DNA from: Arthrobacter crystallopoietes
GTDB lineage: Bacteria > Actinomycetota > Actinomycetes > Actinomycetales > Micrococcaceae
Length of the DNA stretch: 64,000 nt
Reading direction: 5' to 3'
Assembly: GCF_002849715.1 (NCBI RefSeq)
Contig: NZ_CP018863.1
Coordinates: 2,604,001 to 2,668,000, forward strand
Within the stretch, counting starts at the first letter, position 1, and each line of letters begins with the position of its first letter. Shown here one piece after another: positions 1 to 64,000 of the stretch. The notes below the pieces were generated by a model. The model saw only the letters and a program-made list of their open reading frames with translations. It had not been told where the DNA came from and made no database searches. Position numbers and translations under genes: made by a program.

Positions 1-62
1 ACGCCCTCCAACGGCGCTGCTCCCTGCGCAGTACCGTGCTTCGGCCCACTGTCAACGCTCAT
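1..62 (-). CDS. 5' end of a further gene of the leftward operon (partial)
   Basis: Only about the first 20 codons are inside the window; the reading starts MSVDSGPKHG and runs off the left edge. The start is chosen because a strong AGGAGG ribosome-binding site sits about ten bases upstream on the minus strand (near position 74-79), only a short distance after the stop of the FAH-family gene. An ATG closer to that site leads to a stop after six codons and is therefore rejected. The product cannot be identified from so few residues. It is probably the eleventh gene of the operon that begins near 10.1 kb. Confidence 0.5.
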   Translation of the reverse strand, partial: MSVDSGPKHGTAQGAAPLEG

Positions 63-95
63 TCCGCGTCATCCTCCTAGTTCGGTGCTGTGGCA

Positions 96-956
96 TCAGT
101 TGGCTGAGGACACTGGATTGCTCAATGTGCCCACACCGGAGACGCGGCATTCAGCCGTATCCCCTGGCTGCACATGGATGGCACCGGGGGTGCCGGTGGA
201 AATGATGTCGCCCGGGTACAGCGGCATCACCTTGCTGTGGAAGCTGATCAGGTACTCGGGGCTGTACCGCATGTGGGAGACGGTGTTGGTCCGCCGTACC
301 TCGCCGTTGACCACAGTGGAGACCTGCACGTCCGCGAGCGTCCCGTCGCCGACCGCCTCGGCCAGCGGGACAATCCGCGGGCCGAAGGAGAAGAAGCCCG
401 GGAAGTTCTTGGCGCGGGTGAGGAAGCGCGGGTTGCGCTGCAGGATGTCCTCCGCCGTCTGGTCCAGCACCGGCACGACGCCGGCCACATAGTCCAGCGC
501 GTCCGCCACCTCCACATTGCGGCAGTACCGGCCAATAACGACGGCGACTTCCGCCTCGGTCGTGGTCCGCTCGCTTTGCGCCGGGAGGGGAATGTCCTCG
601 CCCGGGCCGATCACCGTGTGGTCGGCCTTGATGAAGGAGGCCGGTTCCTCCGGCACGCCCTCGGAAAGGTCGGACGCGTGCTCCACGTAGTTCAGGCCGA
701 TGCCCCAGATCATCCGCGGGTGCCGGTAAGGCGCACCGTAGGTGGCGGAGTCCGGGTCGCGGAACGCGCCGTCGTCGGTGGTCTCGGCCAGGCTCTCCAG
801 CTTTTCCAGCAGGTCTTCGGCGAGGATGTCGCGGACGTCGCCGGTGAAGCCCGGGATCAGATCGCGGACCAGTGCCAGGCCACGGCGCGGGTGGACAACC
901 GCGGCGAGTTCGTCCGCGCCCTCGCGGACCGAGCAGAGGTGCAGGGTGTGGTGCAT
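96..956 (-). CDS. Fumarylacetoacetate hydrolase (FAH) family protein
   Basis: A 286-residue cytoplasmic hydrolase or lyase of the FAH superfamily, whose members cleave or hydrate 2-oxo acids and acylpyruvates using a divalent metal. The fold signature WGIGLNY is at residues 84-90, the metal ligands fit the ExE pair at 134/136 and Asp165, and the C-terminal core motif GDIISTGTPG is at 249-258. Full length for the family. The start at 956 is the first in-frame Met with family similarity; its ribosome-binding site is weak (AAGAG). It lies 13 bp downstream of the atypical SDR gene in the same operon, next to a DapA-like aldolase, so it probably acts on a 2-oxo acid intermediate. Oxaloacetate decarboxylase, acylpyruvase and 2,4-diketo-3-deoxy acid hydrolase are all possible. 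Confidence 0.85.
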   Translation of the reverse strand: MHHTLHLCSVREGADELAAVVHPRRGLALVRDLIPGFTGDVRDILAEDLLEKLESLAETTDDGAFRDPDSATYGAPYRHPRMIWGIGLNYVEHASDLSEGVPEEPASFIKADHTVIGPGEDIPLPAQSERTTTEAEVAVVIGRYCRNVEVADALDYVAGVVPVLDQTAEDILQRNPRFLTRAKNFPGFFSFGPRIVPLAEAVGDGTLADVQVSTVVNGEVRRTNTVSHMRYSPEYLISFHSKVMPLYPGDIISTGTPGAIHVQPGDTAECRVSGVGTLSNPVSSAN

Positions 957-969
957 AGGGTTCTCTTTT

Positions 970-1743
970 CTAGTAGGAGCGGACCAGGCCGCCGTCGCAG
1001 CGGATCTGCTCGCCGGTGACGTAGGCCGCGGGCGCACCGGCCAGGAAGGCGACGACGGCGGCGAATTCCTCCGGCTTGCCGTACCGGCCTGCGGGGATGG
1101 TTGCTTCGGAGGACTTGCGCGCTTCCGCGGGCGTGGCGCCCGTCCGCTTGGCGGCCGCGATGTCGAGAGAGGCCACCCGGTCCGTGTCGATGCGGCCGGG
1201 GAGCACCATGTTGACGGTAACTCCGTCCGCTGCCACTTCGGCGGCAAGGGTTTTGAGGTAGCCGGCAAGCCCGGCCCGGCCGATGTTGGACAGCGAGAGA
1301 TTGGGCAGCGGGCTCTGCACGCCGCTGGATCCCACCGCCACAATCCGGCCCCAGCCACGCTGGCGCATGCCGGGCAGTACCAGATTGGTAAGGCGGATGT
1401 GCTGCAGCAGCAACTGGTGCACGGCGGCCAGTGCCTGCTCGTCCGTAATATCGGCGGCGCCGCCGGGCGGCGGACCGCCGCCGTTGAGTACCAGCACGTC
1501 GATGGGCCCGAACGCCTGTTCTGCCTGCTCGACCAACCTCGCAGGCGCGCCCTCTTCATTCAGGTCCATCCCGATTCCGACGGCGGAGGGCAGCTTGGCT
1601 GCCTCGGCCTGCACCGTTTCCTGGCGGCGGGCGGCGAGCACCACGTTGGCGCCTTCATTGGCCAGCGCCCGCGCGATGGCCAGTCCGATCCCGGCACTCG
1701 AACCCGGAATGAGTACGTTCTTTCCCTTGAGCCCGGTATCCAT
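970..1743 (-). CDS. Atypical short-chain dehydrogenase/reductase family protein
   Basis: A 257-residue Rossmann-fold protein of the SDR superfamily. The nucleotide-binding stretch reads PGSSAGIG (residues 13-20) instead of TGxxxGIG, followed by NGGG at 87-90 and a Ser pair at 139-140. Where a classical SDR has YxxxK, this protein reads SNIGR (residues 152-156), so neither the catalytic Tyr nor the Lys is present. The SDR-like groups with imperfect motifs that are loosely annotated as beta-ketoacyl reductase-like show the same pattern. Its ATG overlaps the stop of the DapA-like gene by one base (TGATG), which indicates translational coupling. It may act by a different mechanism or only bind nucleotide; the substrate is unknown. 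Confidence 0.8.
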   Translation of the reverse strand: MDTGLKGKNVLIPGSSAGIGLAIARALANEGANVVLAARRQETVQAEAAKLPSAVGIGMDLNEEGAPARLVEQAEQAFGPIDVLVLNGGGPPPGGAADITDEQALAAVHQLLLQHIRLTNLVLPGMRQRGWGRIVAVGSSGVQSPLPNLSLSNIGRAGLAGYLKTLAAEVAADGVTVNMVLPGRIDTDRVASLDIAAAKRTGATPAEARKSSEATIPAGRYGKPEEFAAVVAFLAGAPAAYVTGEQIRCDGGLVRSY

Positions 1744-2639
1744 CAGAAAAGCTCCTTTACGGCGTCGAGGTGGGCATCGATCATGTCGGCCAGTTCCTGC
1801 GGCAAGGTCGGCGCCGGCGGCCGTACGAGCGCTTCGGCAATGATGCCGCGGCGCTTGAGGATCTCCTTGCGCAGGGCCAGGCCAATGCCCGGCTGGCCCT
1901 CGAAGTTCGCCAGCGGCAGCCAGGGCGCGAAGACCTCGCGGGCGGCGCGGAAGCCGCCGTCGGCGTGTGCCGTGATGGCCAGTTGCAGTGCCTCCGGGTG
2001 CGAGAAACCCGTCATGGCGCCGGCCGCCCCGGCGGCCAGTTCGTCGATAAGCCCGACGCCGCCGAGACCGCCGAAGACGGGAACGCCGGTGGCCCTGGTG
2101 AGCTGCGCGATGGCGGCCGCGGTCGGCGGTGCCTCGGACTTCACCGCCACAATGAAGGGGCACTGCGCCACGGTAGCCAGCACCTGCGCCGTGCTGATCT
2201 TCACGCCGGAAGCCGCGGGATAGTCCTGCAGCACGATGCCGGCGCCGGTGGCCTGATGGATGGCGTGCAGGTGTGCGCTCAGGGTCTCCGCATTGGGCGT
2301 GTTGACCTGCACCATGAGGCCGGCCAGATTTCCTCCCGCGGCGCCGATGGCGGTACGAGCCTGCTCGATCGCCACATTGGTGGTGCGGGCGGAAAGCCCG
2401 ACGACGAGTGGCGTTCCTCCGGCTTCCTCGGCGACCGTTTGTACCGCGACTGCCTGCTCTGCTGTGTCGAGGGCCGCGCCTTCGCCGAACACGCCGAGCA
2501 CCACCACGCCGGCGGCCGGGATGCGCGTGTAGAGCTGGACCTCGCGGCGCAGCGATTCGGTATCGACGGCGAACTCGGTTCCGGTGAAGGGGGTCGCGAG
2601 GACACCCCACAGGCCTCGGGCTAACGGAGTAGTGATCAT
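1743..2639 (-). CDS. DapA/N-acetylneuraminate lyase family class I aldolase or dehydratase
   Basis: A 298-residue TIM-barrel enzyme of the dihydrodipicolinate synthase family, which uses a Schiff-base lysine to cleave, condense or dehydrate 2-oxo acids. Visible are the GVFGEG loop (49-54), the catalytic Tyr in LQDYPA (Tyr140) and the Schiff-base Lys in VAVKSEA (Lys167). Length is normal. The context is catabolic (transporters, FAD oxidase, FAH hydrolase), so a 2-keto-3-deoxy acid aldolase or a dehydratase is more likely than lysine biosynthesis. The start codon overlaps the stop of the upstream FAD-dependent oxidoreductase by four bases (ATGA). The exact substrate cannot be read from sequence. 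Confidence 0.85.
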   Translation of the reverse strand: MITTPLARGLWGVLATPFTGTEFAVDTESLRREVQLYTRIPAAGVVVLGVFGEGAALDTAEQAVAVQTVAEEAGGTPLVVGLSARTTNVAIEQARTAIGAAGGNLAGLMVQVNTPNAETLSAHLHAIHQATGAGIVLQDYPAASGVKISTAQVLATVAQCPFIVAVKSEAPPTAAAIAQLTRATGVPVFGGLGGVGLIDELAAGAAGAMTGFSHPEALQLAITAHADGGFRAAREVFAPWLPLANFEGQPGIGLALRKEILKRRGIIAEALVRPPAPTLPQELADMIDAHLDAVKELF

Positions 2640-3862
2640 GGGGTGGGACTGTCCTTTCGGTTAAGGGCCATGGAGACGATGTGTTCGGCGATCGCGAGGG
2701 AGGAGGTGGCAGCGGGGGAGGGGGCGTTGCGGACGCTCAGCACCGTCCCCTGGCGGGTGATCCGGAAGTCATCCACGAGCGAGCCGTCGCGGCCCAGTGC
2801 CTGGGCGCGGATGCCGGACGGGCCGGGAACGACGTCGTCGATTGTCAGTTCGGGAACATACTTGCGGGCTTCGGCGACGAACTTCCGCTTGCTCAGCGAG
2901 CCGATCATCTCCATCGCGCCGGTGCGCCAGTGCTGCTTGGCGAAGGCGCGGAAGCCGGGCCAGGCAAGGGTGTCGGCGAGATCGCGCGGGGAGACGGTGG
3001 TCCAGCCATAGCCTTCGCGGGCGAGGGCGAGGACCGCATTGGGCCCCACCATCACCTCACCGTCCACGCGCGGGGTCAGATGGACGCCGAGGAACGGATA
3101 GCGGGGATCGGGCACCGGGTAGACGAGGCCCTTCACCAGGTCCCGCTTCTCGGGACGCAGCAGATAGTACTCGCCGCGGAAGGGCACGATCTTGGGTTCA
3201 TCATCGTCGCCGGCCAGTTTGGCCACGCGGTCGGCATGCAGGCCGGCGCAGACGATGACGGAATCAAACGCCTCGGTGGTTTCCGCTCCGTTGTGGCAGC
3301 CGGTCAGCACCGTTTCCAAGCCGCGGCGGGTGAGCGCGGTGACCTCGAAGGAGGTGCGGACGGTGCCACCGGCGGCGGTGACGTCGTCGGCGAGCGCGCG
3401 GGTGATCGCGCCGTAGTCCACAATCGCCGTGTGGGGTGAGTGGAGGCCGGAGGTGCCCTCCACATGGGGCTCGATCCCGCGGAGTTCGTCCCGGTCAATG
3501 ATCCGGACGTCGGGGACGCCGTTGGCCTGCGCGCGGGCCATGATGTCGCCGAGCCGGGCTTCCTCGACGCTGTTCCGCGCCACGAGTACCTTGCCGCATT
3601 CGTCATAGTCCAGGCTGCGCTCGCCGCAGTACTCCTGCAGCAGTTCGACGCCCCGCCGGCACAGCCGGGCTTTCAGCGAACCCGGCGTGTAGTACAGCCC
3701 GGCATGTACCACGCCGCTGTTCCGGCCGGTCTGGTGCGCGGCCAGCGTGGGCTCCTTCTCGAGCACGGTGACCTGGGCTTCGGGCTCCACGGCCAGCAGC
3801 CGGCGGGCCACGGCCGCGCCTAAGATGCCGCCGCCGATTACTGCGTAACGGGTTCCTGTCAT
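2636..3862 (-). CDS. lhgO: L-2-hydroxyglutarate oxidase (LhgO)-like FAD-dependent oxidoreductase
   Basis: A 408-residue DAO-fold flavoprotein. The FAD dinucleotide-binding motif GGGILG is at residues 10-15, followed by the family stretch RNSGVVHAGLYYTPGSLKA near 49-67, which is typical of LhgO/YgaF, the enzyme that oxidises L-2-hydroxyglutarate to 2-oxoglutarate with electrons passed to the membrane quinone pool. The start is the Met immediately before the Rossmann strand and overlaps the MFS transporter stop by four bases. Because it sits with an aldolase and an FAH hydrolase instead of the glutarate hydroxylase CsiD, the true substrate may be another 2-hydroxy acid. The symbol denotes family resemblance, not proven function. 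Confidence 0.8.
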   Translation of the reverse strand: MTGTRYAVIGGGILGAAVARRLLAVEPEAQVTVLEKEPTLAAHQTGRNSGVVHAGLYYTPGSLKARLCRRGVELLQEYCGERSLDYDECGKVLVARNSVEEARLGDIMARAQANGVPDVRIIDRDELRGIEPHVEGTSGLHSPHTAIVDYGAITRALADDVTAAGGTVRTSFEVTALTRRGLETVLTGCHNGAETTEAFDSVIVCAGLHADRVAKLAGDDDEPKIVPFRGEYYLLRPEKRDLVKGLVYPVPDPRYPFLGVHLTPRVDGEVMVGPNAVLALAREGYGWTTVSPRDLADTLAWPGFRAFAKQHWRTGAMEMIGSLSKRKFVAEARKYVPELTIDDVVPGPSGIRAQALGRDGSLVDDFRITRQGTVLSVRNAPSPAATSSLAIAEHIVSMALNRKDSPTP

Positions 3863-5112
3863 CGGGTTTCCTTCGGTGACGTTGACTTGAGTGTTGAGGT
3901 TGGGCTGACGGTTTTGCGGCGCAGGGTGAAGACCGGCATGCCTCGTGATTTGCGGATCAAGCGGCGCCCGATGCGGAATGTGATTGCCGCGGCCAAGGCG
4001 ACCATCCCGGCCACAACCCAGGCGGTTGAATAGGAGGTCGCGCTGACGAGGAAGCCGAACAGCAGTGGGCCGACAGCAGAACCGAGCGAGAGGCCGGTCT
4101 GCACGGCGCCGGTGGCGGATGCTGCCGCCAGCCGGTTGTCGCGGACGACGGCGAAGTGCAGCAGTCCGGTCCACGTCCAGCCCGCGCCGAAGGCGAGCAG
4201 ACTGCCGATGACGATCAGCGGGTGGGAGCCGACGCTCAGCAGCAGGTAGCCGAAGACACCGGCGACGAGCAGGTTCGCGATCAGGATGTAGGGGCTGCGG
4301 GTCGGCATGCGGTCCATAAGGGCGCCGAGGAAGACCCGGATCAACAGGCCCAGCAGCGCCGCTCCCGCAAAGAGGAGGCCTGCCGCGCTGGGCGAGATCC
4401 CGGCCTGCACGGACGAGTCCACGAGGAACACGCCCAGCGAGGTCGCGGCGGCCGCCGCGAGCCCGCCGGCCAGGGTGAGGACCACGAGTCCGGCACGCGG
4501 GGTGCCGCGGTCCTCCGGGTGCCCTGAAGCCTTGGCTGGACCTGTTGCGCCCTGTCCACGGGCGAGTGCCCAGACGGCGAGGGCCGCGGCCACAACCGCG
4601 CCGCAGAAGAACGCGTACCGCCAGCCCAGCACCAGTCCAATGGTCGGCACGGCCAGCCCGCCCAGAATCGACGCCGCCGGGATGGCCGACTGCTTGATGC
4701 CGAAGGCCAGGCCCAGCCGTTTGTCGCCGATGCTCCTGGAGATTCCGAGGTTCGCGGCAGGCTGGGCCATGGAGTTTGCCATGCCCCCGATGAAGAGCGC
4801 CGCCACCAGGATAGGGAACGACGGCGCCGCGCCGGCTCCTGCCAGCGCGAGGACCGCCAATCCGGCCGAGATCGCCATGCCCCGGCCGGCGCCCAGCCGC
4901 TGGACTACGCAGCCGAGCGGCCGGGCGAAGATGCCCGATACGGCAAACAGCGTGGCTGCCGCGATGCCCATCAGTGCCGGTCCCAGGTTCAGGTCGTCCC
5001 GGATCTGTACTGCCAGCGCGCCCAGGAGGAATGCGGGCAGCACGCCGGTAGTGGTGACGGAGACGGCCTGCAGCAGCGTGACGACTGGCCGTCCGGTCGG
5101 TGCAGCGGTCAC
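3859..5112 (-). CDS. Major facilitator superfamily transporter
   Basis: A 417-residue membrane protein with about twelve hydrophobic segments and a central polar linker near residues 190-215 (rich in G, K, E, R), as in MFS carriers. Residue patterns such as GWRYAFF at the start of TM6 support the family. It is co-translated with its neighbours: its stop overlaps the lhgO-like start by four bases, and its own start overlaps the end of the TRAP permease gene by four bases. A second transporter beside a complete TAXI-TRAP system suggests either uptake of a related compound or export of a product. Substrate unknown. Confidence 0.85.
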   Translation of the reverse strand: MTAAPTGRPVVTLLQAVSVTTTGVLPAFLLGALAVQIRDDLNLGPALMGIAAATLFAVSGIFARPLGCVVQRLGAGRGMAISAGLAVLALAGAGAAPSFPILVAALFIGGMANSMAQPAANLGISRSIGDKRLGLAFGIKQSAIPAASILGGLAVPTIGLVLGWRYAFFCGAVVAAALAVWALARGQGATGPAKASGHPEDRGTPRAGLVVLTLAGGLAAAAATSLGVFLVDSSVQAGISPSAAGLLFAGAALLGLLIRVFLGALMDRMPTRSPYILIANLLVAGVFGYLLLSVGSHPLIVIGSLLAFGAGWTWTGLLHFAVVRDNRLAAASATGAVQTGLSLGSAVGPLLFGFLVSATSYSTAWVVAGMVALAAAITFRIGRRLIRKSRGMPVFTLRRKTVSPTSTLKSTSPKETR

Positions 5113-7226
5113 GGTGTGCTGGCCGCCGCCGGTGCTGCGGGCTCGTCATGGGAGCGCCGCTTGATGCGGATGACGTGGAGCAGGAGCCCGACGGCGATGG
5201 CGCCTGCGCCGACGGCCAGGAACATGGGCTCCATGACCAGCAGCGGCAACGAGCCGAGACCGATCACCGCGCGCTCAAGCCAGTTCGCCGGGCCGATGAT
5301 CCAGCCGCCGGTTGCCACGGCCAGCGCCGCAACCGCGGTCGCCGAAACAGCCAGGGCCAGCAGCACGGTACCGATGCCGCCCTGCATCAGCAGGCCGATC
5401 CCAGGTCCCGACAGCACGAAGATGAACGGGACGAGGAAGGCAGAGAGCGTGTAGCGCCAGGTCAGCCACATCGTCGGAATGGGCTTGCCGCCGGTGATGG
5501 CTGAGGCGGCGAACGGCGAGAGCGCGGTCGGCGGCGACACTTCGCTGAGCACGGAGTAGTAGAAGATGAACATGGCTGCGGCGAACGCGGGCACGCCGAC
5601 ATCCTGAAGCGCGGGGCCGATGATCACCCACGAGATGATGAAGCTAGCGGTGACCGGTACGGCCAGCCCGAGCAGGATCACCGAGATGGCGGAGAACAGC
5701 GCCGTCAGGAACAGGCTTCCGCCGGCAAAATCCACGATGATGTTCGCCAGTTTCAGGCCGAGGCCGGTCAGCGTCATGACACCGACAATCAGGCCGGCCG
5801 CCGCCATGACGGGGATGACGGACAGGGCGCCGGTGGCACCCGTTGCCAGGGCGTCCCAGATCCGCTTCGGGGTCATCCACGACTCGCGGTCGAAGAAGCT
5901 GAGTACAAAGGCGAGCATGGTCGCGTACACCACGGCCCGGAACGGGGTCATGCCCAGCGCCATGAACACGACAATCGCGATCAGGGAGCTGAAGTGGTAG
6001 CCGAAGCGCAGCAGCAGCTTGCCAACGGGCTTGGCATCGAAGTCGACCGCCTTGGTCTTGAACCGCCGGGCGTCCATCTCGATGGCCAGGATGATGCCGA
6101 GGTAGTACAGCAGGGTGGGAATGGTGGCCCAGATCAGCACTTCCAGGTAGGACACGTTCAGCAGGGCGGCGATGATGAAGGCCGCGGCGCCAAGGGTGGG
6201 AGGAGACATGATCGCACCGATGCCGGCCGCGGCCAGGACCGCACCGCCGTGCTCCTTGGGGTAGCCTGCCTTACGCAGCAGTGGCCAGGAGATGCCGCCG
6301 AGGGTGACCGTGGTGGCAACGCCGGAACCGGAAACGGTACCGAGGAGGAAACCCGCCAGGGTAACAGTACGTCCGGGGCCGGAACGGGACTGGCCGAAGG
6401 CCGAGAACGAAAGGTCGATGAAGAATTTCGTGGCTCCGGAGGCGCCGAGCACCGCACCGTAAATGGTGAAGAGGATGATGTAGGTGGCCGCGACGTCCGT
6501 GGGGACACCGAAGATGCCTTGCGTGCCCATCACGTTGTGGCCCACCAGACGGATCCAGCCGAACGCCGACGTCTGGAACGGGTCCGGGAAGTAAGGGCCG
6601 AAGTACGCGTAGGCAAAGAAGAACATCACCACGGCCGGTACGAGGATGCCCACGGTACGGCGGCACGCCTCAAGCACGAGCAGGATTGCGATCGTGCCCA
6701 TGATCAGGTCGAGGTAGGTGGGAATGATGGCGCGCCGGAAGAAGGCATCCCAGTCGGAGATGATGTACAGGAAGGGAACGATCGCGACGATGGCGAGTAC
6801 CCAGTCGACGATGTGCGGGTTATCCGCTCGGCCGCTTTCCTGCGCCTGGCTGGTCCTGCCCCATCCGCGGTAGACCAGGAAGGTCAGCGACAGGCCGAGC
6901 ATCAGGAACGCCGGCAGGTAGAACTGCGTGGCCATGGGGTTGAACACCCAGTAGAGGGCGAACAGCGACAAGGAAACCCCGAGGACCTGGACCACCAGCT
7001 TGGGCTTGCCGCTCAGATGCCGCGCCGGCTTTTCGGCCTCGAATTCGGCGATCAGCGCCTCTTCGTCGATCGAATCGTTCCCGGGATCGTTTTGTGCTTT
7101 CACATTAAGCTCGCTGTTGGCTTCGTCGTTCGACTCATGCGGGTCCTCATGGTGCGCGTGCCGTGGATCTTCCGGCCGCGATGCACGCGCGGTCACGGCT
7201 CCGTTGCCGTCGGGTCGCTCGGTCAT
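5109..7226 (-). CDS. TRAP transporter fused permease subunit (TAXI type)
   Basis: A 705-residue polytopic membrane protein combining the small (DctQ-like) and large (DctM-like) TRAP permease domains in one chain, as is usual when the binding protein is of the TAXI class. The hydrophilic N-terminus of about 75 residues is rich in acidic residues, followed by repeated hydrophobic helices and conserved glycine-rich stretches such as SGSGVATT and MSPPTLGAAAF in the middle. TRAP transporters import carboxylates using an ion gradient. An AAGGAG ribosome-binding site precedes the ATG. The gene lies directly downstream of the DUF1850 and TAXI genes, so the three form one transporter. Confidence 0.92.
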   Translation of the reverse strand: MTERPDGNGAVTARASRPEDPRHAHHEDPHESNDEANSELNVKAQNDPGNDSIDEEALIAEFEAEKPARHLSGKPKLVVQVLGVSLSLFALYWVFNPMATQFYLPAFLMLGLSLTFLVYRGWGRTSQAQESGRADNPHIVDWVLAIVAIVPFLYIISDWDAFFRRAIIPTYLDLIMGTIAILLVLEACRRTVGILVPAVVMFFFAYAYFGPYFPDPFQTSAFGWIRLVGHNVMGTQGIFGVPTDVAATYIILFTIYGAVLGASGATKFFIDLSFSAFGQSRSGPGRTVTLAGFLLGTVSGSGVATTVTLGGISWPLLRKAGYPKEHGGAVLAAAGIGAIMSPPTLGAAAFIIAALLNVSYLEVLIWATIPTLLYYLGIILAIEMDARRFKTKAVDFDAKPVGKLLLRFGYHFSSLIAIVVFMALGMTPFRAVVYATMLAFVLSFFDRESWMTPKRIWDALATGATGALSVIPVMAAAGLIVGVMTLTGLGLKLANIIVDFAGGSLFLTALFSAISVILLGLAVPVTASFIISWVIIGPALQDVGVPAFAAAMFIFYYSVLSEVSPPTALSPFAASAITGGKPIPTMWLTWRYTLSAFLVPFIFVLSGPGIGLLMQGGIGTVLLALAVSATAVAALAVATGGWIIGPANWLERAVIGLGSLPLLVMEPMFLAVGAGAIAVGLLLHVIRIKRRSHDEPAAPAAASTP

Positions 7227-7744
7227 GGGTTCTCCTTGATATCTAGCACAACGTACGGGTTGTCATTCCCGACTAGCTCCCACAGGGCAAGCGGTGGCTG
7301 TTCCGGGACGTGGAGGGTGCGCTGTCCCAGGTCGGTGGCAGCAATGGAGAGCGTGTCGAATACCACCGGACGTGAGGGGTCCGGCGGCACCACATAGTTG
7401 CGGCGGTCGCCTGGGGCAGCGGACGCGGGGGCTCCGGGAACGCCGTAGTACTCCTCGAGAACCGCCAGCTGGTCAGCTGCGATCTCCATCAAACGGTAGG
7501 TGCCGTCCGGCTGCACCTTGTAGCGTTCCTCCGCGCGGGAATGGTAGATCGAGTTGCGGTAGCTCACCGCAAAGGAATCCGCGGCCAGCGGAACCCGGGC
7601 CAGCTCGCCGTCGTCGTTGCTGATCACCAGCGTGCGGCCGCTTTCGCCTTCTCCGGAGGAAAAGGCGAAAGCGGCGGCCGACACCGCTCCTAGTACGCCC
7701 AGGCACACTAGGACGGTAACCACGACGGCGAGCGGACGGCGCAT
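7223..7744 (-). CDS. DUF1850 domain protein, TRAP-transporter associated
   Basis: A 173-residue protein with one N-terminal hydrophobic helix (residues 5-28), then an extracytoplasmic domain containing YRNSIYHSRAEERY (about 61-74) and LVGNDNPYVVLDI near the end, characteristic of DUF1850. Proteins of this family are typically encoded between the TAXI binding protein and the fused TRAP permease, as here. The gene starts 6 bp after the TAXI gene and overlaps the permease start by four bases. An accessory role in the transporter is inferred from this conserved context; biochemical function is unknown. Confidence 0.8.
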   Translation of the reverse strand: MRRPLAVVVTVLVCLGVLGAVSAAAFAFSSGEGESGRTLVISNDDGELARVPLAADSFAVSYRNSIYHSRAEERYKVQPDGTYRLMEIAADQLAVLEEYYGVPGAPASAAPGDRRNYVVPPDPSRPVVFDTLSIAATDLGQRTLHVPEQPPLALWELVGNDNPYVVLDIKENP

Positions 7745-7750
7745 GGGGTG

Positions 7751-8764
7751 CTAGCTTCCAGCCTGGTCGAAGTAGGTCTGGGAGCCGGGGCAGGTCTCGA
7801 CGAAGGGCACGTCGCCGGCGGTGGCTGCATCAAGCTCCTCCGCGGCAGGGTGGACCTGGATAAGCTGTTCCTTGTTGTCGAAAATCGCAGCGGTGATGTT
7901 CTGCTGGAGCTGCTCGTCCATGGCAGCGGAGGCAACCAGGATGTTGGGCGAGGCCACCACGGGGATGGGCTCCGTCTGGCCTTCGTAGGTGTTGGCCGGG
8001 ATTTCCTGCTCGACGTAGTACTTGCCGTACTCCTCCGCCATCGGCGCAGCGTATTCGCCGATCGGGAGGATCACCATGTCGCCGTCGGCAGCGAGGTCGA
8101 TCAGGGCACCCGTGGGGAGGCCGCCTGACCAGAAGCCCGCGTCGATGGTGCCGTCGCGAAGGGCTGCCACGGTCTCGGCAACGCCGAGCTGGCGGCGGTC
8201 GATGTCCTTTTCCGGATCGAGGCCGGCCGCCTCCAAGGTGCGGATTGCACCGACCTCGGTTGCCGAACCCGGTGCACCGACGGAGACAACCTTGCCCTTC
8301 ATATCTTCGACGCTCTGGATGCCGGTGCCCTCGACCGTTACCGGCTGCAGGAAGTTATTGTAAATATTGCCGAGCGAGCAGATGTCCAGGGGGTCGCCCT
8401 CGAAATCGCCGGTTCCTTCGACGGCGTCAGCGACGACGTCACCCACGGAGAAAGCAAGCTGCGCTGCGCCACTCTTGATCAGGAGCATGTTGTCCACGGA
8501 GGCGTTGGTCTCCTGGACGGTGGCGTCATAGCCCTCAACGTTTTCACGGATGACGGTCGCGAAACCGCCGCCCAGCGGGTAGTAGACGCCGCCGGTGCCG
8601 CCGGTGGCGATGGACAGCGTGCCGCCCTCGCCCGACTCTGCCCCGCCGCCTCCGCCGCCGCCCTCGGGGGCCGGGCTGCCGCAGGCGCCCAGGAACAAGG
8701 CCGGCGCCAGGATAGCGGCGGCGGCGAGGCGTGACCGGCGGACCTTCTTTGAGGTGCTGGGCAT
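7751..8764 (-). CDS. TAXI family TRAP transporter substrate-binding lipoprotein
   Basis: A 337-residue extracytoplasmic binding protein. It has a lipoprotein signal peptide with lipobox LGAC (Cys28), a Gly-rich linker (residues 34-48), then the TAXI hallmark GGTGGVYYPLGG near 55-66. A TAXI protein delivers the substrate to the fused TRAP permease encoded two genes downstream. GGAGAA precedes the ATG. As the fourth-from-promoter regulated component after the SDR and CMD genes, it indicates that the operon is for uptake and breakdown of an anionic compound, probably a carboxylate; the ligand is not evident. Confidence 0.92.
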   Translation of the reverse strand: MPSTSKKVRRSRLAAAAILAPALFLGACGSPAPEGGGGGGGAESGEGGTLSIATGGTGGVYYPLGGGFATVIRENVEGYDATVQETNASVDNMLLIKSGAAQLAFSVGDVVADAVEGTGDFEGDPLDICSLGNIYNNFLQPVTVEGTGIQSVEDMKGKVVSVGAPGSATEVGAIRTLEAAGLDPEKDIDRRQLGVAETVAALRDGTIDAGFWSGGLPTGALIDLAADGDMVILPIGEYAAPMAEEYGKYYVEQEIPANTYEGQTEPIPVVASPNILVASAAMDEQLQQNITAAIFDNKEQLIQVHPAAEELDAATAGDVPFVETCPGSQTYFDQAGS

Positions 8765-8802
8765 AGTGTTCTCCTTTTTGATGGTGATGGTGATGCGAGC
8801 GG

Positions 8803-9345
8803 TTACTGTGAAACAGGGTCGGCCGGGATTGGCGCGTCGGCCACGGCCAACAGTCCGGCGAGGGTCCGGTAGTAGCCCACGAGGACTGTCAGTTCGACGA
8901 TTCCCTGGTGTCCCAGGTATTCGAGCGTCTGCGCGTGGACGGCGTCCGGGATGCTGGCCTCGCGGAGCAGTGCACCGGTGAACAGCAGCGCCGCCGATTC
9001 ACAGCCGGACGCACTTTCGGGGAGGACTCCGGCGCGGAGCTGGTCTAGTTCGGCTGCCGTGACGCCCACGGCAAGGGCCACCCGGCTGTGCGCGTACCAC
9101 TCGTACTCTGCCTCGAGGGCGACGGCGACGGCGCAGATCACGAGTTCGCGGGTTCGGTCCGGGAGCGTGCCGCCGAAACGGAGCGCAGCGCCGAGGGCCT
9201 GGACGGCGTTGCCGATGGCGGGAGAATGCAGAAGCGCATTGAACGGGCCGGCGAGGGCGCCGTCGTCGTACATAATCCGGAACGGGCCGTTGGCCCGCGG
9301 CGGTGCGGTGATCTCCTCGTAGAGCCGCCGCTGGCTCTGGTCCAT
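8803..9345 (-). CDS. Carboxymuconolactone decarboxylase (CMD) family protein
   Basis: A 180-residue all-helical protein of the CMD/AhpD-like family. The central block RELVICAVAVALEAEYEW followed by YAH and later GYYRTLA fits this family, but the redox CxxC of AhpD peroxidases is absent, so peroxidase activity is unlikely. Members with this layout act as gamma-carboxymuconolactone decarboxylases or are uncharacterised. The start at 9345 is chosen from alignment sense and because the upstream SDR ends only 28 bp away; the ribosome-binding site is poor. It belongs to the long leftward operon. Confidence 0.75.
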   Translation of the reverse strand: MDQSQRRLYEEITAPPRANGPFRIMYDDGALAGPFNALLHSPAIGNAVQALGAALRFGGTLPDRTRELVICAVAVALEAEYEWYAHSRVALAVGVTAAELDQLRAGVLPESASGCESAALLFTGALLREASIPDAVHAQTLEYLGHQGIVELTVLVGYYRTLAGLLAVADAPIPADPVSQ

Positions 9346-9373
9346 CGAATCGGGCTGCAGCAGCGGGAGGCGG

Positions 9374-10102
9374 TTAGACAAGGGTGCGGCCTCCATCCAC
9401 GTACATGACGTGCCCGGTAACAAACGACGCCTGGTCCGAGGCCAGGAAGAGAACAGGACCGGTGAGGTCCTCAACCGAGCCGAGGCGGCCGGCCGGGACC
9501 AGCGACGTGTAGTGTTCGCGCACGCCGGGCTTGTCCAGGTGCGTGCGGGTGAGGTCGGTTTCGGTGTAGCCGGGCGCGATGGCATTGACCGTGACGCCGG
9601 ATGAGGCCCACTCGCGCGCCATGACCCTCAGCAGCTGGTTGATGCCGCCCTTGCTGCTGGCATAGGAGCCGTGGTCCGGGTGGGCCAGCAGGCCGGAAAC
9701 AGATGAGCAATAAATCTGGCGGCCCCAGCCGGCGTCGACCATGTGCCGCCCGGCGGCCCGGCCGAGGCGGAAAGCGCTCGAAAGATTGACGTCAAGGACG
9801 TGGTCCCAGTCATCGTCGGTGGTGTCCAGGACCGGTACCCGGTGGTTGATGCCGACGGCGTGGACCAGAATGTCCAGCCCGCCGAGCTCCTCGACGACCT
9901 GGGCGACGGCATTCTCACAGCCAGTGGTGGTCGAGAAATCGGCGGCGACGGGATGGTCAAAGCCGGCCAACCGGGCTTCATCGAGATCGGCGACGGCGAC
10001 TTTGGCGCCCGCAGCTGCGAAGGCTCTGGCGCAGGCAGTGCCGATGCCGCCGGCACCTGCGATCAGCACACGGCGGTTGGTCAGGCCAAGCCAGTTCTCC
10101 AC
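9374..10102 (-). CDS. Classical short-chain dehydrogenase/reductase
   Basis: A 242-residue SDR with all classical motifs: GAGGIGTA (16-23), the catalytic Ser in CSSVS (Ser133), Tyr147 and Lys151 in YASSK, and a C-terminal YVDGGR. An acidic residue after strand beta-2 (VADLDE) favours NAD over NADP. It begins with GTG preceded by GAGGGG. It is the first gene after the operator-containing promoter near 10.2 kb and so is the promoter-proximal gene of the operon. It probably oxidises a hydroxyl group of the imported substrate. Confidence 0.88.
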   Translation of the reverse strand: MENWLGLTNRRVLIAGAGGIGTACARAFAAAGAKVAVADLDEARLAGFDHPVAADFSTTTGCENAVAQVVEELGGLDILVHAVGINHRVPVLDTTDDDWDHVLDVNLSSAFRLGRAAGRHMVDAGWGRQIYCSSVSGLLAHPDHGSYASSKGGINQLLRVMAREWASSGVTVNAIAPGYTETDLTRTHLDKPGVREHYTSLVPAGRLGSVEDLTGPVLFLASDQASFVTGHVMYVDGGRTLV

Positions 10103-10198
10103 GGAACGTTCCCCTCAAATCGGTGTCCTCGCGCATCACAGGACCGGGGTACCTCAGGTCACTATCAAAAGCGATGCGGCTCACACTTCGTTTGCTTC

Positions 10199-10217
10199 AT
10201 TGGAGACTGTATCCAAT
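10199..10217. promoter_or_regulatory. Palindromic operator candidate for the GntR/FCD regulator
   Basis: ATTGGA and TCCAAT flank a 7-base spacer whose inner AC and GT also pair, giving the near-perfect palindrome ATTGGAnACnGTnTCCAAT. It overlaps the -10 element proposed for the SDR-led operon, as expected for a repressor site. The neighbouring GntR gene is the obvious candidate binder. Confidence 0.6.
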
Positions 10218-10233
10218 TTAAGGTTATTTGTAA
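10206..10233 (-). promoter_or_regulatory. Promoter of the SDR-TRAP-aldolase operon (predicted)
   Basis: On the minus strand TTACAA (10228-10233) and TACAGT (10206-10211) are separated by 16 bases and lie about 100 bp upstream of the GTG start at 10102. The -10 element lies inside the palindrome at 10199-10217. Confidence 0.45.
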
Positions 10234-10326
10234 CCCCTGTCACATAATCGTTACGTAGGGGGCCAACCGGAGTCAACGTTTGCGGGCCCATGCGGTTTCC
10301 TGGCACGGGCGGCGCGAAGCGGGCAG

Positions 10327-10989
10327 TTACTGCCGGCTCAGGAAGGCTTGCAACGCCTGGACGGCGTGGTCGCGATGCTTGTTGAGTTCGCTGACGAGGC
10401 GCTCGGCGTCCCGGGCGGCGAAGGCATCGATGATGAGGTTGTGCTCGTCCTCGACTCGCTGCCGGTTGGTCGGCGCACCGTAGTAGATGAAGCGGTAGGT
10501 GTCGGTCGCATCCCAGAGGACCTGGATCAGCCGCTCAAGCCGCGGCATCCCGGCAGCCGAGAAGAGGACGAAATGGAAGCGGCGGTTCGCTTCGGTCATC
10601 GGCAGGATGTCGGCCGCGGCGCTGGCGCGCTCTACTTCCCGGGCGGCTTCCTTCATTGCTTGCAAGTCGGATTCTCCCGCTCGTTCCACTGCGGCGTGGG
10701 CGGCTTCCGTTTCCAGTAGTTGGCGGATGCGGTACACCTCGAGCAGGTCTGCGAGGGACAACTGGGCGACCTTGTAGCCACGGTGGGGCTCGTAGACGAT
10801 CTGCCCTTCACCCTCAAGGACCTTGAAGGCTTCGCGAAGCGGGACCCGGCTTACGCCCAGGCGGTGCGCGAGAGCATCCTGGCGCAGCGGTTCGCCGGCC
10901 TTAACCTCGCCGGCGATGATCATGCGACGCAGTTCCGCCAGCGCGAAGGCCTGGGCCGTGGGCGGACGCTTTGCGGACGTGCCGGACAT
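10327..10989 (-). CDS. GntR family regulator, FCD (FadR-like) subfamily
   Basis: A 220-residue repressor type. The N-terminal winged helix-turn-helix covers about residues 15-75 (QDALAHRLGVSRVPLREAFK is the recognition segment), followed by an alpha-helical FCD ligand-binding domain that usually binds an organic acid through a metal. The start at 10989 is preferred to an upstream ATG at 11049 because GGGAGG lies five bases upstream. It lies immediately upstream of, and in the same orientation as, the SDR-TRAP operon, whose promoter carries a palindrome; regulation of that operon by its substrate is inferred. Confidence 0.88.
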   Translation of the reverse strand: MSGTSAKRPPTAQAFALAELRRMIIAGEVKAGEPLRQDALAHRLGVSRVPLREAFKVLEGEGQIVYEPHRGYKVAQLSLADLLEVYRIRQLLETEAAHAAVERAGESDLQAMKEAAREVERASAAADILPMTEANRRFHFVLFSAAGMPRLERLIQVLWDATDTYRFIYYGAPTNRQRVEDEHNLIIDAFAARDAERLVSELNKHRDHAVQALQAFLSRQ

Positions 10990-11017
10990 CCATACCTCCC
11001 AATCATGCGTCACGGTT

Positions 11018-11046
11018 CCGTGTTCGACGACTCTAACCCAACACGG
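11018..11046. promoter_or_regulatory. Inverted repeat upstream of the gntR gene
   Basis: CCGTGTT and AACACGG, 7-bp arms 15 bases apart, lie 29-57 bp upstream of the chosen GntR start at 10989. The position fits an autoregulatory operator or promoter element, but it differs from the palindrome at 10199, so this remains tentative. Confidence 0.3.
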
Positions 11047-11111
11047 CATCCATAGTTTGCACGATAGTGAAGGCCCTTATCTGCAAGGTACGGGAAGTGC
11101 CGGTTGTTGGG

Positions 11112-11987
11112 TCAGGACTGGTAGTCGTACCAGCCGCGGCCGGATTTGCGGCCGAGGCGGCCTCGTGCGACGAGGTTGGTGATGGCGGGGTTGGGGCGGT
11201 CGGCGTCGTCGTTGGTTTCGGCGTAGGTGGCCTGGGCGATGAAGTCGATGACGTCGAGGCCGACCATGTCCATGAGTTCGAAGGGTCCCATGGGGTGGCC
11301 GAGGGCGGTTTTGGCGGTGGTGTCGATGTCTTCGAGGGTGGCGATGCCGGCGGCGTGGAGGGCGAGGGCTTCTTTCTGGATGGCGCCCATGAGCCGGTTG
11401 GCGACGAAGCCGGGGATTTCGCGGTTGATCAGGACGGGTTCCTTGCCGAAGCGCCGGGCCAGTTCGAGGGTGGTGTCCACGGTGGCCTGGGATGTTGCCT
11501 CGTTGCGCACGACTTCGACGCATTTCATCACGAGTGCGGGGTTGAAGAAGTGCATGTTGCAGACCTGTTGGGGCCGGCCGCTGGCTTCGGCTACCTTCGA
11601 CGATCCGAGGGTGGAGGAGTTGGTGGCGAGGATGGCGTGGGCGGGTGTGAGTTCGCCGAGCTGGGTGAAGATGTGCTGTTTGAGTTCGAGTCGTTCGGTG
11701 GCGGCTTCGATGACGAAGTCGGCGGTTGCGGCCGCTGCGGCGAGGTCGGTGCTGAAGGTGAGCCGGCCGAGGGCTGCGTCGGCGTCCTCCTGGCTGGCGC
11801 GTCCCTTGGCGACGTTGGCCTGCATCCGTGACGTTAGCTGTTCCTTGGCGCGGGCGAGCATGTCTTCGGCGATGTCCTGGACGGTGACGCGGTAGCCGGC
11901 GAGGGCGGCGACCATGCCGATCTGCGAGCCCATGGCGCCGGAGCCGATGACCAGAATGTGCTTGATGTTCTCGATCGAGGGATTCAT
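11112..11987 (-). CDS. 3-hydroxybutyryl-CoA dehydrogenase
   Basis: A 291-residue two-domain enzyme that oxidises (S)-3-hydroxybutyryl-CoA to acetoacetyl-CoA with NAD. The Rossmann motif GSGAMG is at residues 15-20, the catalytic His in HFFNP at 146, and the C-terminal dimerisation domain carries HPMGPFELMDMVGLD. The start at 11987 is supported by AAGGA five bases upstream; a longer start at 12017 would overlap the aldehyde dehydrogenase gene. It is the last gene of the four-gene glutarate operon and supplies a step after crotonyl-CoA hydration; no enoyl-CoA hydratase is present in this window. Confidence 0.9.
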   Translation of the reverse strand: MNPSIENIKHILVIGSGAMGSQIGMVAALAGYRVTVQDIAEDMLARAKEQLTSRMQANVAKGRASQEDADAALGRLTFSTDLAAAAATADFVIEAATERLELKQHIFTQLGELTPAHAILATNSSTLGSSKVAEASGRPQQVCNMHFFNPALVMKCVEVVRNEATSQATVDTTLELARRFGKEPVLINREIPGFVANRLMGAIQKEALALHAAGIATLEDIDTTAKTALGHPMGPFELMDMVGLDVIDFIAQATYAETNDDADRPNPAITNLVARGRLGRKSGRGWYDYQS

Positions 11988-11994
11988 GCGTTCC

Positions 11995-13464
11995 TTAGAC
12001 TCCGGCCGTTCCGCCACGAAGGTAGACGGTGGTGGTGTGGGTGAAGAATTCCTTGGCCGCGGTACCCTGTTCTTTGGGGCCGTAGCCGGACTTCTTCGCG
12101 CCGCCGAAGGGGACGTGCGGGTCGGCGCCGGCGGATTCGGAGTTCACGTGCAGGATGCCGACGTCCAGGTCGTCGATCGCGTCCAGCGCGCGGGTGACGT
12201 CCTGGGTGAACAGGGCGGCGGAGAGCCCGAACTCGCTGTCGTTGGCCAGCTCGAAGGCCTGCTCTACGGAGGCTGCGCGGCGTACGGCCAGCACGGGCCC
12301 GAAGAGCTCCTCGCGCCAGACATCGAGCTCCCGATCCGCGGGGATTTCCAGGATGGTCGGCGGGATGAAGTAACCGGAGGCGAGATCGCCGTCGTCGTAC
12401 TTCTGCCCGCCGGCGATCAGCCGGGCGCCCTGGGCGAGCGCGGTGTCGATGCCGTCCCGGATGGACTTGCGGGCGCCGTCGTTGACCACCGGGCCCATCT
12501 GCACGGTTGGGTCGGCCGGGTCGCCGACCGCCAGCGCGTTGGCTCGTTCGGCCAGGGTGGCGAGGAATTCGTCGGCGATTGCCTCGGCCACGATCAGCCG
12601 CGAGGTGGCGGTGCATTTCTGCCCGGTGGAGCGGAACGCGCCGAGCATGACCTGTTCGGCGGCGAGTTCCAGGTCCGCGTCGGCGAGGACGACGGCGGCG
12701 TTCTTGCCGCCCATTTCCGCCTGCACCGAGACGCCCCGTCCCGCTGCCTCGGCGGCCAAACGGCGGCCCACGCCGGTGGAACCGGTGAAGGTCAGCCCGT
12801 CCAGCGCCGGATGCTCCACGATGGAGCTGCCCATCGAACCCGGCCCGATCAGCAGGTTCAGCACGCCAGCCGGCAGGCCCGCGGCCTCCAGCGCCTGGGC
12901 CAGCCGCAGCGCCAGCAGCGGCACGGTGCTCGCCGGCTTCCAGACCACGGTGTTGCCGTAGGCCAGGGCCGGCGCGATCTTCCATGCCGGAATGGCGATG
13001 GGGAAGTTGAACGGGGTGACCACGCCGACCACGCCGAGCGGCTTGCGCGTGATGAGGATCTTTTCGCCGCGCCGCGGGGAGGAGAAGATCTCCCCGGCGG
13101 TGCGGTCGCCGTCGTTCCCGTAGTAACGGAAGATCTGCGCCGCCCGCAGCACCTCGCCCCGGCCCTCGGCCCGCGTCTTGCCCTCCTCGCGGGCCAGCTC
13201 CAGCCCCCAGGCTTCCGCGTTCTGCTCAATAACGACGGCGGCGCGGAGCAGTACCGCGCCGCGCTCGTGTGCCGGGGTGCGTGCCCACTCGCGCTTGGCG
13301 GCCACGGCGGCGGTCATGGCCTGCTCCACTTCGGCCGGTCCGGCCTGCAATCCCTGCGCGACGACTTCGTCCGGTCGCGCCGGGTTGTAGCTGGTGATGG
13401 GGGAGCCGGTGCCGGGCACCCAGGCGCCGTCGATGTAGTGCTGAAGCTGTACCGGGGAGGTCAT
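11995..13464 (-). CDS. Aldehyde dehydrogenase, probably glutarate/succinate semialdehyde type
   Basis: A 489-residue NAD(P)-dependent aldehyde dehydrogenase. The oxyanion/cofactor Asn lies in PFNFP, the general base Glu250 in EMGGKN and the nucleophile Cys284 in GQKCTATS. The FTGSTGVGR stretch is at about 226-234. The gene sits between glutaryl-CoA dehydrogenase and 3-hydroxybutyryl-CoA dehydrogenase in an operon led by a GabT-like transaminase, so oxidation of glutarate semialdehyde to glutarate is the most economical role. By sequence alone, 2-oxoglutarate semialdehyde dehydrogenase is an alternative. Confidence 0.85.
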   Translation of the reverse strand: MTSPVQLQHYIDGAWVPGTGSPITSYNPARPDEVVAQGLQAGPAEVEQAMTAAVAAKREWARTPAHERGAVLLRAAVVIEQNAEAWGLELAREEGKTRAEGRGEVLRAAQIFRYYGNDGDRTAGEIFSSPRRGEKILITRKPLGVVGVVTPFNFPIAIPAWKIAPALAYGNTVVWKPASTVPLLALRLAQALEAAGLPAGVLNLLIGPGSMGSSIVEHPALDGLTFTGSTGVGRRLAAEAAGRGVSVQAEMGGKNAAVVLADADLELAAEQVMLGAFRSTGQKCTATSRLIVAEAIADEFLATLAERANALAVGDPADPTVQMGPVVNDGARKSIRDGIDTALAQGARLIAGGQKYDDGDLASGYFIPPTILEIPADRELDVWREELFGPVLAVRRAASVEQAFELANDSEFGLSAALFTQDVTRALDAIDDLDVGILHVNSESAGADPHVPFGGAKKSGYGPKEQGTAAKEFFTHTTTVYLRGGTAGV

Positions 13465-13506
13465 GCGCTCTCCTTCAAGTAGCGGAGGGGAATCAGGGAA
13501 TGGGGG

Positions 13507-14667
13507 TTACCGGAAGGCGGGTAGGCCGGTGATCTTCTGGCCGAGGATGAGGGTGTGGACTTCATCGGTGCCTTCGTAGGTGCGCACGGATTCGAGGTTG
13601 TTGGCGTGGCGCAGCGGCGAGTAGTCCAGCGTGATCCCGTTGCCGCCCAGGATGGAGCGGCATTCGCGGGCGATCTCGATGGCTTCGCGGCAGTTGTTGA
13701 GCTTGCCCACGGAGATCTGGTGCGGCTGCAGCTGCCCGGCGTCCTTGAGCCGGCCCAGGTGCAGGGCGAGCAGGAAGCCCTTGTTGATCTCCAGTGCCAT
13801 GTTGACCAGCTTTTCCTGGGTGAGCTGGTAGCCGGCCAGCGGCTTGTCGAACTGCAGGCGTTCCTTCGAGTAGTCCACGGCGGCCTGCCAGGCGTCGCGG
13901 GCCGCGCCCATGGCACCCCAGATGATGCCGTAGCGCGCCTCGTTCAGGCACTCGAACGGGCCGCGCAGCCCCTTCGCATTCGGCAGGACGGCGTCGGCGG
14001 GGAGGCGGACGTCGGTCAGTTCGATGTCGCACTGGATGGAGGCGCGCATGGAGAGCTTGGGTTCGATGGGGGTGGCCTTGAACCCGGCGGTTTCGGTGGG
14101 GACCACGAAGCCGCGCACGCCGTCGTCGGTCTGTGCCCAGATGATGGCGACCTTGGCCACGGACGCGAGACCGATCCAGCGCTTGGAGCCGTTGAGGATC
14201 CAGTCTTCGCCGTCGCGGCGGGCGAAGGTCTTCATGCTGGAGGGATCCGAACCGGCCGTGGGTTCGGTGAGCCCGAAGCAGCCGATCGCCTCGCCGGCGG
14301 CCATCTGCGGCAGCCATTCCTGCTTCTGCGTTTCGGAACCGTGCTTGTAGATGGCGCTCATCGCCAGCGAGCCCTGTACGGAGACGAAGGTGCGCAGGCC
14401 GGAGTCGCCGGCTTCGAGTTCGGCGCCGGCGATGCCGTATTCCACTGCGGAGCGGCCGGCGCAGCCGTAGCCCTCCAAGTGCATGCCGAGCAAGCCGAGC
14501 TTGGCCATCTCCGGGACGATTTCCAGCGGGAAGACTGCCTTCTCATACCAGCCGGCGATGTTGGGCTTGATCGCCGAGTCCACGAAGGAGCGGACGTTCT
14601 TCTGCAGCAGCCGCTCCTCCTCACTCAGCAGGGAGTCGAGGGCAATCAGGTCATGATCCTGGGACAT
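13507..14667 (-). CDS. gcdH: Glutaryl-CoA dehydrogenase
   Basis: A 386-residue acyl-CoA dehydrogenase-fold flavoprotein that oxidises and decarboxylates glutaryl-CoA to crotonyl-CoA. Evidence: the FAD/substrate segment CFGLTEPTAGSDPSSM (about 130-145), the late motif RTYEGTDEVH with the catalytic Glu at about 365, and a C-terminal ILGQKITG, all in the arrangement seen in GcdH rather than in straight-chain dehydrogenases. The gene follows the GabT-like gene in the same leftward operon. It is a key indicator that this operon degrades a glutarate-forming compound such as 5-aminovalerate or lysine. Confidence 0.87.
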   Translation of the reverse strand: MSQDHDLIALDSLLSEEERLLQKNVRSFVDSAIKPNIAGWYEKAVFPLEIVPEMAKLGLLGMHLEGYGCAGRSAVEYGIAGAELEAGDSGLRTFVSVQGSLAMSAIYKHGSETQKQEWLPQMAAGEAIGCFGLTEPTAGSDPSSMKTFARRDGEDWILNGSKRWIGLASVAKVAIIWAQTDDGVRGFVVPTETAGFKATPIEPKLSMRASIQCDIELTDVRLPADAVLPNAKGLRGPFECLNEARYGIIWGAMGAARDAWQAAVDYSKERLQFDKPLAGYQLTQEKLVNMALEINKGFLLALHLGRLKDAGQLQPHQISVGKLNNCREAIEIARECRSILGGNGITLDYSPLRHANNLESVRTYEGTDEVHTLILGQKITGLPAFR

Positions 14668-14713
14668 GGTTTTCCTTTTTTGATCAGGGGCTAGGGACGT
14701 ACGACGGCGGGGG

Positions 14714-16144
14714 TCAGGCGAGTGCCGGGGCGGCGGCTTCCGTTGCGGTTGCGTCGCGGCCGGCCGCGACGTCGACGATGGTCTGGCGCAGGACCGCCAG
14801 CCCGTCGCGGAACAGTTCGTCGCCGATGACCAGCGGCGGCAGCAGTCGGATGACGTTGCCGTAGGTCCCGCAGGTTAGCGTCAGCACGCCCTGGGCGTGG
14901 CAGCGGGCGGAGATCTCCTTGGCGAGGTCCGCCCGGGGCTCCAGCGTGCCGCGGTCCGCGAACTCGAGGGCCAGCATGGCGCCGCGGCCACGGAACTCTG
15001 CGACCACGTCCGTCTCCGCGACGAGCGGCTCGAGCACTTCGCGGGCGGCGGCTTCGATGGCGCGGGCGTTGGCCAGCAGTGTGCCGTCCTCGAACGCCTC
15101 GAACACAGCCAGGGCCGCCTCGCAGGCAAGCGGGTTTCCGGCATAGGTGCCGCCGAGCCCGCCGGCGTGGACCGCGTTCATCAGGTCCGCGCGCCCGGTG
15201 ACCGCGCTGAGCGGGACGCCGTCGGCCAGGGCCTTGGCGCTGAGCGTCATGTCCCCGGCGATGCCCTCGTGCTCGCTGGCGAACAGGGTTCCGGTGCGGC
15301 CCATGCCGGCCTGGATTTCGTCGATGACCAGCACGATGCCGTGCTTCGTGGCGATCTCGCGCAAGCCTTTCAGGAAGCCAGGGGCGGGAACAATGAAGCC
15401 GCCCTCGCCCTGGATGGGCTCGATGACCATGGCGGCAAAGCTCTCCGCGCCGTACTCGGCGAGCGTTGCTTCGACGGAGGCGAGTGCCGCGGCGGCGACG
15501 TCCGCGCCCGAGGCGGGAACGCCGTCGTCGTTGGTTGTTGCGGTTGCAGAGGCCGCGGGGCGGAGCGGATTGGCCGAGGCGGCGCGCACCACCTCGGTGG
15601 GGAACGGGCCGAAGTTGAGCCGGTACGGGTTCTCCTTGGCGGTCATCGCCATGGTCATCAGCGAGCGGCCGTGGTACGCCTCGTCGAAGACCAGCACCTT
15701 GCTGCGGCCGGTGGCGGAGCGGGCGATCTTGACCGCGTTCTCCACGGCCTCGGCACCGGTCGAGAAGAGGGCGGTGCGCTTCTCGAAGTCGCCCGGCGTG
15801 TGCTCGTTGAGCCACATGGCCACCTGGGTGAAGGACTCGTACTCGGTGACCATGAAGCAGGTGTGCGTGAAGCGCTCCAGCTGCGCGGCCACGCGCTCGC
15901 GGACCCGCGGGTTGCTGGCGCCGATGCTGGTCACGGCGATGCCGGAGGCGAAATCGATCAGCCGGTTGCCATCCACGTCCTGGAGGATGCCGCCGTCGGC
16001 GCGGTCGATGAAGACCGGCAGGGCGATGCCGAAGCCGTCGGTCACATGGGCCTGGCGTTCGGCGTGCAGGGCCTGGGAACGCGGGCCGGGAATGGCGGTG
16101 GCCAGGTGGCGGGACTGGGGAAGCGGAGTGAGGCTGGAAGTCAT
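14714..16144 (-). CDS. gabT: Class III aminotransferase, 4-aminobutyrate/5-aminovalerate transaminase-like
   Basis: A 476-residue PLP enzyme that transfers the terminal amino group of GABA or 5-aminovalerate to 2-oxoglutarate. PLP-pocket residues are visible: STGAEAVENAVKIAR (about 128-142), Asp275 in VIDEIQAGMGRTG, and the Schiff-base Lys304 in LSAKALADG. An Ala/Thr-rich stretch at about 189-214 looks like an insertion relative to common GabT proteins. First gene of the operon, divergent from a pucR regulator with a shared 122-bp promoter region. The downstream glutaryl-CoA dehydrogenase makes 5-aminovalerate the favoured substrate. Confidence 0.87.
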   Translation of the reverse strand: MTSSLTPLPQSRHLATAIPGPRSQALHAERQAHVTDGFGIALPVFIDRADGGILQDVDGNRLIDFASGIAVTSIGASNPRVRERVAAQLERFTHTCFMVTEYESFTQVAMWLNEHTPGDFEKRTALFSTGAEAVENAVKIARSATGRSKVLVFDEAYHGRSLMTMAMTAKENPYRLNFGPFPTEVVRAASANPLRPAASATATTNDDGVPASGADVAAAALASVEATLAEYGAESFAAMVIEPIQGEGGFIVPAPGFLKGLREIATKHGIVLVIDEIQAGMGRTGTLFASEHEGIAGDMTLSAKALADGVPLSAVTGRADLMNAVHAGGLGGTYAGNPLACEAALAVFEAFEDGTLLANARAIEAAAREVLEPLVAETDVVAEFRGRGAMLALEFADRGTLEPRADLAKEISARCHAQGVLTLTCGTYGNVIRLLPPLVIGDELFRDGLAVLRQTIVDVAAGRDATATEAAAPALA

Positions 16145-16179
16145 GGGACAAAACTAGTCATTTGCGGCAGGCGGTTCAT

Positions 16180-16194
16180 TGGACAAACTATCCA
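16180..16194. promoter_or_regulatory. Inverted-repeat operator candidate (PucR box 1)
   Basis: TGGACAAACTATCCA has TGGA/TCCA arms around a 7-base spacer in the gabT-pucR divergent region. A 14/15 identical copy (reverse orientation) lies upstream of the APC permease at 20588-20602 and a weaker copy lies at 20608-20622. Recurrence upstream of both operons flanking pucR supports a regulator-binding site. Confidence 0.65.
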
Positions 16195-16266
16195 GAAACC
16201 CGGATTCTATAGTCACTACTATCCAAACCTGGCCGCATTGCCGCGTCCGAGGTCGAAGGGAGCACC

Positions 16267-17763
16267 GTGATCAGTCTGGCGCAGCTGTGCGGGCAGCTGG
16301 GAAGCGACCTGGTGCCGGAGGGCGGCGGAGCCGTGCCGCGGCGGCAGATTTCCGGCGTGCACATTTCCGAGCTTGAGGACCCCACGCCGTATCTGGAGGG
16401 CGGGGAACTGCTGCTGACCACCGGCATTCCCGTCTCGGCCGGAGCGGAAAAGACCCGCGCCTATGTCCGGCGGCTGGTGCAGCGGAACGTCGCCGCACTC
16501 GGCCTGGGCCTGGGCGCCGGGGTCGACGAGGTCCCGGAACCGCTGGCCGAAACGTGCGCCGAGGCGGGACTGGCGCTGCTGCTGGTTCCCGACGGCACCC
16601 CCTTCATGAACGTCTCGCGCGCCTACTGGGATCTGGTGGGCAAGGGCGGGCAGGCCGACCTGGCGGCGAGCCTCGGCACGCAGACCGCCCTGGCCCGCGC
16701 GGCCACGCGGCCGGACGCGCTGGCCTCCGTGGTCAAGGCACTCGCCCAGGCCCTGGGCGGCTGGGTGGTCTACCTGCCGGCAGACGGGGGAGTGGAGACC
16801 CTGTGGCCGGACACCGTCAGCGGCGTGGTTCCGCTTCTGCGCGAGGAAACAGCCCGTTTCAACATGGCCGGAACGCAGTCCGCCGCCACCTTCCAGCTCT
16901 ACGGCACGGACGTGGTGGAATACCCCGTGCTGGTGGGCCGGTGCACCGCGGGGTACTTGGCGATCGGCGCAGGCCGGAAGCTGGGCAAGACGGACCGGCA
17001 GATCATCCTGACCGTCTGCGTGCTGCTCTCGCTGAAGGCACAGCAGGACCAGGAGGCGTCCGGCGCGTCGGCGATGATGGGGGCGGCGGTGGCCAAACTG
17101 GTGCTGAAGGGGTACGTGGACGCCGCGCGCGCCCTCGCCGCCGACCTGGAGCTGGACGGCATGCCGGGACAAATCCGCCTGCTGGTCCTGCGCGGAAGCC
17201 AACCGGAAGCCGGGGCACCGGGCGATGCCGCGGCGGCCGTGACGGCGCTGCGCGAAGAGGAACCGTGGTCCGGACTGGCTGCGGCCGTCCGCAACTGCCG
17301 GCTGCGCTATACCGCCGACGGGTTCACCTATTTCCTGCTCGACGCCGGCAGCCAACCAGTCGCCGGCGCCTCGTCCGGTTCACGGGAAGCACCGCCGGAA
17401 GGCATGTCCGCAGCTATCAGCCTGCCGTTGCCGCTGGAGCAGGCGTCCACCGCGGTGGCCGAGGTGGTTGCTGCGGCGCGGCGGGCCGACGACGGCGTGC
17501 TCGCCCAGGTCAAGGGCGGGCTCGACGCCAGGGCCGAGGCCTGGGTGGCCGCGCTCGCCGGCTACGCCCGCGCGGACCTGGTCCAGACGGTCCGCTCCTA
17601 CCTGCGGCACCGCGGCCAATGGGAAATTACCGCGCGCGACCTGAACCTGCACCGCAACTCGCTGCGGCACCGGATCTCGATCGCGGCCAAGCTGATCGAC
17701 GCGGACCTGGATGATCCGGACGTCGCGGCCAACCTCTGGCTGGCCCTGCGCCGCACCGGCTAA
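16267..17763 (+). CDS. PucR family transcriptional regulator
   Basis: A 498-residue regulator with an N-terminal PucR-like ligand domain (about 1-125), a GGDEF-like middle region, and the C-terminal PucR helix-turn-helix (about 420-495; WEITARDLNLHRNSLRHRIS). Starts with GTG after AAGGGAG. It is divergent from the gabT-gcdH operon and convergent with the CoA-transferase/APC operon, both of which have the TGGACAAAYTATCCA element upstream. PucR proteins commonly activate amine, purine or amino acid catabolism in response to the substrate; control of glutarate-route genes is inferred. Confidence 0.9.
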   Translation: MISLAQLCGQLGSDLVPEGGGAVPRRQISGVHISELEDPTPYLEGGELLLTTGIPVSAGAEKTRAYVRRLVQRNVAALGLGLGAGVDEVPEPLAETCAEAGLALLLVPDGTPFMNVSRAYWDLVGKGGQADLAASLGTQTALARAATRPDALASVVKALAQALGGWVVYLPADGGVETLWPDTVSGVVPLLREETARFNMAGTQSAATFQLYGTDVVEYPVLVGRCTAGYLAIGAGRKLGKTDRQIILTVCVLLSLKAQQDQEASGASAMMGAAVAKLVLKGYVDAARALAADLELDGMPGQIRLLVLRGSQPEAGAPGDAAAAVTALREEEPWSGLAAAVRNCRLRYTADGFTYFLLDAGSQPVAGASSGSREAPPEGMSAAISLPLPLEQASTAVAEVVAAARRADDGVLAQVKGGLDARAEAWVAALAGYARADLVQTVRSYLRHRGQWEITARDLNLHRNSLRHRISIAAKLIDADLDDPDVAANLWLALRRTG

Positions 17764-17782
17764 GGCAGCGGTTGAAAAACCA

Positions 17783-17819
17783 GGACTACGACGGCGGGAG
17801 GCGCCCGCCGTCGTCGTCC
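17783..17819. terminator. Bidirectional terminator between convergent genes
   Basis: A 16-bp stem (17783-17798 with 17804-17819, one mismatch) and a 5-base loop lie between the pucR stop and the stop of the CoA-transferase gene, with a short T-rich tail (TTGGGTTT) on the plus strand and A-rich sequence upstream. Confidence 0.75.
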
Positions 17820-17836
17820 TTGGGTTTCGTGGATGG

Positions 17837-19021
17837 TCAGTTCTCCTTGAGCCAGGCCCGGACGACTTCGTCATGTTCGCCGAGTTGGGGCGGGGCGGCG
17901 GTGCGCGGCTGCAGCGGGGGAGTCCAGGTGGCAGGGTGGCGGACCTGGCGGCCCACCGCAGCGCCGTCGGGGGCATGAACCTCTATGGTCGGGTTTAGGC
18001 CCAGTGACTCGGCGAACTGGAGTCCGTCGTCGATCCCGGCCACGTGGCCGGCCGGTACACCGGCGCTGTTGAGCTTGTCCTGCCAGATCTGTGCTCCGGC
18101 GATCGACAGGGCCGCCTCCAGGATCGTGACCAGTTCCGCGCGGTGGGCCACACGGGCGCTGTTGGTGGCGAACCGCTCGTCGTCGGCCAGCCCGGGGGAA
18201 CCGATCACGGCCGCGAGCTTCCGGAACTGCCCGTCGTTGCCGCACGCCACTGCCAGCGGCCCGTCCTCGCACTGGAGCAGCTGGTAGGGAACGATGGACG
18301 GGTGCCCGTTGCCCATCCGGCCGGGGACCTTGCCCGCCCCAAGGTACGCCTGGGCCTGGTTGGCCAGCGCGCCCTGAAGGCTGGAGAGCAGGTTCAGCTC
18401 CAGATGCGCCCCGCGCCCCGTGGCGGCCCTGGCATTCAGTGCCGCGAGCACGCTGATGGTGGTGTCCTTGGCCGTGAGTACGTCCACCAGGGCAACGCCG
18501 GCCTTCATCGGGCCGCCGTCCGCCTCGCCGGTGATGCTCATGAGCCCGCCGAGCGCCTGGACAATGAAGTCGTAGCCAAGCAGATCCGCGCCGCCGCTGC
18601 TGCCGAAACCAGTGATGGAAGCGTAGATCAGCCCCGGGTTTTCGCGGCTCAGGTCTTCATAGCCGAGCCCGAGTTTGTCCATTCCTCCGGGCTTGAAGTT
18701 CTCCACGAGGACGTCGGCCCGGGCGGCGAGCTTGCGCGCCAGCTCGAGGTCGCCGTCGTCCGTGAGGTCGAGGCAGACGGACTCCTTGTTCCGGTTCACG
18801 CTCTCGAAGTATGTCGCTCCCGTGGCCGAGTACGGGGGACCCCACTTGCGGGTGTCGTCGCCGGCCCCGGGCCGCTCTACCTTGATCACCCGGGCGCCGA
18901 GGTCGGCCAGGGTCATGGTGGCCAGCGGGCCGGCGAGGACGCGGGAGAAGTCCGCGACGACGATCCCCTCAAGGGGCAAAGTGCCGGATGTAGCGGGGTC
19001 GGGGGAGCCGGTGGTAATCAT
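17837..19021 (-). CDS. Class III (CaiB/BaiF) CoA-transferase, glutarate CoA-transferase candidate
   Basis: A 394-residue family III CoA-transferase. The N-terminal signature VVADFSRVLAGP is at 21-32, VLVENFKPG at 104-112, and the catalytic Asp is Asp180 in VALVDV. Family members related to SUGCT transfer CoA between succinyl-CoA and dicarboxylates such as glutarate. Here it would supply the glutaryl-CoA needed by the nearby GcdH, filling the missing activation step. It lies 56 bp downstream of the APC permease gene, in the same orientation. The acceptor acid is inferred from context only. Confidence 0.85.
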   Translation of the reverse strand: MITTGSPDPATSGTLPLEGIVVADFSRVLAGPLATMTLADLGARVIKVERPGAGDDTRKWGPPYSATGATYFESVNRNKESVCLDLTDDGDLELARKLAARADVLVENFKPGGMDKLGLGYEDLSRENPGLIYASITGFGSSGGADLLGYDFIVQALGGLMSITGEADGGPMKAGVALVDVLTAKDTTISVLAALNARAATGRGAHLELNLLSSLQGALANQAQAYLGAGKVPGRMGNGHPSIVPYQLLQCEDGPLAVACGNDGQFRKLAAVIGSPGLADDERFATNSARVAHRAELVTILEAALSIAGAQIWQDKLNSAGVPAGHVAGIDDGLQFAESLGLNPTIEVHAPDGAAVGRQVRHPATWTPPLQPRTAAPPQLGEHDEVVRAWLKEN

Positions 19022-19077
19022 GGAATTCCTTCTGACGGTGCGGCGGTAAATTTGTTGTCGGGAGCCAGCTGTGCAGG

Positions 19078-20529
19078 TCAGCGACGGCGTGCGGCCAGTC
19101 TTGCGTGCAGTTCGTCTTCGGCGTTCGGGCCGCCCTTGATGCCGGCCGGAATGCGGAACAGGAAGATGGCACCGAGGACCCACCATAGGCCGAACAAGGT
19201 CCATGGGGCGCCACCGATGGAAGCGGGCATGCCCGGGATGTACAGGCTCAGCAGTCCGGCGCACAGCAGGACGGAGGCGCCGCCGATCCAGATGCCGCCG
19301 TTGCCCTTCCCGCCGACCCGCAGAGGGCGGTCCATTTTCGGCTCCTTGCGGCGCAGGATGACAAAGGCGATGCCGACCAGCAGGTACGCGATGACGATGC
19401 TGGGGGAGCCGGAATCAACGAGCCAGCCGAGCATCGCCGTGCCGAAGAACGGGGCCAGGACGGAGAGGCCGCCAATGAAGAGCAGCGCGTTGACCGGGGT
19501 ACGGAACTTCGGATGGAGCTTGCCGAACCACGCCGGCAGCATGCCCGACTTGGCCATGGCATAGAGCAGCCTGGATGCGCCCATCAGCAGCGAGTTCCAT
19601 GAGGTCAGGATGCCGGCGATGCCGCCGGCAATAAGGACCTTGGCCATGAGATCGGAGTTGAACAGGGCGCCCATGGCGTCCGCCGTGGCCAGTTCCGTTG
19701 CGGCCAGTTCGGACGCGGGCATGGCCGACGAGGTTGTCAGGATGACGGCGACATACCAGACGGCCGCGATCAGCACGGAGATGACCACCAGCTTGCCGAC
19801 CTTCTTCGCGGGGATGTTCACTTCCTCCGCGGACTGCGGGATCACGTCGAAGCCCACAAACATGAACGGCACAATGACCAGGACGGCGAAGAACCCGGCC
19901 AAACCGTTGTTGAAGAACGGTTCCATGTTCTCCGTGCTGCCGCCCGTCGTGGAGCCGAACAGGAGCAGAGCGCCCACCGCGAAGAGGAACAGGATGACGA
20001 ACAGCTGGACAGTGCCGGCGATCTTGACACCCAGGATGTTGATGGCCGTAATAACGACGGCGGCAATCACGCCTACCAGCGCCCAGCTGAGATAGACCTC
20101 GGCGCCGGCAACTTCCCAGAGACGGACCTTGTTCAGCTCCGGGAAGAGATACAGCGCGGTCCGCGGGAGCGCCACCGCCTCGAACGCCACAATGGTGATG
20201 TAGCCGCCGGTGATCGCCCAGGATCCGATGAAGGACCAGCGTGCGCCCATCGACCGGAGCAGATAGTTGTGCTCGCCGCCCGCAAACGGCATGGCCGCCA
20301 CGAGCTCAGCGTAGGTCAGCCCGACGACGGCCATGATCACGCCGCCGGCCAGCATCGCGGCTGCGGCACCGAACGTGCCGGCTCCTTCAATCCAGCCGCC
20401 GGTCAGGACAACCCAGCCGAAGCCGACCATCGCCCCGACGCCGATGGCCAAGGTGTCCCAATTACTGAGGACGCGCTTGAGCTTGGCTTCCGGAGCCCGA
20501 GTTGTTCTGTTGGCCAGCCGTTCGGTCAT
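19078..20529 (-). CDS. APC family amino acid/amine permease
   Basis: A 483-residue permease with about twelve transmembrane helices. TM1 contains GVGAMVGFGWVVLTGG, the unwound helix glycine motif of APC transporters; a late loop reads FRTPVNALL. The start at 20529 has AAGGGATGG upstream; an in-frame Met 30 bp earlier has no better signal. First gene of a leftward pair with the CoA-transferase; its promoter region holds two PucR-box-like repeats. Import of the amino acid degraded by the glutarate module (for example 5-aminovalerate, GABA or lysine) is likely but unproven. Confidence 0.88.
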   Translation of the reverse strand: MTERLANRTTRAPEAKLKRVLSNWDTLAIGVGAMVGFGWVVLTGGWIEGAGTFGAAAAMLAGGVIMAVVGLTYAELVAAMPFAGGEHNYLLRSMGARWSFIGSWAITGGYITIVAFEAVALPRTALYLFPELNKVRLWEVAGAEVYLSWALVGVIAAVVITAINILGVKIAGTVQLFVILFLFAVGALLLFGSTTGGSTENMEPFFNNGLAGFFAVLVIVPFMFVGFDVIPQSAEEVNIPAKKVGKLVVISVLIAAVWYVAVILTTSSAMPASELAATELATADAMGALFNSDLMAKVLIAGGIAGILTSWNSLLMGASRLLYAMAKSGMLPAWFGKLHPKFRTPVNALLFIGGLSVLAPFFGTAMLGWLVDSGSPSIVIAYLLVGIAFVILRRKEPKMDRPLRVGGKGNGGIWIGGASVLLCAGLLSLYIPGMPASIGGAPWTLFGLWWVLGAIFLFRIPAGIKGGPNAEDELHARLAARRR

Positions 20530-20587
20530 AGTTCCATCCCTTTGTTTGACTGCGCCCAAGCCTAGTGACCTGCAACACAGGCTGAAT

Positions 20588-20602
20588 TGGATAATTTGTC
20601 CA
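20588..20602. promoter_or_regulatory. Inverted-repeat operator candidate (PucR box 2)
   Basis: TGGATAATTTGTCCA is the reverse complement of TGGACAAATTATCCA, differing from box 1 at 16180 by one base. It lies 58 bp upstream of the APC start and 40 bp upstream of the divergent hypothetical gene. Confidence 0.65.
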
Positions 20603-20607
20603 GAGTG

Positions 20608-20622
20608 TTGGTCGAACTGTCC
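20608..20622. promoter_or_regulatory. Weaker copy of the PucR-box-like repeat (box 3)
   Basis: TTGGTCGAACTGTCC matches TTGGACAAACTATCC (16179-16193) at 12 of 15 positions in the same orientation. It overlaps the -35 element proposed for the hypothetical gene starting at 20643. Confidence 0.4.
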
Positions 20623-20635
20623 GGGGGACTAGGAT
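20608..20635 (+). promoter_or_regulatory. Promoter for a probably leaderless transcript
   Basis: TTGGTC (20608-20613), a 16-base spacer and TAGGAT (20630-20635) place the transcription start at or next to the ATG at 20643, seven bases after the -10. No Shine-Dalgarno sequence precedes this ATG, consistent with a leaderless mRNA. Confidence 0.45.
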
Positions 20636-20642
20636 TTTGCCC

Positions 20643-21533
20643 ATGCAGGACGCGCAGGTTCCTCCTGATTGTGCGGGCCGGCTGGACGGGGCGGACGCGG
20701 AGAGCCTCGCGGCGGAGGCCATTCTGGCGCGCCTGCAGGGGTTGTCGCCGCTACTGGGCCGGGACACGGACGGCGACCACATCGAACCCAAGTCCCCGTT
20801 GTTCCTGCTTGATGAGCGGTTCGCCCCCTCCTACAGTGTCAGCCGCATAATCCGGCAGTCGCTCTCTGCCGTGGCGGACAACGCCAACGCGCTGCGGCGG
20901 CTGGTGTTTGTCGAAGATCCCGACGGCCCTGACTATTACCGGCAGAACACGCATGCGCCGTACTCGCTCGTGCGCACCATCATCGAATGCGCGACGACGG
21001 TCCTTTGGGCGCTGCTGCCCGAAGACGGGCGCGAACGCTCCCGCCGCACGCTGGTGCTCATCGCCCGGGAGGTCTTCAACGCGTCATCCTTCTGGGATGC
21101 CTACCTGGAAGAGTTCCGTCCCGGCGAGCATGCGCCTGCCGTGGAGTACTTCGACGGACTGCGCCAAGCGGTCAATGATGCGGCGCAGTCGATGGGGCTC
21201 CCGCCGGTCTTCAGCCGGAAAGCGAGCGGCAGTTGGGGCTATGCCACGAAGAACCGCACGCAGACGGCCATCCTGAAGGACTTGCGCGCCGACGGCGATG
21301 TGCCGGCCGAGCTGATCTTTGTCTGGCAGTTTTGCAGCGGATACTCCCACGGACTGGAGTGGGCCGCTTCCATTGGAAACAGCTATCCCGACCCCGGCCG
21401 TGCACCTGGCCCGGAGCAGCTCCCCGCCGGGAGCATGGAGCAGCTCCGCCGAATCTGCGATGCCGCCTTCGACCTCGTTCCCCGCGCCTGGGGAGCCTAC
21501 GATCTGAGCCGCCGCGCCTGGCCCTTGCTCTGA
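20643..21533 (+). CDS. Hypothetical protein
   Basis: A 296-residue soluble protein with no signal peptide or membrane segment and no family I can name. It contains alternating helix-like stretches (for example SLVRTIIECATTVLWALLPE near 105-125) and a Trp-rich C-terminal part (LIFVWQFCSGYSHGLEW near 225-241) with possible His and Glu active residues. The ATG at 20643 is preferred over an in-frame TTG six bases earlier because of the TAGGAT-N7-ATG leaderless arrangement. It is divergent from the APC permease gene and shares the repeat boxes, so it may belong to the same regulon. Confidence 0.75.
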   Translation: MQDAQVPPDCAGRLDGADAESLAAEAILARLQGLSPLLGRDTDGDHIEPKSPLFLLDERFAPSYSVSRIIRQSLSAVADNANALRRLVFVEDPDGPDYYRQNTHAPYSLVRTIIECATTVLWALLPEDGRERSRRTLVLIAREVFNASSFWDAYLEEFRPGEHAPAVEYFDGLRQAVNDAAQSMGLPPVFSRKASGSWGYATKNRTQTAILKDLRADGDVPAELIFVWQFCSGYSHGLEWAASIGNSYPDPGRAPGPEQLPAGSMEQLRRICDAAFDLVPRAWGAYDLSRRAWPLL

Positions 21534-21699
21534 GCGTCAGGGCGAAAAGAAAAAATACAGCGGAAACGAAGCTTTTCGCTGGACCGGTTGGAGTTGTGAT
21601 CCGGCTCTTTATCGTGCCCGTTGCCTTGGAAATACCTTGATTTCGAGCGGAAAGACGGACACGGGCCGCGTTGCCCCCAAAGATGCCAGCATTTACCCC

Positions 21700-21728
21700 T
21701 TGCCAGAATAAACATTCATTTGTAGAGT
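21700..21728 (+). promoter_or_regulatory. Sigma-70 type promoter of the permease-P450 operon
   Basis: TTGCCA (21700-21705) and TAGAGT (21723-21728) are separated by exactly 17 bases, 120 bp upstream of the permease start. The locally AT-rich spacer stands out in this high-GC DNA. Confidence 0.55.
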
Positions 21729-21734
21729 TTTTCA

Positions 21735-21762
21735 GTGATCGCGGTCACGTGAGGTGCATCAC
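21735..21762. promoter_or_regulatory. Two abutting CRP/GlxR-like sites
   Basis: GTGA-N6-TCAC occurs at 21735-21748 and again at 21749-21762 with no gap. The first core is GTGATCGCGGTCAC and the second GTGAGGTGCATCAC. They begin 6 bp after the proposed -10 element, so a bound CRP-family dimer would block transcription. Confidence 0.6.
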
Positions 21763-21847
21763 GGCGGGGACATGGGGGTTCAGCGTTGATGTACCGGCCG
21801 CTTCCATCCGACTTACTGCCTTGACTCACCGTTCAAGAAGGAGAGCA

Positions 21848-23362
21848 ATGTCTGCCGAAATGACGAAGCCCGCTGGGGAGGCCGGCATCGATGAAGATGC
21901 CGCGCACCTCGCCAGCCTTGGCTATTCGTACGATCAGCAATTCAAGCGCGAAATGACGTTCTGGGGCAACGTGTCCCTGGGCTTCACCTATTTGTCCCCT
22001 GTTGTCGGTATCTATTCATTGTTCGCGGCCTCGCTCGGCATCGCCGGACCGCCCATGTTCTGGTCGCTGATTATTGTCGGCGTCGGCCAGTTGCTGGTCG
22101 CCACAGTCTTCGGCGAAGTCGTTTCCAACTACCCGGTGGCCGGCGGCGTGTACCCGTGGTCCCGCCGGCTTTGGGGCCGCAAATGGGGCTGGATGAACGG
22201 CTGGGTGTACCTGTGCGCCCTGCTGGCTACCATCGCCAGCGTTGCCTATGGCGCCGGGCCCTTCCTTAGCTCACTGCTGGGGATGGAGAGCAGCGTCAAC
22301 TCCGTGATCATGGCCGCTCTGGCCGTCATCCTGCTGGCCACCGTGCTGAATCTCGGCGGCACCAAAGTCTTGAACAAGGTGGCCATGCTCGGCCTGCTCG
22401 CCGAACTGGGTGGCGCTCTGGTGGTCGGCATCTGGCTGATGGTAGCGGCCCGCGAACACGATCTGGGCGTCCTGTTCCAGAGCTTCGGGGCAGGCGAAGG
22501 CAGCAACTACTTCATCGCCTTTGCCGCGGCCGGCCTCATCGGCATCTACCAGTACTACGGCTTCGAGGCCTGCGGCGACGTCGCCGAAGAGGTCCCGAAC
22601 CCCGGGCGCACCATCCCCAAGGCCATGCGCATGACCATCTACATCGGTGGCTTCGCGGCGATGTTCGTCTGCCTGTCCCTGATCCTCGCGGTCCCCGATT
22701 TCGGCGCAGTGATCAGCGGCGCCGACCCCGATCCGGTGGGCAACGTGCTGCTCTCGGCCTTCGGACCGGTCGGCTTCAAGGTAGTGCTCGCCGTCGTACT
22801 CATCTCCTTTGTCTCCTGCGTCCTGAGCCTGCAGGCTGCTTCCTCCCGCCTGGCGTACTCGATGGCCCGCGACGGTATCCTTCCGGCCAGCAAACTGCTC
22901 AGCAAGTTCAGCGAATCCCGCCACGTTCCGCCGTATGCCCTGCTGCTGGCCGGCCTGGTTCCGGCACTGATCGTGATCGGCTCCAAGGTCTCCGAGGATG
23001 CCCTGATCACCATCATTTCCTTCGCCGCCATGGGTATGTACATGGGCTTCCAGATGGTGGTGCTCGCCGCGCTGCGTGCCCGGCTCAAGGGCTGGAAGCC
23101 GCGCGGCGCCTTCCAGCTGGGCGCCTGGGGCACTCCGGTCTACGTGGCCGCACTGGCCTGGGGCGTGCTCGGCATGGTGAACATGGCTTGGCCGCGGACC
23201 CCGGAGGCCGGCTGGTTCTCCAACTACATCGTGCTGATCTCGGCGGTCGGCGTCGTCGTAATCGGCCTGGTCTACATGGCGTGGAAGAAGCCCTACCTCA
23301 AGGGTGACGCGCCCTTCGGGGATGCCGTCCCCTCCGCGCCGGCACGTTCCCTCAAGCCCTAA
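21848..23362 (+). CDS. APC family amino acid/polyamine permease
   Basis: A 504-residue inner-membrane transporter with about twelve helices. After a hydrophilic N-terminus (about 1-37) TM1 carries VSLGFTYLSPVVGIYS, and a middle loop contains GFEACGDVAEEVPNPGRTIPKA, a strong APC/ACT family motif. The ATG at 21848 is fixed by AGAAGGAGAG immediately upstream. It leads an eight-gene rightward operon with a P450 system, a glutamine-synthetase-like ligase and gamma-glutamyl hydrolases, so the imported substrate is probably an amine. The upstream region carries a promoter and tandem CRP-like sites. Confidence 0.88.
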   Translation: MSAEMTKPAGEAGIDEDAAHLASLGYSYDQQFKREMTFWGNVSLGFTYLSPVVGIYSLFAASLGIAGPPMFWSLIIVGVGQLLVATVFGEVVSNYPVAGGVYPWSRRLWGRKWGWMNGWVYLCALLATIASVAYGAGPFLSSLLGMESSVNSVIMAALAVILLATVLNLGGTKVLNKVAMLGLLAELGGALVVGIWLMVAAREHDLGVLFQSFGAGEGSNYFIAFAAAGLIGIYQYYGFEACGDVAEEVPNPGRTIPKAMRMTIYIGGFAAMFVCLSLILAVPDFGAVISGADPDPVGNVLLSAFGPVGFKVVLAVVLISFVSCVLSLQAASSRLAYSMARDGILPASKLLSKFSESRHVPPYALLLAGLVPALIVIGSKVSEDALITIISFAAMGMYMGFQMVVLAALRARLKGWKPRGAFQLGAWGTPVYVAALAWGVLGMVNMAWPRTPEAGWFSNYIVLISAVGVVVIGLVYMAWKKPYLKGDAPFGDAVPSAPARSLKP

Positions 23363-23417
23363 CGCGGTTGCCGCGCCCTTCAGTTCCATCAGCAAAGAAA
23401 GAAACAGGTTCCACATC

Positions 23418-24617
23418 ATGAGTACGCCTACCGTCCAGGTTCCCTACCTGAACATCTCGGATCCATCGTTCGCCATGCAGTCCGAAGAGCTGCGCGCGGC
23501 CCGGGAGCAGAGCTGGTACGCACGGACCAACTATGGCATCGCCGTGCTGCGGTATGACGAGGTCAGCAAGCTGCTCAAGAGCCCCAAGCTCTCGCAGGGC
23601 AGCGCCAAGTGGCCGGCGCACAACGGCGTCCACGGCGGGCTCTTCTATGACTGGTGGACCAAGAACCTGCTGGTACTGGAGGGCGAGGACCACCACCGGA
23701 TCCGGCGCCTGCTCAACCCGGCCTTCTCGCCCCGGCTGATCAAGGACCTGGTGCCGCGCTTCCAGGCCCTGGCGAACGAGCTGATCGACGCCTTCATCGA
23801 CAAGGGTGAATGCGAGTTCATCCGGGACTTTGCCGAACCGTATGCCACGCGGGTGTTGACCATCCTGCTGGGCATTCCGGAAAGCGAATGGCCGACGATT
23901 GCCCGGCTGGCCTCGACCGTAGGACTGGCACTGGGCGTGACCTTCAAGCAGGACCTGGCGAAGGTGGACGCCGCCGTCGCCGAGCTCTACGAATACGCCG
24001 AGGAGCTGATCAAGGACCGCCAGGCCAATCCGGGCGAAGACTTCGTCAGCCGCCTGGTACTGGCCAACCGCGACGGCGACCGGCTCAGCGACGAGGAGCT
24101 GCGCAACGCACTGGTGCTGCTGATCTTCGGCGGCATGGACACCACGCGCAACCAGCTCGGGCTGGCCATGCAGTCCTTCATGCACAACCCGGAGCAGTGG
24201 GAACTGCTGGCCCAATGTCCGGACCTGGGCGGCAAGGCCGTGGAGGAAGTCATGCGTATCAACCCCACGGTCACCTGGGTGACACGGGAGGCAGTCGAGG
24301 ACTTCACCTACCAGGACCTGTTCATCGAAAAGGGCACCACCGTCCACCTGTTCACGCAGTCATCGGGCACCGACCCGAAGGCTTTCCCGAACCCGGAGAT
24401 GGACCTGCTCGGCGAGCACGCTCCGCACTACGGATTCGGCGGCGGCGTGCACCACTGCCTGGGGCACTTTGTGGCGCGCGCGGACATGAGCGAGGCGTTG
24501 CCGCTGCTGGCCAGCCGCATGGCCCAGCCGCACCTGGCCGGCGGGGACGAGTGGCTGCCGGACTCGGGCAACACCGGTCCGATCCGCCTGCCCATCGGCT
24601 TCACCAAGCGGTCCTAG
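23418..24617 (+). CDS. Cytochrome P450
   Basis: A 399-residue soluble bacterial class I P450. I-helix oxygen-activation motif GGMDTTR at about 238-244, K-helix ExxR at 277-280, and the heme loop FGGGVHHCLG with the thiolate ligand Cys347. The start is the Met with normal family length, 55 bp after the permease stop. Ferredoxin and ferredoxin reductase genes follow directly, so the electron-transfer chain is complete. The neighbouring glutamine-synthetase-like and gamma-glutamyl hydrolase genes recall mycobacterial morpholine/piperidine/pyrrolidine gene clusters, where the P450 hydroxylates a carbon next to the nitrogen; that substrate class is inferred. Confidence 0.93.
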   Translation: MSTPTVQVPYLNISDPSFAMQSEELRAAREQSWYARTNYGIAVLRYDEVSKLLKSPKLSQGSAKWPAHNGVHGGLFYDWWTKNLLVLEGEDHHRIRRLLNPAFSPRLIKDLVPRFQALANELIDAFIDKGECEFIRDFAEPYATRVLTILLGIPESEWPTIARLASTVGLALGVTFKQDLAKVDAAVAELYEYAEELIKDRQANPGEDFVSRLVLANRDGDRLSDEELRNALVLLIFGGMDTTRNQLGLAMQSFMHNPEQWELLAQCPDLGGKAVEEVMRINPTVTWVTREAVEDFTYQDLFIEKGTTVHLFTQSSGTDPKAFPNPEMDLLGEHAPHYGFGGGVHHCLGHFVARADMSEALPLLASRMAQPHLAGGDEWLPDSGNTGPIRLPIGFTKRS

Positions 24618-24659
24618 CGGCCCTGAAAACCTGCAGACATCTTAGGAAGGACAAATCTG

Positions 24660-24851
24660 ATGAAGACCATCGACGTAGACCGCAGCCTCTGCGACAACCA
24701 CGGCCAGTGCGCCATCGCCGCGCCGGATGTGTTCCGGATGAACGCCGACGGCGAGCTCGAGTACGAGGCAACTTTCGACGACGGACTGCTGGACGAGGTG
24801 GAGGAAGCCATCGACGTCTGCCCGGTCCAGGCGATCTTCCTCAAGGACTGA
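24660..24851 (+). CDS. [3Fe-4S] ferredoxin partner of the P450
   Basis: A 63-residue acidic ferredoxin. Cys11, Cys17 and Cys54 are placed as CxxHxxC and CP, with His14 in the position of a fourth cysteine; this is the usual pattern of P450-linked [3Fe-4S] ferredoxins in actinobacteria. The gene starts 42 bp after the P450 stop with an AGGA ribosome-binding site, and the reductase gene starts one base after its stop codon. Role: carry single electrons from the reductase to the P450. Confidence 0.92.
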   Translation: MKTIDVDRSLCDNHGQCAIAAPDVFRMNADGELEYEATFDDGLLDEVEEAIDVCPVQAIFLKD

Positions 24852-24852
24852 C

Positions 24853-26106
24853 ATGAGCCGCAGAATTGTCATTGCAGGAGCCTCGATGGGAGGACTGCGC
24901 GCCGCCGAACAACTGCGCGCAGCTGGCTGGGACGAAGAGATCGTCGTCGTTGGCGATGAGATTCATCCGCCCTATAACCGGCCCCCGCTGTCCAAGGACC
25001 TGCTCGCCGCACCCGGTTCCCGCGAGGAGGCGCTTGCCGCGGTACAGCTTCGGCAACGCCGCACGGCCACCGATATCCGATGGCGGCTCGGCGCCGCGGT
25101 TACCGCGGCGGACCTCGCTGCCCGCACCCTGACGCTGGGCACTGGGGAAGAGCTGGCGTACGACGGATTGGTGATTGCCACCGGTCTCCGGCCACGGCGG
25201 GTGCCGGTTCCCGGACCCACTGCCGGCCGCCATGTGATCCGCCGTCTCGAGGACACTTTGGTGTTGCACGGCGAGCTCAAGCCCAAAACCAGGGTGGTGG
25301 TGATCGGCGCCGGTTTCATCGGCTGCGAGGCTGCCGCGACTGCGGCCGGTCTGGGCTGCCAGGTCTCGCTCATCGAGGGGACCGGCGGCCCGATGGAACG
25401 CCCGCTCGGCCGCGAACTGAGCGCCGGTATCCGCACCTTCCTGCAGACGCACGGCATTGATTGCGTTGCCGGCAAACGGGTCACCGAGTTCCTCGACGTG
25501 CCCGGAACCTACACGGAAGGCGCCGGGCGCTGTGCAGGTGTCCGGCTCGAGGACGGCACGGAAGTAGCCGCCGACGTCGTTATTGAGGCCGTCGGCTCGC
25601 TCCCGAACGTCGAGTGGCTGGCGGGAAACGGACTGGACCTCAGCGACGGCGTGCTTTGCAACGAACACCTCCAGGTGCTCGGAGCGGAACACGTGGTTGC
25701 GGTGGGCGACGTTGCCCGCTACCCGGACCGTCGCGCCGGAGGACCTGCCCGCCGCGTTGAACATTGGGCCACTCCGGCCGATACGGCCAAAATCGCCGCG
25801 CCGGCACTGGTGGCGAGGCTCAAGGGCGATGTTGTTCCCGAGCCGGCGGCACCGTTGCCGTCTTTCTGGACCGACATCTTCAAGACCCGCATCCAGGGGG
25901 TCGGCAGCCCCGCACTGGCCGACACCATCGAGGTTCTCGAAGGAAACCCGTCCCGCCCTTGGGAGGGAACCGCCCTGGCTTACTACCGCGACGGCCGGTT
26001 GATCGGCGCGGTGACCGCAGCCCTGCCGGCGGACCGCCAACTGCACTACCGCAAGCTCGTGAACGAATCCGGCATCCCCGCCGGCGCCAATCTGGCAGCC
26101 GTCTGA
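24853..26106 (+). CDS. NAD(P)H-dependent ferredoxin reductase (putidaredoxin reductase type)
   Basis: A 417-residue FAD enzyme. It has the first dinucleotide motif GASMGGLRAAE (about 8-18), the NPPLSK-like segment YNRPPLSKDLL, the second dinucleotide motif GAGFIGCEAA (about 156-165), and a C-terminal reductase domain (FWTDIFKTRIQGVG). Homologous enzymes pass electrons from NAD(P)H to [2Fe-2S] or [3Fe-4S] ferredoxins. Its tight spacing with the ferredoxin gene and the P450 gene indicates a dedicated three-component system. Confidence 0.9.
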   Translation: MSRRIVIAGASMGGLRAAEQLRAAGWDEEIVVVGDEIHPPYNRPPLSKDLLAAPGSREEALAAVQLRQRRTATDIRWRLGAAVTAADLAARTLTLGTGEELAYDGLVIATGLRPRRVPVPGPTAGRHVIRRLEDTLVLHGELKPKTRVVVIGAGFIGCEAAATAAGLGCQVSLIEGTGGPMERPLGRELSAGIRTFLQTHGIDCVAGKRVTEFLDVPGTYTEGAGRCAGVRLEDGTEVAADVVIEAVGSLPNVEWLAGNGLDLSDGVLCNEHLQVLGAEHVVAVGDVARYPDRRAGGPARRVEHWATPADTAKIAAPALVARLKGDVVPEPAAPLPSFWTDIFKTRIQGVGSPALADTIEVLEGNPSRPWEGTALAYYRDGRLIGAVTAALPADRQLHYRKLVNESGIPAGANLAAV

Positions 26107-26140
26107 CCGGCATCGCACACTGACGAGAAAGAAGACCATC

Positions 26141-27574
26141 ATGACACTCACCCCCGTGCGGCCCGATCTGGCCGCCATCGACCTGCAGCAATCCCTCAAC
26201 GACCGCGGTGCCTTCGCACGGCACCAGGAGCGCAACCTGCGTCCCGAAACCGTGCGCGAGCTCGGCCGCAAGATCGAGGAGGCCGGCGTCGAGTATGTGT
26301 ACTACGCGCTGCCGACCATCGGCTCCCGCATGGTGGCCAAAATGGTCCCGGCCAACCACTTCAAGCGCAACCTGGAAAAGGGCATCTGCTTCCACCGGAC
26401 GGCGCTGTCCGACTTGCAGAATGACCGCCACGGCAACCTGATCGGCGGCGGGATCGAGGCGCGTGAGTTCTGGGCACTACCGGAGCCCGATACATTCGTG
26501 GTGCTGCCGTGGGACACCTCGGTGGCGCGGATCTTCTGCACGGCCTACGAGCCCCCGCACCTGCCGGAGGTCGGCGGCCGCCTGCTCCCGATCGACACCC
26601 GCTCGCTGCTGATCCGCTCGCACGAGGCCTTCACCGCCGGCACCGGCTTCGAGGTCCGCTCCGGAACCGAACCCGAGATGACCTGGGAGGGCCCCGGCCT
26701 CGAAGTGGTCAAGAAGCCCGGCACCAGCCCGGCCTACCAGGTGGAGAACCTGGAGCGGATGCGTCCGATCTACAAGAAGCTGGTCACCTACGCCAAGGCC
26801 ATGGGCCTGGACATGATTGAGGGCGACTACGAAGACGACGGCCAGCTCGAGCTCAACTGGATGTACGACCGGGTGGAAAACACGGCCGACCGGCTGGTCA
26901 CCTACCGCCAGATCTGCAAGCAGGTGGCCCGCGAATTCGGCGTCACCGCCAGCTTCATGCCCAAGCCCTACAACGGCCAGATGGGCAACGGCTGCCACCA
27001 CAACCTGAGCCTCTGGGACGGCGACACCAACGTGATCGAGGACGACGGCAGGGTGGAACTGCACGTTTCCGAGACGGCTAAGCACGCCATCGGCGGCCTG
27101 CTCACGCACGCTCCCGGTTCGATGGCGGTCATGGCCAGCACCGTGAACTCCTACAAGCGGTTCTGGGACGCCGGCCAGTTCGCTCCCAGCACGGCGAACT
27201 GGGGCCTGGACAGCCGCGGCTGCCTGGTGCGCATCTCCTCCAACGGCCGGATGGAGTACCGGGTCCCGGACGCGGCAGTGAACCCGTACCTGTCCCATAC
27301 GCTGCTCATCGCCGCGATGGAGGACGGCCTGAACCGCCGGCTGGATCCCGGGATGCCCGACGACGGCGGTGCGGACGTTCCGGCCCTCGGCGGCCAGCTG
27401 CCGCTCACCCTGGGCGACGCGATCGACGCCTTCGTCTCCGACACCTACCTCACCTCGGCGCTGCCGGCGGACCTGGTATCGATCTACACGCAGCTGAAGC
27501 AGGAGGAATGGGCCCGCTACTGCGGCGCCATCACCGAATGGGACCGCGAGATGTACTGGGAGACCATTCCGTGA
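26141..27574 (+). CDS. Glutamine synthetase-like gamma-glutamyl-amine ligase
   Basis: A 477-residue member of the glutamine synthetase superfamily. Visible are the metal-site segment RSGTEPEM (about 172-179), the ATP/glutamate loop GQMGNGCHHNLSLWDG (about 282-297) and a C-terminal RISSNGRMEYRVPDAAVNPY. The family joins glutamate to ammonia or amines at the cost of ATP. It differs from housekeeping GlnA, and two gamma-glutamyl hydrolases follow in the operon, so it should make a gamma-glutamylated amine or amino acid, as PuuA or IpuC do. Start ATG at 26141, 34 bp after the reductase. Confidence 0.85.
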   Translation: MTLTPVRPDLAAIDLQQSLNDRGAFARHQERNLRPETVRELGRKIEEAGVEYVYYALPTIGSRMVAKMVPANHFKRNLEKGICFHRTALSDLQNDRHGNLIGGGIEAREFWALPEPDTFVVLPWDTSVARIFCTAYEPPHLPEVGGRLLPIDTRSLLIRSHEAFTAGTGFEVRSGTEPEMTWEGPGLEVVKKPGTSPAYQVENLERMRPIYKKLVTYAKAMGLDMIEGDYEDDGQLELNWMYDRVENTADRLVTYRQICKQVAREFGVTASFMPKPYNGQMGNGCHHNLSLWDGDTNVIEDDGRVELHVSETAKHAIGGLLTHAPGSMAVMASTVNSYKRFWDAGQFAPSTANWGLDSRGCLVRISSNGRMEYRVPDAAVNPYLSHTLLIAAMEDGLNRRLDPGMPDDGGADVPALGGQLPLTLGDAIDAFVSDTYLTSALPADLVSIYTQLKQEEWARYCGAITEWDREMYWETIP

Positions 27575-28299
27575 GCCGCGTCGAGACTCTTTCAGCGGGA
27601 ATCCTGCGCCTGGCCTGCATCGACTCCGAGGCGCCGCCGCTGTTCAACCTCGTTGACGACGCCGGCAACCGCCGCGGGTACGAGCCCGAGGCGGCCGAGC
27701 TGGTGGCTTCGGTGCTCGGCCTGCGCATCGAATGGGCCTACCTCGACTGGGACGACATGCTGCCCGCCGTCCGCGACCACCGCGTGGATGCGGTCTGGTG
27801 CGGCCAAGGCATCATCCCGGAACGGCAGGAAGTGGTGAACTTTACCGACCCGTACGCGGTGTTCGACGAGACCGTGCTGGTGCGCAAGGGCGATCCTGCC
27901 CGTTCGCCGGAGGACCTGGCCGGCTACAAAGTGGCGGCCATCGAAGGCAGCGCCAACATGAGACTGGCCGTCACCTTCGAGGGAGCCGAACCGGTTGCCT
28001 TCACCGGGGCGGACGTGTTCGGCGACATGCTGGCCGCCCTGCGCAACGGTGAGGTGGATGCCATGGTGGACGACGACGTCGTGACCGTGCCGCTTGGCGA
28101 AGACCCGGCGTACGATGTCGCTTTTACGCACCCCACGGGTAACCGGTGGGGGATCGGTGTGGCCAAGGACAACCCCTTCCTGCTGGCCGAGCTCAACACG
28201 GCACTGGCAACGGTGGTGGCAGACGGGCGGCTGGAGCGGATCTGGACCAAGTGGATGCCGCACCTGCCGTACCCGCTGGCGGCGGAGGTGGCCGTATGA
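27571..28299 (+). CDS. Family 3 solute-binding-protein domain without signal peptide
   Basis: A 242-residue protein with the full periplasmic type II binding fold of amino acid ABC binding proteins: RRGYEPEAAELVASVLG (about 31-47), the middle YKVAAIEGS and the late VDAMVDDD. It begins with GTG overlapping the stop of the ligase gene (GTGA), leaving no room for a signal peptide or lipobox, and no permease or ATPase gene is nearby. It may be a cytoplasmic ligand-binding protein or have become an enzyme of cyclohexadienyl dehydratase type. Function not determinable from sequence. Confidence 0.8.
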   Translation: MSRVETLSAGILRLACIDSEAPPLFNLVDDAGNRRGYEPEAAELVASVLGLRIEWAYLDWDDMLPAVRDHRVDAVWCGQGIIPERQEVVNFTDPYAVFDETVLVRKGDPARSPEDLAGYKVAAIEGSANMRLAVTFEGAEPVAFTGADVFGDMLAALRNGEVDAMVDDDVVTVPLGEDPAYDVAFTHPTGNRWGIGVAKDNPFLLAELNTALATVVADGRLERIWTKWMPHLPYPLAAEVAV

Positions 28300-29030
28300 G
28301 CCGCCCCTTGATCGGCGTTCCGGGCATGTGGTCCAACTCCGTCCACGGCCTGCGCTTCGATGGCGTTGCCGTGGCGGCCAAGGTGCTGCGCTGCATCGTT
28401 GCTGCCGGCGGGGAACCTGTCATCATGTTCCCGGGAAGCGGTGACAGCGCCGCCGAGCAGGTTGCCCGGTTCGACGGCGTGCTGCTTCCCGGCGGCGCCG
28501 ACGTGGCACCCGAGCTCTACGGCGCAGAACCGGACGAACATTACTGGCCCACCGACTACTCCGGCCAGGACGCGTATGAATCGGCCATCATGGCCGCCTG
28601 CCTTGAAGCGGGAGTCCCGCTGCTGGCGATCTGCCGCGGACTGCAGTTGCTCAACGTATCCCGGGGCGGGACTCTGCTGCAGCATCTGGAACCGGGAACC
28701 GTGCAGCATAAGGATGCGATACATCCGGTTGCAGTTTCGGAAGGGTCATTGCTGGCAACCGTGGTCGGCAGCGGGCAGGTGGATGTCTCCTCGTACCACC
28801 ACCAGGCCGTGGGCGCACTCGGTGACGGGCTGGAAGTGACGGCGACCGCAGCGGACGGCGTGGTGGAAGCGCTCGAAGTGCCGGGAGCTTCCATGCTCGC
28901 CGTCCAATGGCACCCGGAAGACACCGCAGAGACCAATCCCGCCGACCACGCGCTGTTCGTCTGGATTGTCGACGCAGCCAGGCAGCGCCGTGACGCGGCT
29001 GCCGCCGCAGAACTGGCAGGTGCCCGGTGA
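28296..29030 (+). CDS. Gamma-glutamyl-gamma-aminobutyrate hydrolase (PuuD) family, copy 1
   Basis: A 244-residue class I glutamine amidotransferase-fold hydrolase. The nucleophile Cys113 lies in AICRGLQ, with His206 and Glu208 in VQWHPED. Family C26 peptidases such as PuuD release the product from a gamma-glutamyl carrier. The ATG overlaps the preceding stop by four bases. The gene follows a glutamine-synthetase-like ligase, which fits a glutamylate, oxidise, deglutamylate sequence. Confidence 0.87.
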   Translation: MSRPLIGVPGMWSNSVHGLRFDGVAVAAKVLRCIVAAGGEPVIMFPGSGDSAAEQVARFDGVLLPGGADVAPELYGAEPDEHYWPTDYSGQDAYESAIMAACLEAGVPLLAICRGLQLLNVSRGGTLLQHLEPGTVQHKDAIHPVAVSEGSLLATVVGSGQVDVSSYHHQAVGALGDGLEVTATAADGVVEALEVPGASMLAVQWHPEDTAETNPADHALFVWIVDAARQRRDAAAAAELAGAR

Positions 29031-29854
29031 GTGGGCTGCGGGTCAACCCCGCGGACGTGGTTCCCGCCGCCTTCGAGCACCTGCCAGCAGACGCACCGCG
29101 CGTCGCCGTCGTCGTTTCACTGACGTTCCTGGGGATGACCCAGCAGACGCTGGAGCTGATGGAGCGGTTTACGCGTGTTGCGTTTGAAACGCTGCTGGCA
29201 GCTGGAGCCCGGGCCGAGCTGGTGGACAGTGCGGCGGAACACCTGACTCCCGAAGCGGAGCTGGCCAAGTACGACGGAGTCCTCTTCCTGGGTGGCGGCG
29301 ACGTGGACGCATCGCTGTATGGCCACACCGGACCGGTGCCGAACTCCTACGGAGTCGATCTGCGGGCGGACCAGTACTGTGTGGACCTGATCCACGGTGT
29401 GCTGGAGCGGGACCAGCCGTTGCTCGCCATCTGCCGGGGGTCGCAGTTGCTCAACGTAGCCTGCGGCGGCACGCTGATCCCTGATCTGGATCCCTGGCAT
29501 CTGCACCGCGGGGGACCGGGACAGCCGATGTTCCTGGACGAGAAAGTGAACCTGGCTCCGGGCTCGAAGGTGGCGGCCATCCTTGGCCGTCCCACGGTGA
29601 GCGTGCGCTCGGGGCATCATCAGGCGGTGGGAACCGTGGCAGCTGAACTGAAGGTTGCCGCGCTGGCGCAGGACGGTGTGGTTGAAGGTACGGAGCATCC
29701 GGGCAAGACCTGGGTGGTCGGCGTGCAATGGCATCCGGAGGATTCGGACGGGGACGCGAATGATCGATCCCTGTTGTTCGAAGAGTTCGTGCGCCAGAGC
29801 AGGCTGAATCCGGCGGCTGCGCCCGACAGGCCGCAGGAGCCGGCCAACGCCTGA
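29027..29854 (+). CDS. Gamma-glutamyl-gamma-aminobutyrate hydrolase (PuuD) family, copy 2
   Basis: A 275-residue paralogue of the preceding gene, with Cys136 in AICRGSQ and His236 in VQWHPED. It differs in having an N-terminal extension of about 20 residues and a longer linker with WHLHRGGPG. Starts with GTG overlapping the previous stop (GTGA). Two adjacent, clearly diverged hydrolases imply two different gamma-glutamyl substrates or a heteromer. Last gene of the operon, followed at once by a strong terminator. Confidence 0.85.
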   Translation: MSGLRVNPADVVPAAFEHLPADAPRVAVVVSLTFLGMTQQTLELMERFTRVAFETLLAAGARAELVDSAAEHLTPEAELAKYDGVLFLGGGDVDASLYGHTGPVPNSYGVDLRADQYCVDLIHGVLERDQPLLAICRGSQLLNVACGGTLIPDLDPWHLHRGGPGQPMFLDEKVNLAPGSKVAAILGRPTVSVRSGHHQAVGTVAAELKVAALAQDGVVEGTEHPGKTWVVGVQWHPEDSDGDANDRSLLFEEFVRQSRLNPAAAPDRPQEPANA

Positions 29855-29857
29855 TCG

Positions 29858-29893
29858 GTTGATCTGCGCGGTTATCCGGCCGCGCAGATCAAC
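29858..29893. terminator. Bidirectional terminator with 14-bp perfect stem
   Basis: GTTGATCTGCGCGG (29858-29871) pairs perfectly with 29880-29893 around an 8-base loop. It separates the rightward amine operon from the leftward Cache gene, and the stem includes the last codons of the Cache gene. Confidence 0.8.
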
Positions 29894-30588
29894 TGCAGGT
29901 TCAGGTTGGGGACGTTCAGCGGTATGAAGCAGAATCCTTCCGGCGCTGCCTTGATCCGTTCCCCCACAATGAAGCGTCCCGAGTTTCCGAGGATCACGCG
30001 GTTCTGGCCATTCAGGATGGCGGCATCTCCAGGAATCCGGCGGACGATCGGAATGAACTTGTTTTCGATGTCGCGGATCCGGATGTCGCAGCCGGTTACA
30101 CCGATGAAGGTTCCATGGACATAGGTCGGCACGGCATGAGTCATGATGTATTCGTCGAAACCGAGATAGTCAACATAGGGTCCGGCAACGGACTGCCTGC
30201 CGGTCTTGGCTGCGATGGAAAACCAGGGGAGCTGCTCATAGTCGTAGAACCGTTCGCCCTCGGGAGCTAAATCGAAATCCAGCTTTTCGATATTCCCGGA
30301 GTCAGTTCTGAACCACCATTCCAATACTCCCTCCGCGTCTTTGATTGCCGAGATCGAAAAGATTACTCCGGCCCCGACAACAATGTCGTGGGAATTGAGG
30401 AATGCGCTGGATATTTCGCGTAATCCGGTAATGTCTTTTGGCGATATTTTTATGCCTGCGGGAATTTTTCCTTCGAGCTGTTTTTCCACCGTGTGAGCGG
30501 TGTCGTATAGGTCCTGGTACAGCTCATTGAGCCATGCCTCGATGGCCGTCGCACTGCTGATGGCGCGGGGTGAGGCGGGCGCGGTCAT
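29872..30588 (-). CDS. Cytoplasmic Cache-domain sensor-like protein
   Basis: A 238-residue protein resembling a dCache ligand-binding domain: GVIFSISAI with WWFR, then YDYEQLPWFSIAAKTGRQSV (about 116-135) and GPYVDYLGFDEYIMTHAVPTY. The last part (GVTGCDIRIRDIENKF) is typical of Cache sensors. Cache domains are normally extracytoplasmic parts of membrane receptors, but here there is neither a signal peptide nor a transmembrane helix. The start overlaps the stop of the gntR gene by four bases, so the two are made together. It may be a soluble ligand sensor working with the regulator. Confidence 0.8.
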   Translation of the reverse strand: MTAPASPRAISSATAIEAWLNELYQDLYDTAHTVEKQLEGKIPAGIKISPKDITGLREISSAFLNSHDIVVGAGVIFSISAIKDAEGVLEWWFRTDSGNIEKLDFDLAPEGERFYDYEQLPWFSIAAKTGRQSVAGPYVDYLGFDEYIMTHAVPTYVHGTFIGVTGCDIRIRDIENKFIPIVRRIPGDAAILNGQNRVILGNSGRFIVGERIKAAPEGFCFIPLNVPNLNLQLICAAG

Positions 30589-31346
30589 GAGATCTCCTGT
30601 TCATCGCCTGCATGGGCAAGCGTGAGCTTGGTGTCAATGAGGTGGTAGGTGTTCCGCCGGATATGTTCGACAACCAGGCGCTGCGCGTCGTCTGGTTCGT
30701 CCGCCCTGATCGCATCGACGATACGCACATGCTCACGGGCGGCCGTGGCCGGGTCGAAAACACCGGCGATGGGACTCCACAGAAGCTGGCCGACCTCGGA
30801 TTGCAGCCGGATCTCCAGGCTGGTGAGCCGCGGAGACTGGGCGACCACGGCCAGTTCAATGTGGAAGCGGCTGTCTGATCTCGCCTGAGTTTCCGGGGAA
30901 TCGGCTCCGGCCAGTGCCTTCGCCAGCTGTTCCAGCCTGTCCAGATCCTTGGGATGCGCGCGATCGCACGCCAGACGGGCCGCTGCTGCGGCCACAGCGG
31001 TTTGCTCGTCGCCGAGATCCCGTAGATCGGCGATGGAAGTATCCCGGAGATATTTCCGCAACTGCTGTTCCTGGGCAGCCGGCGACTTCACCACGAACGT
31101 TCCGCCGTTTCGGCCCCGGCGTGTTTCAACTACGCCCCGCTCCCTTAGTTCAGCGAGGGCTTCACGCAGGGTCGCTCCCGCAACGCCGAACATGTCGGAA
31201 AGCTCGGACTCTACGGGCAACCGTTCGCCGACGCGGAGCATGCCCAGGGCAATTGCCGTGGATATCCTCTGGACTATGGCCTCGGACCGTTCCTTTTCAG
31301 GCAGGGAGCGATAAATCTGGGACTGCAGCGCCGGCGGTGATGCCAC
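30585..31346 (-). CDS. GntR family regulator, FCD subfamily
   Basis: A 253-residue regulator. The winged helix domain spans about residues 20-90 (ESELSDMFGVAGATLREALA), followed by an FCD helical domain. GTG at 31346 is chosen because AGAAGGGAG lies upstream; an earlier in-frame GTG at 31400 lacks such a site. It is co-translated with the Cache protein and divergent from an aldehyde dehydrogenase gene, with a 20-bp inverted repeat (31456-31475) between them. It probably controls that gene in response to an acid or amine ligand. Confidence 0.87.
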   Translation of the reverse strand: MASPPALQSQIYRSLPEKERSEAIVQRISTAIALGMLRVGERLPVESELSDMFGVAGATLREALAELRERGVVETRRGRNGGTFVVKSPAAQEQQLRKYLRDTSIADLRDLGDEQTAVAAAAARLACDRAHPKDLDRLEQLAKALAGADSPETQARSDSRFHIELAVVAQSPRLTSLEIRLQSEVGQLLWSPIAGVFDPATAAREHVRIVDAIRADEPDDAQRLVVEHIRRNTYHLIDTKLTLAHAGDEQEIS

Positions 31347-31455
31347 GATTCTCTCCCTTCTGCGGAGCGACAACTGAATGTCGGGTTTCCGGCGAATCAC
31401 TTATGGGGCATTCTACTTTATCGCCGCCGGCGTATATCAGCCATTCGGCAGCGAA

Positions 31456-31475
31456 AGACATATCAAGAAATGTCT
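31456..31475. promoter_or_regulatory. Inverted-repeat operator candidate for the GntR regulator
   Basis: AGACAT and ATGTCT flank an 8-base AT-rich spacer in the gap between gntR (30585-31346) and the aldehyde dehydrogenase gene. The location is 46-65 bp upstream of the aldehyde dehydrogenase ATG. Confidence 0.5.
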
Positions 31476-31507
31476 CGTAATTGCTGGATGTGAACTCTTC
31501 CTGCCGA

Positions 31508-31513
31508 TATTTT
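31508..31513 (+). promoter_or_regulatory. -10 element placing transcription at the aldehyde dehydrogenase ATG
   Basis: TATTTT followed by seven bases and the ATG at 31521, with no Shine-Dalgarno sequence, suggests a leaderless transcript. A clear -35 element is not seen (the best is CTGGAT, 31484-31489). Confidence 0.35.
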
Positions 31514-31520
31514 TGAAATC

Positions 31521-32900
31521 ATGACTTACTACAAGAGTATAAATCCTGCTACCGGCGAAACGCTGCAGGAATTCGCTGCTGCCGCCGATGAAGAAATTTC
31601 CGGGTCACTCAAGAAAGCGCAGACCGCCTACGACTCATGGCGGCAGACGGCTGTTCCGGAGCGAACTGCAGTGCTGCTGCGCGTAGCCGAACTCTACCGG
31701 GACCGCCGGGATGAGCTGGCCAGAATCATCAGCCTGGAAATGGGCAAGCCGGTCAGCCAGGCCAAGGGCGAAGTAGGACTGGTCGCGGACATTTACGAGT
31801 ACTACGCAACCGAAGGTCCGGCGTTCATGGAAGATGAGCTGTTGACCGTCCGCGGCGGCGGAGAGGCAGTTGTCCGTTCGGCCCCGGTCGGAGTGCTGCT
31901 TGGCATCATGCCGTGGAACTATCCCTACTACCAGGTGGCCCGGTTTGCCGCTCCGAACCTGATGCTGGGAAACACGATCCTGCTCAAGCACGCGCGCAAC
32001 TGCCCGCAGTCGGCGATCGTGATGGAAGAAATCTTCCGTGACGCCGGGTTGCTCGACGGCGCTTATGTCAACATTTTTGCGACCAACGAGCAGGTCGCTG
32101 AAATCATCGCTGATCCCCGCGTCCAAGGCGTCTCCCTGACGGGCAGCGAGCGTGCAGGGTCCGCAGTAGCGGAGGTGGCTGGCCGTCACCTTAAGAAGTA
32201 TGTGCTCGAGCTGGGCGGAAGCGATCCGTTCATTGTGCTGGACTCCGAGGACCTGGACGCAACCGTCAAGGCTGCGGTCGGCGGGCGCATGAGCAACGCC
32301 GGCCAGGCATGCACTGCCTCCAAGCGGTTCATCATCGTCGAGGACCTCTATGAAGAATTCGTGGATAAATTCACCGAGCGGATGGCACGGATCGAGCCGG
32401 GTGACCCACTGAAGCCCGAAACGCGCTTCGGTCCCCTGTCGTCGCAGACTGCCGCCGAAGAACTGATCGAACAGGTTCAGGATGCGGTGGGCAAGGGGGC
32501 TGTACTGCTCACGGGCGGCAAACTTGTCGAAGGACCGGGAGCGTACGTGGAACCGACGGTCCTCACCGGCGTGAAGCCCGGCATGCGCGCCTACTCGGAA
32601 GAGCTCTTTGGCCCCGCCGCGGTCGTCTACAAGGTTCGGGATGCCGAGGAAGCCATCGAACTGGCGAACGGGTCGCCCTATGGTCTCGGTGGAGCCGTCT
32701 TCAGCGTTGATGTAGAGAGGGCCAAGGAAGTTGCCGACCGGTTGGACACCGGCATGGTTTTTATCAATTCTGTGGCAGATTCACAGCCTGATTTGCCTTT
32801 CGGCGGCGTCAAACGCTCCGGCGTTGGCCGCGAGCTGGCGAAGTATGGCATGGCCGAATTCGTGAATAAGAAGCTCATCCGCGTGCCTGCTGGTAGTTAA
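31521..32900 (+). CDS. Aldehyde dehydrogenase, succinate-semialdehyde dehydrogenase (GabD) type
   Basis: A 459-residue NAD(P) aldehyde dehydrogenase. PWNYP (131-135), Glu230 in LELGGSDP and the nucleophile Cys264 in GQACTASKRF are visible; overall length and motifs resemble GabD1/Sad succinate semialdehyde dehydrogenases. It is divergent from the GntR/Cache pair and next to the gamma-glutamylation operon, so oxidation of an amino-aldehyde or gamma-glutamyl-aldehyde is plausible. No ribosome-binding site precedes the ATG. The gene ends at a strong terminator. Confidence 0.87.
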   Translation: MTYYKSINPATGETLQEFAAAADEEISGSLKKAQTAYDSWRQTAVPERTAVLLRVAELYRDRRDELARIISLEMGKPVSQAKGEVGLVADIYEYYATEGPAFMEDELLTVRGGGEAVVRSAPVGVLLGIMPWNYPYYQVARFAAPNLMLGNTILLKHARNCPQSAIVMEEIFRDAGLLDGAYVNIFATNEQVAEIIADPRVQGVSLTGSERAGSAVAEVAGRHLKKYVLELGGSDPFIVLDSEDLDATVKAAVGGRMSNAGQACTASKRFIIVEDLYEEFVDKFTERMARIEPGDPLKPETRFGPLSSQTAAEELIEQVQDAVGKGAVLLTGGKLVEGPGAYVEPTVLTGVKPGMRAYSEELFGPAAVVYKVRDAEEAIELANGSPYGLGGAVFSVDVERAKEVADRLDTGMVFINSVADSQPDLPFGGVKRSGVGRELAKYGMAEFVNKKLIRVPAGS

Positions 32901-32903
32901 CGG

Positions 32904-32942
32904 AACGGCCGTTGAAGCTGTAAATCAGCTTCAACGGCCGTT
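32904..32942. terminator. Strong terminator, 17-bp perfect stem
   Basis: A 17-bp perfect stem (32904-32920 with 32926-32942) with a 5-base loop and a T run just after it on the plus strand. It ends the aldehyde dehydrogenase transcript and probably the convergent NCS1 transcript. Confidence 0.88.
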
Positions 32943-32967
32943 TTCTGCCCAGTGTCAGGTTAATGTG

Positions 32968-34302
32968 TTAGACCTGCGACTGCAGCGTATTATCACGAAT
33001 CCGCAGCCGCAAACCAGCATAAATGGAGGCAGCGAGCAGCGGCGTGACCAGCGTTCCCACAGTCGCTCCCCAGGCCAATCCGGACTGGATCAGGCCGATA
33101 CCGATAGCTGCTGAAACACACCATGCGGCGACGCCTGCGGCGTTCACCCTCGGGAACGAACTGTCGGGCAGGCGGCCAGGTTCAGCGGGTCTGCCGGAGC
33201 GCCGGTCCAGAGCAATGTGCGTCAGGGCTATCGCCACCCAGCCTGTGACCAGGGCGCCCTGCCAAGACAATGCGACGAGCAGGTACTGGACAACGGGCAG
33301 CAGCATCAGCAGGAAGATGATGACCGCGCCGAGTAGGTTCCAGATAATTCCCGGCAGCTTCACTTTGAATGCCCGCTCGCCGAACTCCCGCAGGTTCGAG
33401 ATGCCCAGAGCATAGTTCGCGGTGTTGATCCGCGTTTGCGAAACAAAGACCACCAGCAGGCCGAACAAGCCCATGAGGGAAACCAGACCACCGGCTACAC
33501 CGGTTTCGGTGGCCTCCAGCCCCGGAATGGTGAAGGTCAGGAAGATTCCGATCAGGGCGTTGGCGCCGAAGGCCAGCGCATAGAACAGCCAGCCGAAGGT
33601 GTACCGCTTGTGGAACTTCTCGTCCTGCGGCTTGCCCAGCGCGGCGAAGTCCATGGTGTACATCATCAGGATCCAGACCCCCATGAAGGCGGCGTAGGTG
33701 CCGAGCCAGCCCGGCCCGCCGTCGGCGAACCGGAGTGCAGGCACCGAGTGAGTGAGCCAGTTGTCGGAGAAGCCGTGGGCTGTTCCGGCCCAGATGACCG
33801 CGGCAATGAGACCGCCCCAGTACACGGGCAGGAGCCAGCCGTTGATTTTGTCCAGCCAGCGCTGGATTCCGCCGGCCACCAGGGGCAGGGTGTAGAGGAC
33901 GACGACGGCGTACCAGAGTGCCATTGGTCCGCCGAACTGCGCTTGGAACGCGAATGCGAGGATCGCGCCTTCGAAGACTGCGTAGTAGATCGCCGTGGCG
34001 GCAAAGATGATGGTGGCCAGCAGCGCGCCCGTACGGCCGAGGAGGCTTCGGGAGAACTGGGCGACGGTCAGGCCGTTGCGCAGCGCGTAGCCGGCCAGCA
34101 CTCGGTTGATCATTCCGTAGCTGAGGATGGTCAGGCCCAAGCCGATCAAGGCATCTCGGGTCCCGTAGGCCTGGGCGAGGGCGGCGCCGATGTAGACGAA
34201 GAACATTGCGCTGACCAGCCCGTACCAGGCCATGGTGAGTGAGCCGCGGCTCATGCGCGTTGAATTGCTGGTTTCCTGAGGTAGTGCTTCGGTTGATGAC
34301 AC
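32968..34302 (-). CDS. NCS1 family nucleobase/hydantoin/allantoin-type permease
   Basis: A 444-residue permease with about twelve helices. The order of segments (GMINRVLAGYALRNGLTVAQFSR in TM3, WLDKINGWLLPVYWGG in TM5, and FVSQTRINTANYALGISNL near residue 290) fits cytosine/purine/allantoin permeases. GTG start with GGGAG upstream. It lies downstream of hyuAB in the same direction but separated by a 13-bp-stem hairpin, so expression may be attenuated relative to hyuAB. Import of a hydantoin, oxoproline or allantoin-like compound is inferred. Confidence 0.82.
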   Translation of the reverse strand: MSSTEALPQETSNSTRMSRGSLTMAWYGLVSAMFFVYIGAALAQAYGTRDALIGLGLTILSYGMINRVLAGYALRNGLTVAQFSRSLLGRTGALLATIIFAATAIYYAVFEGAILAFAFQAQFGGPMALWYAVVVLYTLPLVAGGIQRWLDKINGWLLPVYWGGLIAAVIWAGTAHGFSDNWLTHSVPALRFADGGPGWLGTYAAFMGVWILMMYTMDFAALGKPQDEKFHKRYTFGWLFYALAFGANALIGIFLTFTIPGLEATETGVAGGLVSLMGLFGLLVVFVSQTRINTANYALGISNLREFGERAFKVKLPGIIWNLLGAVIIFLLMLLPVVQYLLVALSWQGALVTGWVAIALTHIALDRRSGRPAEPGRLPDSSFPRVNAAGVAAWCVSAAIGIGLIQSGLAWGATVGTLVTPLLAASIYAGLRLRIRDNTLQSQV

Positions 34303-34321
34303 GGTTGTCTCCCGTAAGCGG

Positions 34322-34357
34322 GCATGGCGTCAGGAACAGACGTCCCTGACGCCATGC
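34322..34357. terminator. Intercistronic hairpin between hyuB and the NCS1 permease
   Basis: GCATGGCGTCAGG (34322-34334) pairs perfectly with 34345-34357 around a 10-base loop. There is no T run, so it is more likely an attenuator or RNA-processing/stabilising hairpin than a full terminator. Confidence 0.55.
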
Positions 34358-34391
34358 GGTGAGGATGGATTGCGGCCTTTCGGCCGGGTGG

Positions 34392-36398
34392 TTAGTGCCA
34401 GTGGGCGGAGGAGCGCCGGCCCATCAGCTCGCGGTACTGCTCTGTTGTGGTGGGGTAAAGTTCGCCGGTTCCCCAGTCGAGAATGACACCGTAACGACGG
34501 ATTACGTCGAGCATGTGCAGTTCGCCGCTCTGGTACTTTTCCGCGATAACGGCGGCGTCTTCGGTCAACCATCCGAGGCGGTGGGTACGGATGTCCGTGC
34601 GAAGCATATCGCTGGCTGTTTCGTCGATCTCGAACTGGTCCAGTTCGGCGTCGATCTCATGGACGACGACGCCGTAGTCCGCCGCCGCGCGCTCGATGGA
34701 AACGTAGCCGTCAATGACATCCTCAAGGACCTCAGCATATGGGCGCTCCATGGGGTCGCCGTAGCCGCCGCCGCCAGCGGACGGCCGGGTGAACGAGTCG
34801 CCGGACTGGATCGGCACCGAAGAGAAATTGGAGCCGAGGAAACGCTCATCCGCCGTGCCCTTGTTGAGCCAGACGCCATGGGGAATGGAAGGCAGGCCGC
34901 CTTCGATACCCCAGGTGATGGAACGGGCGCGGTCGCAGCAGTAGCTCATTACGGTACTGGTGGCATCGGTGAGGATGCCGCCCTTCTCGATGCCGAGCCC
35001 GCCCCGGAAGCGTCCGGGCCCGCCGGAATCCACGGCGATCTGGTGCGTGGTGGTGAGGACAGGGGAGAGGCGTTCCTGGCCTTCCACGGGCTGCACAGCC
35101 AGGCCTGGTCCGAAGACGGGGGCGGTGGCGCTGGCGCCGTCCTTGCTCGCCCTGCCGCCCCAGCCGCCGGCCATCCAGTCGTACCACATGAAGTAAGGGT
35201 TGTCGGATGTGCGGTTATCCCGCCCGCCGACCAGCAGATACTCAAGGTTGAAGGCGCAGGCCATGGCGCGTTCGGGCATGATCCGGGACCACAGTTCGAA
35301 GATTCCGTTCATGAGTTTTTCATAAGGGCCGGAACAGAAACCCGTGACGGCGTAGGGCCAGCCGGCATTGACCACCGTTCCCTCGGGCCCGATCTCCGCA
35401 TCCACCGCGGCGTAGAAACCGGAGTTGAGCGGCACGTCCGGGAAGAAGGTCTTGGTTCCCGCGTAGATGGCGGAGTGCGTGGTGCCATAGCCGGAATTGA
35501 GGAACGTTTCCACGGCCGGGGCTGACCCGGTCAGATCGTAGTGGATACCCTTGCCGTCGAGCGTCAGCTTGATGTGGATCGGCACCAGGCCCTCGCCCTT
35601 GCCCGGGTCGAAATCGATGTAGTCCACGGTTTCCCACTGGCCCTGCGGCAGGCTCTCGAGCCGCCGGCGGACGATCCGCTCGACATAGTCCTGCGTCTCC
35701 TGCATAGCTGCAACTACGGTGTCCTTCGAGTACTTGTCTACCAGGCGCAGTACCTCGCGCTCGCAGACCGCTGTCGCCTCGGACTGGGCCTGAAGATCTC
35801 CCATGGCCTGCTGCGGCGCCCTGGTGTTGGAGACCAGCAGTTGCGCCACGTCGTGGAGGAAGATGCCCTTGCTCCAGATGCGGACCGGCGTGATGCGCAG
35901 ACCCTCGCCAAAATGTTCCTTCGCGTTGACGTCGAATGATCCCGGGACGTTGCCGCCGATATCGGCCCAGTGGCCCTTGTTCTGGGCGAAGGCAATCACT
36001 TCGCCTTCGGAAAAAACCGGCCTGATGAAGCTCACGTCGTTAAAGTGGGTGCCGCCGCGGTAAGGGTCATTGATGGCGAAGACATCGCCCGGGTGGATAT
36101 CCGTACCGAACTCTTCGAGGATGGCCTTGCACTGGAAATGCAGCGTCCCCACGTGGACGGCGATGTCCCCGCTGCCCTGCATCACGGTGTTGCCGTTGGC
36201 ATCGCAGAGCGCGGAGGAAAAGTCGCGCGAGTAGATAACGAAGGAGTAGCAGGTGCGCAGTATCTGCTCGCTCATCAGATCCACACTGGTGGCGAAGGCG
36301 TTCTTGAGGACTTCGAAGGTGACGGGGTCCAGGCCCGAAGCCAGGCGTGCTGCGGAATGCGCGGAATGGGTATCGGGTGCCAGTATCGTGTCAGTCAT
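34392..36398 (-). CDS. hyuB: N-methylhydantoinase B/5-oxoprolinase beta subunit family
   Basis: A 668-residue hydantoinase B family protein. It has the N-terminal LDPVTFEVLKNAF segment, the metal/substrate stretch VHVGTLHFQCKAI (about 79-91), the FAINDPYRGGTHFNDV motif (about 104-119), and the C-terminal PSAGGGGYGDP typical of the family. With HyuA it hydrolyses a cyclic amide (hydantoin derivatives, 5-oxoproline) using ATP. The ATG overlaps the hyuA TAA by one base (TAATG), so translation is coupled. Confidence 0.9.
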   Translation of the reverse strand: MTDTILAPDTHSAHSAARLASGLDPVTFEVLKNAFATSVDLMSEQILRTCYSFVIYSRDFSSALCDANGNTVMQGSGDIAVHVGTLHFQCKAILEEFGTDIHPGDVFAINDPYRGGTHFNDVSFIRPVFSEGEVIAFAQNKGHWADIGGNVPGSFDVNAKEHFGEGLRITPVRIWSKGIFLHDVAQLLVSNTRAPQQAMGDLQAQSEATAVCEREVLRLVDKYSKDTVVAAMQETQDYVERIVRRRLESLPQGQWETVDYIDFDPGKGEGLVPIHIKLTLDGKGIHYDLTGSAPAVETFLNSGYGTTHSAIYAGTKTFFPDVPLNSGFYAAVDAEIGPEGTVVNAGWPYAVTGFCSGPYEKLMNGIFELWSRIMPERAMACAFNLEYLLVGGRDNRTSDNPYFMWYDWMAGGWGGRASKDGASATAPVFGPGLAVQPVEGQERLSPVLTTTHQIAVDSGGPGRFRGGLGIEKGGILTDATSTVMSYCCDRARSITWGIEGGLPSIPHGVWLNKGTADERFLGSNFSSVPIQSGDSFTRPSAGGGGYGDPMERPYAEVLEDVIDGYVSIERAAADYGVVVHEIDAELDQFEIDETASDMLRTDIRTHRLGWLTEDAAVIAEKYQSGELHMLDVIRRYGVILDWGTGELYPTTTEQYRELMGRRSSAHWH

Positions 36399-38452
36399 TA
36401 CTTGGCCTCCTCGTTCTTGAATTCGGTCAGGTGGATGCGGATGTTCAGCCACTCATCGATCTCGGCGGTTGTCCGCGGCGGGACCACCGTGGTGGAGTCG
36501 AGCTGGTCGATGATGGCTGGCCCGATGAACGTGGCGCCAGCGGGCAGGGAGGAACGGTCGAAGACGGGCGTCTCCACCCAGCCGTCCGAACCGAAGTAGA
36601 CCGGCCGCATGGATTCCGGATTGCCCGGGTCGGCCAGGAGTTCTTTCTCCGGTGCGAACGAGGGCTTGGGAGTCTTGCCGATGGCGGACAGCTGCAGCTG
36701 GTAAATCTCCACGGGCTGGTTGTCCTGCCGGAAGGCGAACTCCCGTTCGTGCTCCTGGTGGAAAGTCTGGATGGCTTCCTCAAGGGCGCCCTTGCCGGAG
36801 CCCATGGGAACGGCGAGCGAACGCCACTGCCCCTGGTAGCGCATCGAGATGACCCGCTGCAGCACAGAGTTTTCCTCATCGACGCCTTCATGGCGCAAGC
36901 GCGCGGTGGCCTCGGTTTCCAGGTTCAGGAACTGGGCTTCGAGATCCTCCGGGTCGGCTTCGGAAGCCAGCGCCGTATACATGGCGGAGAGGTCGTGGCG
37001 GATGTCCACCAGCAGGCAGCCCATGGCCGAGGTAACACCGGGGCTCGGAGGTACGACGACGGTGGGAATGTTCAACTCCCGTGCCACCTCAGCGCCGTGC
37101 AGGGCGCCGGCTCCGCCGAAGGCAATGAGCGCAAAGTCCCTCGGATCGTAGCCGCGGCGGATGGAAATCAGACGGACCGCGTCGGCCATGTTGGCGTTGG
37201 CGACTTGCAGAATTGCGTGGGCAGCCTCTTCATCGCTCATGCCGAGCGGACCGGCGATGACGCGGTTGACGGCGTCCTGGGCGAGGCCGCGGTCCAGGTT
37301 CTTGGCGCCGCCGGCCAAGGTAGTGCCCAGTCGGTTCAGCACCACGTTCGCATCGCAGTTGGTCGGCTGGTCGCCACCGGTGTTGTAGCAGGCAGGCCCC
37401 GGGTCGGCGCCGGCCGACTGCGGTCCGTTCCGGAGGGAACCCGCAATGTCGATGTGCGCCAGGGAGCCGCCGCCAGCTCCGATGGTCAGCACTTCGATGC
37501 TGGGGAACACGATCGGATGGCCGTATTCGACCTGCCATTCCTTGGTAATGCGCAGCTCGCCACCGGATACCAGCGCAATGTCCGTCGACGTACCGCCCAT
37601 GTCGAGCCCGACGGCATTCTCGTAACCGCATTGCTGTGCAACGTGCTTGGCTGCAATGGCTCCTGCGGCAATACCTGAAGCGGCGAGCCGTACCGGATAG
37701 CGCTTCACCATGCGCGGCGTCATCGATCCGCCACCGGAGTGCAGCAGCAGCAGGTCGCCCGTGTAGCCGCCGCCCTTGAGTTCCTCCGCCAACCGGTTGA
37801 CATAGCCGGAAACCAGCGGGGCGAGCACCGCATTGGAGACGGCGGTATTGAAGCGGTCGTGCTCGAAAATCTCCGGCAGGATCTCGGCTGACGTTGAGAC
37901 CGTTGCGTCGGGGAGTTCCTCCTCCAGGATTTTCCGCATGCGCACTTCGTTCTCGGCGTTGGCATACGAGTTGATGAAGCAGACCGCAATGGTAGTGACG
38001 CCGCGCTTGCGCAGCAGGGCGGCAAGGCGGCGGGCATCGTCTTCATCCAGCGGCGTGACGATGTTGCCGGCATAATCCACCCGCTCGGTGACCTCGAAGC
38101 GGTCCCGGCGGCGGATGTAGGGGCCGGTGACGTCGTTGTAGGCGTCCCACAGGTCGTCCTTCGTGCCGTCGCGGATTTCAATCACGTCGCGGAAACCCCG
38201 GGTAGTGACCATGGCAGCTGTCGGAAAGTTGCGCGTAATGAGCGCGTTCGTGGCAACGGTGGTCCCGTGCGAGAAGAGCGAGACGTCTGCCAGATTGATC
38301 TCGGCACGTTTGACGCCGTTCATGACGGCCAGCATCGGATCCGCAGGCGTGGAGGGGACCTTCGTGACCCGCATGCGTTGTGTTTCTTCGTCGAAGATGC
38401 AGACGTCGGTGAACGTCCCACCAACGTCGACGGCGACTCGGACATTAGCCAT
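36398..38452 (-). CDS. hyuA: N-methylhydantoinase A/5-oxoprolinase alpha subunit family
   Basis: A 684-residue ATPase subunit of the hydantoinase A family. The phosphate-1 motif DVGGTFTD is at residues 9-16, SHGTTVATNALI at about 60-71, and the second actin-fold nucleotide-binding region GLDMGGTSTDIALV near 280. The start is fixed by a GGAGGAATCACAAG ribosome-binding region. It is divergent from a second PucR regulator with several palindromes between, and followed by hyuB and an NCS1 permease, making a compact uptake and ring-opening unit. Acetone carboxylase-like substrates are a remote alternative. Confidence 0.9.
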   Translation of the reverse strand: MANVRVAVDVGGTFTDVCIFDEETQRMRVTKVPSTPADPMLAVMNGVKRAEINLADVSLFSHGTTVATNALITRNFPTAAMVTTRGFRDVIEIRDGTKDDLWDAYNDVTGPYIRRRDRFEVTERVDYAGNIVTPLDEDDARRLAALLRKRGVTTIAVCFINSYANAENEVRMRKILEEELPDATVSTSAEILPEIFEHDRFNTAVSNAVLAPLVSGYVNRLAEELKGGGYTGDLLLLHSGGGSMTPRMVKRYPVRLAASGIAAGAIAAKHVAQQCGYENAVGLDMGGTSTDIALVSGGELRITKEWQVEYGHPIVFPSIEVLTIGAGGGSLAHIDIAGSLRNGPQSAGADPGPACYNTGGDQPTNCDANVVLNRLGTTLAGGAKNLDRGLAQDAVNRVIAGPLGMSDEEAAHAILQVANANMADAVRLISIRRGYDPRDFALIAFGGAGALHGAEVARELNIPTVVVPPSPGVTSAMGCLLVDIRHDLSAMYTALASEADPEDLEAQFLNLETEATARLRHEGVDEENSVLQRVISMRYQGQWRSLAVPMGSGKGALEEAIQTFHQEHEREFAFRQDNQPVEIYQLQLSAIGKTPKPSFAPEKELLADPGNPESMRPVYFGSDGWVETPVFDRSSLPAGATFIGPAIIDQLDSTTVVPPRTTAEIDEWLNIRIHLTEFKNEEAK

Positions 38453-38495
38453 CTTGTGATTCCTCCAAGGAAGTGGTTTTGCGTAGCCACTACGA

Positions 38496-38525
38496 TCCAG
38501 TGTGACCCAGCTCTCTGTCACTGGA
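38496..38525. promoter_or_regulatory. Inverted repeat in the hyuA-pucR divergent region
   Basis: TCCAGTG and CACTGGA, 7-bp arms 16 bases apart, between the divergent starts. Possible regulator site. Confidence 0.4.
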
Positions 38526-38528
38526 GGA

Positions 38529-38568
38529 ATTGAAATACAATGGAAAGCACGATTGTAGTTTTTACAAT
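38529..38568. promoter_or_regulatory. Two ATTG...CAAT palindromes upstream of pucR2
   Basis: ATTGAAATACAAT (38529-38541) and ATTGTA-GTTTT-TACAAT (38552-38568) are AT-rich palindromes within 100 bp upstream of the PucR gene starting at 38625, and stand out against the GC-rich background. Confidence 0.45.
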
Positions 38569-38624
38569 GACCGCGCCAACGCCTTTTATTCGGCACCAAC
38601 GGCAAACTTTCAAGGAAGCATTCG

Positions 38625-40205
38625 ATGGACGCAAGGCCGGCACTTTCACTCTCCGATGTCGTCGCGGAGGCCGCTTTGGGATTGCAGGCTGTCGTGCCGG
38701 GGGACCCGAACGCCGTCGTTATTGGGGCACATACCAGCGAGATCCACGACCCGGCGAAATGGCTTGAACCCGAAACCGTCATGCTGACCACGGGACTGCG
38801 CTTCGTCGGAGCCGAGAGCGACTCAGGGCTGGCCGATAAGCTGGTAACGGAATTGAAGACGGCCAAGGTGGCGGCGCTGTTTTTCGGGGTGGGAGTGTAC
38901 TTTCAGGACGTGCCCCGCACGCTCACCGCTGCGTGCAAACGAGCGAATTTCCCGCTGTACACGGTTGCGGCGGAAGTGCCCTTCCACCACATCGAGAATT
39001 TCATCAACCAGTCCAAACTTTCGCCGGACTCCTATGTCCTCAAGCGTGCCATGCGGCTGACGAATGACCTGCTGCAAAGCGTCTCCGCCGAGAACCCTGT
39101 CCAGGCGCTGATTGCCAGGCTCGGTTCGGTCTGCCGCGGAACCGCGGTGTTGTATGAGGACTCCGGCCGGATTGTTGAATCAACGGGCGAAGGCCCGTCT
39201 CATCTGATCTGGAACGAACTGCGGGATGCAAAGCAGGTGTCGGACCGGATGTCCATTGGCCGCTGGGAGGTCATGGCCCGCCCGCTGGTGCTGCGTGGTA
39301 ACGGCTACTGGCTCGCGGTCGCGAGCAGGAACGCCGGCGTGATCGACGAACTGGGCGAGATGCTGCTGGAGACAACCCAGCGCCTGCTCGGCGCGATCAA
39401 CGGCATCAGCCAGTTCTCCGTTTCGAAGGAACGCCATGAAAACGCCCAGTTGCTCAGTATGCTGCAGGACGGCATTCCGGTGGCAAGGGAATACCGGCAC
39501 TGGGAACGGATGCGCACCTTTCGGTTTGTGCCGTATGAGCGGGTCCGCGCCGTCGTTGCCGCCAACCTGGAGCAAGAGCCGATCGCAGCTCCGATGGTTG
39601 AAAGACTCCTGCAGAGGGCGGCAGTCAGCGGTTTGGGTCTGCTGCTCGCGGAAAACGGTCGGACGCCGGAAAGCCCACCGGGATTCCATGCGCTGGTTTC
39701 GGACTCCGCAGCTCTCGAGGCTTGGCTGGGTTTGGCGGAGGATGTGTTCATTGGGCTTTCCGAGCCCTTTTCGGATCTTGCCACCACACCCGACGCCTTC
39801 CGTGAGGCCGAAACGGCCGCCGGAATCGCTGGCCGGAGGGCGAGAGCGGCCGGAGCGAACGGATCCGGCGGCCGATGGATCGTACGTTTGGACGAGGTGG
39901 ACCCAGTAACGTGGTTGCTGGCCAGACGTCAGACTCCGCAGGACTCGGACAAGCTGGGTAAGTTCGCCCAGGGGCTTGACCGGGACCCGGAGCTCAGGCA
40001 GACGGTCCTGTGGTATCTGGCTCGCAATCTGGACATCGCGCAGGTTGCCAAGGTGCTCTTTGTCCACCCGAACACCGTCCGGTACCGGTTGAAAAAAGCC
40101 GAGGACCTTGTCGGAGGTCCGCTCTCCAGCCCGCGGGTCATCGCGAATCTTTACCTGGCCTATCACGAGGACATCCTCGCGCTTGAAGAGATCGTCCTGG
40201 TGTGA
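38625..40205 (+). CDS. PucR family transcriptional regulator 2
   Basis: A 526-residue regulator: N-terminal PucR ligand domain (LSLSDVVAEAALGLQAVVPG onward, about 7-130), middle region, and C-terminal helix-turn-helix (about 455-520; AQVAKVLFVHPNTVRYRLKK). ATG preceded by AAGGAAGC. It is divergent from hyuA-hyuB-permease, so it most probably activates this unit in response to the hydantoin or purine-like substrate. Not closely alike to the PucR at 16267, judged by the differing helix-turn-helix residues. Confidence 0.9.
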   Translation: MDARPALSLSDVVAEAALGLQAVVPGDPNAVVIGAHTSEIHDPAKWLEPETVMLTTGLRFVGAESDSGLADKLVTELKTAKVAALFFGVGVYFQDVPRTLTAACKRANFPLYTVAAEVPFHHIENFINQSKLSPDSYVLKRAMRLTNDLLQSVSAENPVQALIARLGSVCRGTAVLYEDSGRIVESTGEGPSHLIWNELRDAKQVSDRMSIGRWEVMARPLVLRGNGYWLAVASRNAGVIDELGEMLLETTQRLLGAINGISQFSVSKERHENAQLLSMLQDGIPVAREYRHWERMRTFRFVPYERVRAVVAANLEQEPIAAPMVERLLQRAAVSGLGLLLAENGRTPESPPGFHALVSDSAALEAWLGLAEDVFIGLSEPFSDLATTPDAFREAETAAGIAGRRARAAGANGSGGRWIVRLDEVDPVTWLLARRQTPQDSDKLGKFAQGLDRDPELRQTVLWYLARNLDIAQVAKVLFVHPNTVRYRLKKAEDLVGGPLSSPRVIANLYLAYHEDILALEEIVLV

Positions 40206-40287
40206 GGGAGGCGCTGGGGCGTTCGAAAAGCGTGCGCGGTGTAGCTTGGGATTAGCCAATGACCGTTTTCCGAGGGGAGCCTTGACG

Positions 40288-40854
40288 ATGACCGATCTTT
40301 ATCTGTCCGGAGATCCGGTTGCTGATGATCTGCTGAACGCCAATCCGTTCGCCCTGCTCACGGGAATGCTGCTCGATCAACAGATCCCGATGGAAGTGGC
40401 CTTCAGCGGTCCGGCAAAAATGGCCGACCGTCTCGGCGGGCTGGACGCGCAGCAGGTCGCCGACATGGATCCCGACGAGTTCCTCGAAGTGTTCCGGCAG
40501 AAACCCGCCGTTCACCGGTTCCCGAAGTCCATGGCTGGCCGCGTGCAGGATCTCGCACGCTCAATCGTTGAGGATTACGGCGGCGATGCGTCGGGCATCT
40601 GGACTGCCGGAAATCCGAGTGGTGCCGAGGTGCTTGCCCGGCTGAAAATGCTGCCCGGGTTTGGCGAGCAGAAGGCGAAGATCTTCCTGGCGCTGCTGGG
40701 CAAGCAGTTTGGGCTGGAGGCGCCGGGCTGGCGGGAGGCAGCAGGGGATTACGGGCGCAGCGATGTCGCGATGTCGATCGCCGACGTCACCGGTCCGGAG
40801 TCTCTTGTCGCAGTGCGCGCATACAAGCAACAGCAGAAGGCGAAGAAGAAGTAG
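40288..40854 (+). CDS. HhH-GPD type base-excision DNA glycosylase
   Basis: A 188-residue protein of the actinobacterial HhH-GPD base-excision family. It starts with LLNANPFALLTGMLLDQQIPME (about 14-35), which matches the MutY/AlkA-like substrate helix, and has the helix-hairpin-helix LKMLPGFGEQKAKIFLALLG (about 121-140). The catalytic Asp usually following the HhH is not obvious, and the C-terminus ends in a Lys-rich tail (QQQKAKKK). It is monocistronic and unrelated to the catabolic neighbours. Confidence 0.8.
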   Translation: MTDLYLSGDPVADDLLNANPFALLTGMLLDQQIPMEVAFSGPAKMADRLGGLDAQQVADMDPDEFLEVFRQKPAVHRFPKSMAGRVQDLARSIVEDYGGDASGIWTAGNPSGAEVLARLKMLPGFGEQKAKIFLALLGKQFGLEAPGWREAAGDYGRSDVAMSIADVTGPESLVAVRAYKQQQKAKKK

Positions 40855-40891
40855 CGGTAGCTCTGGCCTTGCCCGATGAAAGATTCCGCCG

Positions 40892-41446
40892 TCAGTTCAA
40901 ATTTTCGCCGAGCAGGCCGTATTTCATGATCACGTTGCCCTTGCTGGTGATCTGTGAGTCCTGCAGGAACAGGCGCGTTGTCGGATCCTCGGGTTCGAAG
41001 AGGCGCTTGCCCTTGCCGGCGACGACCGGATGCTGCATCAGCGTCAGTGAGTCGAGCAGCCCGGCGAACAGCAGCTGGCGCACAACAGAGATACTGCCGC
41101 AAACGGCTATATCGTCGCCGTCGCCCTTCTTGAGCTCGCGCACGAAGTCTTCCAGTCCGCCGTCGATTAGCCGGGAGTTCTGCCACTCGAGGTTGCCGCT
41201 GAGCGTCCGGGATGCAACAAACTTCTCGATCGGGTTGATGAAGTCGGCGAACGGGTCCGAGGCGGTGGGCCAGTAGTCGGCCCACTGCTCGTAGGTCACC
41301 CGGCCCAGGATCACCGTGGAAGTGCTGTTGATGAAGTCGCCCAGGCCCGCGCCGAGTTCATCATCGAAACTGTCGAACTGCCACTGGTCCGGCGCTTCGA
41401 CCACGCCGTCGACGGAGTGGAAGAGGCCTGAGGTAACTTTCCGCAT
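40892..41446 (-). CDS. Dihydrofolate reductase (RibD C-terminal) family protein
   Basis: A 184-residue protein with the DHFR/RibD_C fold: RKVTSGLFHSVDGVVEAP at the start, VILGRVTYEQWADYW (about 48-62) and DIAVCGSISVVRQLL (about 115-129). Members act as NADPH reductases or have unknown substrates. The start is the Met immediately before the first strand; the upstream region lacks a strong ribosome-binding site. Convergent with the DNA glycosylase gene. Confidence 0.85.
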   Translation of the reverse strand: MRKVTSGLFHSVDGVVEAPDQWQFDSFDDELGAGLGDFINSTSTVILGRVTYEQWADYWPTASDPFADFINPIEKFVASRTLSGNLEWQNSRLIDGGLEDFVRELKKGDGDDIAVCGSISVVRQLLFAGLLDSLTLMQHPVVAGKGKRLFEPEDPTTRLFLQDSQITSKGNVIMKYGLLGENLN

Positions 41447-41547
41447 GAGTATTCTCGTTTCTGCTGCTGGCTGCCTGGATCGGACTGTGAGTAGAACTGG
41501 CTGGTCGCAGGCTAGCGGAGCCGGGTGGGAAGGACAATACTTGGGGC

Positions 41548-42240
41548 ATGGCACGCCCAAACGTCCCGCCCAATACCGTTACTGTCTTTACGGATGTGAT
41601 GTGCGGCTGGTCCACGCTGGCCCTGCACCGCTTTTACCAGGCTCGTGACGCGGCCGGATTGACCGGCCGCCTGCATGTTGACCTGCAGCTGTTCCTGCTC
41701 GAGGACCTCAACCGCACGGCCCTCACAACCCGGATGATCGAACCGGAGAAGTCCGCCATCAACGCGCTGGCTCCTGAGCTGGAGTTCAAACAGTGGCAGC
41801 GCGATCCCTACGAGTGGCCCGTGACCAGCCTGCCGGCCAACGAAGCGGTCCACGCTGCCAAAGAACAATCGCTCGCTGCGGCGGAGGAACTCGACATGGC
41901 GCTGCGGCTCGCGTTCTGGCGGGACAGCCGCTGCATCAGCATGCGCCACGAAATTCTCGACGTCGCAACGGCGTGCAGTGCAGTCGACGTCGACAGGCTG
42001 CGCGACGCTTTCGACACTGGTCGAGCACGAGGACCCATGATGCAGTCCTACTTTGCCCACCGCGACGAAGTCCAGGGCAGCCCGCACTTCTTTCTCGCCG
42101 ACGGTACGGATGTGGCCAATCCTGGAATGGAGCTGCACCAGGAAGACCAGGATGGCGCCGAAGTTCCGGTGGTCGACGACGACGAGCCCGGCGTCTACGA
42201 CGGGCTGGTCCGGCACGCGGCGGCGGCCGGCGTCGGATAG
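41548..42240 (+). CDS. DsbA-like/FrnE-type thioredoxin-fold protein
   Basis: A 230-residue thioredoxin-fold protein of the DsbA/HCCA isomerase group. The active-site region reads DVMCGWST, with a single Cys19 instead of CxxC, followed by a helical insertion and a cis-Pro strand (QGSPHFFLADG, about 175-185). No signal peptide, therefore cytoplasmic. Monothiol members include glutathione-transferase kappa and FrnE-like isomerases. Specific role unknown. Confidence 0.8.
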   Translation: MARPNVPPNTVTVFTDVMCGWSTLALHRFYQARDAAGLTGRLHVDLQLFLLEDLNRTALTTRMIEPEKSAINALAPELEFKQWQRDPYEWPVTSLPANEAVHAAKEQSLAAAEELDMALRLAFWRDSRCISMRHEILDVATACSAVDVDRLRDAFDTGRARGPMMQSYFAHRDEVQGSPHFFLADGTDVANPGMELHQEDQDGAEVPVVDDDEPGVYDGLVRHAAAAGVG

Positions 42241-42384
42241 CCGCACGAGGTCCATTGCCCGCATAACGGATTGAAAACGGCCTGCGGGGTTGTGGGGCGT
42301 TGCAGAGCTTGGCAGAGTGGTAATCGTGCTGATGGAACGGCGCAGACAGCCTCACAGCAGGACAATCAGGAAAGCGGGTACATC

Positions 42385-42612
42385 ATGCAGATCGACAAGC
42401 AGCAGATCCTCGACCTCCTCCGGTCTACGGGCGACACAGGCAAGGCCGACCAGGCGCAGCAGGAGCTGCCTGACCAGGTAGACACCGAACGTGATTCCGG
42501 ACTGCTATCCAAGCTCGGGATCGACGTCAACGACTTGCTTAGCAAACTCCCCGGCGGACTGGGCGAAAAGCTCGGCGGCCTCGGAGACAAGCTCGGCGGC
42601 TTCGGCCGCTGA
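42385..42612 (+). CDS. Small protein with GLG-rich C-terminal repeat
   Basis: A 75-residue, probably soluble protein. The first half is polar and helical (QQILDLLRSTGDTGKADQAQ), the last part repeats LGEKLGG and LGDKLGG before ending GFGR. Similar small, uncharacterised proteins occur in actinobacteria near stress genes. An AGGAAAG ribosome-binding sequence precedes the ATG. Function unknown. Confidence 0.65.
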   Translation: MQIDKQQILDLLRSTGDTGKADQAQQELPDQVDTERDSGLLSKLGIDVNDLLSKLPGGLGEKLGGLGDKLGGFGR

Positions 42613-42711
42613 CCCAACAGCCACCATCTAAGCTCCGGCCCGGCACACCGCACGATAGTTGGGGGTGTCGGGCCGGCCTCTCCCATAAAGTTGCCAGGCG
42701 GAGGAGTTGCC

Positions 42712-42945
42712 ATGCTGATCCTGTTCGGCTTCAGCAGGAGGCCGCGCGTGCTCGCCACCCGGCCGGGCACTTGCCCGTTCTGCGGTGTGAGCGGGCCGCA
42801 GCGCCTCATTGAGGAAGCCGGCAAATTCTCCCTCTTCTTCATCCCGATCTTCACCACCAGCCGCCGCTATTACTCGGAGTGCCTGCATTGCGGGCGCCAC
42901 AACGAGATCTCCCGGCAGCAAAAGGACGCGCTCCTGCGGGCCTGA
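42712..42945 (+). CDS. Small zinc-ribbon protein
   Basis: A 77-residue protein with CPFC (Cys21, Cys24) and CLHC (Cys57, Cys60), a classic zinc-ribbon, separated by a hydrophobic stretch KFSLFFIPIFTTSRRYY. Such proteins are common, uncharacterised and typically 70-90 residues long. The ATG at 42712 follows GGAGGAG. Function unknown; the hydrophobic middle may pack against a membrane or partner. Confidence 0.8.
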   Translation: MLILFGFSRRPRVLATRPGTCPFCGVSGPQRLIEEAGKFSLFFIPIFTTSRRYYSECLHCGRHNEISRQQKDALLRA

Positions 42946-42982
42946 CGCGCTTCCCTCCTCGGGCCTGACGCGCTCCCGCAGG
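42938..42982. repeat. Short direct repeat inside a hairpin between convergent genes
   Basis: GGGCCTGACGCGCT occurs at 42938-42951 and 42961-42974 (period 23), the first copy including the stop of the zinc-ribbon gene. CCTGCGGG (42934-42941) and CCCGCAGG (42975-42982) can pair around it, so the region may also terminate the two convergent transcripts. Confidence 0.45.
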
Positions 42983-42992
42983 CACAGCAGCG

Positions 42993-43610
42993 TCATTTCG
43001 CGGTGGCGGTACCCATCACGAGCGGGTTGAGCGGCTGCCATTTCGGCCCGATGAAGAACTCTTCGTCCAGCTTCACGGTAAAGCCGGCGGTGGCCATGGC
43101 TCCCACGGTGTCGCGGTTGGGATTGCAGCCTTGGGCGGCGAAACGCCAGACCGGGCGGACCAGATCCTGCACCTTGGCATGAACACCGAACCCGCGGACA
43201 TGTTCCAGAAACAGCAGTTTTCCGCCGGGCTTGAGCACCCGCCGTGCCTCGGCCAGGGCGGATGCCTGGTCCGGCACCGTGCAGAGCACCAGAGTGTAGA
43301 CCACGGCATCAACGCTGGAATCCTCTGCGGGAAGCCGGTCCGCTTCGCCGTCGTCGATCGTCACGTCTGTCGTAGCGGTGCCGATTTTCGCTTCCAGCCG
43401 CTTGCGCATATCCGGGTCCGGCTCCACCGCAACAACAGTGCACGACGGCGGGAAATGCGGCAGGTTGGCCCCGGTCCCGGCGCCGACGTCGATCACCCTG
43501 CCCTGCAAGCCGGACAGCAGCGCAGCCCGGCGCCGACCGAGGACCTGGGACTCGGCGAAGCGCGTGGCGGAGTCGTAGCGTGCGGCAAAGAACGCGCTTT
43601 TCAGCCCCAC
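42993..43610 (-). CDS. Class I SAM-dependent methyltransferase
   Basis: A 205-residue methyltransferase. Motif I is DVGAGTGAN (41-49), motif II VVAVEPDPDM (about 59-68), and motif III VLKPGGKLLFLEHVR near 125-139. The arrangement resembles UbiE/PEMT- and METTL7-like enzymes. Substrate unknown. The gene is leftward, convergent with the zinc-ribbon gene and just downstream of a DJ-1-like gene. Confidence 0.85.
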   Translation of the reverse strand: MGLKSAFFAARYDSATRFAESQVLGRRRAALLSGLQGRVIDVGAGTGANLPHFPPSCTVVAVEPDPDMRKRLEAKIGTATTDVTIDDGEADRLPAEDSSVDAVVYTLVLCTVPDQASALAEARRVLKPGGKLLFLEHVRGFGVHAKVQDLVRPVWRFAAQGCNPNRDTVGAMATAGFTVKLDEEFFIGPKWQPLNPLVMGTATAK

Positions 43611-43664
43611 GGTGTACCCGCCTTCCGTCGAGCAGCCGCCGTTTGCCCGGCGGGCGTGCGCCGC

Positions 43665-44441
43665 TCAGTAGTCATCGTCGCGAACATCTTCGTCCCGGTC
43701 CGCATCAAATTCGGCTTCATCGTCCTGGGCCCCGGCGGGAGCGGGACCGAGGGCGGCGAGGACTTCCTTGGCAACGGCCTCGCTGGACTGCGGGTTCTGC
43801 CCGCTGATGAGGTTACCGTCGATGACCACATTGCTGGCCCACGCGGGACCCGCCTGCACAATGGCGCCGTTGGCCCGCAGCGTCGACTCGACCAGCCAGG
43901 GTGTGTTGTCGCCGGTGCCGCCGCCGAGCTCTTCCTCGTCCGTGAAAACGGTCAGGCGCCTGCCCACAAAGGCGAATTCGCCGTCGTCGTTCCTCGCGCT
44001 GAGCAATCCGGCCGGGCCATGGCAGAACGGGGCGATGATGATTTCCGCGCGGTCCGCCTCGGCCAGCAGCCGGCCCAGATCCGAATCCGTGGCGAGGTCG
44101 GCCATGGGGCCGTGGCCGCCGGGCAGCACAATCGCGTTGTAGTACGTGGGGTCTACCTCGGAGAGCACAAAGGGGTGCGAAAGCTCGGCGTCGATCTCCG
44201 CCAGATAGGCGGTGAAGTCCTCGGCCTTCTGCTGGCTGCCGGCCGACTCCGCGGTGAGGCTGATGGCATCCACCGTAGGCTTTTTGCCGCCGGGCGTCGC
44301 GATATTGACGGTGTGGCCGGCTTCGCTCAGGAGACGGTGGGAGACCACCAGCTCCTCGGCCCAGTAGCCGGTGGGGTGCTCGGTGCCGTCCTTCATAGTG
44401 AGCGAGTTTGCGGCCGAGACGACCATAAGGATCCGTGCCAT
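43665..44441 (-). CDS. DJ-1/PfpI (Hsp31-like) superfamily protein
   Basis: A 258-residue protein of the type 1 glutamine amidotransferase-like superfamily. The nucleophile elbow is APFCHGPAG (Cys140, His141), with the conserved Glu at about 29-30 in YWAEE. The last 25 residues form an Asp/Glu-rich tail. Members are protein/nucleotide deglycases, glyoxalase III or chaperones. The start at 44441 follows AAGGAG. It is divergent from the F420-dependent dehydrogenase gene. Confidence 0.85.
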   Translation of the reverse strand: MARILMVVSAANSLTMKDGTEHPTGYWAEELVVSHRLLSEAGHTVNIATPGGKKPTVDAISLTAESAGSQQKAEDFTAYLAEIDAELSHPFVLSEVDPTYYNAIVLPGGHGPMADLATDSDLGRLLAEADRAEIIIAPFCHGPAGLLSARNDDGEFAFVGRRLTVFTDEEELGGGTGDNTPWLVESTLRANGAIVQAGPAWASNVVIDGNLISGQNPQSSEAVAKEVLAALGPAPAGAQDDEAEFDADRDEDVRDDDY

Positions 44442-44557
44442 GCTAATGCTCCTTGCGCCGGGATGGATATCTCCACCGTGCCACAGCGGCGGCGCCGGCA
44501 ACAGGGTGGGAACCGGCACTCTTGTTTTCCCCAACGTTGCGGTGGAAGTATTCGACC

Positions 44558-45562
44558 ATGAATACGTCCCTGACTATCGGTTATGCCGCGATGCTCGAGC
44601 AGTTCCACCCGCGCGCGGCAGTCGAGCTCTCCGAATATGCCGAGCAGAAGGGCTTTTCCGGCGTGATGGCGGCGGATCATTTCCAGCCGTGGGTGCCGGC
44701 CCAAGGCGAATCGGCCTTCGTCTGGAATGTGCTCGCAGCCCTGGGGGAACGGACCACGGGGGACATCGGGCCCGGCGTCACGTGCCCGACCTTCCGCTGG
44801 CATCCGGCGATAGTAGCGCAGGCCTCGGCGACGCTGGCCGCCATGTATCCGGGCCGGCACTGGCTGGGCCTGGGATCGGGCGAGGCGCTGAACGAGCACA
44901 TCATCGGGCAGTACTGGCCGGAACCGCCGGAGCGCATCAACCGCATGTTCGAGGCGATCGAGATCATCAACAAGCTGTTCACCAACTCGCTGGCGGGCAA
45001 GGATGTCCGGCACAACGGCGCCTACTACAGGATGGAGTCCACCCGCTTGTGGACCATGCCCGAGGTGCCGCCGGAAATCCTGGTGGCTACCGCGGGCCCG
45101 GTCACGGCCAAGCGCGCGGGCAAGCATGCCGGCGGGCTGATTACCGTGGGGGCGCCGCTGGATAAGGTGGCGATGCTCTTCGACCGGTTCGACGCCGGCG
45201 CCAAGGAAGCGGGCAAGGATCCGTCCCGCATGCCGAAGGTGCTCCAGCTGCATCTGAGCTGGGCCCCGACCTATGAGGAAGCGCTGTCCAATGCCATGAT
45301 CGAGTGGCCCAACGGCGGCATGAAGTTCCCCAAGGGGGACATCCGGTCCCCGTTCGAACTGGAGCAAATGGCCAAGCTGGTCCGGCCGGAAGACTTCGAG
45401 GGCCGGCTGCTCATTTCCGAAGATCCGGACGTGCACCGCGCCTACATCCAGAAGTTCGCGGACCTGGGGTTCGACCGGATCTACCTGCACAACGTCGGCC
45501 GCAACCAGCGCGAGTGGATCGACGTGTTCGGTGCCAAAGTCCTCCCGGCGCTGACCCGATGA
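44558..45562 (+). CDS. fgd: F420-dependent glucose-6-phosphate dehydrogenase-like LLM oxidoreductase
   Basis: A 334-residue TIM-barrel enzyme of the luciferase-like (LLM) family closest to Fgd. The N-terminal [23 protein letters not shown] (about 38-47, the catalytic His/Trp region) and [16 protein letters not shown] (about 108-123) match the F420-dependent group. It reduces coenzyme F420 by oxidising glucose 6-phosphate or a related compound. The stop overlaps the cofE start by four bases, which directly links it to F420 metabolism. A related F420-dependent alcohol or sugar dehydrogenase cannot be excluded. Confidence 0.85.
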
Positions 45563-46515
45563 GCCTGCGCGCGCTGTCCGTTTTCGCTATCGAGGGCATC
45601 GGCGAAATCACCGCTGGCGACGATCTGGCAGCCGTCATCCATTGCGCCCTCGGCGGGGAACTGCAGGACGGAGACATCCTCGCGGTTACGTCCAAAATCG
45701 TCTCCAAAGCTGAGGGCCGGACGCGGTCGGCAGCGGACCGCGAGGAAGCGATCACGGCGGAAACGGTGCGCGTTGTCGCCACGCGGGCGCATGCGAACGG
45801 CGTGACCCGGATTGTGGAGAACCGGCTGGGCATCGTCTCCGCCGCGGCCGGAGTGGACGCCAGCAATACGCCCGAGGGGACCATCCTCCTGCTGCCCGTT
45901 GATCCGGATGCATCGGCGCACCGGCTCCGCGTCGAACTGCATCGGCGCTGCGGCGTGAACGTCGCCGTCGTCATCACGGACACCCTCGGCAGGCCCTGGC
46001 GGAACGGGCAGACGGACGTAGCGATCGGCGTTTCCGGGCTGGCGCCGCTGGCCGATCTGCGCGGTTCGGTGGACAGCGCCGGCCGCCGGTTGTCCGCCAC
46101 GGTCACCGCCGTGGCGGACGAGATCGCGGCGGCGGCGGACCTGGTCAAAGGCAAGACCAGTGGCTGCCCGGTCGCCGTTGTGCGCGGGTTGGGCGGCCTG
46201 GTTTCGGCTCCAAATAACGACGACGACGACGACGGCGCCTGCCCTGGCCACGCGGGTGCGGCCGCTTTGATCAGGTCCGCCGAACAGGACATGTTCCGGC
46301 TGGGCACGGCTGAAGCGATGGAGGCAGGCCGGCAGGAAGGCCTCAAAACCGGACGCCGAGAGGGGTTCGACGCCGGCCGGCGGGAAGGCTACCGGCAGGG
46401 CTATGAAGCAGGACTGGCCGAAGCAGCCCGCGGCCCAGCATCGGGCAACGGGCTCAAGGCCACCAGCGGCCTGCCCGTGAGCGGGTGCTCCAGCACTACG
46501 GCGTCCACTCCGTAG
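45559..46515 (+). CDS. cofE: Coenzyme F420-0:L-glutamate ligase (CofE) with GX3-repeat C-terminal extension
   Basis: A 318-residue ligase that adds glutamate residues to F420-0 using GTP. The CofE core occupies about residues 1-250: [17 protein letters not shown] (about 38-54), [36 protein letters not shown] (about 138-157). An Asp-rich run follows at about 220. After about residue 250 comes an extra tail in which every fourth residue is Gly (positions 257-285, eight in a row). The last 115 bp overlap the 3' end of the convergent ABC ATPase gene. ATGA overlap with fgd. Confidence 0.88.
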
Positions 46516-47309
46516 ACCCGGCGGATCAGGTCCGGCGTCAGTACGTCGATGGTGGGACCGGCCGCTTCGACTTTGCCCTCCTGCAGGACGATCACCTGGT
46601 CGCAGTAGGCGGCGGCGATGTTGATGTCGTGCAGCGCGGCCAGGACCGCCACTCCGCCGGCCGCCAGGTTCCGGACCAGCTCCATGCTGGCCAGCTGGGC
46701 GTTGACATCCAGATGGTTGGTCGGCTCATCGAGCAGCAGGACCTCGGGCTCCTGGGCGAGGGCTTTGGCCAGCTGGACACGCTGGCGCTCGCCGCCGGAC
46801 AACGTGGCGTACTGGCGTCGCGTGAAGCTGTCGAGGCCCACCGCGGTGAGGCTGCGCCGGGCAACGCCCAGATCCTCGTCACTGGTGCCCGCCAGCAGGG
46901 AACGGTAGGGCAGCCGGCCCAGCAGCACGACATCCAGCACGGTCAGCGGCAGGTCAGTGTCCGCGCTTTGCTCCACGAAGGCCAGCCGGCGGGCCCGCTC
47001 CTTGCGGCGCAGGGCATGGAGGTTGGAACCGTTCAGCTGGACGGAACCGGTATGCGGCACGGCGACTGCGCCCAGCAACTGCAGCAGGCTCGATTTTCCC
47101 GCGCCGTTGGGACCCAGCAGCCCGGTTACGGTGCCTGCCGGTACGTGGCAGTCCACGCCGCCGAGAATGAGCTTGCCGCCTGCCTGGTAGCCGAGGCCCA
47201 GCCCTTGCAGCGAAACGCTGGGCGGCGCGGCGGGAGAAGCTGGCGTGTTCGGGGCGACGGAACGCTGATCTGAGGTCAAGGGCTGGGTAGGACTGGTTGT
47301 CGGATTCAT
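46401..47309 (-). CDS. ABC transporter ATP-binding protein (proposed F420-0 importer)
   Basis: A 302-residue FepC/BtuD-type ATPase. After a Pro-rich leader come Walker A GPNGAGKS (66-73), signature LSGGERQ (about 170), Walker [12 protein letters not shown] (about 187-197) and the late [17 protein letters not shown] typical of iron-siderophore/cobalamin ATPases. It is the third gene of a binding protein-permease-ATPase cassette. The cassette faces a cofE gene, which corresponds to the actinobacterial transporter proposed for uptake of F420-0. Its 3' end overlaps the cofE 3' end antisense by 115 bp. Confidence 0.88.
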
Positions 47310-48463
47310 GAGGCGTTCCTCCAGCGCCAGAGCATGATGATGAAGACCGGCGCTCCCAGCAACGCGGTAATGATGCCGACCGGGATTTCGCGCGGATCGA
47401 ACAGTGTCCTGGCGAGGGTGTCGGCCCAGACCATGAACAGGGCGCCGGCCAGGGCGGAGAGCGGAAGCAGTGCCCGGTGCCGCGCGCCGGTCAGCAGCCG
47501 GACGGCGTGCGGCAGGATCAAGCCGACGAAGCCGATGGAGCCGCTGACCGAGACCATCGCCCCGGTGAGCAGGGCCGTTCCGCCCAGCAGGAGCCAGCGG
47601 ATGGCGGTCACGTTGAGCCCGAGGGCCGCTGCGGCGGTGTCGCCGAACGCGAAGCCGTCAAGGATCCGGCCGGCCAGCAGCACCGGCGTCCCCGCGACGG
47701 CGAACGCTACCCCGGTGATGGCAACGGAGCTCCACGTTGCGGCCGACAATGAGCCCATCATCCAGCTGAGTACTTCGCGGTAGGAATCGCCCTGCGCGGA
47801 GAAGAAGATGATGAACGAGGCCAGTGCGGAGGCCAGCGCGGAGACTGCCAGCCCGGCGAGCACCGTGCGGGTCGGAGTGATGACGCCCAGGGCCGAAGCC
47901 AGTCCGAGGGTGAGCGCCATCGCGGCCATCGCCCCGGCGAACGCGGCCACCGGCAGCAGTACTGCGGCGCCCAGCAGGAGGACCGCGACGGCGCCGAGCG
48001 AAGCCCCGGAGCTCAGCCCCAGCAGATACGGATCGGCCAGCGGATTGCGGGTGAGGGCCTGCATGACCGCGCCGCTGACGGCCAGGCCGGCTCCGACCAG
48101 CGCAGCCGTGAGCAGCCGGGGCAGCCGCAGCTCCCAGACAATGCCGTCCTGGATGGCAGTCAGCTCGACGGCGACGCCGAGGTGCTCCGGTTGGAGGCCC
48201 AGGTGCCGGAGGACGGAGCCGAGGACCTGCAGCGGCGACAGGTTTGCGGGACCGATCGAGACGGCGACCAGCACCGAGCCGACGAGCGCCATCAGCAGGA
48301 CCGCGCCCCACAGCACCCCGGACATCGGCCGCTGATCAGCCAGGTTGCGGGGCCGCCGGTTAGGACTGCGGCGAGGCAGCCGGCCCCGGCCGGACGCGGA
48401 ACCGGCAACGGTGGCGAGCGCCGTCGTCGTTATCTTGTGGCCGGGGTGCTCGCGCAGGCTCAT
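47306..48463 (-). CDS. FecCD family ABC transporter permease (proposed F420-0 importer)
   Basis: A 385-residue permease with about ten helices. Family landmarks: GPANLSPLQVLGSVL, WELRLPRLLTAALVGAGLAVSGAVMQALTRNPLADPYLLGLSSGAS split across residues 130-175, and GSIGFVGLILPHAVRLLTG (about 308-326). Type II importers of this family take up siderophores, heme or cobalamin; the cofE/fgd setting favours F420-0. It overlaps the ATPase start by four bases and the binding-protein stop by four bases. Confidence 0.9.
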   Translation of the reverse strand: MSLREHPGHKITTTALATVAGSASGRGRLPRRSPNRRPRNLADQRPMSGVLWGAVLLMALVGSVLVAVSIGPANLSPLQVLGSVLRHLGLQPEHLGVAVELTAIQDGIVWELRLPRLLTAALVGAGLAVSGAVMQALTRNPLADPYLLGLSSGASLGAVAVLLLGAAVLLPVAAFAGAMAAMALTLGLASALGVITPTRTVLAGLAVSALASALASFIIFFSAQGDSYREVLSWMMGSLSAATWSSVAITGVAFAVAGTPVLLAGRILDGFAFGDTAAAALGLNVTAIRWLLLGGTALLTGAMVSVSGSIGFVGLILPHAVRLLTGARHRALLPLSALAGALFMVWADTLARTLFDPREIPVGIITALLGAPVFIIMLWRWRNAS

Positions 48464-49488
48464 GGCATATCCAGTTCCGCCAGCTGGTCCACTAGGGATT
48501 GGACTGTTTCGACGCTGCGGACGCCGGCTTCGGAAGCGGCGAAGGGGACCACCAGGTACCGGCCCTCCTTGACCGCGTCCAGCTGCGAGATCACCGGGTG
48601 CGCCTCCAGCACGCCGATCTTCTTCTCGGTGCTGCCCCAGCTGGAATCCACCAGCACAATGACGTCCGGATTCCGCTCCGCGACAACTTCCCAGGACAGC
48701 GGGGACCAGGCCTGGTCCACATCCGCGGCCACGTTCGTCAGGCCCGCCGCCTCCATGACCAGCTGGGGAGCGCCGCTGCCGCCGCCGACAAACGGGGTGT
48801 CGGAGCCGGAGCTGTACCAGAGCGCGGAGAGCTCCCGGCCGTGCGGCTCTATTGCGTCGAGTTGCGCCCGCTGTCCGGCGACGAGTTGCTCAGCCGCGGT
48901 GCCGGCGTCGAAAATCCGGCCCATCTCCCGGATGCCCGCGAAGATGTGCTCGAAGATCAGCGGAGCCGGCCGGTAGCCCGGCTGCTGGCACGCCGCAGGC
49001 GAGACGTACGTGTTGACGCCGAGCTTGGCCAGGGCCTCGCGCTCGCCGGCGCCGTCCGCGGAGAAGTTCGATTCCCACCCGGCGTAGACGAAGTCCGGCT
49101 CCAGCGCCAGCACCGGTTCCTGGGCCGGCAGCTGTTCGGAGATCACGGGGATGTCGTGCTGCCACCGCTCGGGCACCGGGCCGTCCGCGAAGGCCGTTCC
49201 CACCATCCGCTCGCCCAGGCCGAGGGCGAGCAGCAGTTCCGTGCTGGTGGACTTGATCGTGACGGCACGCTCCGGCGGCGCCGTGAAGGTGACCTTGGTG
49301 CCGCAGTTATCCAGGGTGAAGGGAAAGCCCGGCGGTGGGGCGCCGGCTGCGTCCGGGCCAGCTCCAGGGGCCGGACCCGCGGTGTCCGGAGCGGAGCCGG
49401 CCGGGGCGGGGCCACCGCACCCGGCGAGCAGCAGCGAAGCCGCGGCCAGAAGGGGCAAAACGGAGCGTAACGAGGCGGGATTGCGCAT
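48460..49488 (-). CDS. ABC transporter substrate-binding lipoprotein (proposed F420-0 importer)
   Basis: A 342-residue lipoprotein of the FepB/BtuF class. Signal peptide with lipobox LAGC (Cys24), an Ala/Pro/Gly-rich linker, then a type III binding fold: AVTIKSTSTELLLALGLGERMVG (about 74-96) and NPDVIVLVDSSWG (about 273-285). Together with the permease and ATPase genes it forms a complete importer. The ligand is inferred from context to be F420-0; a siderophore or corrinoid would be the default otherwise. Confidence 0.88.
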   Translation of the reverse strand: MRNPASLRSVLPLLAAASLLLAGCGGPAPAGSAPDTAGPAPGAGPDAAGAPPPGFPFTLDNCGTKVTFTAPPERAVTIKSTSTELLLALGLGERMVGTAFADGPVPERWQHDIPVISEQLPAQEPVLALEPDFVYAGWESNFSADGAGEREALAKLGVNTYVSPAACQQPGYRPAPLIFEHIFAGIREMGRIFDAGTAAEQLVAGQRAQLDAIEPHGRELSALWYSSGSDTPFVGGGSGAPQLVMEAAGLTNVAADVDQAWSPLSWEVVAERNPDVIVLVDSSWGSTEKKIGVLEAHPVISQLDAVKEGRYLVVPFAASEAGVRSVETVQSLVDQLAELDMP

Positions 49489-49765
49489 GGGACCTCGGTT
49501 CGTCAGCCAGGCGCAGTGGTGTTGGCAGCCAGCGCGCCGGGGCGCTGTTCAAAGGAACCGGCGACAGCCGGTGACCGGCGGCCCAATTCCAGGCCGTGCG
49601 GGCCGGTCATACGCAACCGGTGGGTCCGAGACCGAGTATAGGCCCCATTTAAATTCCATTGGAGGTTTCGGACTTCGGACCATGGTTTTCCAAGCACGGT
49701 GGGGCTATCGTTTCAGGCACGTGACGGACGTTGAGCCCAGTCTTAAGGCATATCGGAGGCAGTCG

Positions 49766-50614
49766 ATGACAACGGTTAGGGCAGCACTCACACAGACCAC
49801 CTGGACCGGGGACGAGGAGTCCATGGTCAGGAAGCACGAAGACTTTGTGCGCAAGGCAGCGGCCGAGGGCGCCCAGGTGATCTGCTTCCAGGAACTGTTC
49901 CACGGGCCCTACTTCGGCATCGTCCAGGACAGCAAGTACTACGACTTCGCGCAGCCGGTGCCGGGTCCGTTGACGGAGCGCTTTGCCAAGCTGGCCGCCG
50001 AGCACCACATGGTCATCATCCTGCCGGTCTATGAAGAGGAACAGCCAGGCATCTACTACAACACCGCCGCGGTGATCGACGCGGACGGGACGTATCTGGG
50101 CAAGTACCGCAAGAACCACCTGCCGCATGTGGACAAGTTCTGGGAGAAGTTCTACTTCCGGCCCGGAAACCTCGGCTGGCCGATCTTCGACACCGCGGTG
50201 GGCAAGGTCGGCCTGAACATCTGCTACGACCGGCACTTCCCGGAAAGCTGGCGGGCGCTAGGCCTCAACGGCGCACACCTGGTCTTCAACCCGAACGCCT
50301 CCAAACCCGGACTTTCCAACCGGTTGTGGGAACTGGAACAGCCTACCGCCGCAGCCGCCAACGGCTACTACGTGGTGGTGCCGAACCGTGTGGGATCGGA
50401 AGCCAACGAGTTCGGCGACGAGGCGGTGAACTTCTACGGCACCTCCTATGTGGTGGACCCGCAGGGGAACTACGTGGGCGAACTGGGCAGCGGCAGCGAG
50501 GAGGAACTGCTGATCCGCGACCTGGACATGGACCTGATCCGCACCGCCCGCAATAGCTGGCAGTTCTACCGCGACCGCCGCCCGGACGCCTACGGGCCGA
50601 TCGTTGCACCGTAA
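49766..50614 (+). CDS. Carbon-nitrogen hydrolase, beta-ureidopropionase/N-carbamoyl amino acid amidase type
   Basis: A 282-residue nitrilase-superfamily enzyme. The catalytic triad is visible: Glu43 in FQELFHG, Lys116 in YRKNHLPH and Cys153 in NICYDRHFPE. It hydrolyses N-carbamoyl amino acids to the amino acid, CO2 and ammonia, the last step after dihydropyrimidinase. ATG with CGGAGG eight bases upstream; a 277-bp divergent region separates it from the F420-0 binding-protein gene. The next gene encodes the partner ring-opening enzyme. Confidence 0.9.
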   Translation: MTTVRAALTQTTWTGDEESMVRKHEDFVRKAAAEGAQVICFQELFHGPYFGIVQDSKYYDFAQPVPGPLTERFAKLAAEHHMVIILPVYEEEQPGIYYNTAAVIDADGTYLGKYRKNHLPHVDKFWEKFYFRPGNLGWPIFDTAVGKVGLNICYDRHFPESWRALGLNGAHLVFNPNASKPGLSNRLWELEQPTAAAANGYYVVVPNRVGSEANEFGDEAVNFYGTSYVVDPQGNYVGELGSGSEEELLIRDLDMDLIRTARNSWQFYRDRRPDAYGPIVAP

Positions 50615-50650
50615 GCCGCCCGGCCCCAAGAACTTGGCAGGAGGAACCCG

Positions 50651-52072
50651 ATGTCTACAACCCTGATTACCGGCGGGACCGTGGTCAGCTCGACAGGCCG
50701 CAGCGAAGCGGATGTACTGATCGACGGCGAAAAGGTCGTGGCCGTACTGGCGCCCGGTTCCACCCTGCTGGGCCATGACCTGAAGTCCTCGGTGGACACC
50801 GTGCTGGACACCGCCGGCAAATACGTTGTCCCCGGCGGGATCGACGCGCACACCCACATGCAGATGCCCTTCGGCGGCACCGAAGCGAGCGACACCTTCG
50901 AAACCGGTACGCGGGCCGCAGCATGGGGAGGTACGACGACGATCGTGGACTTCGCGATCCAAAAGTACGGCGAACGGGTGATGGACGCGCTGAACGCCTG
51001 GCACGACAAGGCGTCCGGCCAGTGCGCCATCGACTACGGTTTCCACCAGATCATCGGCGACGTGAACGACGATTCGCTCAAGGCCATGGAGGGCCTGATC
51101 GGCGAGGGGATCTCCAGCTACAAACTGTTCATGGCGTACCCCGGGGTTTTCTACAGCGACGACGCGCAGATCTTCAAGGCGATGCGCGTCGGGGCGGACA
51201 CCGGATTGATGACCATGATGCACGCCGAGAACGGTCCGGCGATCGACGCCATGGTGGCCGAACTGCTGGCCCAGGGCAAGACCGATCCGTACTACCACGG
51301 GGTGGCGCGGGCATGGCAGATGGAGGAGGAAGCCACCCACCGCGCCATCATGCTGGCCAATCTCACCGGCGCCCCGCTGTACGTGGTCCACGTCTCGGCC
51401 AAGCAGGCCGTGGCCCAGCTGGCGGCGGCCCGGAACAACGGACAGAACGTCTTCGGCGAAACCTGCCCGCAGTACCTGTACCTCTCGCTGGAAGACCAGC
51501 TGGGTGCGCCGGGTTTCGAAGGGGCTAAATGGGTATGTTCCACGCCCCTGCGGTCCAAACTCGAGCATCACCAGGACCACATGTGGCAGGCGCTGCGCAC
51601 CAACGATCTCCAGATGGTCTCCACCGACCACTGCCCGTTCTGTATGAAGGGGCAGAAGGACATGGGCCTGGGGGATTTCTCCAAGATCCCCAACGGCATC
51701 GGCGGGGTGGAGCACCGGATGAACCTGATCTACCAGGGCGTGGCGGACGGCAAGATCCCGCTGGAGCGCTGGGTGGAAATCACCAGCACCACCCCGGCGC
51801 GGATGTTCGGCATGTACGGACGTAAAGGCGTCATCACCCCCGGTGCCGATGCCGACGTCGTTATTTACAACCCGGCAGGGCATACGTCGCTCGGGCTGGA
51901 GAAGACCCACCACATGAACATGGACTACTCCGCGTGGGAAGGCTTCGAGATCGACGGCCACGTGGACACCGTCCTGTCCCGCGGCCGCGTCATCGTCGAC
52001 GACAACCAGTACCTGGGCAGCAAGACGCACGGGCAGTACCTGAGGCGTGCTCCCAGCCAGTACCTGATCTAG
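50651..52072 (+). CDS. Dihydropyrimidinase (D-hydantoinase)
   Basis: A 473-residue amidohydrolase with a two-zinc site: His67 and His69 in DAHTHMQ, carbamylated Lys158 in SSYKLFM, His191 in MHAENG, His in VVHVSA and Asp in STDHCPF (about 324). It opens dihydrouracil/dihydrothymine or hydantoin rings to N-carbamoyl amino acids. AGGAGG precedes the ATG, 36 bp after the ureidopropionase stop. The gene order ureidopropionase, dihydropyrimidinase, LLM oxidoreductase forms a compact operon. Confidence 0.93.
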   Translation: MSTTLITGGTVVSSTGRSEADVLIDGEKVVAVLAPGSTLLGHDLKSSVDTVLDTAGKYVVPGGIDAHTHMQMPFGGTEASDTFETGTRAAAWGGTTTIVDFAIQKYGERVMDALNAWHDKASGQCAIDYGFHQIIGDVNDDSLKAMEGLIGEGISSYKLFMAYPGVFYSDDAQIFKAMRVGADTGLMTMMHAENGPAIDAMVAELLAQGKTDPYYHGVARAWQMEEEATHRAIMLANLTGAPLYVVHVSAKQAVAQLAAARNNGQNVFGETCPQYLYLSLEDQLGAPGFEGAKWVCSTPLRSKLEHHQDHMWQALRTNDLQMVSTDHCPFCMKGQKDMGLGDFSKIPNGIGGVEHRMNLIYQGVADGKIPLERWVEITSTTPARMFGMYGRKGVITPGADADVVIYNPAGHTSLGLEKTHHMNMDYSAWEGFEIDGHVDTVLSRGRVIVDDNQYLGSKTHGQYLRRAPSQYLI

Positions 52073-52079
52073 GAGCGCC

Positions 52080-53138
52080 ATGGAATTCGGAACAGTCCTC
52101 CAGTGCAACCCGCCGGCAGCCCGCACCGTGGCGCTGGCGAAGAAGGCCGAAGAGCACGGGTTCGACTACGTTTGGACCTTCGATTCGCACCTGCTGTGGC
52201 AGGAGCCCTACGTGATCTACAGCCAGATTCTGGCCGAGACCCGCACCATCAAGGTGGGCCCCATGGTCACCAACCCGGCCACGCGGGACTGGACCGTCAC
52301 GGCGTCCACCTTCGCCACGCTGAACCAGATGTACGGCAACCGGACGGTGTGCGGAATCGGCCGCGGCGACTCGGCCGTGCGGGTAATCAACGGCGCGCCG
52401 ACCACCCTGAAGACACTGCGCCAGGCCGTCCACGTAATCCGCGAACTGGCCAACTCGCGCCCGGTCGAATACAACGGGGCCACCCTCCAGTTCCCGTGGA
52501 GCATAGGGTCCGAGCTGGAGGTGTGGGTTGCCGCCTATGGTCCGCTGGCGCTGAAGCTGGCCGGCGAAGTGGGCGACGGCTTCATCCTGCAACTGGCCGA
52601 TGTGGACATTGCTGAATGGATGATCCAGACCGTGCGCCAGGCAGCCGCCAATGCGGGACGGGATCCGCTGGCCGTCAAGTTCTGCGTGGCCGCGCCGATG
52701 TATGTGGGCCAGGACTGGGAACACATGCGCGACCAGTGCCGCTGGTTCGGCGGCATGGTGGGCAACCATGTGGCGGACATCGTGGCCAAGTACGGCTCGG
52801 ACTCCGCGGTGCCGCAGGCCCTGACCGATTACATCGCCGGCCGCGACAGCTATGACTACAACGAGCACGGCCGCGCTGGCAACACCCACACATCGTTTGT
52901 CCCGGACGAGATTGTCGACCGGTTCTGCGTGCTCGGCACGGCGGAGCAGCACATCGAGAAGCTGGAAAAGCTCAAGGCCCTCGGCGTCACCCAGTTCGCC
53001 GGCTACCTGCAGCACGACAACAAAGAGGAGACGCTGCGGGTCTACGGCGAAACCATCATGCCCGCGCTTCGCGAGCACGTGGTGGCCAAAGCAGAAGCGG
53101 ATCGGCCTGACCTGACCCGGCAACAGGCCTCCACATAA
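52080..53138 (+). CDS. LLM class (probably F420-dependent) oxidoreductase linked to dihydropyrimidinase
   Basis: A 352-residue TIM-barrel luciferase-like oxidoreductase: TVALAKKAEEHGFDYVWTFDSH split across residues 17-38, then NQMYGNRTVCGIGRGDSAVRV (about 82-102) and VGDGFILQLAD. Starts eight bases after the dihydropyrimidinase stop. LLM proteins of this type recur beside hydantoinase genes. No dihydropyrimidine dehydrogenase is found in the operon, so it may carry out the pyrimidine reduction or another step with F420H2 or FMNH2. Cofactor and substrate are inferred. Confidence 0.85.
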   Translation: MEFGTVLQCNPPAARTVALAKKAEEHGFDYVWTFDSHLLWQEPYVIYSQILAETRTIKVGPMVTNPATRDWTVTASTFATLNQMYGNRTVCGIGRGDSAVRVINGAPTTLKTLRQAVHVIRELANSRPVEYNGATLQFPWSIGSELEVWVAAYGPLALKLAGEVGDGFILQLADVDIAEWMIQTVRQAAANAGRDPLAVKFCVAAPMYVGQDWEHMRDQCRWFGGMVGNHVADIVAKYGSDSAVPQALTDYIAGRDSYDYNEHGRAGNTHTSFVPDEIVDRFCVLGTAEQHIEKLEKLKALGVTQFAGYLQHDNKEETLRVYGETIMPALREHVVAKAEADRPDLTRQQAST

Positions 53139-53453
53139 CGGCGGCAAACAGAGTACGACTGTGAGACTTTCTTGTAGCTGGTCTGGGACTGGCTGGCAGG
53201 ATGGGTACTGGCCGTTCCGCCGGCCATGGATGTGACTCGAGCGTACGTTGACCATGAAGTGTCTTGCCGCCGACTTGTCCATCCGTGGCGCGGGCCGGCC
53301 GGACCTGTCCGGCCCACCTCGGTAGCTTGATCAGAAGATTGTCCGCCGCCTTGAGGCGCGTGACCCGTCACAGTGCTGTTCCGATGTGTTTCCTACCCGG
53401 ACTGGTACCGGCCGACAGCGGCCTGACCATCTCCATCACTGAGGAAAGGTGCC
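53139..53453 (+). other. Non-coding left end of the IS110-family element, candidate guide (bridge) RNA region
   Basis: No gene is seen in these 315 bp. The stretch contains hairpin-forming sequences, for example a 6-bp stem at 53209-53226 and a 7-bp stem with CCTG loop at 53297-53314. In IS110-group elements the non-coding DNA before the transposase gene encodes a structured guide RNA; the same may hold here. The exact left boundary of the element is not visible because this family lacks clear terminal inverted repeats. Confidence 0.4.
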
Positions 53454-54533
53454 GTGACCGCCATTTCTATCGTCGCGCATTCCTACCCGTTTGTCGTGGG
53501 CGTCGACACCCACGCCCGCAATCACGTCTACGCGATCCTTGCAGCCAGGACCGGCGAGCTGATCGATACCCGAGACTTCCCAACGACGTCTGCCGGCATC
53601 AACAGGGCCATCGCGTGGGTGGCCCGCCGCACCGACGCAGACGCTGACACGCTGTGGGTGATCGAAGGCGCCGCATCTTACGGAGCCGTCCTGGCCGGCG
53701 CTGTCGCCGCCGAGGGTTACCCGGTGGCCGAGGCTCCGCGAATGGACGCGAAGAAACGCCACGGCGTCGGCAAATCCGATGCCCTCGATGCGCACCACAT
53801 TGCCGCAGCCGCGTTGCCGCTGCCACAGGCGAAGCTATGCCGCCCGAGGCTCAACGAGGGGGTGCGCCAGGCCTTGCGGATCCTGGTCACGGCCCGCGAC
53901 GCCATGAGCGCCGAGCGCACCCGTTCGGTCAACTCGCTCACCGCACTGCTGCGCACCAATGATCTGGGATTGGACGCCCGCAGGGCACTCTCAGCAGCTC
54001 AGATCGCTGAAGCGTCGCGGTGGCGCGCCCGAGAGGAGGAACTGTCCCTGACCATCGCCCGGACCGAGGCAACGCGGTTGGCCAAACGTGTCCTCGAACT
54101 CGATGACCAGCTCAAAGCCAATGACAAGCAAGTGACCGAGCTGGTACAGATCAGCGAGGCCGCACCCCTGCTGCATGAAAAGGGCTTTGGGTCCGTCACT
54201 GCAGCGACCTGCCTCACCGCCTGGTCCCATCAGGGACGGGTTCGGAACGAGGCGGCCTACGCCTCCCTGGCCGGCGTGAATCCTATCCCCGCTTCCTCAG
54301 GAAACACCGTCCGGCACCGCCTGAACCGAGGCGGAGACAGAAACCTGAACCGCGCTCTCCACATGGTCGCTCTCACCAAGATGACCCACGACGAGGAGAC
54401 CCGGAGATACGTGGAGAAACGGCGAACAGAAGGACGCACCGACCGGGAAATCCGCCGATGCATCAAACGCTACCTAGCCCGACGCGTCCACCGCACGCTC
54501 AACGCCGCGAGCCCGTGCCTGAAGAGCGCTTGA
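53454..54533 (+). mobile_element. IS110 family transposase
   Basis: A 359-residue DEDD transposase/recombinase. Asp18 in VGVDTHARNH, Glu71 in VIEGAASYG, and Asp109/Asp112 in KSDALDA make the N-terminal RuvC-like site; the C-terminal Tnp20 domain contains SLAGVNPIPASSGNTV with the candidate catalytic serine. Starts with GTG after GAGGAAAGG. Full length, so apparently functional. It lies between the pyrimidine operon and a truncated luxR gene, at the start of a scarred zone. Confidence 0.9.
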
Positions 54534-54560
54534 CAGACATAGAAGAGTCGGCGGTGCGCC

Positions 54561-54923
54561 TCAGCGCGCGATGGTTTCCTTGTCGGGCTCCACCGCGTCC
54601 GGCCGCAGGCGTGCCGCGAGTTCGCCGCGGCTGTGGACGCCGACCTTGGCGAAGACGGACTTCAAGTGGTCCTGCACGGTATGCGCCGAGATGAAGAGCC
54701 TGTCCGCCATCTCCGCCGTCGAACGCCCGGCGATGACCTCGGCACAGATGTGCCGTTCACGGGGCGTGAGTCCGTAGGCGGCCAGCAGGAGGGCGATCAG
54801 CTCCTGTCCCGCGGCCGGCTCAATAACGACGGCGGTCGAGGCCTCCTCCGCGCCGATCAGCAGGGACGCGTGGAGGATGGCCCAGTGCCCGCGGGCATCG
54901 CGCAGCTTCGCCCGGACTTCCAG
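54561..54923 (-). pseudogene. LuxR-type regulator, C-terminal remnant
   Basis: The reading on the minus strand gives 120 residues ending in a complete LuxR helix-turn-helix (GLTPRERHICAEVIAGRSTAEMA and HTVQDHLKSVFAKVGVHSRGEL, stop at 54561). There is no start codon: immediately upstream of the first sense codon (54921-54923) is an in-frame TAA, and five bases further lies the stop of the capA-like gene. LuxR regulators of this type are usually 300 residues or more, so the N-terminal sensor part has been lost by deletion or rearrangement. Probably not functional. Confidence 0.8.
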
Positions 54924-54928
54924 TTACC

Positions 54929-56032
54929 TCACCTGGCTGTCATGGTGCCATCATTCGCCAGACTGATCGTGGTGCCGAAGCTGCTGCTGGCGTCGCCAAG
55001 CACGCGGTGCAGCCAAGCGGCGTCATCCCCTGTGGCCCGCTCCAGCCGCATGCGCCGGGAGCGCATGGGCACAAGGCGCAGCTCGTGCAGTTCCCGGGTG
55101 CGCGTGTCCACGGTGACGAAGTACAGGAGGCGCAGGTCGTCACGGAACTGCTCGTAACCGCTGATGCCCTCGTAATCGTTGATCAGGTCGCCGCAGCCGT
55201 ACAGGATCGGCTGGCCGCGGTAGACCTCGATCGGACGCGGATGGTGCGACGAGTGGCCATGTACTATGTCGATGCCGCCATCGATCAGCCGGTGGGCAAA
55301 CTGGACCTGGCCGCGGGGAACGGCGTAGCCCCAGTTCGAGCCCCAATGCAGGGAGGCCACAGCGAGGTCGCCTTCCCGCTTGGCGGCGTGCACGCGTTCG
55401 ATGATCAGTGCTGCACTGTCCGCGGACAGATCCGGCAGCAGAGCCACGCCTGGCCGGTGGTCACCGGCGGCATTGGCGGGGGAGATGCCGCTCGACTCCA
55501 GTCCGGCCGACCAGATGAGCATCCTCCCGTGACCGGTGCTCAGCACCGCCGGGTTCCACGCTTCCTGGGCGTCCCGCCCTGCACCAGCGGTTCGGATACC
55601 TATGCCGTGCAGCACGTCGACCGTGTCAGTCAGGCCGGCGACGCCGAAGTCCAGCACGTGGTTGTTCGCCAGCACACAGACATCGATGCCGGCGATAGTG
55701 AGACAAGCGATGTTGTCCGGGCGCATGCGGTAGTGGATGCCCTTGCGCGGGGCGAAATCGCCGTCGTTGGTAATGCTGGTTTCCAGGTTCACCACCCGCG
55801 CATCCGGCGCGGCTTCGCCGATAATCTCCAGCGCATCGCCCCACGGCCAGTCCGGCTCCACCGGTCGGGGAATGGGACCGTTGGCCGCTTCGGCCAGCGC
55901 AACGTAATCCCGAGCATTGCGGATGTACCCCTCGCGCAGCTTCGGCGATCCCGGGCTGGGCAAGATCTGGTCGATACCCCGACCGGTCATCACGTCTCCG
56001 GCGAGGAACAGTTTGATCGTGTCGGAAGCCAT
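54929..56032 (-). CDS. CapA family (poly-gamma-glutamate synthesis-like) metallophosphatase-fold protein
   Basis: A 367-residue CapA-domain protein. KLFLAGDVMTGRGIDQIL (about 6-23), VNLETSITND (about 83-92), VCVLANNHVLDFG (about 119-131), ASLHWGSNWGY and HGHSSHHPRP (late His cluster) match the calcineurin-like CapA fold. No signal peptide. An upstream GTG at 56068 with GGAGGGG would add twelve residues and is a valid alternative; the Met at 56032 fits family starts better. Its 3' end abuts the luxR remnant, so the gene may be close to a deletion junction. Function in bacteria without capsule genes is unclear. Confidence 0.85.
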   Translation of the reverse strand: MASDTIKLFLAGDVMTGRGIDQILPSPGSPKLREGYIRNARDYVALAEAANGPIPRPVEPDWPWGDALEIIGEAAPDARVVNLETSITNDGDFAPRKGIHYRMRPDNIACLTIAGIDVCVLANNHVLDFGVAGLTDTVDVLHGIGIRTAGAGRDAQEAWNPAVLSTGHGRMLIWSAGLESSGISPANAAGDHRPGVALLPDLSADSAALIIERVHAAKREGDLAVASLHWGSNWGYAVPRGQVQFAHRLIDGGIDIVHGHSSHHPRPIEVYRGQPILYGCGDLINDYEGISGYEQFRDDLRLLYFVTVDTRTRELHELRLVPMRSRRMRLERATGDDAAWLHRVLGDASSSFGTTISLANDGTMTAR

Positions 56033-56144
56033 CAGCGCCACCCGTTCCCACGGCCTATCTAAAACCACTTTAGCGCTGCCCCTCCGGGATTCCCCTGTTG
56101 AAAATGACCGACGCCCATACCGATTGCCGAGTCATACTAGAGGC

Positions 56145-56382
56145 ATGAGGACCGTGGTTTCCATGCCCGATAAGACCTTCGAACGCGCAGAAGCTCTAGC
56201 GAGTTCCCTTGGCCTGAGCAGGTCCGAGTTCATAACGCGCGCTGTTGATCGCTATGCCGATGGACTGGAACGTTCGTCGCTGACTGCTCGGATCAATACA
56301 ACTATCGAACGATCTGGAATCGACGATCGCCATCGTGGGAACGGGTCATTCCACCTTGTCCGCTGATGGTGAAGATTGGTAA
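56145..56382 (+). pseudogene. Ribbon-helix-helix antitoxin (MazE-like), frameshifted
   Basis: The first about 60 codons read as a ribbon-helix-helix antitoxin (MRTVVSMPDKTFERAEALAS, then LSRSEFITRAVDRYADGLE). The original frame then runs into a non-matching tail ending HLVR. One frame over, the sequence reads HSTLSADGEDW followed by TAA at 56380-56382, a tail typical of these antitoxins (acidic, ending in W). A one-base insertion (or two-base deletion) near 56300-56335 therefore seems to have broken the gene. An ATG-CAG follows at 56383, where MazF would begin, but no toxin sequence continues. Confidence 0.65.
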
Positions 56383-56403
56383 ATGCAGGCCAAACGCGTC
56401 GTC

Positions 56404-56434
56404 CAGCCCGGCCGCTAATGGAGCAGCCGGGCTG
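56404..56434 (-). terminator. Terminator after the hydroxyquinol dioxygenase gene
   Basis: CAGCCCGGC (56404-56412) pairs with GCCGGGCTG (56426-56434) around a 13-base loop, 26 bp beyond the stop of the leftward dioxygenase gene. Confidence 0.55.
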
Positions 56435-56459
56435 AACGAGTTTGCCGTTCGGTCTTCGC

Positions 56460-57374
56460 TTAGGTTTCTGCGGGGGCGAGGACGATGTCGAAGCGGGTGC
56501 GGGCCCAGGTTTGGTTGCCGAGGTCTCGGCCGTCGGGGGTGGGGGTGCCGGCAGGCTGCTGGTCGAATTTCTTGATCAGGGAGTCTTTGACGCCGAACAC
56601 GCTGTCGCCGATCTCGATCTGGGGGTCGCCTTCGACGAAGATGTGGGTGACGAGGGTGCGCAGGTTCTGCGCGGTGACCATGAAGTGCAGGTGTGAGGCG
56701 CGGACGGGGGAGCGGCCGGTAGCTTCGAGCATTTTGCCGACGGGCCCGTCGTGCGGGATCGGGTACGGGGTAGGGGTGAGTCCCCAGAAACTGTAGTTCC
56801 CGTTCCCATCGCTGTAGAGGTGGGCGCGTCCGGCGACGCGTCCGTCGGTGTACTGGACGTCGTAGAACCCGTCGTCGTCGGCTTCCCAGACCTCGATCCG
56901 CGCGTTCGGAACCGGTTTGCCAGCGGTGTCCTTTACGGTGCCTTCGACCCAGCAGGGCTGGCCGGCGGCGCCGCCGGCGATGTCCCCGCCGATCGGGATC
57001 TCGGGGGCGTCCTCGGTAAAGAACGGCCCGAAGACGGTGGCCTCGGTGGCATCCCCTACGGCTTCGTTGTTGACGGCGATGGTCTGCATGGAGGCGCCGA
57101 GGACGTCGGAGAGCAGGATGAATTCCTGGCGTTTGTCGTCGGTGATGTGGCCGGCGGCGGTGAGGAATTCGATGCCCTTGTTCCATTCGTCCTCGGTGAG
57201 GCGGACTTCGCGAATGAAGTTGTGCAGGTGCTTGGTCAACGACTGCATCAACTGCTTCAACCGCTCGTCCTTCGCGCCGTCGAAGGACGCGATGACGGTG
57301 TCGACGAGCTGCTGCTCGACGGCGCGCTGTTCTGGGCTGATGCCGCTGGTTCCGGTGGTGGTGGTTTCCGTCAT
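56460..57374 (-). CDS. Hydroxyquinol 1,2-dioxygenase (intradiol)
   Basis: A 304-residue intradiol dioxygenase that opens hydroxyquinol (1,2,4-benzenetriol) to maleylacetate. Non-heme Fe(III) ligands fit Tyr171 (GFYDVQ), Tyr204 ([11 protein letters not shown]), His228 and His230 (SHLHFMV). The N-terminal helical dimerisation domain (about 15-110) is present. Catechol 1,2-dioxygenase is the structural alternative, but the maleylacetate reductase gene 41 bp upstream, in the same operon, strongly favours hydroxyquinol. Confidence 0.9.
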
Positions 57375-57415
57375 GGTGGTTCTCCTAAAACTTTGTGCGA
57401 CCAGGTGCGTCCCGG

Positions 57416-58480
57416 TCAGAGGCCGGGGGTGGTGCCGGCGGTGGCGGCTCGGAGCAGTTCGGTGAGGTTCTGCTCGGTAGGGGTGCGCGGGTTGGATGCG
57501 GGGATGATGGGCAGGATGATGTCGACGGCCTCGGGAATGTTGTCTTCGGTGAAGCCGTAGTCCTTCAGCGCCTTGGGTGCGTCTAGGGTTGCGCGGAGTT
57601 TGTTGAGGCCTTCCACGGCATCGTTGGTGCCGAAGGCCGCGGCGATCCGGTTGGCGGCGTGGGGGGCTTCGGGGGCGTTGAACGCGAGCACGTAGGGGAG
57701 CACGGTGGCGTGGGTCTGGGCGTGGGGCATGTTCCAGGTTCCGCCGAGGACGTGGCAGATCTTGTGGTGCATGCCCGAGCCGGCGGACGCGAACGCGACC
57801 GCCGCCAGGTACGCGCCGTAGAGCGCCTGTTCGCGTCCCTCGGGCCCGGAAGGATCATGCTTCACTGCTGGCAGGCCCTGGTTGAGGGCGCGGATGCCTT
57901 CGGCAGCCAAAGCCTGGTTGATCGGGTCCACGCGGGGCCCCCACATGGAGTCCACGCAGTGCGCCAGGGCGTTCAAACCGGAGGCCACCGAGAGGTCCGC
58001 CGGCAGCGAGAGGGTCAGTTCGGCGTCGTAAATCACGGTTGCGGGAAGGACACGGTCGTCGATGCCGGTGCTCTTGCGCGCCGCTTCGGTCAGGCCCCAC
58101 ACGTTGGTGGCTTCGGACCCGGCGTACGTGGTGGGCACGGCGATGATCGGCAGGCCCGATGTGAGGGCGATGGCCTTGGCCAGGCCGGTGGTGGAGCCGC
58201 CGCCGACGCAGACCAGCAGGTCGATGCCGTGCTCCTGGGCTGCTGCGCGGGCTTTTTCGGCCTTCTCGATCGGCACGTGCGGGGCGACGTCGTCGTAATC
58301 CAAGGCCACGCTGACGCCAGCGGTGACCTTCTTCGCGATCGGGGCCTCGAACTCCGAGGCGATCACCATGACCTTCCGCGCACCGAAGCGCTCTACTTCG
58401 GCGGCCAGGTTCTCCGCGGCCTTGCCGGAGCCGAACAGCACCCGCTGTCCTAGGGTCACGTGTTCAAAATTCAGGCTCAT
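57416..58480 (-). CDS. Maleylacetate reductase
   Basis: A 354-residue iron-type alcohol dehydrogenase-fold enzyme, reducing maleylacetate to 3-oxoadipate with NAD(P)H. Visible: [15 protein letters not shown] (about 92-106), [16 protein letters not shown] (about 115-130), and metal-site histidines in the [11 protein letters not shown] and [10 protein letters not shown] stretches. Starts two bases after the monooxygenase stop. With the dioxygenase it forms the lower hydroxyquinol pathway feeding the 3-oxoadipate route. Confidence 0.92.
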
Positions 58481-58482
58481 GC

Positions 58483-60279
58483 TCAGGCTCCTCGGTTCAG
58501 GATGGCGGAAACGGTGTCCAGAAGCGCGGCTTCCGGGTTTGCGGGCAGGCGGTCGGCGCGCCAGCCGATGTGCTTGTCCGGGCGGACCAGCACGGCACCA
58601 TCTTCTTCCACGCCGCGCAGCTTCGACCAGTCGAAGTAGAGGTCCGTAATGTCCTGGCCGGGGCCGATGACTACGGTCTTCACCGTGACGCCGAGCTGAT
58701 CGCTGACCTTCTGGGCTGCGGTGGTCCAGTCCTCGCCCGTGATGCCGGTGAAGAGGGTGAACTGGCCGTACGGCGCCAGATCGTGCGTGGAGTATTTGCG
58801 GGCATTGTCGCCCACCCAGGCATGCGGCAGCCGAACGCCGGGGTGCGTGGACGGTTCATAGTAGAGTTCCGGATCCCGCTGCGGCGCCGGCTTGGTGCTG
58901 CCGTCACCGACCACCGCCGAGGAGACGTAGTGCTGGCCGAGCTCCACGCCGTGCGCGTTGAACTCGTAGTTCTTGATCTCCATGGCCTCCTGGACGGCCC
59001 GGCGCTTGGCTGCGCCCTCGGGCGTGCTGTCCTTGCGGGATTCGATCAGGGCGAGCATTTCCTCGGGGGTCTCGGCCTTGTCGATGCCCAGTGCCTCGAA
59101 CAGCTTCACAAACTCGCGGCCGGACTGGTTGGCGCGGGTGACAATTTGCTTGGCCACCGGGGCTCGTTCGGTTGAGTAGGTCTCCAGCAGTTCCTCGCCG
59201 GCCTGCCCGTTGAGGACGGCGGCCAGCTTCCACGCCAGGTTGTAGGAGTCCTGGATGGAGGTGTTGGAACCCAGGCCGTTGCTCGGCGGATGCTTGTGGA
59301 CGGCGTCGCCGGCGCAGAAAACGCGGCCCTTCTGCAGATGGGTGGCGTACTGCTCGTTGTTGCCCCACAGCGAGATGCCGGTGATTTCGACGTCGAGGTC
59401 CGGCACCCCGATCAGGTTGCGGACCACCTGGCGGGCGTCCTCTTCGCTGACCTCTGGGGTTCCCTCGTTGATGTCGAAGCCCCAGACGATCAGCCACTCA
59501 TTCCACGGCCGCACCATGCGGACCAGGCCCGCGCCGATGCCGCCGATGTTCGAACCGGGCTGCACCACCCAGTAGAGCACGGACGGCCGGTGCCCCACGA
59601 GCTCGGCGATGTCCGCCTTGAAGGTGATGTTCATCGACCCGGCGATGTCCATCTGGCCCTCGTAAGGCAGTGCGATGTCCGCGGCCACCTTCGAACGCGC
59701 CCCGTCCGCGCCGATCAGGTACTTGGCGCGGATGGTGTACTCGCTGCCGGTGAGCCGGTTCAGCACGCGGACGCTGACGCCGTCGTCATCCTGGGTGTGC
59801 GAGAGGTACTCGGTAGAGAACTGGGTCTGGGTACCGCGCATCGTGGCGTTCTTGACCAGGATCGGCTCCAGGTACGTCTGCGGGATATCGCAGTTCAACG
59901 ACGGCGAAGCCAGCTCGTAGTCCGCGTGCCGCGCCGGGTGGTTGCCCCACGTGAGGATGCGGCCGATCTCCTCGCCTGCGATCGAGGTGCAGAAGACGGT
60001 GTCGCCTATCATGTGGTGCGGGGTGGCATCGGCGAGGACCTGTTCCTCGATGCCCAGGTCGCGGAAGATCTCCATGGTCCGCTGGTTGGTGATGTGCGCC
60101 CGCGGCGTGTTGGCCGTCCAGCGGTACTTGGTGATCATGATGTTGGGAACACCGAGTGAGGACAGGAACAGGGCGGCCGAGGAACCGGCCGGGCCGGAGC
60201 CGACAATCAGCACATCCGTCTCGACGACGTTGGAATCCGGGGTTTCGGTCTCAGCGACCCCGTCGTTGAAAATCACCAT
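58483..60279 (-). CDS. FAD-dependent phenol/resorcinol-type monooxygenase
   Basis: A 598-residue group A flavoprotein hydroxylase (PheA/TfdB/MhpA-like). FAD motif GSGPAGS (27-33), DG motif YLIGADGARSKVA (about 188-200), and the GD motif FCAGDAVHKHPPSNGLG (about 317-333), then a C-terminal thioredoxin-like domain. Leads the monooxygenase-reductase-dioxygenase operon, so it probably converts resorcinol (or a related phenol) to hydroxyquinol with NAD(P)H and O2. A 195-bp region upstream separates it from the neighbouring operon. Confidence 0.88.
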   Translation of the reverse strand: MVIFNDGVAETETPDSNVVETDVLIVGSGPAGSSAALFLSSLGVPNIMITKYRWTANTPRAHITNQRTMEIFRDLGIEEQVLADATPHHMIGDTVFCTSIAGEEIGRILTWGNHPARHADYELASPSLNCDIPQTYLEPILVKNATMRGTQTQFSTEYLSHTQDDDGVSVRVLNRLTGSEYTIRAKYLIGADGARSKVAADIALPYEGQMDIAGSMNITFKADIAELVGHRPSVLYWVVQPGSNIGGIGAGLVRMVRPWNEWLIVWGFDINEGTPEVSEEDARQVVRNLIGVPDLDVEITGISLWGNNEQYATHLQKGRVFCAGDAVHKHPPSNGLGSNTSIQDSYNLAWKLAAVLNGQAGEELLETYSTERAPVAKQIVTRANQSGREFVKLFEALGIDKAETPEEMLALIESRKDSTPEGAAKRRAVQEAMEIKNYEFNAHGVELGQHYVSSAVVGDGSTKPAPQRDPELYYEPSTHPGVRLPHAWVGDNARKYSTHDLAPYGQFTLFTGITGEDWTTAAQKVSDQLGVTVKTVVIGPGQDITDLYFDWSKLRGVEEDGAVLVRPDKHIGWRADRLPANPEAALLDTVSAILNRGA

Positions 60280-60426
60280 TGCTTTTCCTTTGGTTCAGTA
60301 GCTGGGCTTTGAATCCCCTGCCTTCGAGTGTTACAGCTCACAGCAGCGTTCTGAATGCGCGATCCTGATCATGGCGGAAAGCAGCAAAAACACGGCGGAT
60401 TCGATCAAAACAAGTCAAAAGTACGA

Positions 60427-60463
60427 CGTCGGTGCCTCCTTGGGATGGCAGGAGGCACCGACG
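60427..60463 (-). terminator. Terminator of the two-component monooxygenase operon
   Basis: A perfect 14-bp stem (60427-60440 with 60450-60463), 9-base loop, follows the alpha/beta hydrolase stop at 60475; on the minus strand it is followed by TCGTACTTTTG. It isolates this operon from the flavoprotein monooxygenase operon downstream. Confidence 0.75.
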
Positions 60464-60474
60464 CTGGCCAAATG

Positions 60475-61422
60475 TTAGTTCGCGGCGCCCCAGCCATCCC
60501 TGACCTTGGCTGCCACCAGATCCATGGCCTCGGCGCTGGCCGGCAGCACATTCACCAGTGAGAAGAACAAGTGCATTTGTCCCGGCCAGCGGCGGTGCTC
60601 CACCGGCACTCCGGCCGCCCGAAGGCGTTCTGCATAAGCCTCGCCTTCGTCACGGACCACGTCGTGTTCGGCCGTGATCACCAAGGCCGACGGCAGGCCC
60701 GCCAGCGATTCATGGCGTAGCGGGGAAGCCTCCGGATGCAGCCGGTCCTCCGGGGCGGGAACGTAATGGTTCCAGAACCAGTCCATAAACTCGGTGGTCA
60801 GGAAGGACTGGTTCTCCGGCTCAAGGTACGAGCCACGGGTGAAGTCATAGTCGGTCACCGGGTAGATGAGGATCTGGCCGGACAGGTCGGGGCCGCCATG
60901 GTCACGCGCACGCAGCGCGGTGACCGCGGCAAGGTTGCCTCCGGCGCTGTCCCCGCCAATGAACAGCGGAACCTGCCTGCCGGCGATCTGCTCGAGCTGC
61001 GACGCCGCCCACTGTAGCGCGGTCCAAGAGTCCTCCACCGGCGTCGGGAACGGGTGCTCCGGTGCTTTGCGGTAGTTCACGAGGACGACGGCGGCGCCGG
61101 ACTTTTCGGCCAACTGGCGCCCCAACGTTTCATAGCCTGCGATGTCTTCGAGGACCCAACCGCCGCCATGCAGGTACACGATGGCTGCGGAGGGCTGTGC
61201 AACGGGAACGTGGACGCGCACCTGGAAGGTGCCACCGTCGTACCCGTTGAGAGTGTGGTCTTCGCTGCGGTGCATGTCCGGGCCCTCACCGTAGAGGTCC
61301 TTGAGACCGCTGCCGGCTATCCGGGCTTCGGCGGGGGACAGTTGCCACATCGGTTTGGCATCCGGGCCGGCGGCTTCCGCCATGCCGGACAGGAAGCCCA
61401 GAGTAGCTTCGTCAAGTGCCAT
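60475..61422 (-). CDS. Alpha/beta hydrolase, hormone-sensitive lipase (HSL) family esterase
   Basis: A 315-residue serine esterase. Oxyanion motif HGGGW (85-89), nucleophile Ser159 in GDSAGG, and late Asp/His in ITAEHDVVRDEG and WPGQMHLFF. The start at 61422 follows AGAAGGAAAA. Third gene of a leftward operon with a flavin reductase and a monooxygenase component. It may hydrolyse an aromatic ester to release the phenol that the monooxygenase then hydroxylates. Confidence 0.88.
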   Translation of the reverse strand: MALDEATLGFLSGMAEAAGPDAKPMWQLSPAEARIAGSGLKDLYGEGPDMHRSEDHTLNGYDGGTFQVRVHVPVAQPSAAIVYLHGGGWVLEDIAGYETLGRQLAEKSGAAVVLVNYRKAPEHPFPTPVEDSWTALQWAASQLEQIAGRQVPLFIGGDSAGGNLAAVTALRARDHGGPDLSGQILIYPVTDYDFTRGSYLEPENQSFLTTEFMDWFWNHYVPAPEDRLHPEASPLRHESLAGLPSALVITAEHDVVRDEGEAYAERLRAAGVPVEHRRWPGQMHLFFSLVNVLPASAEAMDLVAAKVRDGWGAAN

Positions 61423-61450
61423 GATTTTTTTCCTTCTCAACGGTTGTGGA

Positions 61451-62002
61451 TCAAGCGAGCACGGACTGCTCGCCGAGGCGGTGCCAGGCGCGGTTGTGGT
61501 AGACCAGCGGATCGGGGGTTTCTTCCGGTTCCGGCGTCTGCACCTGCAGCACCTGTACGGCGACGACGGTCGAGTCTCCGGCTTCCATGCGCTGCACAAT
61601 GCGGCCGCGCAGCCAGGTCGGGGCTTCGGCCAGGACCGGTTCACCGGTGACCAGCCTGGACCAGCTGTCGTTGTCCGCGAAACGGTCAATGCCGGCGGTG
61701 GCGAACGTCTTGGCGAGGTGGACGTGGTCCGCGCCGAGCAAGTGGACCACCACCGTCTCGGCCCTGGCCAGTGCCGGTGCGGCCGAGGAGTATGCCGAGA
61801 GAGAGAACACCAGCAGCGGGGGATTCGCAGATACCGAGATGACCGAACTGGCGGTCAGCCCCACGGGCCCGTCGCCGGGATCTGCGGTGACGACGGCGAC
61901 ACCGGCCGGGTGGTTGCGGAAGGCGGCCTTGAACCGGTCGGCGGAGAGCATGTCCTCGAAGGCGCCCTCCGCTACCCGTTGCATGGCCTGGCCCCGGCTC
62001 AT
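61451..62002 (-). CDS. Flavin reductase of a two-component monooxygenase
   Basis: A 183-residue HpaC/flavin reductase-like domain protein: FKAAFRNHPAGVAVVTAD (about 24-41), GLTASSVISVSANPPLLVFSL (about 48-68) and FATAGIDRF. It supplies reduced FMN/FAD to a partner oxygenase. Its ATG overlaps the stop of the acyl-CoA-dehydrogenase-like oxygenase by four bases, indicating that the two proteins work together. Confidence 0.9.
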   Translation of the reverse strand: MSRGQAMQRVAEGAFEDMLSADRFKAAFRNHPAGVAVVTADPGDGPVGLTASSVISVSANPPLLVFSLSAYSSAAPALARAETVVVHLLGADHVHLAKTFATAGIDRFADNDSWSRLVTGEPVLAEAPTWLRGRIVQRMEAGDSTVVAVQVLQVQTPEPEETPDPLVYHNRAWHRLGEQSVLA

Positions 62003-63201
62003 TTCTGTGCCCCGTTCTCAACGAGCGAGAAGAAGACCCATTCGGCGTTCTTTGCCAGCCCGGAGAGCATGCGGCCGCAGGCCTGCAGGACCACCGGTCC
62101 GGAGGTCATGTGCTGCGTGCCGGCATGCATGTCACGGAAGAAACGCTGCAGATCTCCCTCGCGCAGGGCGGCCGTAGCCGCCCACTTGTACACGCTCATG
62201 CAGACTTCGTGGGCGGACCAGGTGGCGTTGTTCAGGGCCAGCCGGGTGAGGGTCTCCTGCTCCGCGGAGAGGATTTCGCCAGCGTCCAGTGTGGCTTCGT
62301 TGTCCGACCAGACATCCATGACGAAGGCGCGGGCGGAACGCAAGGTGGCTTCAGCCTTGGCATATTCTGCGGCGAACTGGTCGGTGTCGACACTGGCGCC
62401 CGGGGCTCCGGATTTCTTCTGCGCCAGCATCTTCATTTCGTCCAGCATTCTGCGGCCGACACCGAGCGCCCAGCCGGCGTGGTTGATGCCGGACATGTTG
62501 GCCAGACCCATCCGGTACAAGGCGCCCCCGTGGACCGATTCCTTGGTGGCAACGTTGTAGGTGTAGGCCTGCGGGACAAACAGATCCTTGGTGCTGTAGT
62601 CGATGCTGCCGGTGGCCTTCAGCCCCATGACGTCCCAGTTGTCTACGATCTGCGCCTGTTCCTTGGGGAAGGTGAAGATCAGGGCCTCGCCTGTTTCCTC
62701 AACCAGGGCGGCAGTGTGGATGTGGCTGGCGAGCGGCAGTCCCGAGGCAAAGCTCCATGAGCCGGAGAGGAGGTAGCCGCCGTCGACCTTTGTCGCCGTA
62801 CCCAGGCGGGTGCCTTGGCCGGCCATCAGATGATAGCCGCCGTCGGCGAACAGCGCGTCCGTGGCTTCGGCACCTTGGTACGCGGCAGTGGTGCCGGTGA
62901 TCATCTGCAGCGCCATGACGGCCCAGCCAGTGGAGGCGTCCGCATAGGAGAGCTTTTCGATGACCTCGATGACCTGGCGCGGTGAGGCCTCATAGCCGCC
63001 GAGGTCCTTCGGAATGCCGAGCCGGAAAATGCCGGCGTCATGAAGTGCCTGGGCCGCGGTTTCAGTGAGGTGGCCCAGCTCTTCATTGTGCGCGGCCTGG
63101 GACATCAACAGCGGCGTAATTTCCTCAATGCGTTCCAGCAACTCAGAATGTTCGCTGCTCACGTGCAGTTGGCCGGTGGTTTCTGTGATGGTTTGCGACA
63201 T
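61999..63201 (-). CDS. Acyl-CoA dehydrogenase-like flavin-dependent monooxygenase (oxygenase component)
   Basis: A 400-residue ACAD-fold protein of the HpaB-C2/HsaA/DszC type. It keeps the ACAD domains (GIPKDLGGYEASPRQVIEVI split near 62-80, GSWSFASGLPLASH, WDVMGLKATGSIDYS near 198-212) but lacks the catalytic Glu arrangement of true dehydrogenases and is coupled to a flavin reductase. It uses reduced flavin and O2 to hydroxylate a phenol. With the adjacent hydroxyquinol genes, resorcinol or a para-substituted phenol is a likely substrate, as in Gra-type systems. Confidence 0.85.
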   Translation of the reverse strand: MSQTITETTGQLHVSSEHSELLERIEEITPLLMSQAAHNEELGHLTETAAQALHDAGIFRLGIPKDLGGYEASPRQVIEVIEKLSYADASTGWAVMALQMITGTTAAYQGAEATDALFADGGYHLMAGQGTRLGTATKVDGGYLLSGSWSFASGLPLASHIHTAALVEETGEALIFTFPKEQAQIVDNWDVMGLKATGSIDYSTKDLFVPQAYTYNVATKESVHGGALYRMGLANMSGINHAGWALGVGRRMLDEMKMLAQKKSGAPGASVDTDQFAAEYAKAEATLRSARAFVMDVWSDNEATLDAGEILSAEQETLTRLALNNATWSAHEVCMSVYKWAATAALREGDLQRFFRDMHAGTQHMTSGPVVLQACGRMLSGLAKNAEWVFFSLVENGAQK

Positions 63202-63337
63202 CGCTTGCTCCTTTGCCCGATGGGGGATGTGATGTGCATCTCATCGTGGCAGGAGGCGGCCGCTGCGTGCGCGAATGGCCGAACCAGGCAAAATGTTTGT
63301 CCGGCCTGATCAAAGGCCGGGAATCAGGCGCCGGTGA

Positions 63338-64000
63338 TCAAGCGCCGCGTGCCTCCCGCGGAGTGCAGCCGTACGCCTGCTTGAAGGAGCGGGAGAAGTG
63401 GGCAGCAGAGGCAAAACCTGTCGCAGCGGCAATAGTGCCGACCTGCGCTGACCGGAGCTTGGGGTCCGCGAGCATTTCGGCAGCGCGGCGCAGCCGGATA
63501 GCTAGAACATCCTTGCCTACGGTGGTGTCATTGGCAGCGAAGACCCGCGCCAGATGGCGTTCGCTGATGCCGATGCCGTGCGAGATTCGGGAGGCGGATA
63601 GGTCGGCCTCGTGCAAGTGGTTCCGGATATATTCACGGGCGCTGAGCAGGTAGCCGCCGGTGATCGAACTCGGATGATTGCCGATGATCAGGTCGAAGAG
63701 GTCAAGGCAGCCATCTTCCATCGCGTTCGGGTTCTCCGGCGGTGCTTGCAGCGCATGGTGGATGGTGGTCACGGCAGTGCGTGTATGTTCGGTGAGCGGG
63801 CTGCCGGGGCCGGCGCGCAGTACCAGGGGAGCGGCCAGCCCTGATTGTCCGGTCCGCTCACTGTAGAGGCTTCGGGGAACATCGAGGATGATCTGGCGCA
63901 TGTTGGTCGAGAAGCCGTAGATGAACGGCTGGTCGGCATCATAAAGAATGGCATCTCCTGCGGAGAAGGTCTCACAACCGCCGGAGTGGTAGTAGAACGC
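63338..64000 (-). CDS. AraC family transcriptional regulator (partial, runs off the right edge)
   Basis: At least 221 residues are encoded up to the window end. The C-terminal AraC DNA-binding domain (about the last 100 residues) contains HEADLSASRISHGIGISERH and VGTIAAATGFASAAHFSRSF with the FKQAYG signature. The upstream part, SAGDAILYDADQPF and MRQIILDVPRS, matches the AraC_binding_2 ligand domain, so the true start lies beyond 64000. It lies upstream of the two-component monooxygenase operon in the same orientation and is the likely activator of hydroxyquinol genes. Confidence 0.9.
   Translation of the reverse strand, partial: AFYYHSGGCETFSAGDAILYDADQPFIYGFSTNMRQIILDVPRSLYSERTGQSGLAAPLVLRAGPGSPLTEHTRTAVTTIHHALQAPPENPNAMEDGCLDLFDLIIGNHPSSITGGYLLSAREYIRNHLHEADLSASRISHGIGISERHLARVFAANDTTVGKDVLAIRLRRAAEMLADPKLRSAQVGTIAAATGFASAAHFSRSFKQAYGCTPREARGA

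Follow-up and report, generated by a model that had tools for sequence, protein, structure and literature searches.

A PipA/MorA-type P450 gene cluster of Arthrobacter crystallopoietes, probably for catabolism of cyclic secondary amines through a glutamate-masked intermediate

Some ring amines, morpholine and piperidine among them, are industrial chemicals. Published accounts of the PipA/MorA clusters reportedly cover the P450, its electron partners, a regulator and part of a glutamine synthetase (GS)-like open reading frame, and not solute-binding proteins (SBPs) or hydrolases. In putrescine catabolism, PuuA, PuuC and PuuD serve as ligase, aldehyde dehydrogenase (ALDH) and C26 hydrolase for gamma-glutamyl compounds, and putrescine is oxidised by an oxidase. 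The available part of one study and the titles it cites tie PipA to the use of piperidine and pyrrolidine and MorA to that of morpholine; pipA is induced by piperidine, and MorA with its partners oxidises morpholine (PMC9477822). For isopropylamine, the logic of ligase, P450 and amidotransferase has already been described (PMC6776027, available sections), and in aniline and naphthylamine degradation the GS-like enzymes AtdA1 and NpaA1 form a gamma-glutamyl amide before oxygenation (PMC11335346, available sections). Masking by glutamylation is already known for isopropylamine and aniline.

We analysed a 64,000-nucleotide stretch of the genome of the soil bacterium A. crystallopoietes (the window), in which eight tightly packed genes occupy positions 21848–29854, all on the + strand. 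The coordinates, strand and Pfam families agree with a sequence-only reading that had listed a permease, P450, ferredoxin, reductase, ligase, SBP and two hydrolases. At this locus the module reaches beyond 29854, to 32900, and comprises the following genes:

21848–23362, +, APC-family permease, candidate amine importer (Pfam AA_permease_2)
23418–24617, +, cytochrome P450 of PipA/MorA type (Pfam p450; identity and tree, see below)
24660–24851, +, three-Cys ([3Fe-4S]-type) ferredoxin (Pfam Fer4_15/Fer4_13; Cys count)
24853–26106, +, NAD(P)H-ferredoxin reductase (Pfam Pyr_redox_2; NCBIfam dioxygenase ferredoxin reductases, below cut-off)
26141–27574, +, GS-like ligase, candidate gamma-glutamyl-amine or -aminoaldehyde synthetase (Pfam Gln-synt_C; PDB 9qur; alignment A1)
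27571–28299, +, signal-less SBP, candidate cytoplasmic binder of a gamma-glutamyl intermediate (Pfam SBP_bac_3; short N-terminus; AF2 model; fold)
28296–29030, +, gamma-glutamyl hydrolase 1, C26a (Pfam Peptidase_C26; matches Lin1909 and PuuD structures)
29027–29854, +, gamma-glutamyl hydrolase 2, C26b (Pfam Peptidase_C26; matches Lin1909 and PuuD structures)
29872–30588, −, cache-type protein paired with the regulator (annotated or Pfam-matched counterparts)
30585–31400, −, GntR/FCD regulator, PipR-like by family and position (GntR-family NCBIfam, below cut-off)
31521–32900, +, ALDH, candidate for the gamma-glutamyl-aminoaldehyde or semialdehyde step (NCBIfam; recurrence near the module)

By these coordinates, gaps of 55, 42, 1 and 34 bp separate permease from P450, P450 from ferredoxin, ferredoxin from reductase and reductase from GS, and the GS–SBP, SBP–C26a and C26a–C26b junctions are each 4-bp overlaps. 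From these short gaps and overlaps we infer that the eight genes are probably co-transcribed. Scans for sigma-70 promoters and terminators did no better than on shuffled sequences, with 7 terminator-like sites where 6.2 would arise by chance. The promoters of the operon and of the regulator were also compared for a common operator, an idea that was rejected; scattered 8-mers were all that they shared, and these were judged to be due to chance.

The window P450 is identical at 253 of 398 positions (63.6%) to Mycobacterium smegmatis P0136, which we take to be PipA, and equally identical to P0159 (Q5EGS5). Phylogenetic analysis likewise grouped it with the PipA/MorA-type enzymes, presumably the CYP151 family, which bears out the comparison with mycobacterial morpholine, piperidine and pyrrolidine clusters drawn from the sequence alone. 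Within the tree, the window clade is separate from the mycobacterial clade, so the substrate may differ. Three cysteines are present in the ferredoxin (CxxHxxC plus CP), as is typical of [3Fe-4S] ferredoxins. As in PipA/MorA-type clusters, class I electron partners, a GS-like gene and a GntR-type regulator all lie near the P450, and mycobacterial loci likewise have the GS and an FCD regulator; the PipR family is, we assume, of the same GntR/FCD type.

The best PDB match of the GS-like protein is a glutamate-methylamine ligase (9qur), and its earlier description as a GS-like ligase can be extended to resemblance to an amine ligase. It scored 196.1 bits against the gamma-glutamylputrescine synthetase (PuuA) equivalog NF045547 (cut-off 650) and 282.5 bits against the type III glutamate-ammonia ligase equivalog TIGR03105 (cut-off 469.6). 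Both C26 proteins retain the CRG nucleophile motif and WHPE and match Pfam PF07722 with 183.8 and 143.8 bits; against the PuuD equivalog they scored 97.8 and 77.8 bits (cut-off 266). No NCBIfam equivalog cut-off was reached by the GS-like protein, the C26 hydrolases or the ALDHs. A Pseudomonas sp. locus (L047) carries two class-I amidotransferases of a different kind inside the cluster and a Bisbaumannia locus (L046) carries one, confirmed by Pfam, which indicates that the hydrolase persists in the form of different proteins.

A 2022 paper, in its available part, takes the GS beside the PipA-like P450s of Gulosibacter as an enzyme of ammonium assimilation (PMC9477822). Applied here, this would mean that the GS-like enzyme mainly assimilates released ammonium and that the C26 proteins and the SBP are unrelated genes. 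We consider this very improbable: the GS, SBP and C26a genes overlap and are kept together across genera, the best structural match is a methylamine ligase, and three further GS-family matches with E values no higher than 0.001 occur in the genome. Our literature search, whose coverage mostly excluded subscription journals, found no paper assigning gamma-glutamylation to pip/mor clusters.

A P450 of this type is present in 51 of 80 named loci seeded with the GS-like protein. In these 51 module loci we identified relatives of the SBP (50), the FCD regulator (47), the cache protein (46), the permease (45), C26a (41) and C26b (39). The order GS, SBP, C26 was found in 13/13 related loci, which is more than chance. 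The cache protein has no NCBIfam match; its counterpart in L047 matches Pfam PDC/cache families and that in Gordonia is annotated as cache domain-containing. Mycolicibacterium and Mycobacterium contribute 13 of the module loci, with the same P450, GS, SBP and C26 set as the window. These loci, together with the isopropylamine logic already described (PMC6776027, in part), contradict the earlier claim that two ideas were newly joined here. Such a joining is not unique to this locus, and the window cluster represents no new system but one case of a widespread module, which mycobacteria and other actinobacteria share.

The SBP is missing from some relatives. Among the P450-bearing genomes of the order sample, two of 11 (G507 and G586) gave no SBP match and had no GS near the P450. 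Seven of the 10 plasmid records whose related P450 reaches at least 53% were examined, and the SBP was absent from all seven loci; in four of them P450 and GS lie close together. Two further leads were dropped: the relevant text available for Paracoccus sp. TOH, considered as a named amine degrader, mentions its PHB genes only, and the literature listing gave nothing relevant for nortropine.

The window SBP has 14 residues ahead of its first domain motif, too short an N-terminus for a signal peptide, and the earlier description of a signal-less binding domain is upheld. Among the 120 homologues listed, the motif begins after 4–35 residues, and after fewer than 10 in 67. None of the genes in the operon was identified by Pfam as an ABC gene. 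The AF2 model (pLDDT 91.1) and structure matches indicate an amino-acid-binding-protein fold. R85 and D168 are invariant in 39/39 aligned proteins and align with the Arg and Asp of AncQR; in relatives, these residues presumably hold the alpha-carboxylate and alpha-amino group of amino acids. The position of LAO Ser72, in what we take to be the numbering of that protein, is Gly or Ser in this family. We propose that the SBP is probably cytoplasmic and that it may hold the gamma-glutamyl intermediate through the free alpha-amino-acid end of that compound. A decayed transporter piece was rejected as an explanation, given the invariant pocket residues and the persistence of the gene beside GS. Nor is a cyclohexadienyl dehydratase supported: the general acid of that enzyme is Glu173 (PMC7683729, available part), and the equivalent site, by our own column assignment in an alignment to CDT-Anc1, is V171, invariant in 39/39. 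An orphan SBP in another genome (G206, locus L105) lies near a HipA-like gene; a GS was not found there.

Upstream of the module, a set of genes for glutarate catabolism lies together, with all four NCBIfam scores below the cut-offs and the activities accordingly predicted:

11995–13464, −, ALDH, candidate glutarate semialdehyde dehydrogenase (NCBIfam; Mycolicibacterium copies)
13507–14667, −, predicted glutaryl-CoA dehydrogenase (PDB 3swo, 549 bits, and 1siq, 366 bits; NCBIfam below cut-off)
14714–16144, −, predicted 4-aminobutyrate/5-aminovalerate transaminase (NCBIfam PRK06058, 615 bits, cut-off 639)
17837–19021, −, CaiB-family CoA-transferase, succinate-glutarate type (NCBIfam NF052585, 351 bits, cut-off 750; PDB 9br6, 287 bits; start codon chosen by hand)

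Both 3swo and 1siq are named glutaryl-CoA dehydrogenase, and 9br6 is a succinate-hydroxymethylglutarate CoA-transferase. At 45% identity or above, the transaminase occurs near 9/51 modules, the glutaryl-CoA dehydrogenase near 11/51 and the CoA-transferase near 8/51, each with 0/26 in controls; eight of the nine transaminase-bearing loci are mycobacterial. The upstream ALDH has copies of 70–73% identity in four module-bearing Mycolicibacterium loci, and locus L110 also has a glutaryl-CoA dehydrogenase and an ALDH near it. For the ALDH at 31521–32900, the best NCBIfam family is succinic semialdehyde dehydrogenase (518.6 bits, cut-off 730); at 45% identity or above it occurs in 16/51 module loci and 0/26 controls, and at a looser 30% the ALDHs also appear in 1/26 controls. 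With a glutarate route encoded in the upstream operon, and with parts of that route recurring beside the module in other genera, the earlier idea that a neighbouring operon takes up 5-aminovalerate is strengthened, and the recurrence of transaminase, glutaryl-CoA dehydrogenase and CoA-transferase favours a route from piperidine via 5-aminovalerate to glutarate.

We favour, with fair confidence, the view that this PipA/MorA-type module serves the catabolism of cyclic secondary amines, in this strain most likely piperidine-like (C5) ones, with a glutamate-masked intermediate. Starting from the observed gene content, family assignments, conservation and synteny, we infer its substrate, reaction order, activities and SBP role. 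Import of the amine would fall to the permease. Served by its ferredoxin and reductase, the P450 would hydroxylate the carbon adjoining the nitrogen (alpha), and the GS-like ligase would link glutamate, through its gamma-carboxyl, to the amine nitrogen; this could precede or follow hydroxylation. Both sequences of events would give the same ring-opened, masked gamma-glutamyl-omega-aminoaldehyde, unable to re-cyclise. Since MorA is reported to oxidise free morpholine (PMC9477822, available part), glutamylation need not come first. An ALDH would oxidise the aldehyde and a C26 hydrolase would return glutamate and free the omega-amino acid (5-aminovalerate from piperidine), which the upstream operon would convert via glutarate semialdehyde and glutarate to glutaryl-CoA. 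Sensing of an amine or an intermediate is probably the task of the FCD regulator and cache protein.

The P450 identity, the GS match to glutamate-methylamine ligase, the two PuuD-matching C26 proteins, the conservation of the module and the nearby glutarate genes are consistent with this pathway. Against it stand the SBP-less plasmid loci, the separate P450 clade and the equivalog scores below cut-off; against a C5 substrate, the glutarate genes accompany a minority of module loci, mostly mycobacterial, and could serve lysine catabolism. A cyclic-amine module whose true substrate is pyrrolidine (to GABA), morpholine or a natural alkaloid-type amine would fit the separate clade, the GABA-type transaminase and the reported PipA and MorA substrates (PMC9477822, in part). 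C5 products, and not GABA, would be expected to need a glutaryl-CoA dehydrogenase and a glutarate-type CoA-transferase, which several genera have close to the module, and we regard this possibility as the less probable one, to be taken seriously nonetheless. A third, Ipu-like scheme has an open-chain primary amine converted by GS to a gamma-glutamyl-alkylamide, hydroxylated on the alkyl group by the P450 and released by C26 as an amino alcohol. Its enzyme classes are those found here, and Arthrobacter aurescens TC1 has two such clusters, in which permease, P450, ferredoxin, reductase and IpuC are accompanied by an amidotransferase step that is postulated (PMC6776027, available sections). The 63.6% identity to an M. 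smegmatis P450 and the recurring glutarate genes make it unlikely.

For the favoured cyclic-amine pathway, the earlier overall reading stands in its P450 type, amine-ligase likeness and 5-aminovalerate idea, and fails in the supposed new joining. Through the conservation of ligase, hydrolases and glutarate genes, the GS beside PipA-like P450s becomes part of a concrete pathway with predicted intermediates. An SBP without signal peptide beside the ligase in 50/51 loci is unexpected and could represent a novel means of dealing with a reactive intermediate. We tentatively suggest, as a combined proposal that may well prove wrong, that a large family of cytoplasmic, signal-less SBPs of amino-acid type was recruited to amine catabolism with gamma-glutamyl masking, where its members would carry or sense gamma-glutamyl-aminoaldehydes inside the cell, or even act on them as enzymes, gripping them at the glutamate head group, and that the GS-like gene of piperidine/morpholine clusters makes this masked intermediate.

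Compared with known systems, the locus shares the P450 family, ferredoxin, reductase, GS-like gene and regulator with the mycobacterial PipA/PipR and MorA clusters and differs in P450 clade. The window SBP has the fold and the conserved Arg and Asp of polar amino-acid ABC SBPs and of cyclohexadienyl dehydratase, but unlike the former it has neither a signal peptide nor an ABC gene in its operon, and it has Val in place of the Glu173 of the latter. The Puu system likewise combines ligase, ALDH and C26 hydrolase, with an oxidase instead of a P450, and the window ligase and hydrolases score below its equivalog cut-offs. The aniline system also pairs a GS-like enzyme with an amidotransferase-like partner (PMC11335346, available sections), whereas the aniline and naphthylamine systems use a Rieske dioxygenase on aromatic amines. 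As in the Ipu pathway of Pseudomonas KIE171 and A. aurescens TC1, with its GS-like ligase, P450 with ferredoxin and reductase, amidotransferase and permease, the window encodes ligase, P450 system, amidotransferase and permease together; the Ipu pathway differs from the one proposed here in its open-chain primary amine and amino-alcohol product, and the available sections of its description do not mention a signal-less SBP (PMC6776027).

All eight genes of the P450 and gamma-glutamylation set claimed in the sequence-only reading were present at 21848–29854 (+), with coordinates and families checked, in a host genome of 5.03 Mb on three contigs. They encode a permease, a P450, a ferredoxin with three cysteines, a reductase, a glutamine synthetase (GS)-like ligase, a signal-less SBP_bac_3 solute-binding protein (SBP, 27571–28299) and two Peptidase_C26 gamma-glutamyl hydrolases (C26a and C26b) that both keep CRG and WHPE; the last four genes overlap by 4 bp at each junction. 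Because GS, the hydrolases and the reductase did not reach the cut-offs of equivalog-level models, gene names were kept at family level. The extent first assigned was too narrow, as three further genes are counted in the module because they recur beside its relatives:

29872–30588, minus strand, cache-type protein
30585–31400, minus strand, FCD/GntR regulator
31521–32900, aldehyde dehydrogenase (ALDH)

Named genomes were scanned with the GS alignment and the best 80 of at least 544 confirmed loci were taken. Of these, 51 (module loci) contain a P450 whose identity to that of the window exceeds 50%. At E ≤1e-8 over ≥40% of the query (1e-3 for the ferredoxin), these 51 contain GS in 51, SBP in 50, FCD in 47, cache in 46, permease in 45, C26a in 41, C26b in 39, ALDH in 29, ferredoxin in 26 and reductase in 19; a reductase of another family (cluster 10) turns up repeatedly, in 12 loci. 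The sole module locus lacking SBP (L079) stops 50 bases past the GS match. Three short contigs (L030, L041 and L057) carry SBP without a visible P450, and the remaining 26 loci have neither. Mycolicibacterium or Mycobacterium account for 13 of the 51 (L059, L062–L071, L073 and L098). GS was found at E 1e-80 or better in 9 of 9 other same-genus genomes sampled and, counting the host genome itself, in 14 of the 99 genomes sampled as relatives. Among the matches listed, close named relatives were Arthrobacter, the top GS loci being from A. mangrovi and A. hankyongi, and SBP homologues at 88–90% included A. crystallopoietes and A. deserti. Judged on gene content, the locus belongs to a widespread cyclic-amine module, and its description as a likely new system was not borne out.

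Several observations stand beside these counts. M. chlorophenolicum L063 (from position 3 and 7265–12800) carries an extra SBP and C26 pair at the locus edge, which suggests two modules near each other. A 298-residue ORF at 20637–21533 (+), without Pfam or NCBIfam match, has a relative in one of the 51 module loci (L025, 60%). The window also encodes a TAXI-family TRAP transporter solute-binding subunit at 7751–8764 (−; 266 bits, above the cut-off of 84.35).

The P450 shares 63.6% identity with M. smegmatis P0136, which we take to be PipA, and just as much with P0159 (Q5EGS5). In the P450 tree, both are placed among module-bearing loci such as L063 and L068; the window falls in a separate 24-row clade, chiefly Micrococcaceae, Microbacteriaceae and Brevibacteriaceae, that includes two Streptomyces plasmid P450s.

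Because the 80 loci were GS-seeded, order and phylum screens were seeded without GS; each genome had part of its candidates scored, and relatives among the genomes are not independent samples. Of 317 genomes in the order, own genome counted, 11 have the P450 (E 1e-90) and 9 have SBP (E 1e-40), and 9 of 9 SBP genomes also bear the P450 (on separate contigs in G395 and G503). In the two P450-only genomes (G507 and G586), GS and SBP were not found within the 19 kb fetched. The phylum sample (296 genomes) gave P450 in 3 and SBP in 4; all three P450 genomes share SBP, and the fourth SBP genome (G206) has an orphan at locus L105 (10181–10870, 55% identical). A HipA-like gene lies near this orphan, and the 19 kb fetched around it gave no match to GS, P450 or C26. 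Four SBP matches (G302, G395, G436 and G503) contain a single in-frame TAA. SBP was absent from 7 of 7 fetched plasmid loci with related P450, four of which have GS close to the P450; SBP is thus a steady member of the module, yet not of every P450-GS pair.

Two of the seven, both on Streptomyces plasmids (L010, 9977–12649; L011, 9893–12648), place a related P450, ferredoxin and reductase in an ectoine-like gene cluster that also encodes an adenylating enzyme and a carrier protein; GS and SBP were not found in view. On Gordonia plasmid pGKT2 (L005, 14995–20487), a related P450 and GS-like region immediately precede an annotated reductase and second P450, presumably xplB and xplA of RDX degradation; FCD and cache genes lie upstream.

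Glutarate genes lie upstream of the eight-gene set:

11995–19021, minus strand, CoA-transferase, GABA-type transaminase, glutaryl-CoA dehydrogenase and aldehyde dehydrogenase

At ≥45% identity inside the fetched loci, the 51 module loci contain the transaminase in 9, glutaryl-CoA dehydrogenase in 11, CoA-transferase in 8 and this second ALDH in 4, and each was found in 0 of 26 control loci lacking P450 and SBP, which are shorter (mean 16.1 kb versus 19.8 kb). All four occur in L067, L068, L070 and L098, every one Mycolicibacterium. Transaminase and CoA-transferase occur in Arthrobacter L025, and CoA-transferase is accompanied by glutaryl-CoA dehydrogenase in Pseudoclavibacter L042 and in Streptomyces L050 and L053; other such loci are chiefly mycobacterial. 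L110, from a different genus of the same family, has ALDH (69%) next to the module and also part of a glutaryl-CoA dehydrogenase (85%), at the edge of the locus. This recurrence beside the module supports a predicted C5 product.

Further genes of the window include:

32968–34302, minus strand, permease, NCS1-like by our own reading, without NCBIfam match
34392–38866, minus strand, two relatives of the caprolactamase beta (340 bits) and alpha (509 bits) subunits, each with a cut-off of 1000
38625–40205, plus strand, PucR/PmfR-like regulator beside the caprolactamase-like genes

The caprolactamase-like pair, near the module in L026 only (1 of 51), is perhaps an ATP-dependent lactamase opening 2-piperidone to 5-aminovalerate.

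Among PDB entries, GS best matches glutamate-methylamine ligase 9qur (198 bits), followed by type III enzyme 7cql (191 bits). Since these outrank entries named glutamine synthetase (≤154.5 bits), the comparison fits a candidate amine ligase. An eLife 2024 paper groups GS-like enzymes acting on organic amines together (PMC11335346).

The recurrence of two hydrolases may reflect two gamma-glutamyl compounds needing cleavage. Pseudomonas sp. L047 has two class-I amidotransferases of another kind inside the cluster, and one was confirmed in L046. The SBP, apparently cytoplasmic, is the one strange part of the module. Our literature search, with most subscription journals outside its coverage, found no published account of the proposed gamma-glutamyl logic for the cyclic-amine module. 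Piperidine is reported to induce pipA, and MorA with partners to oxidise morpholine (PMC9477822); the Ipu pathway runs from glutamylation through oxidation to hydrolysis (PMC6776027). For a ring amine, hydroxylation first or glutamylation first would both lead to the identical gamma-glutamyl-omega-aminoaldehyde.
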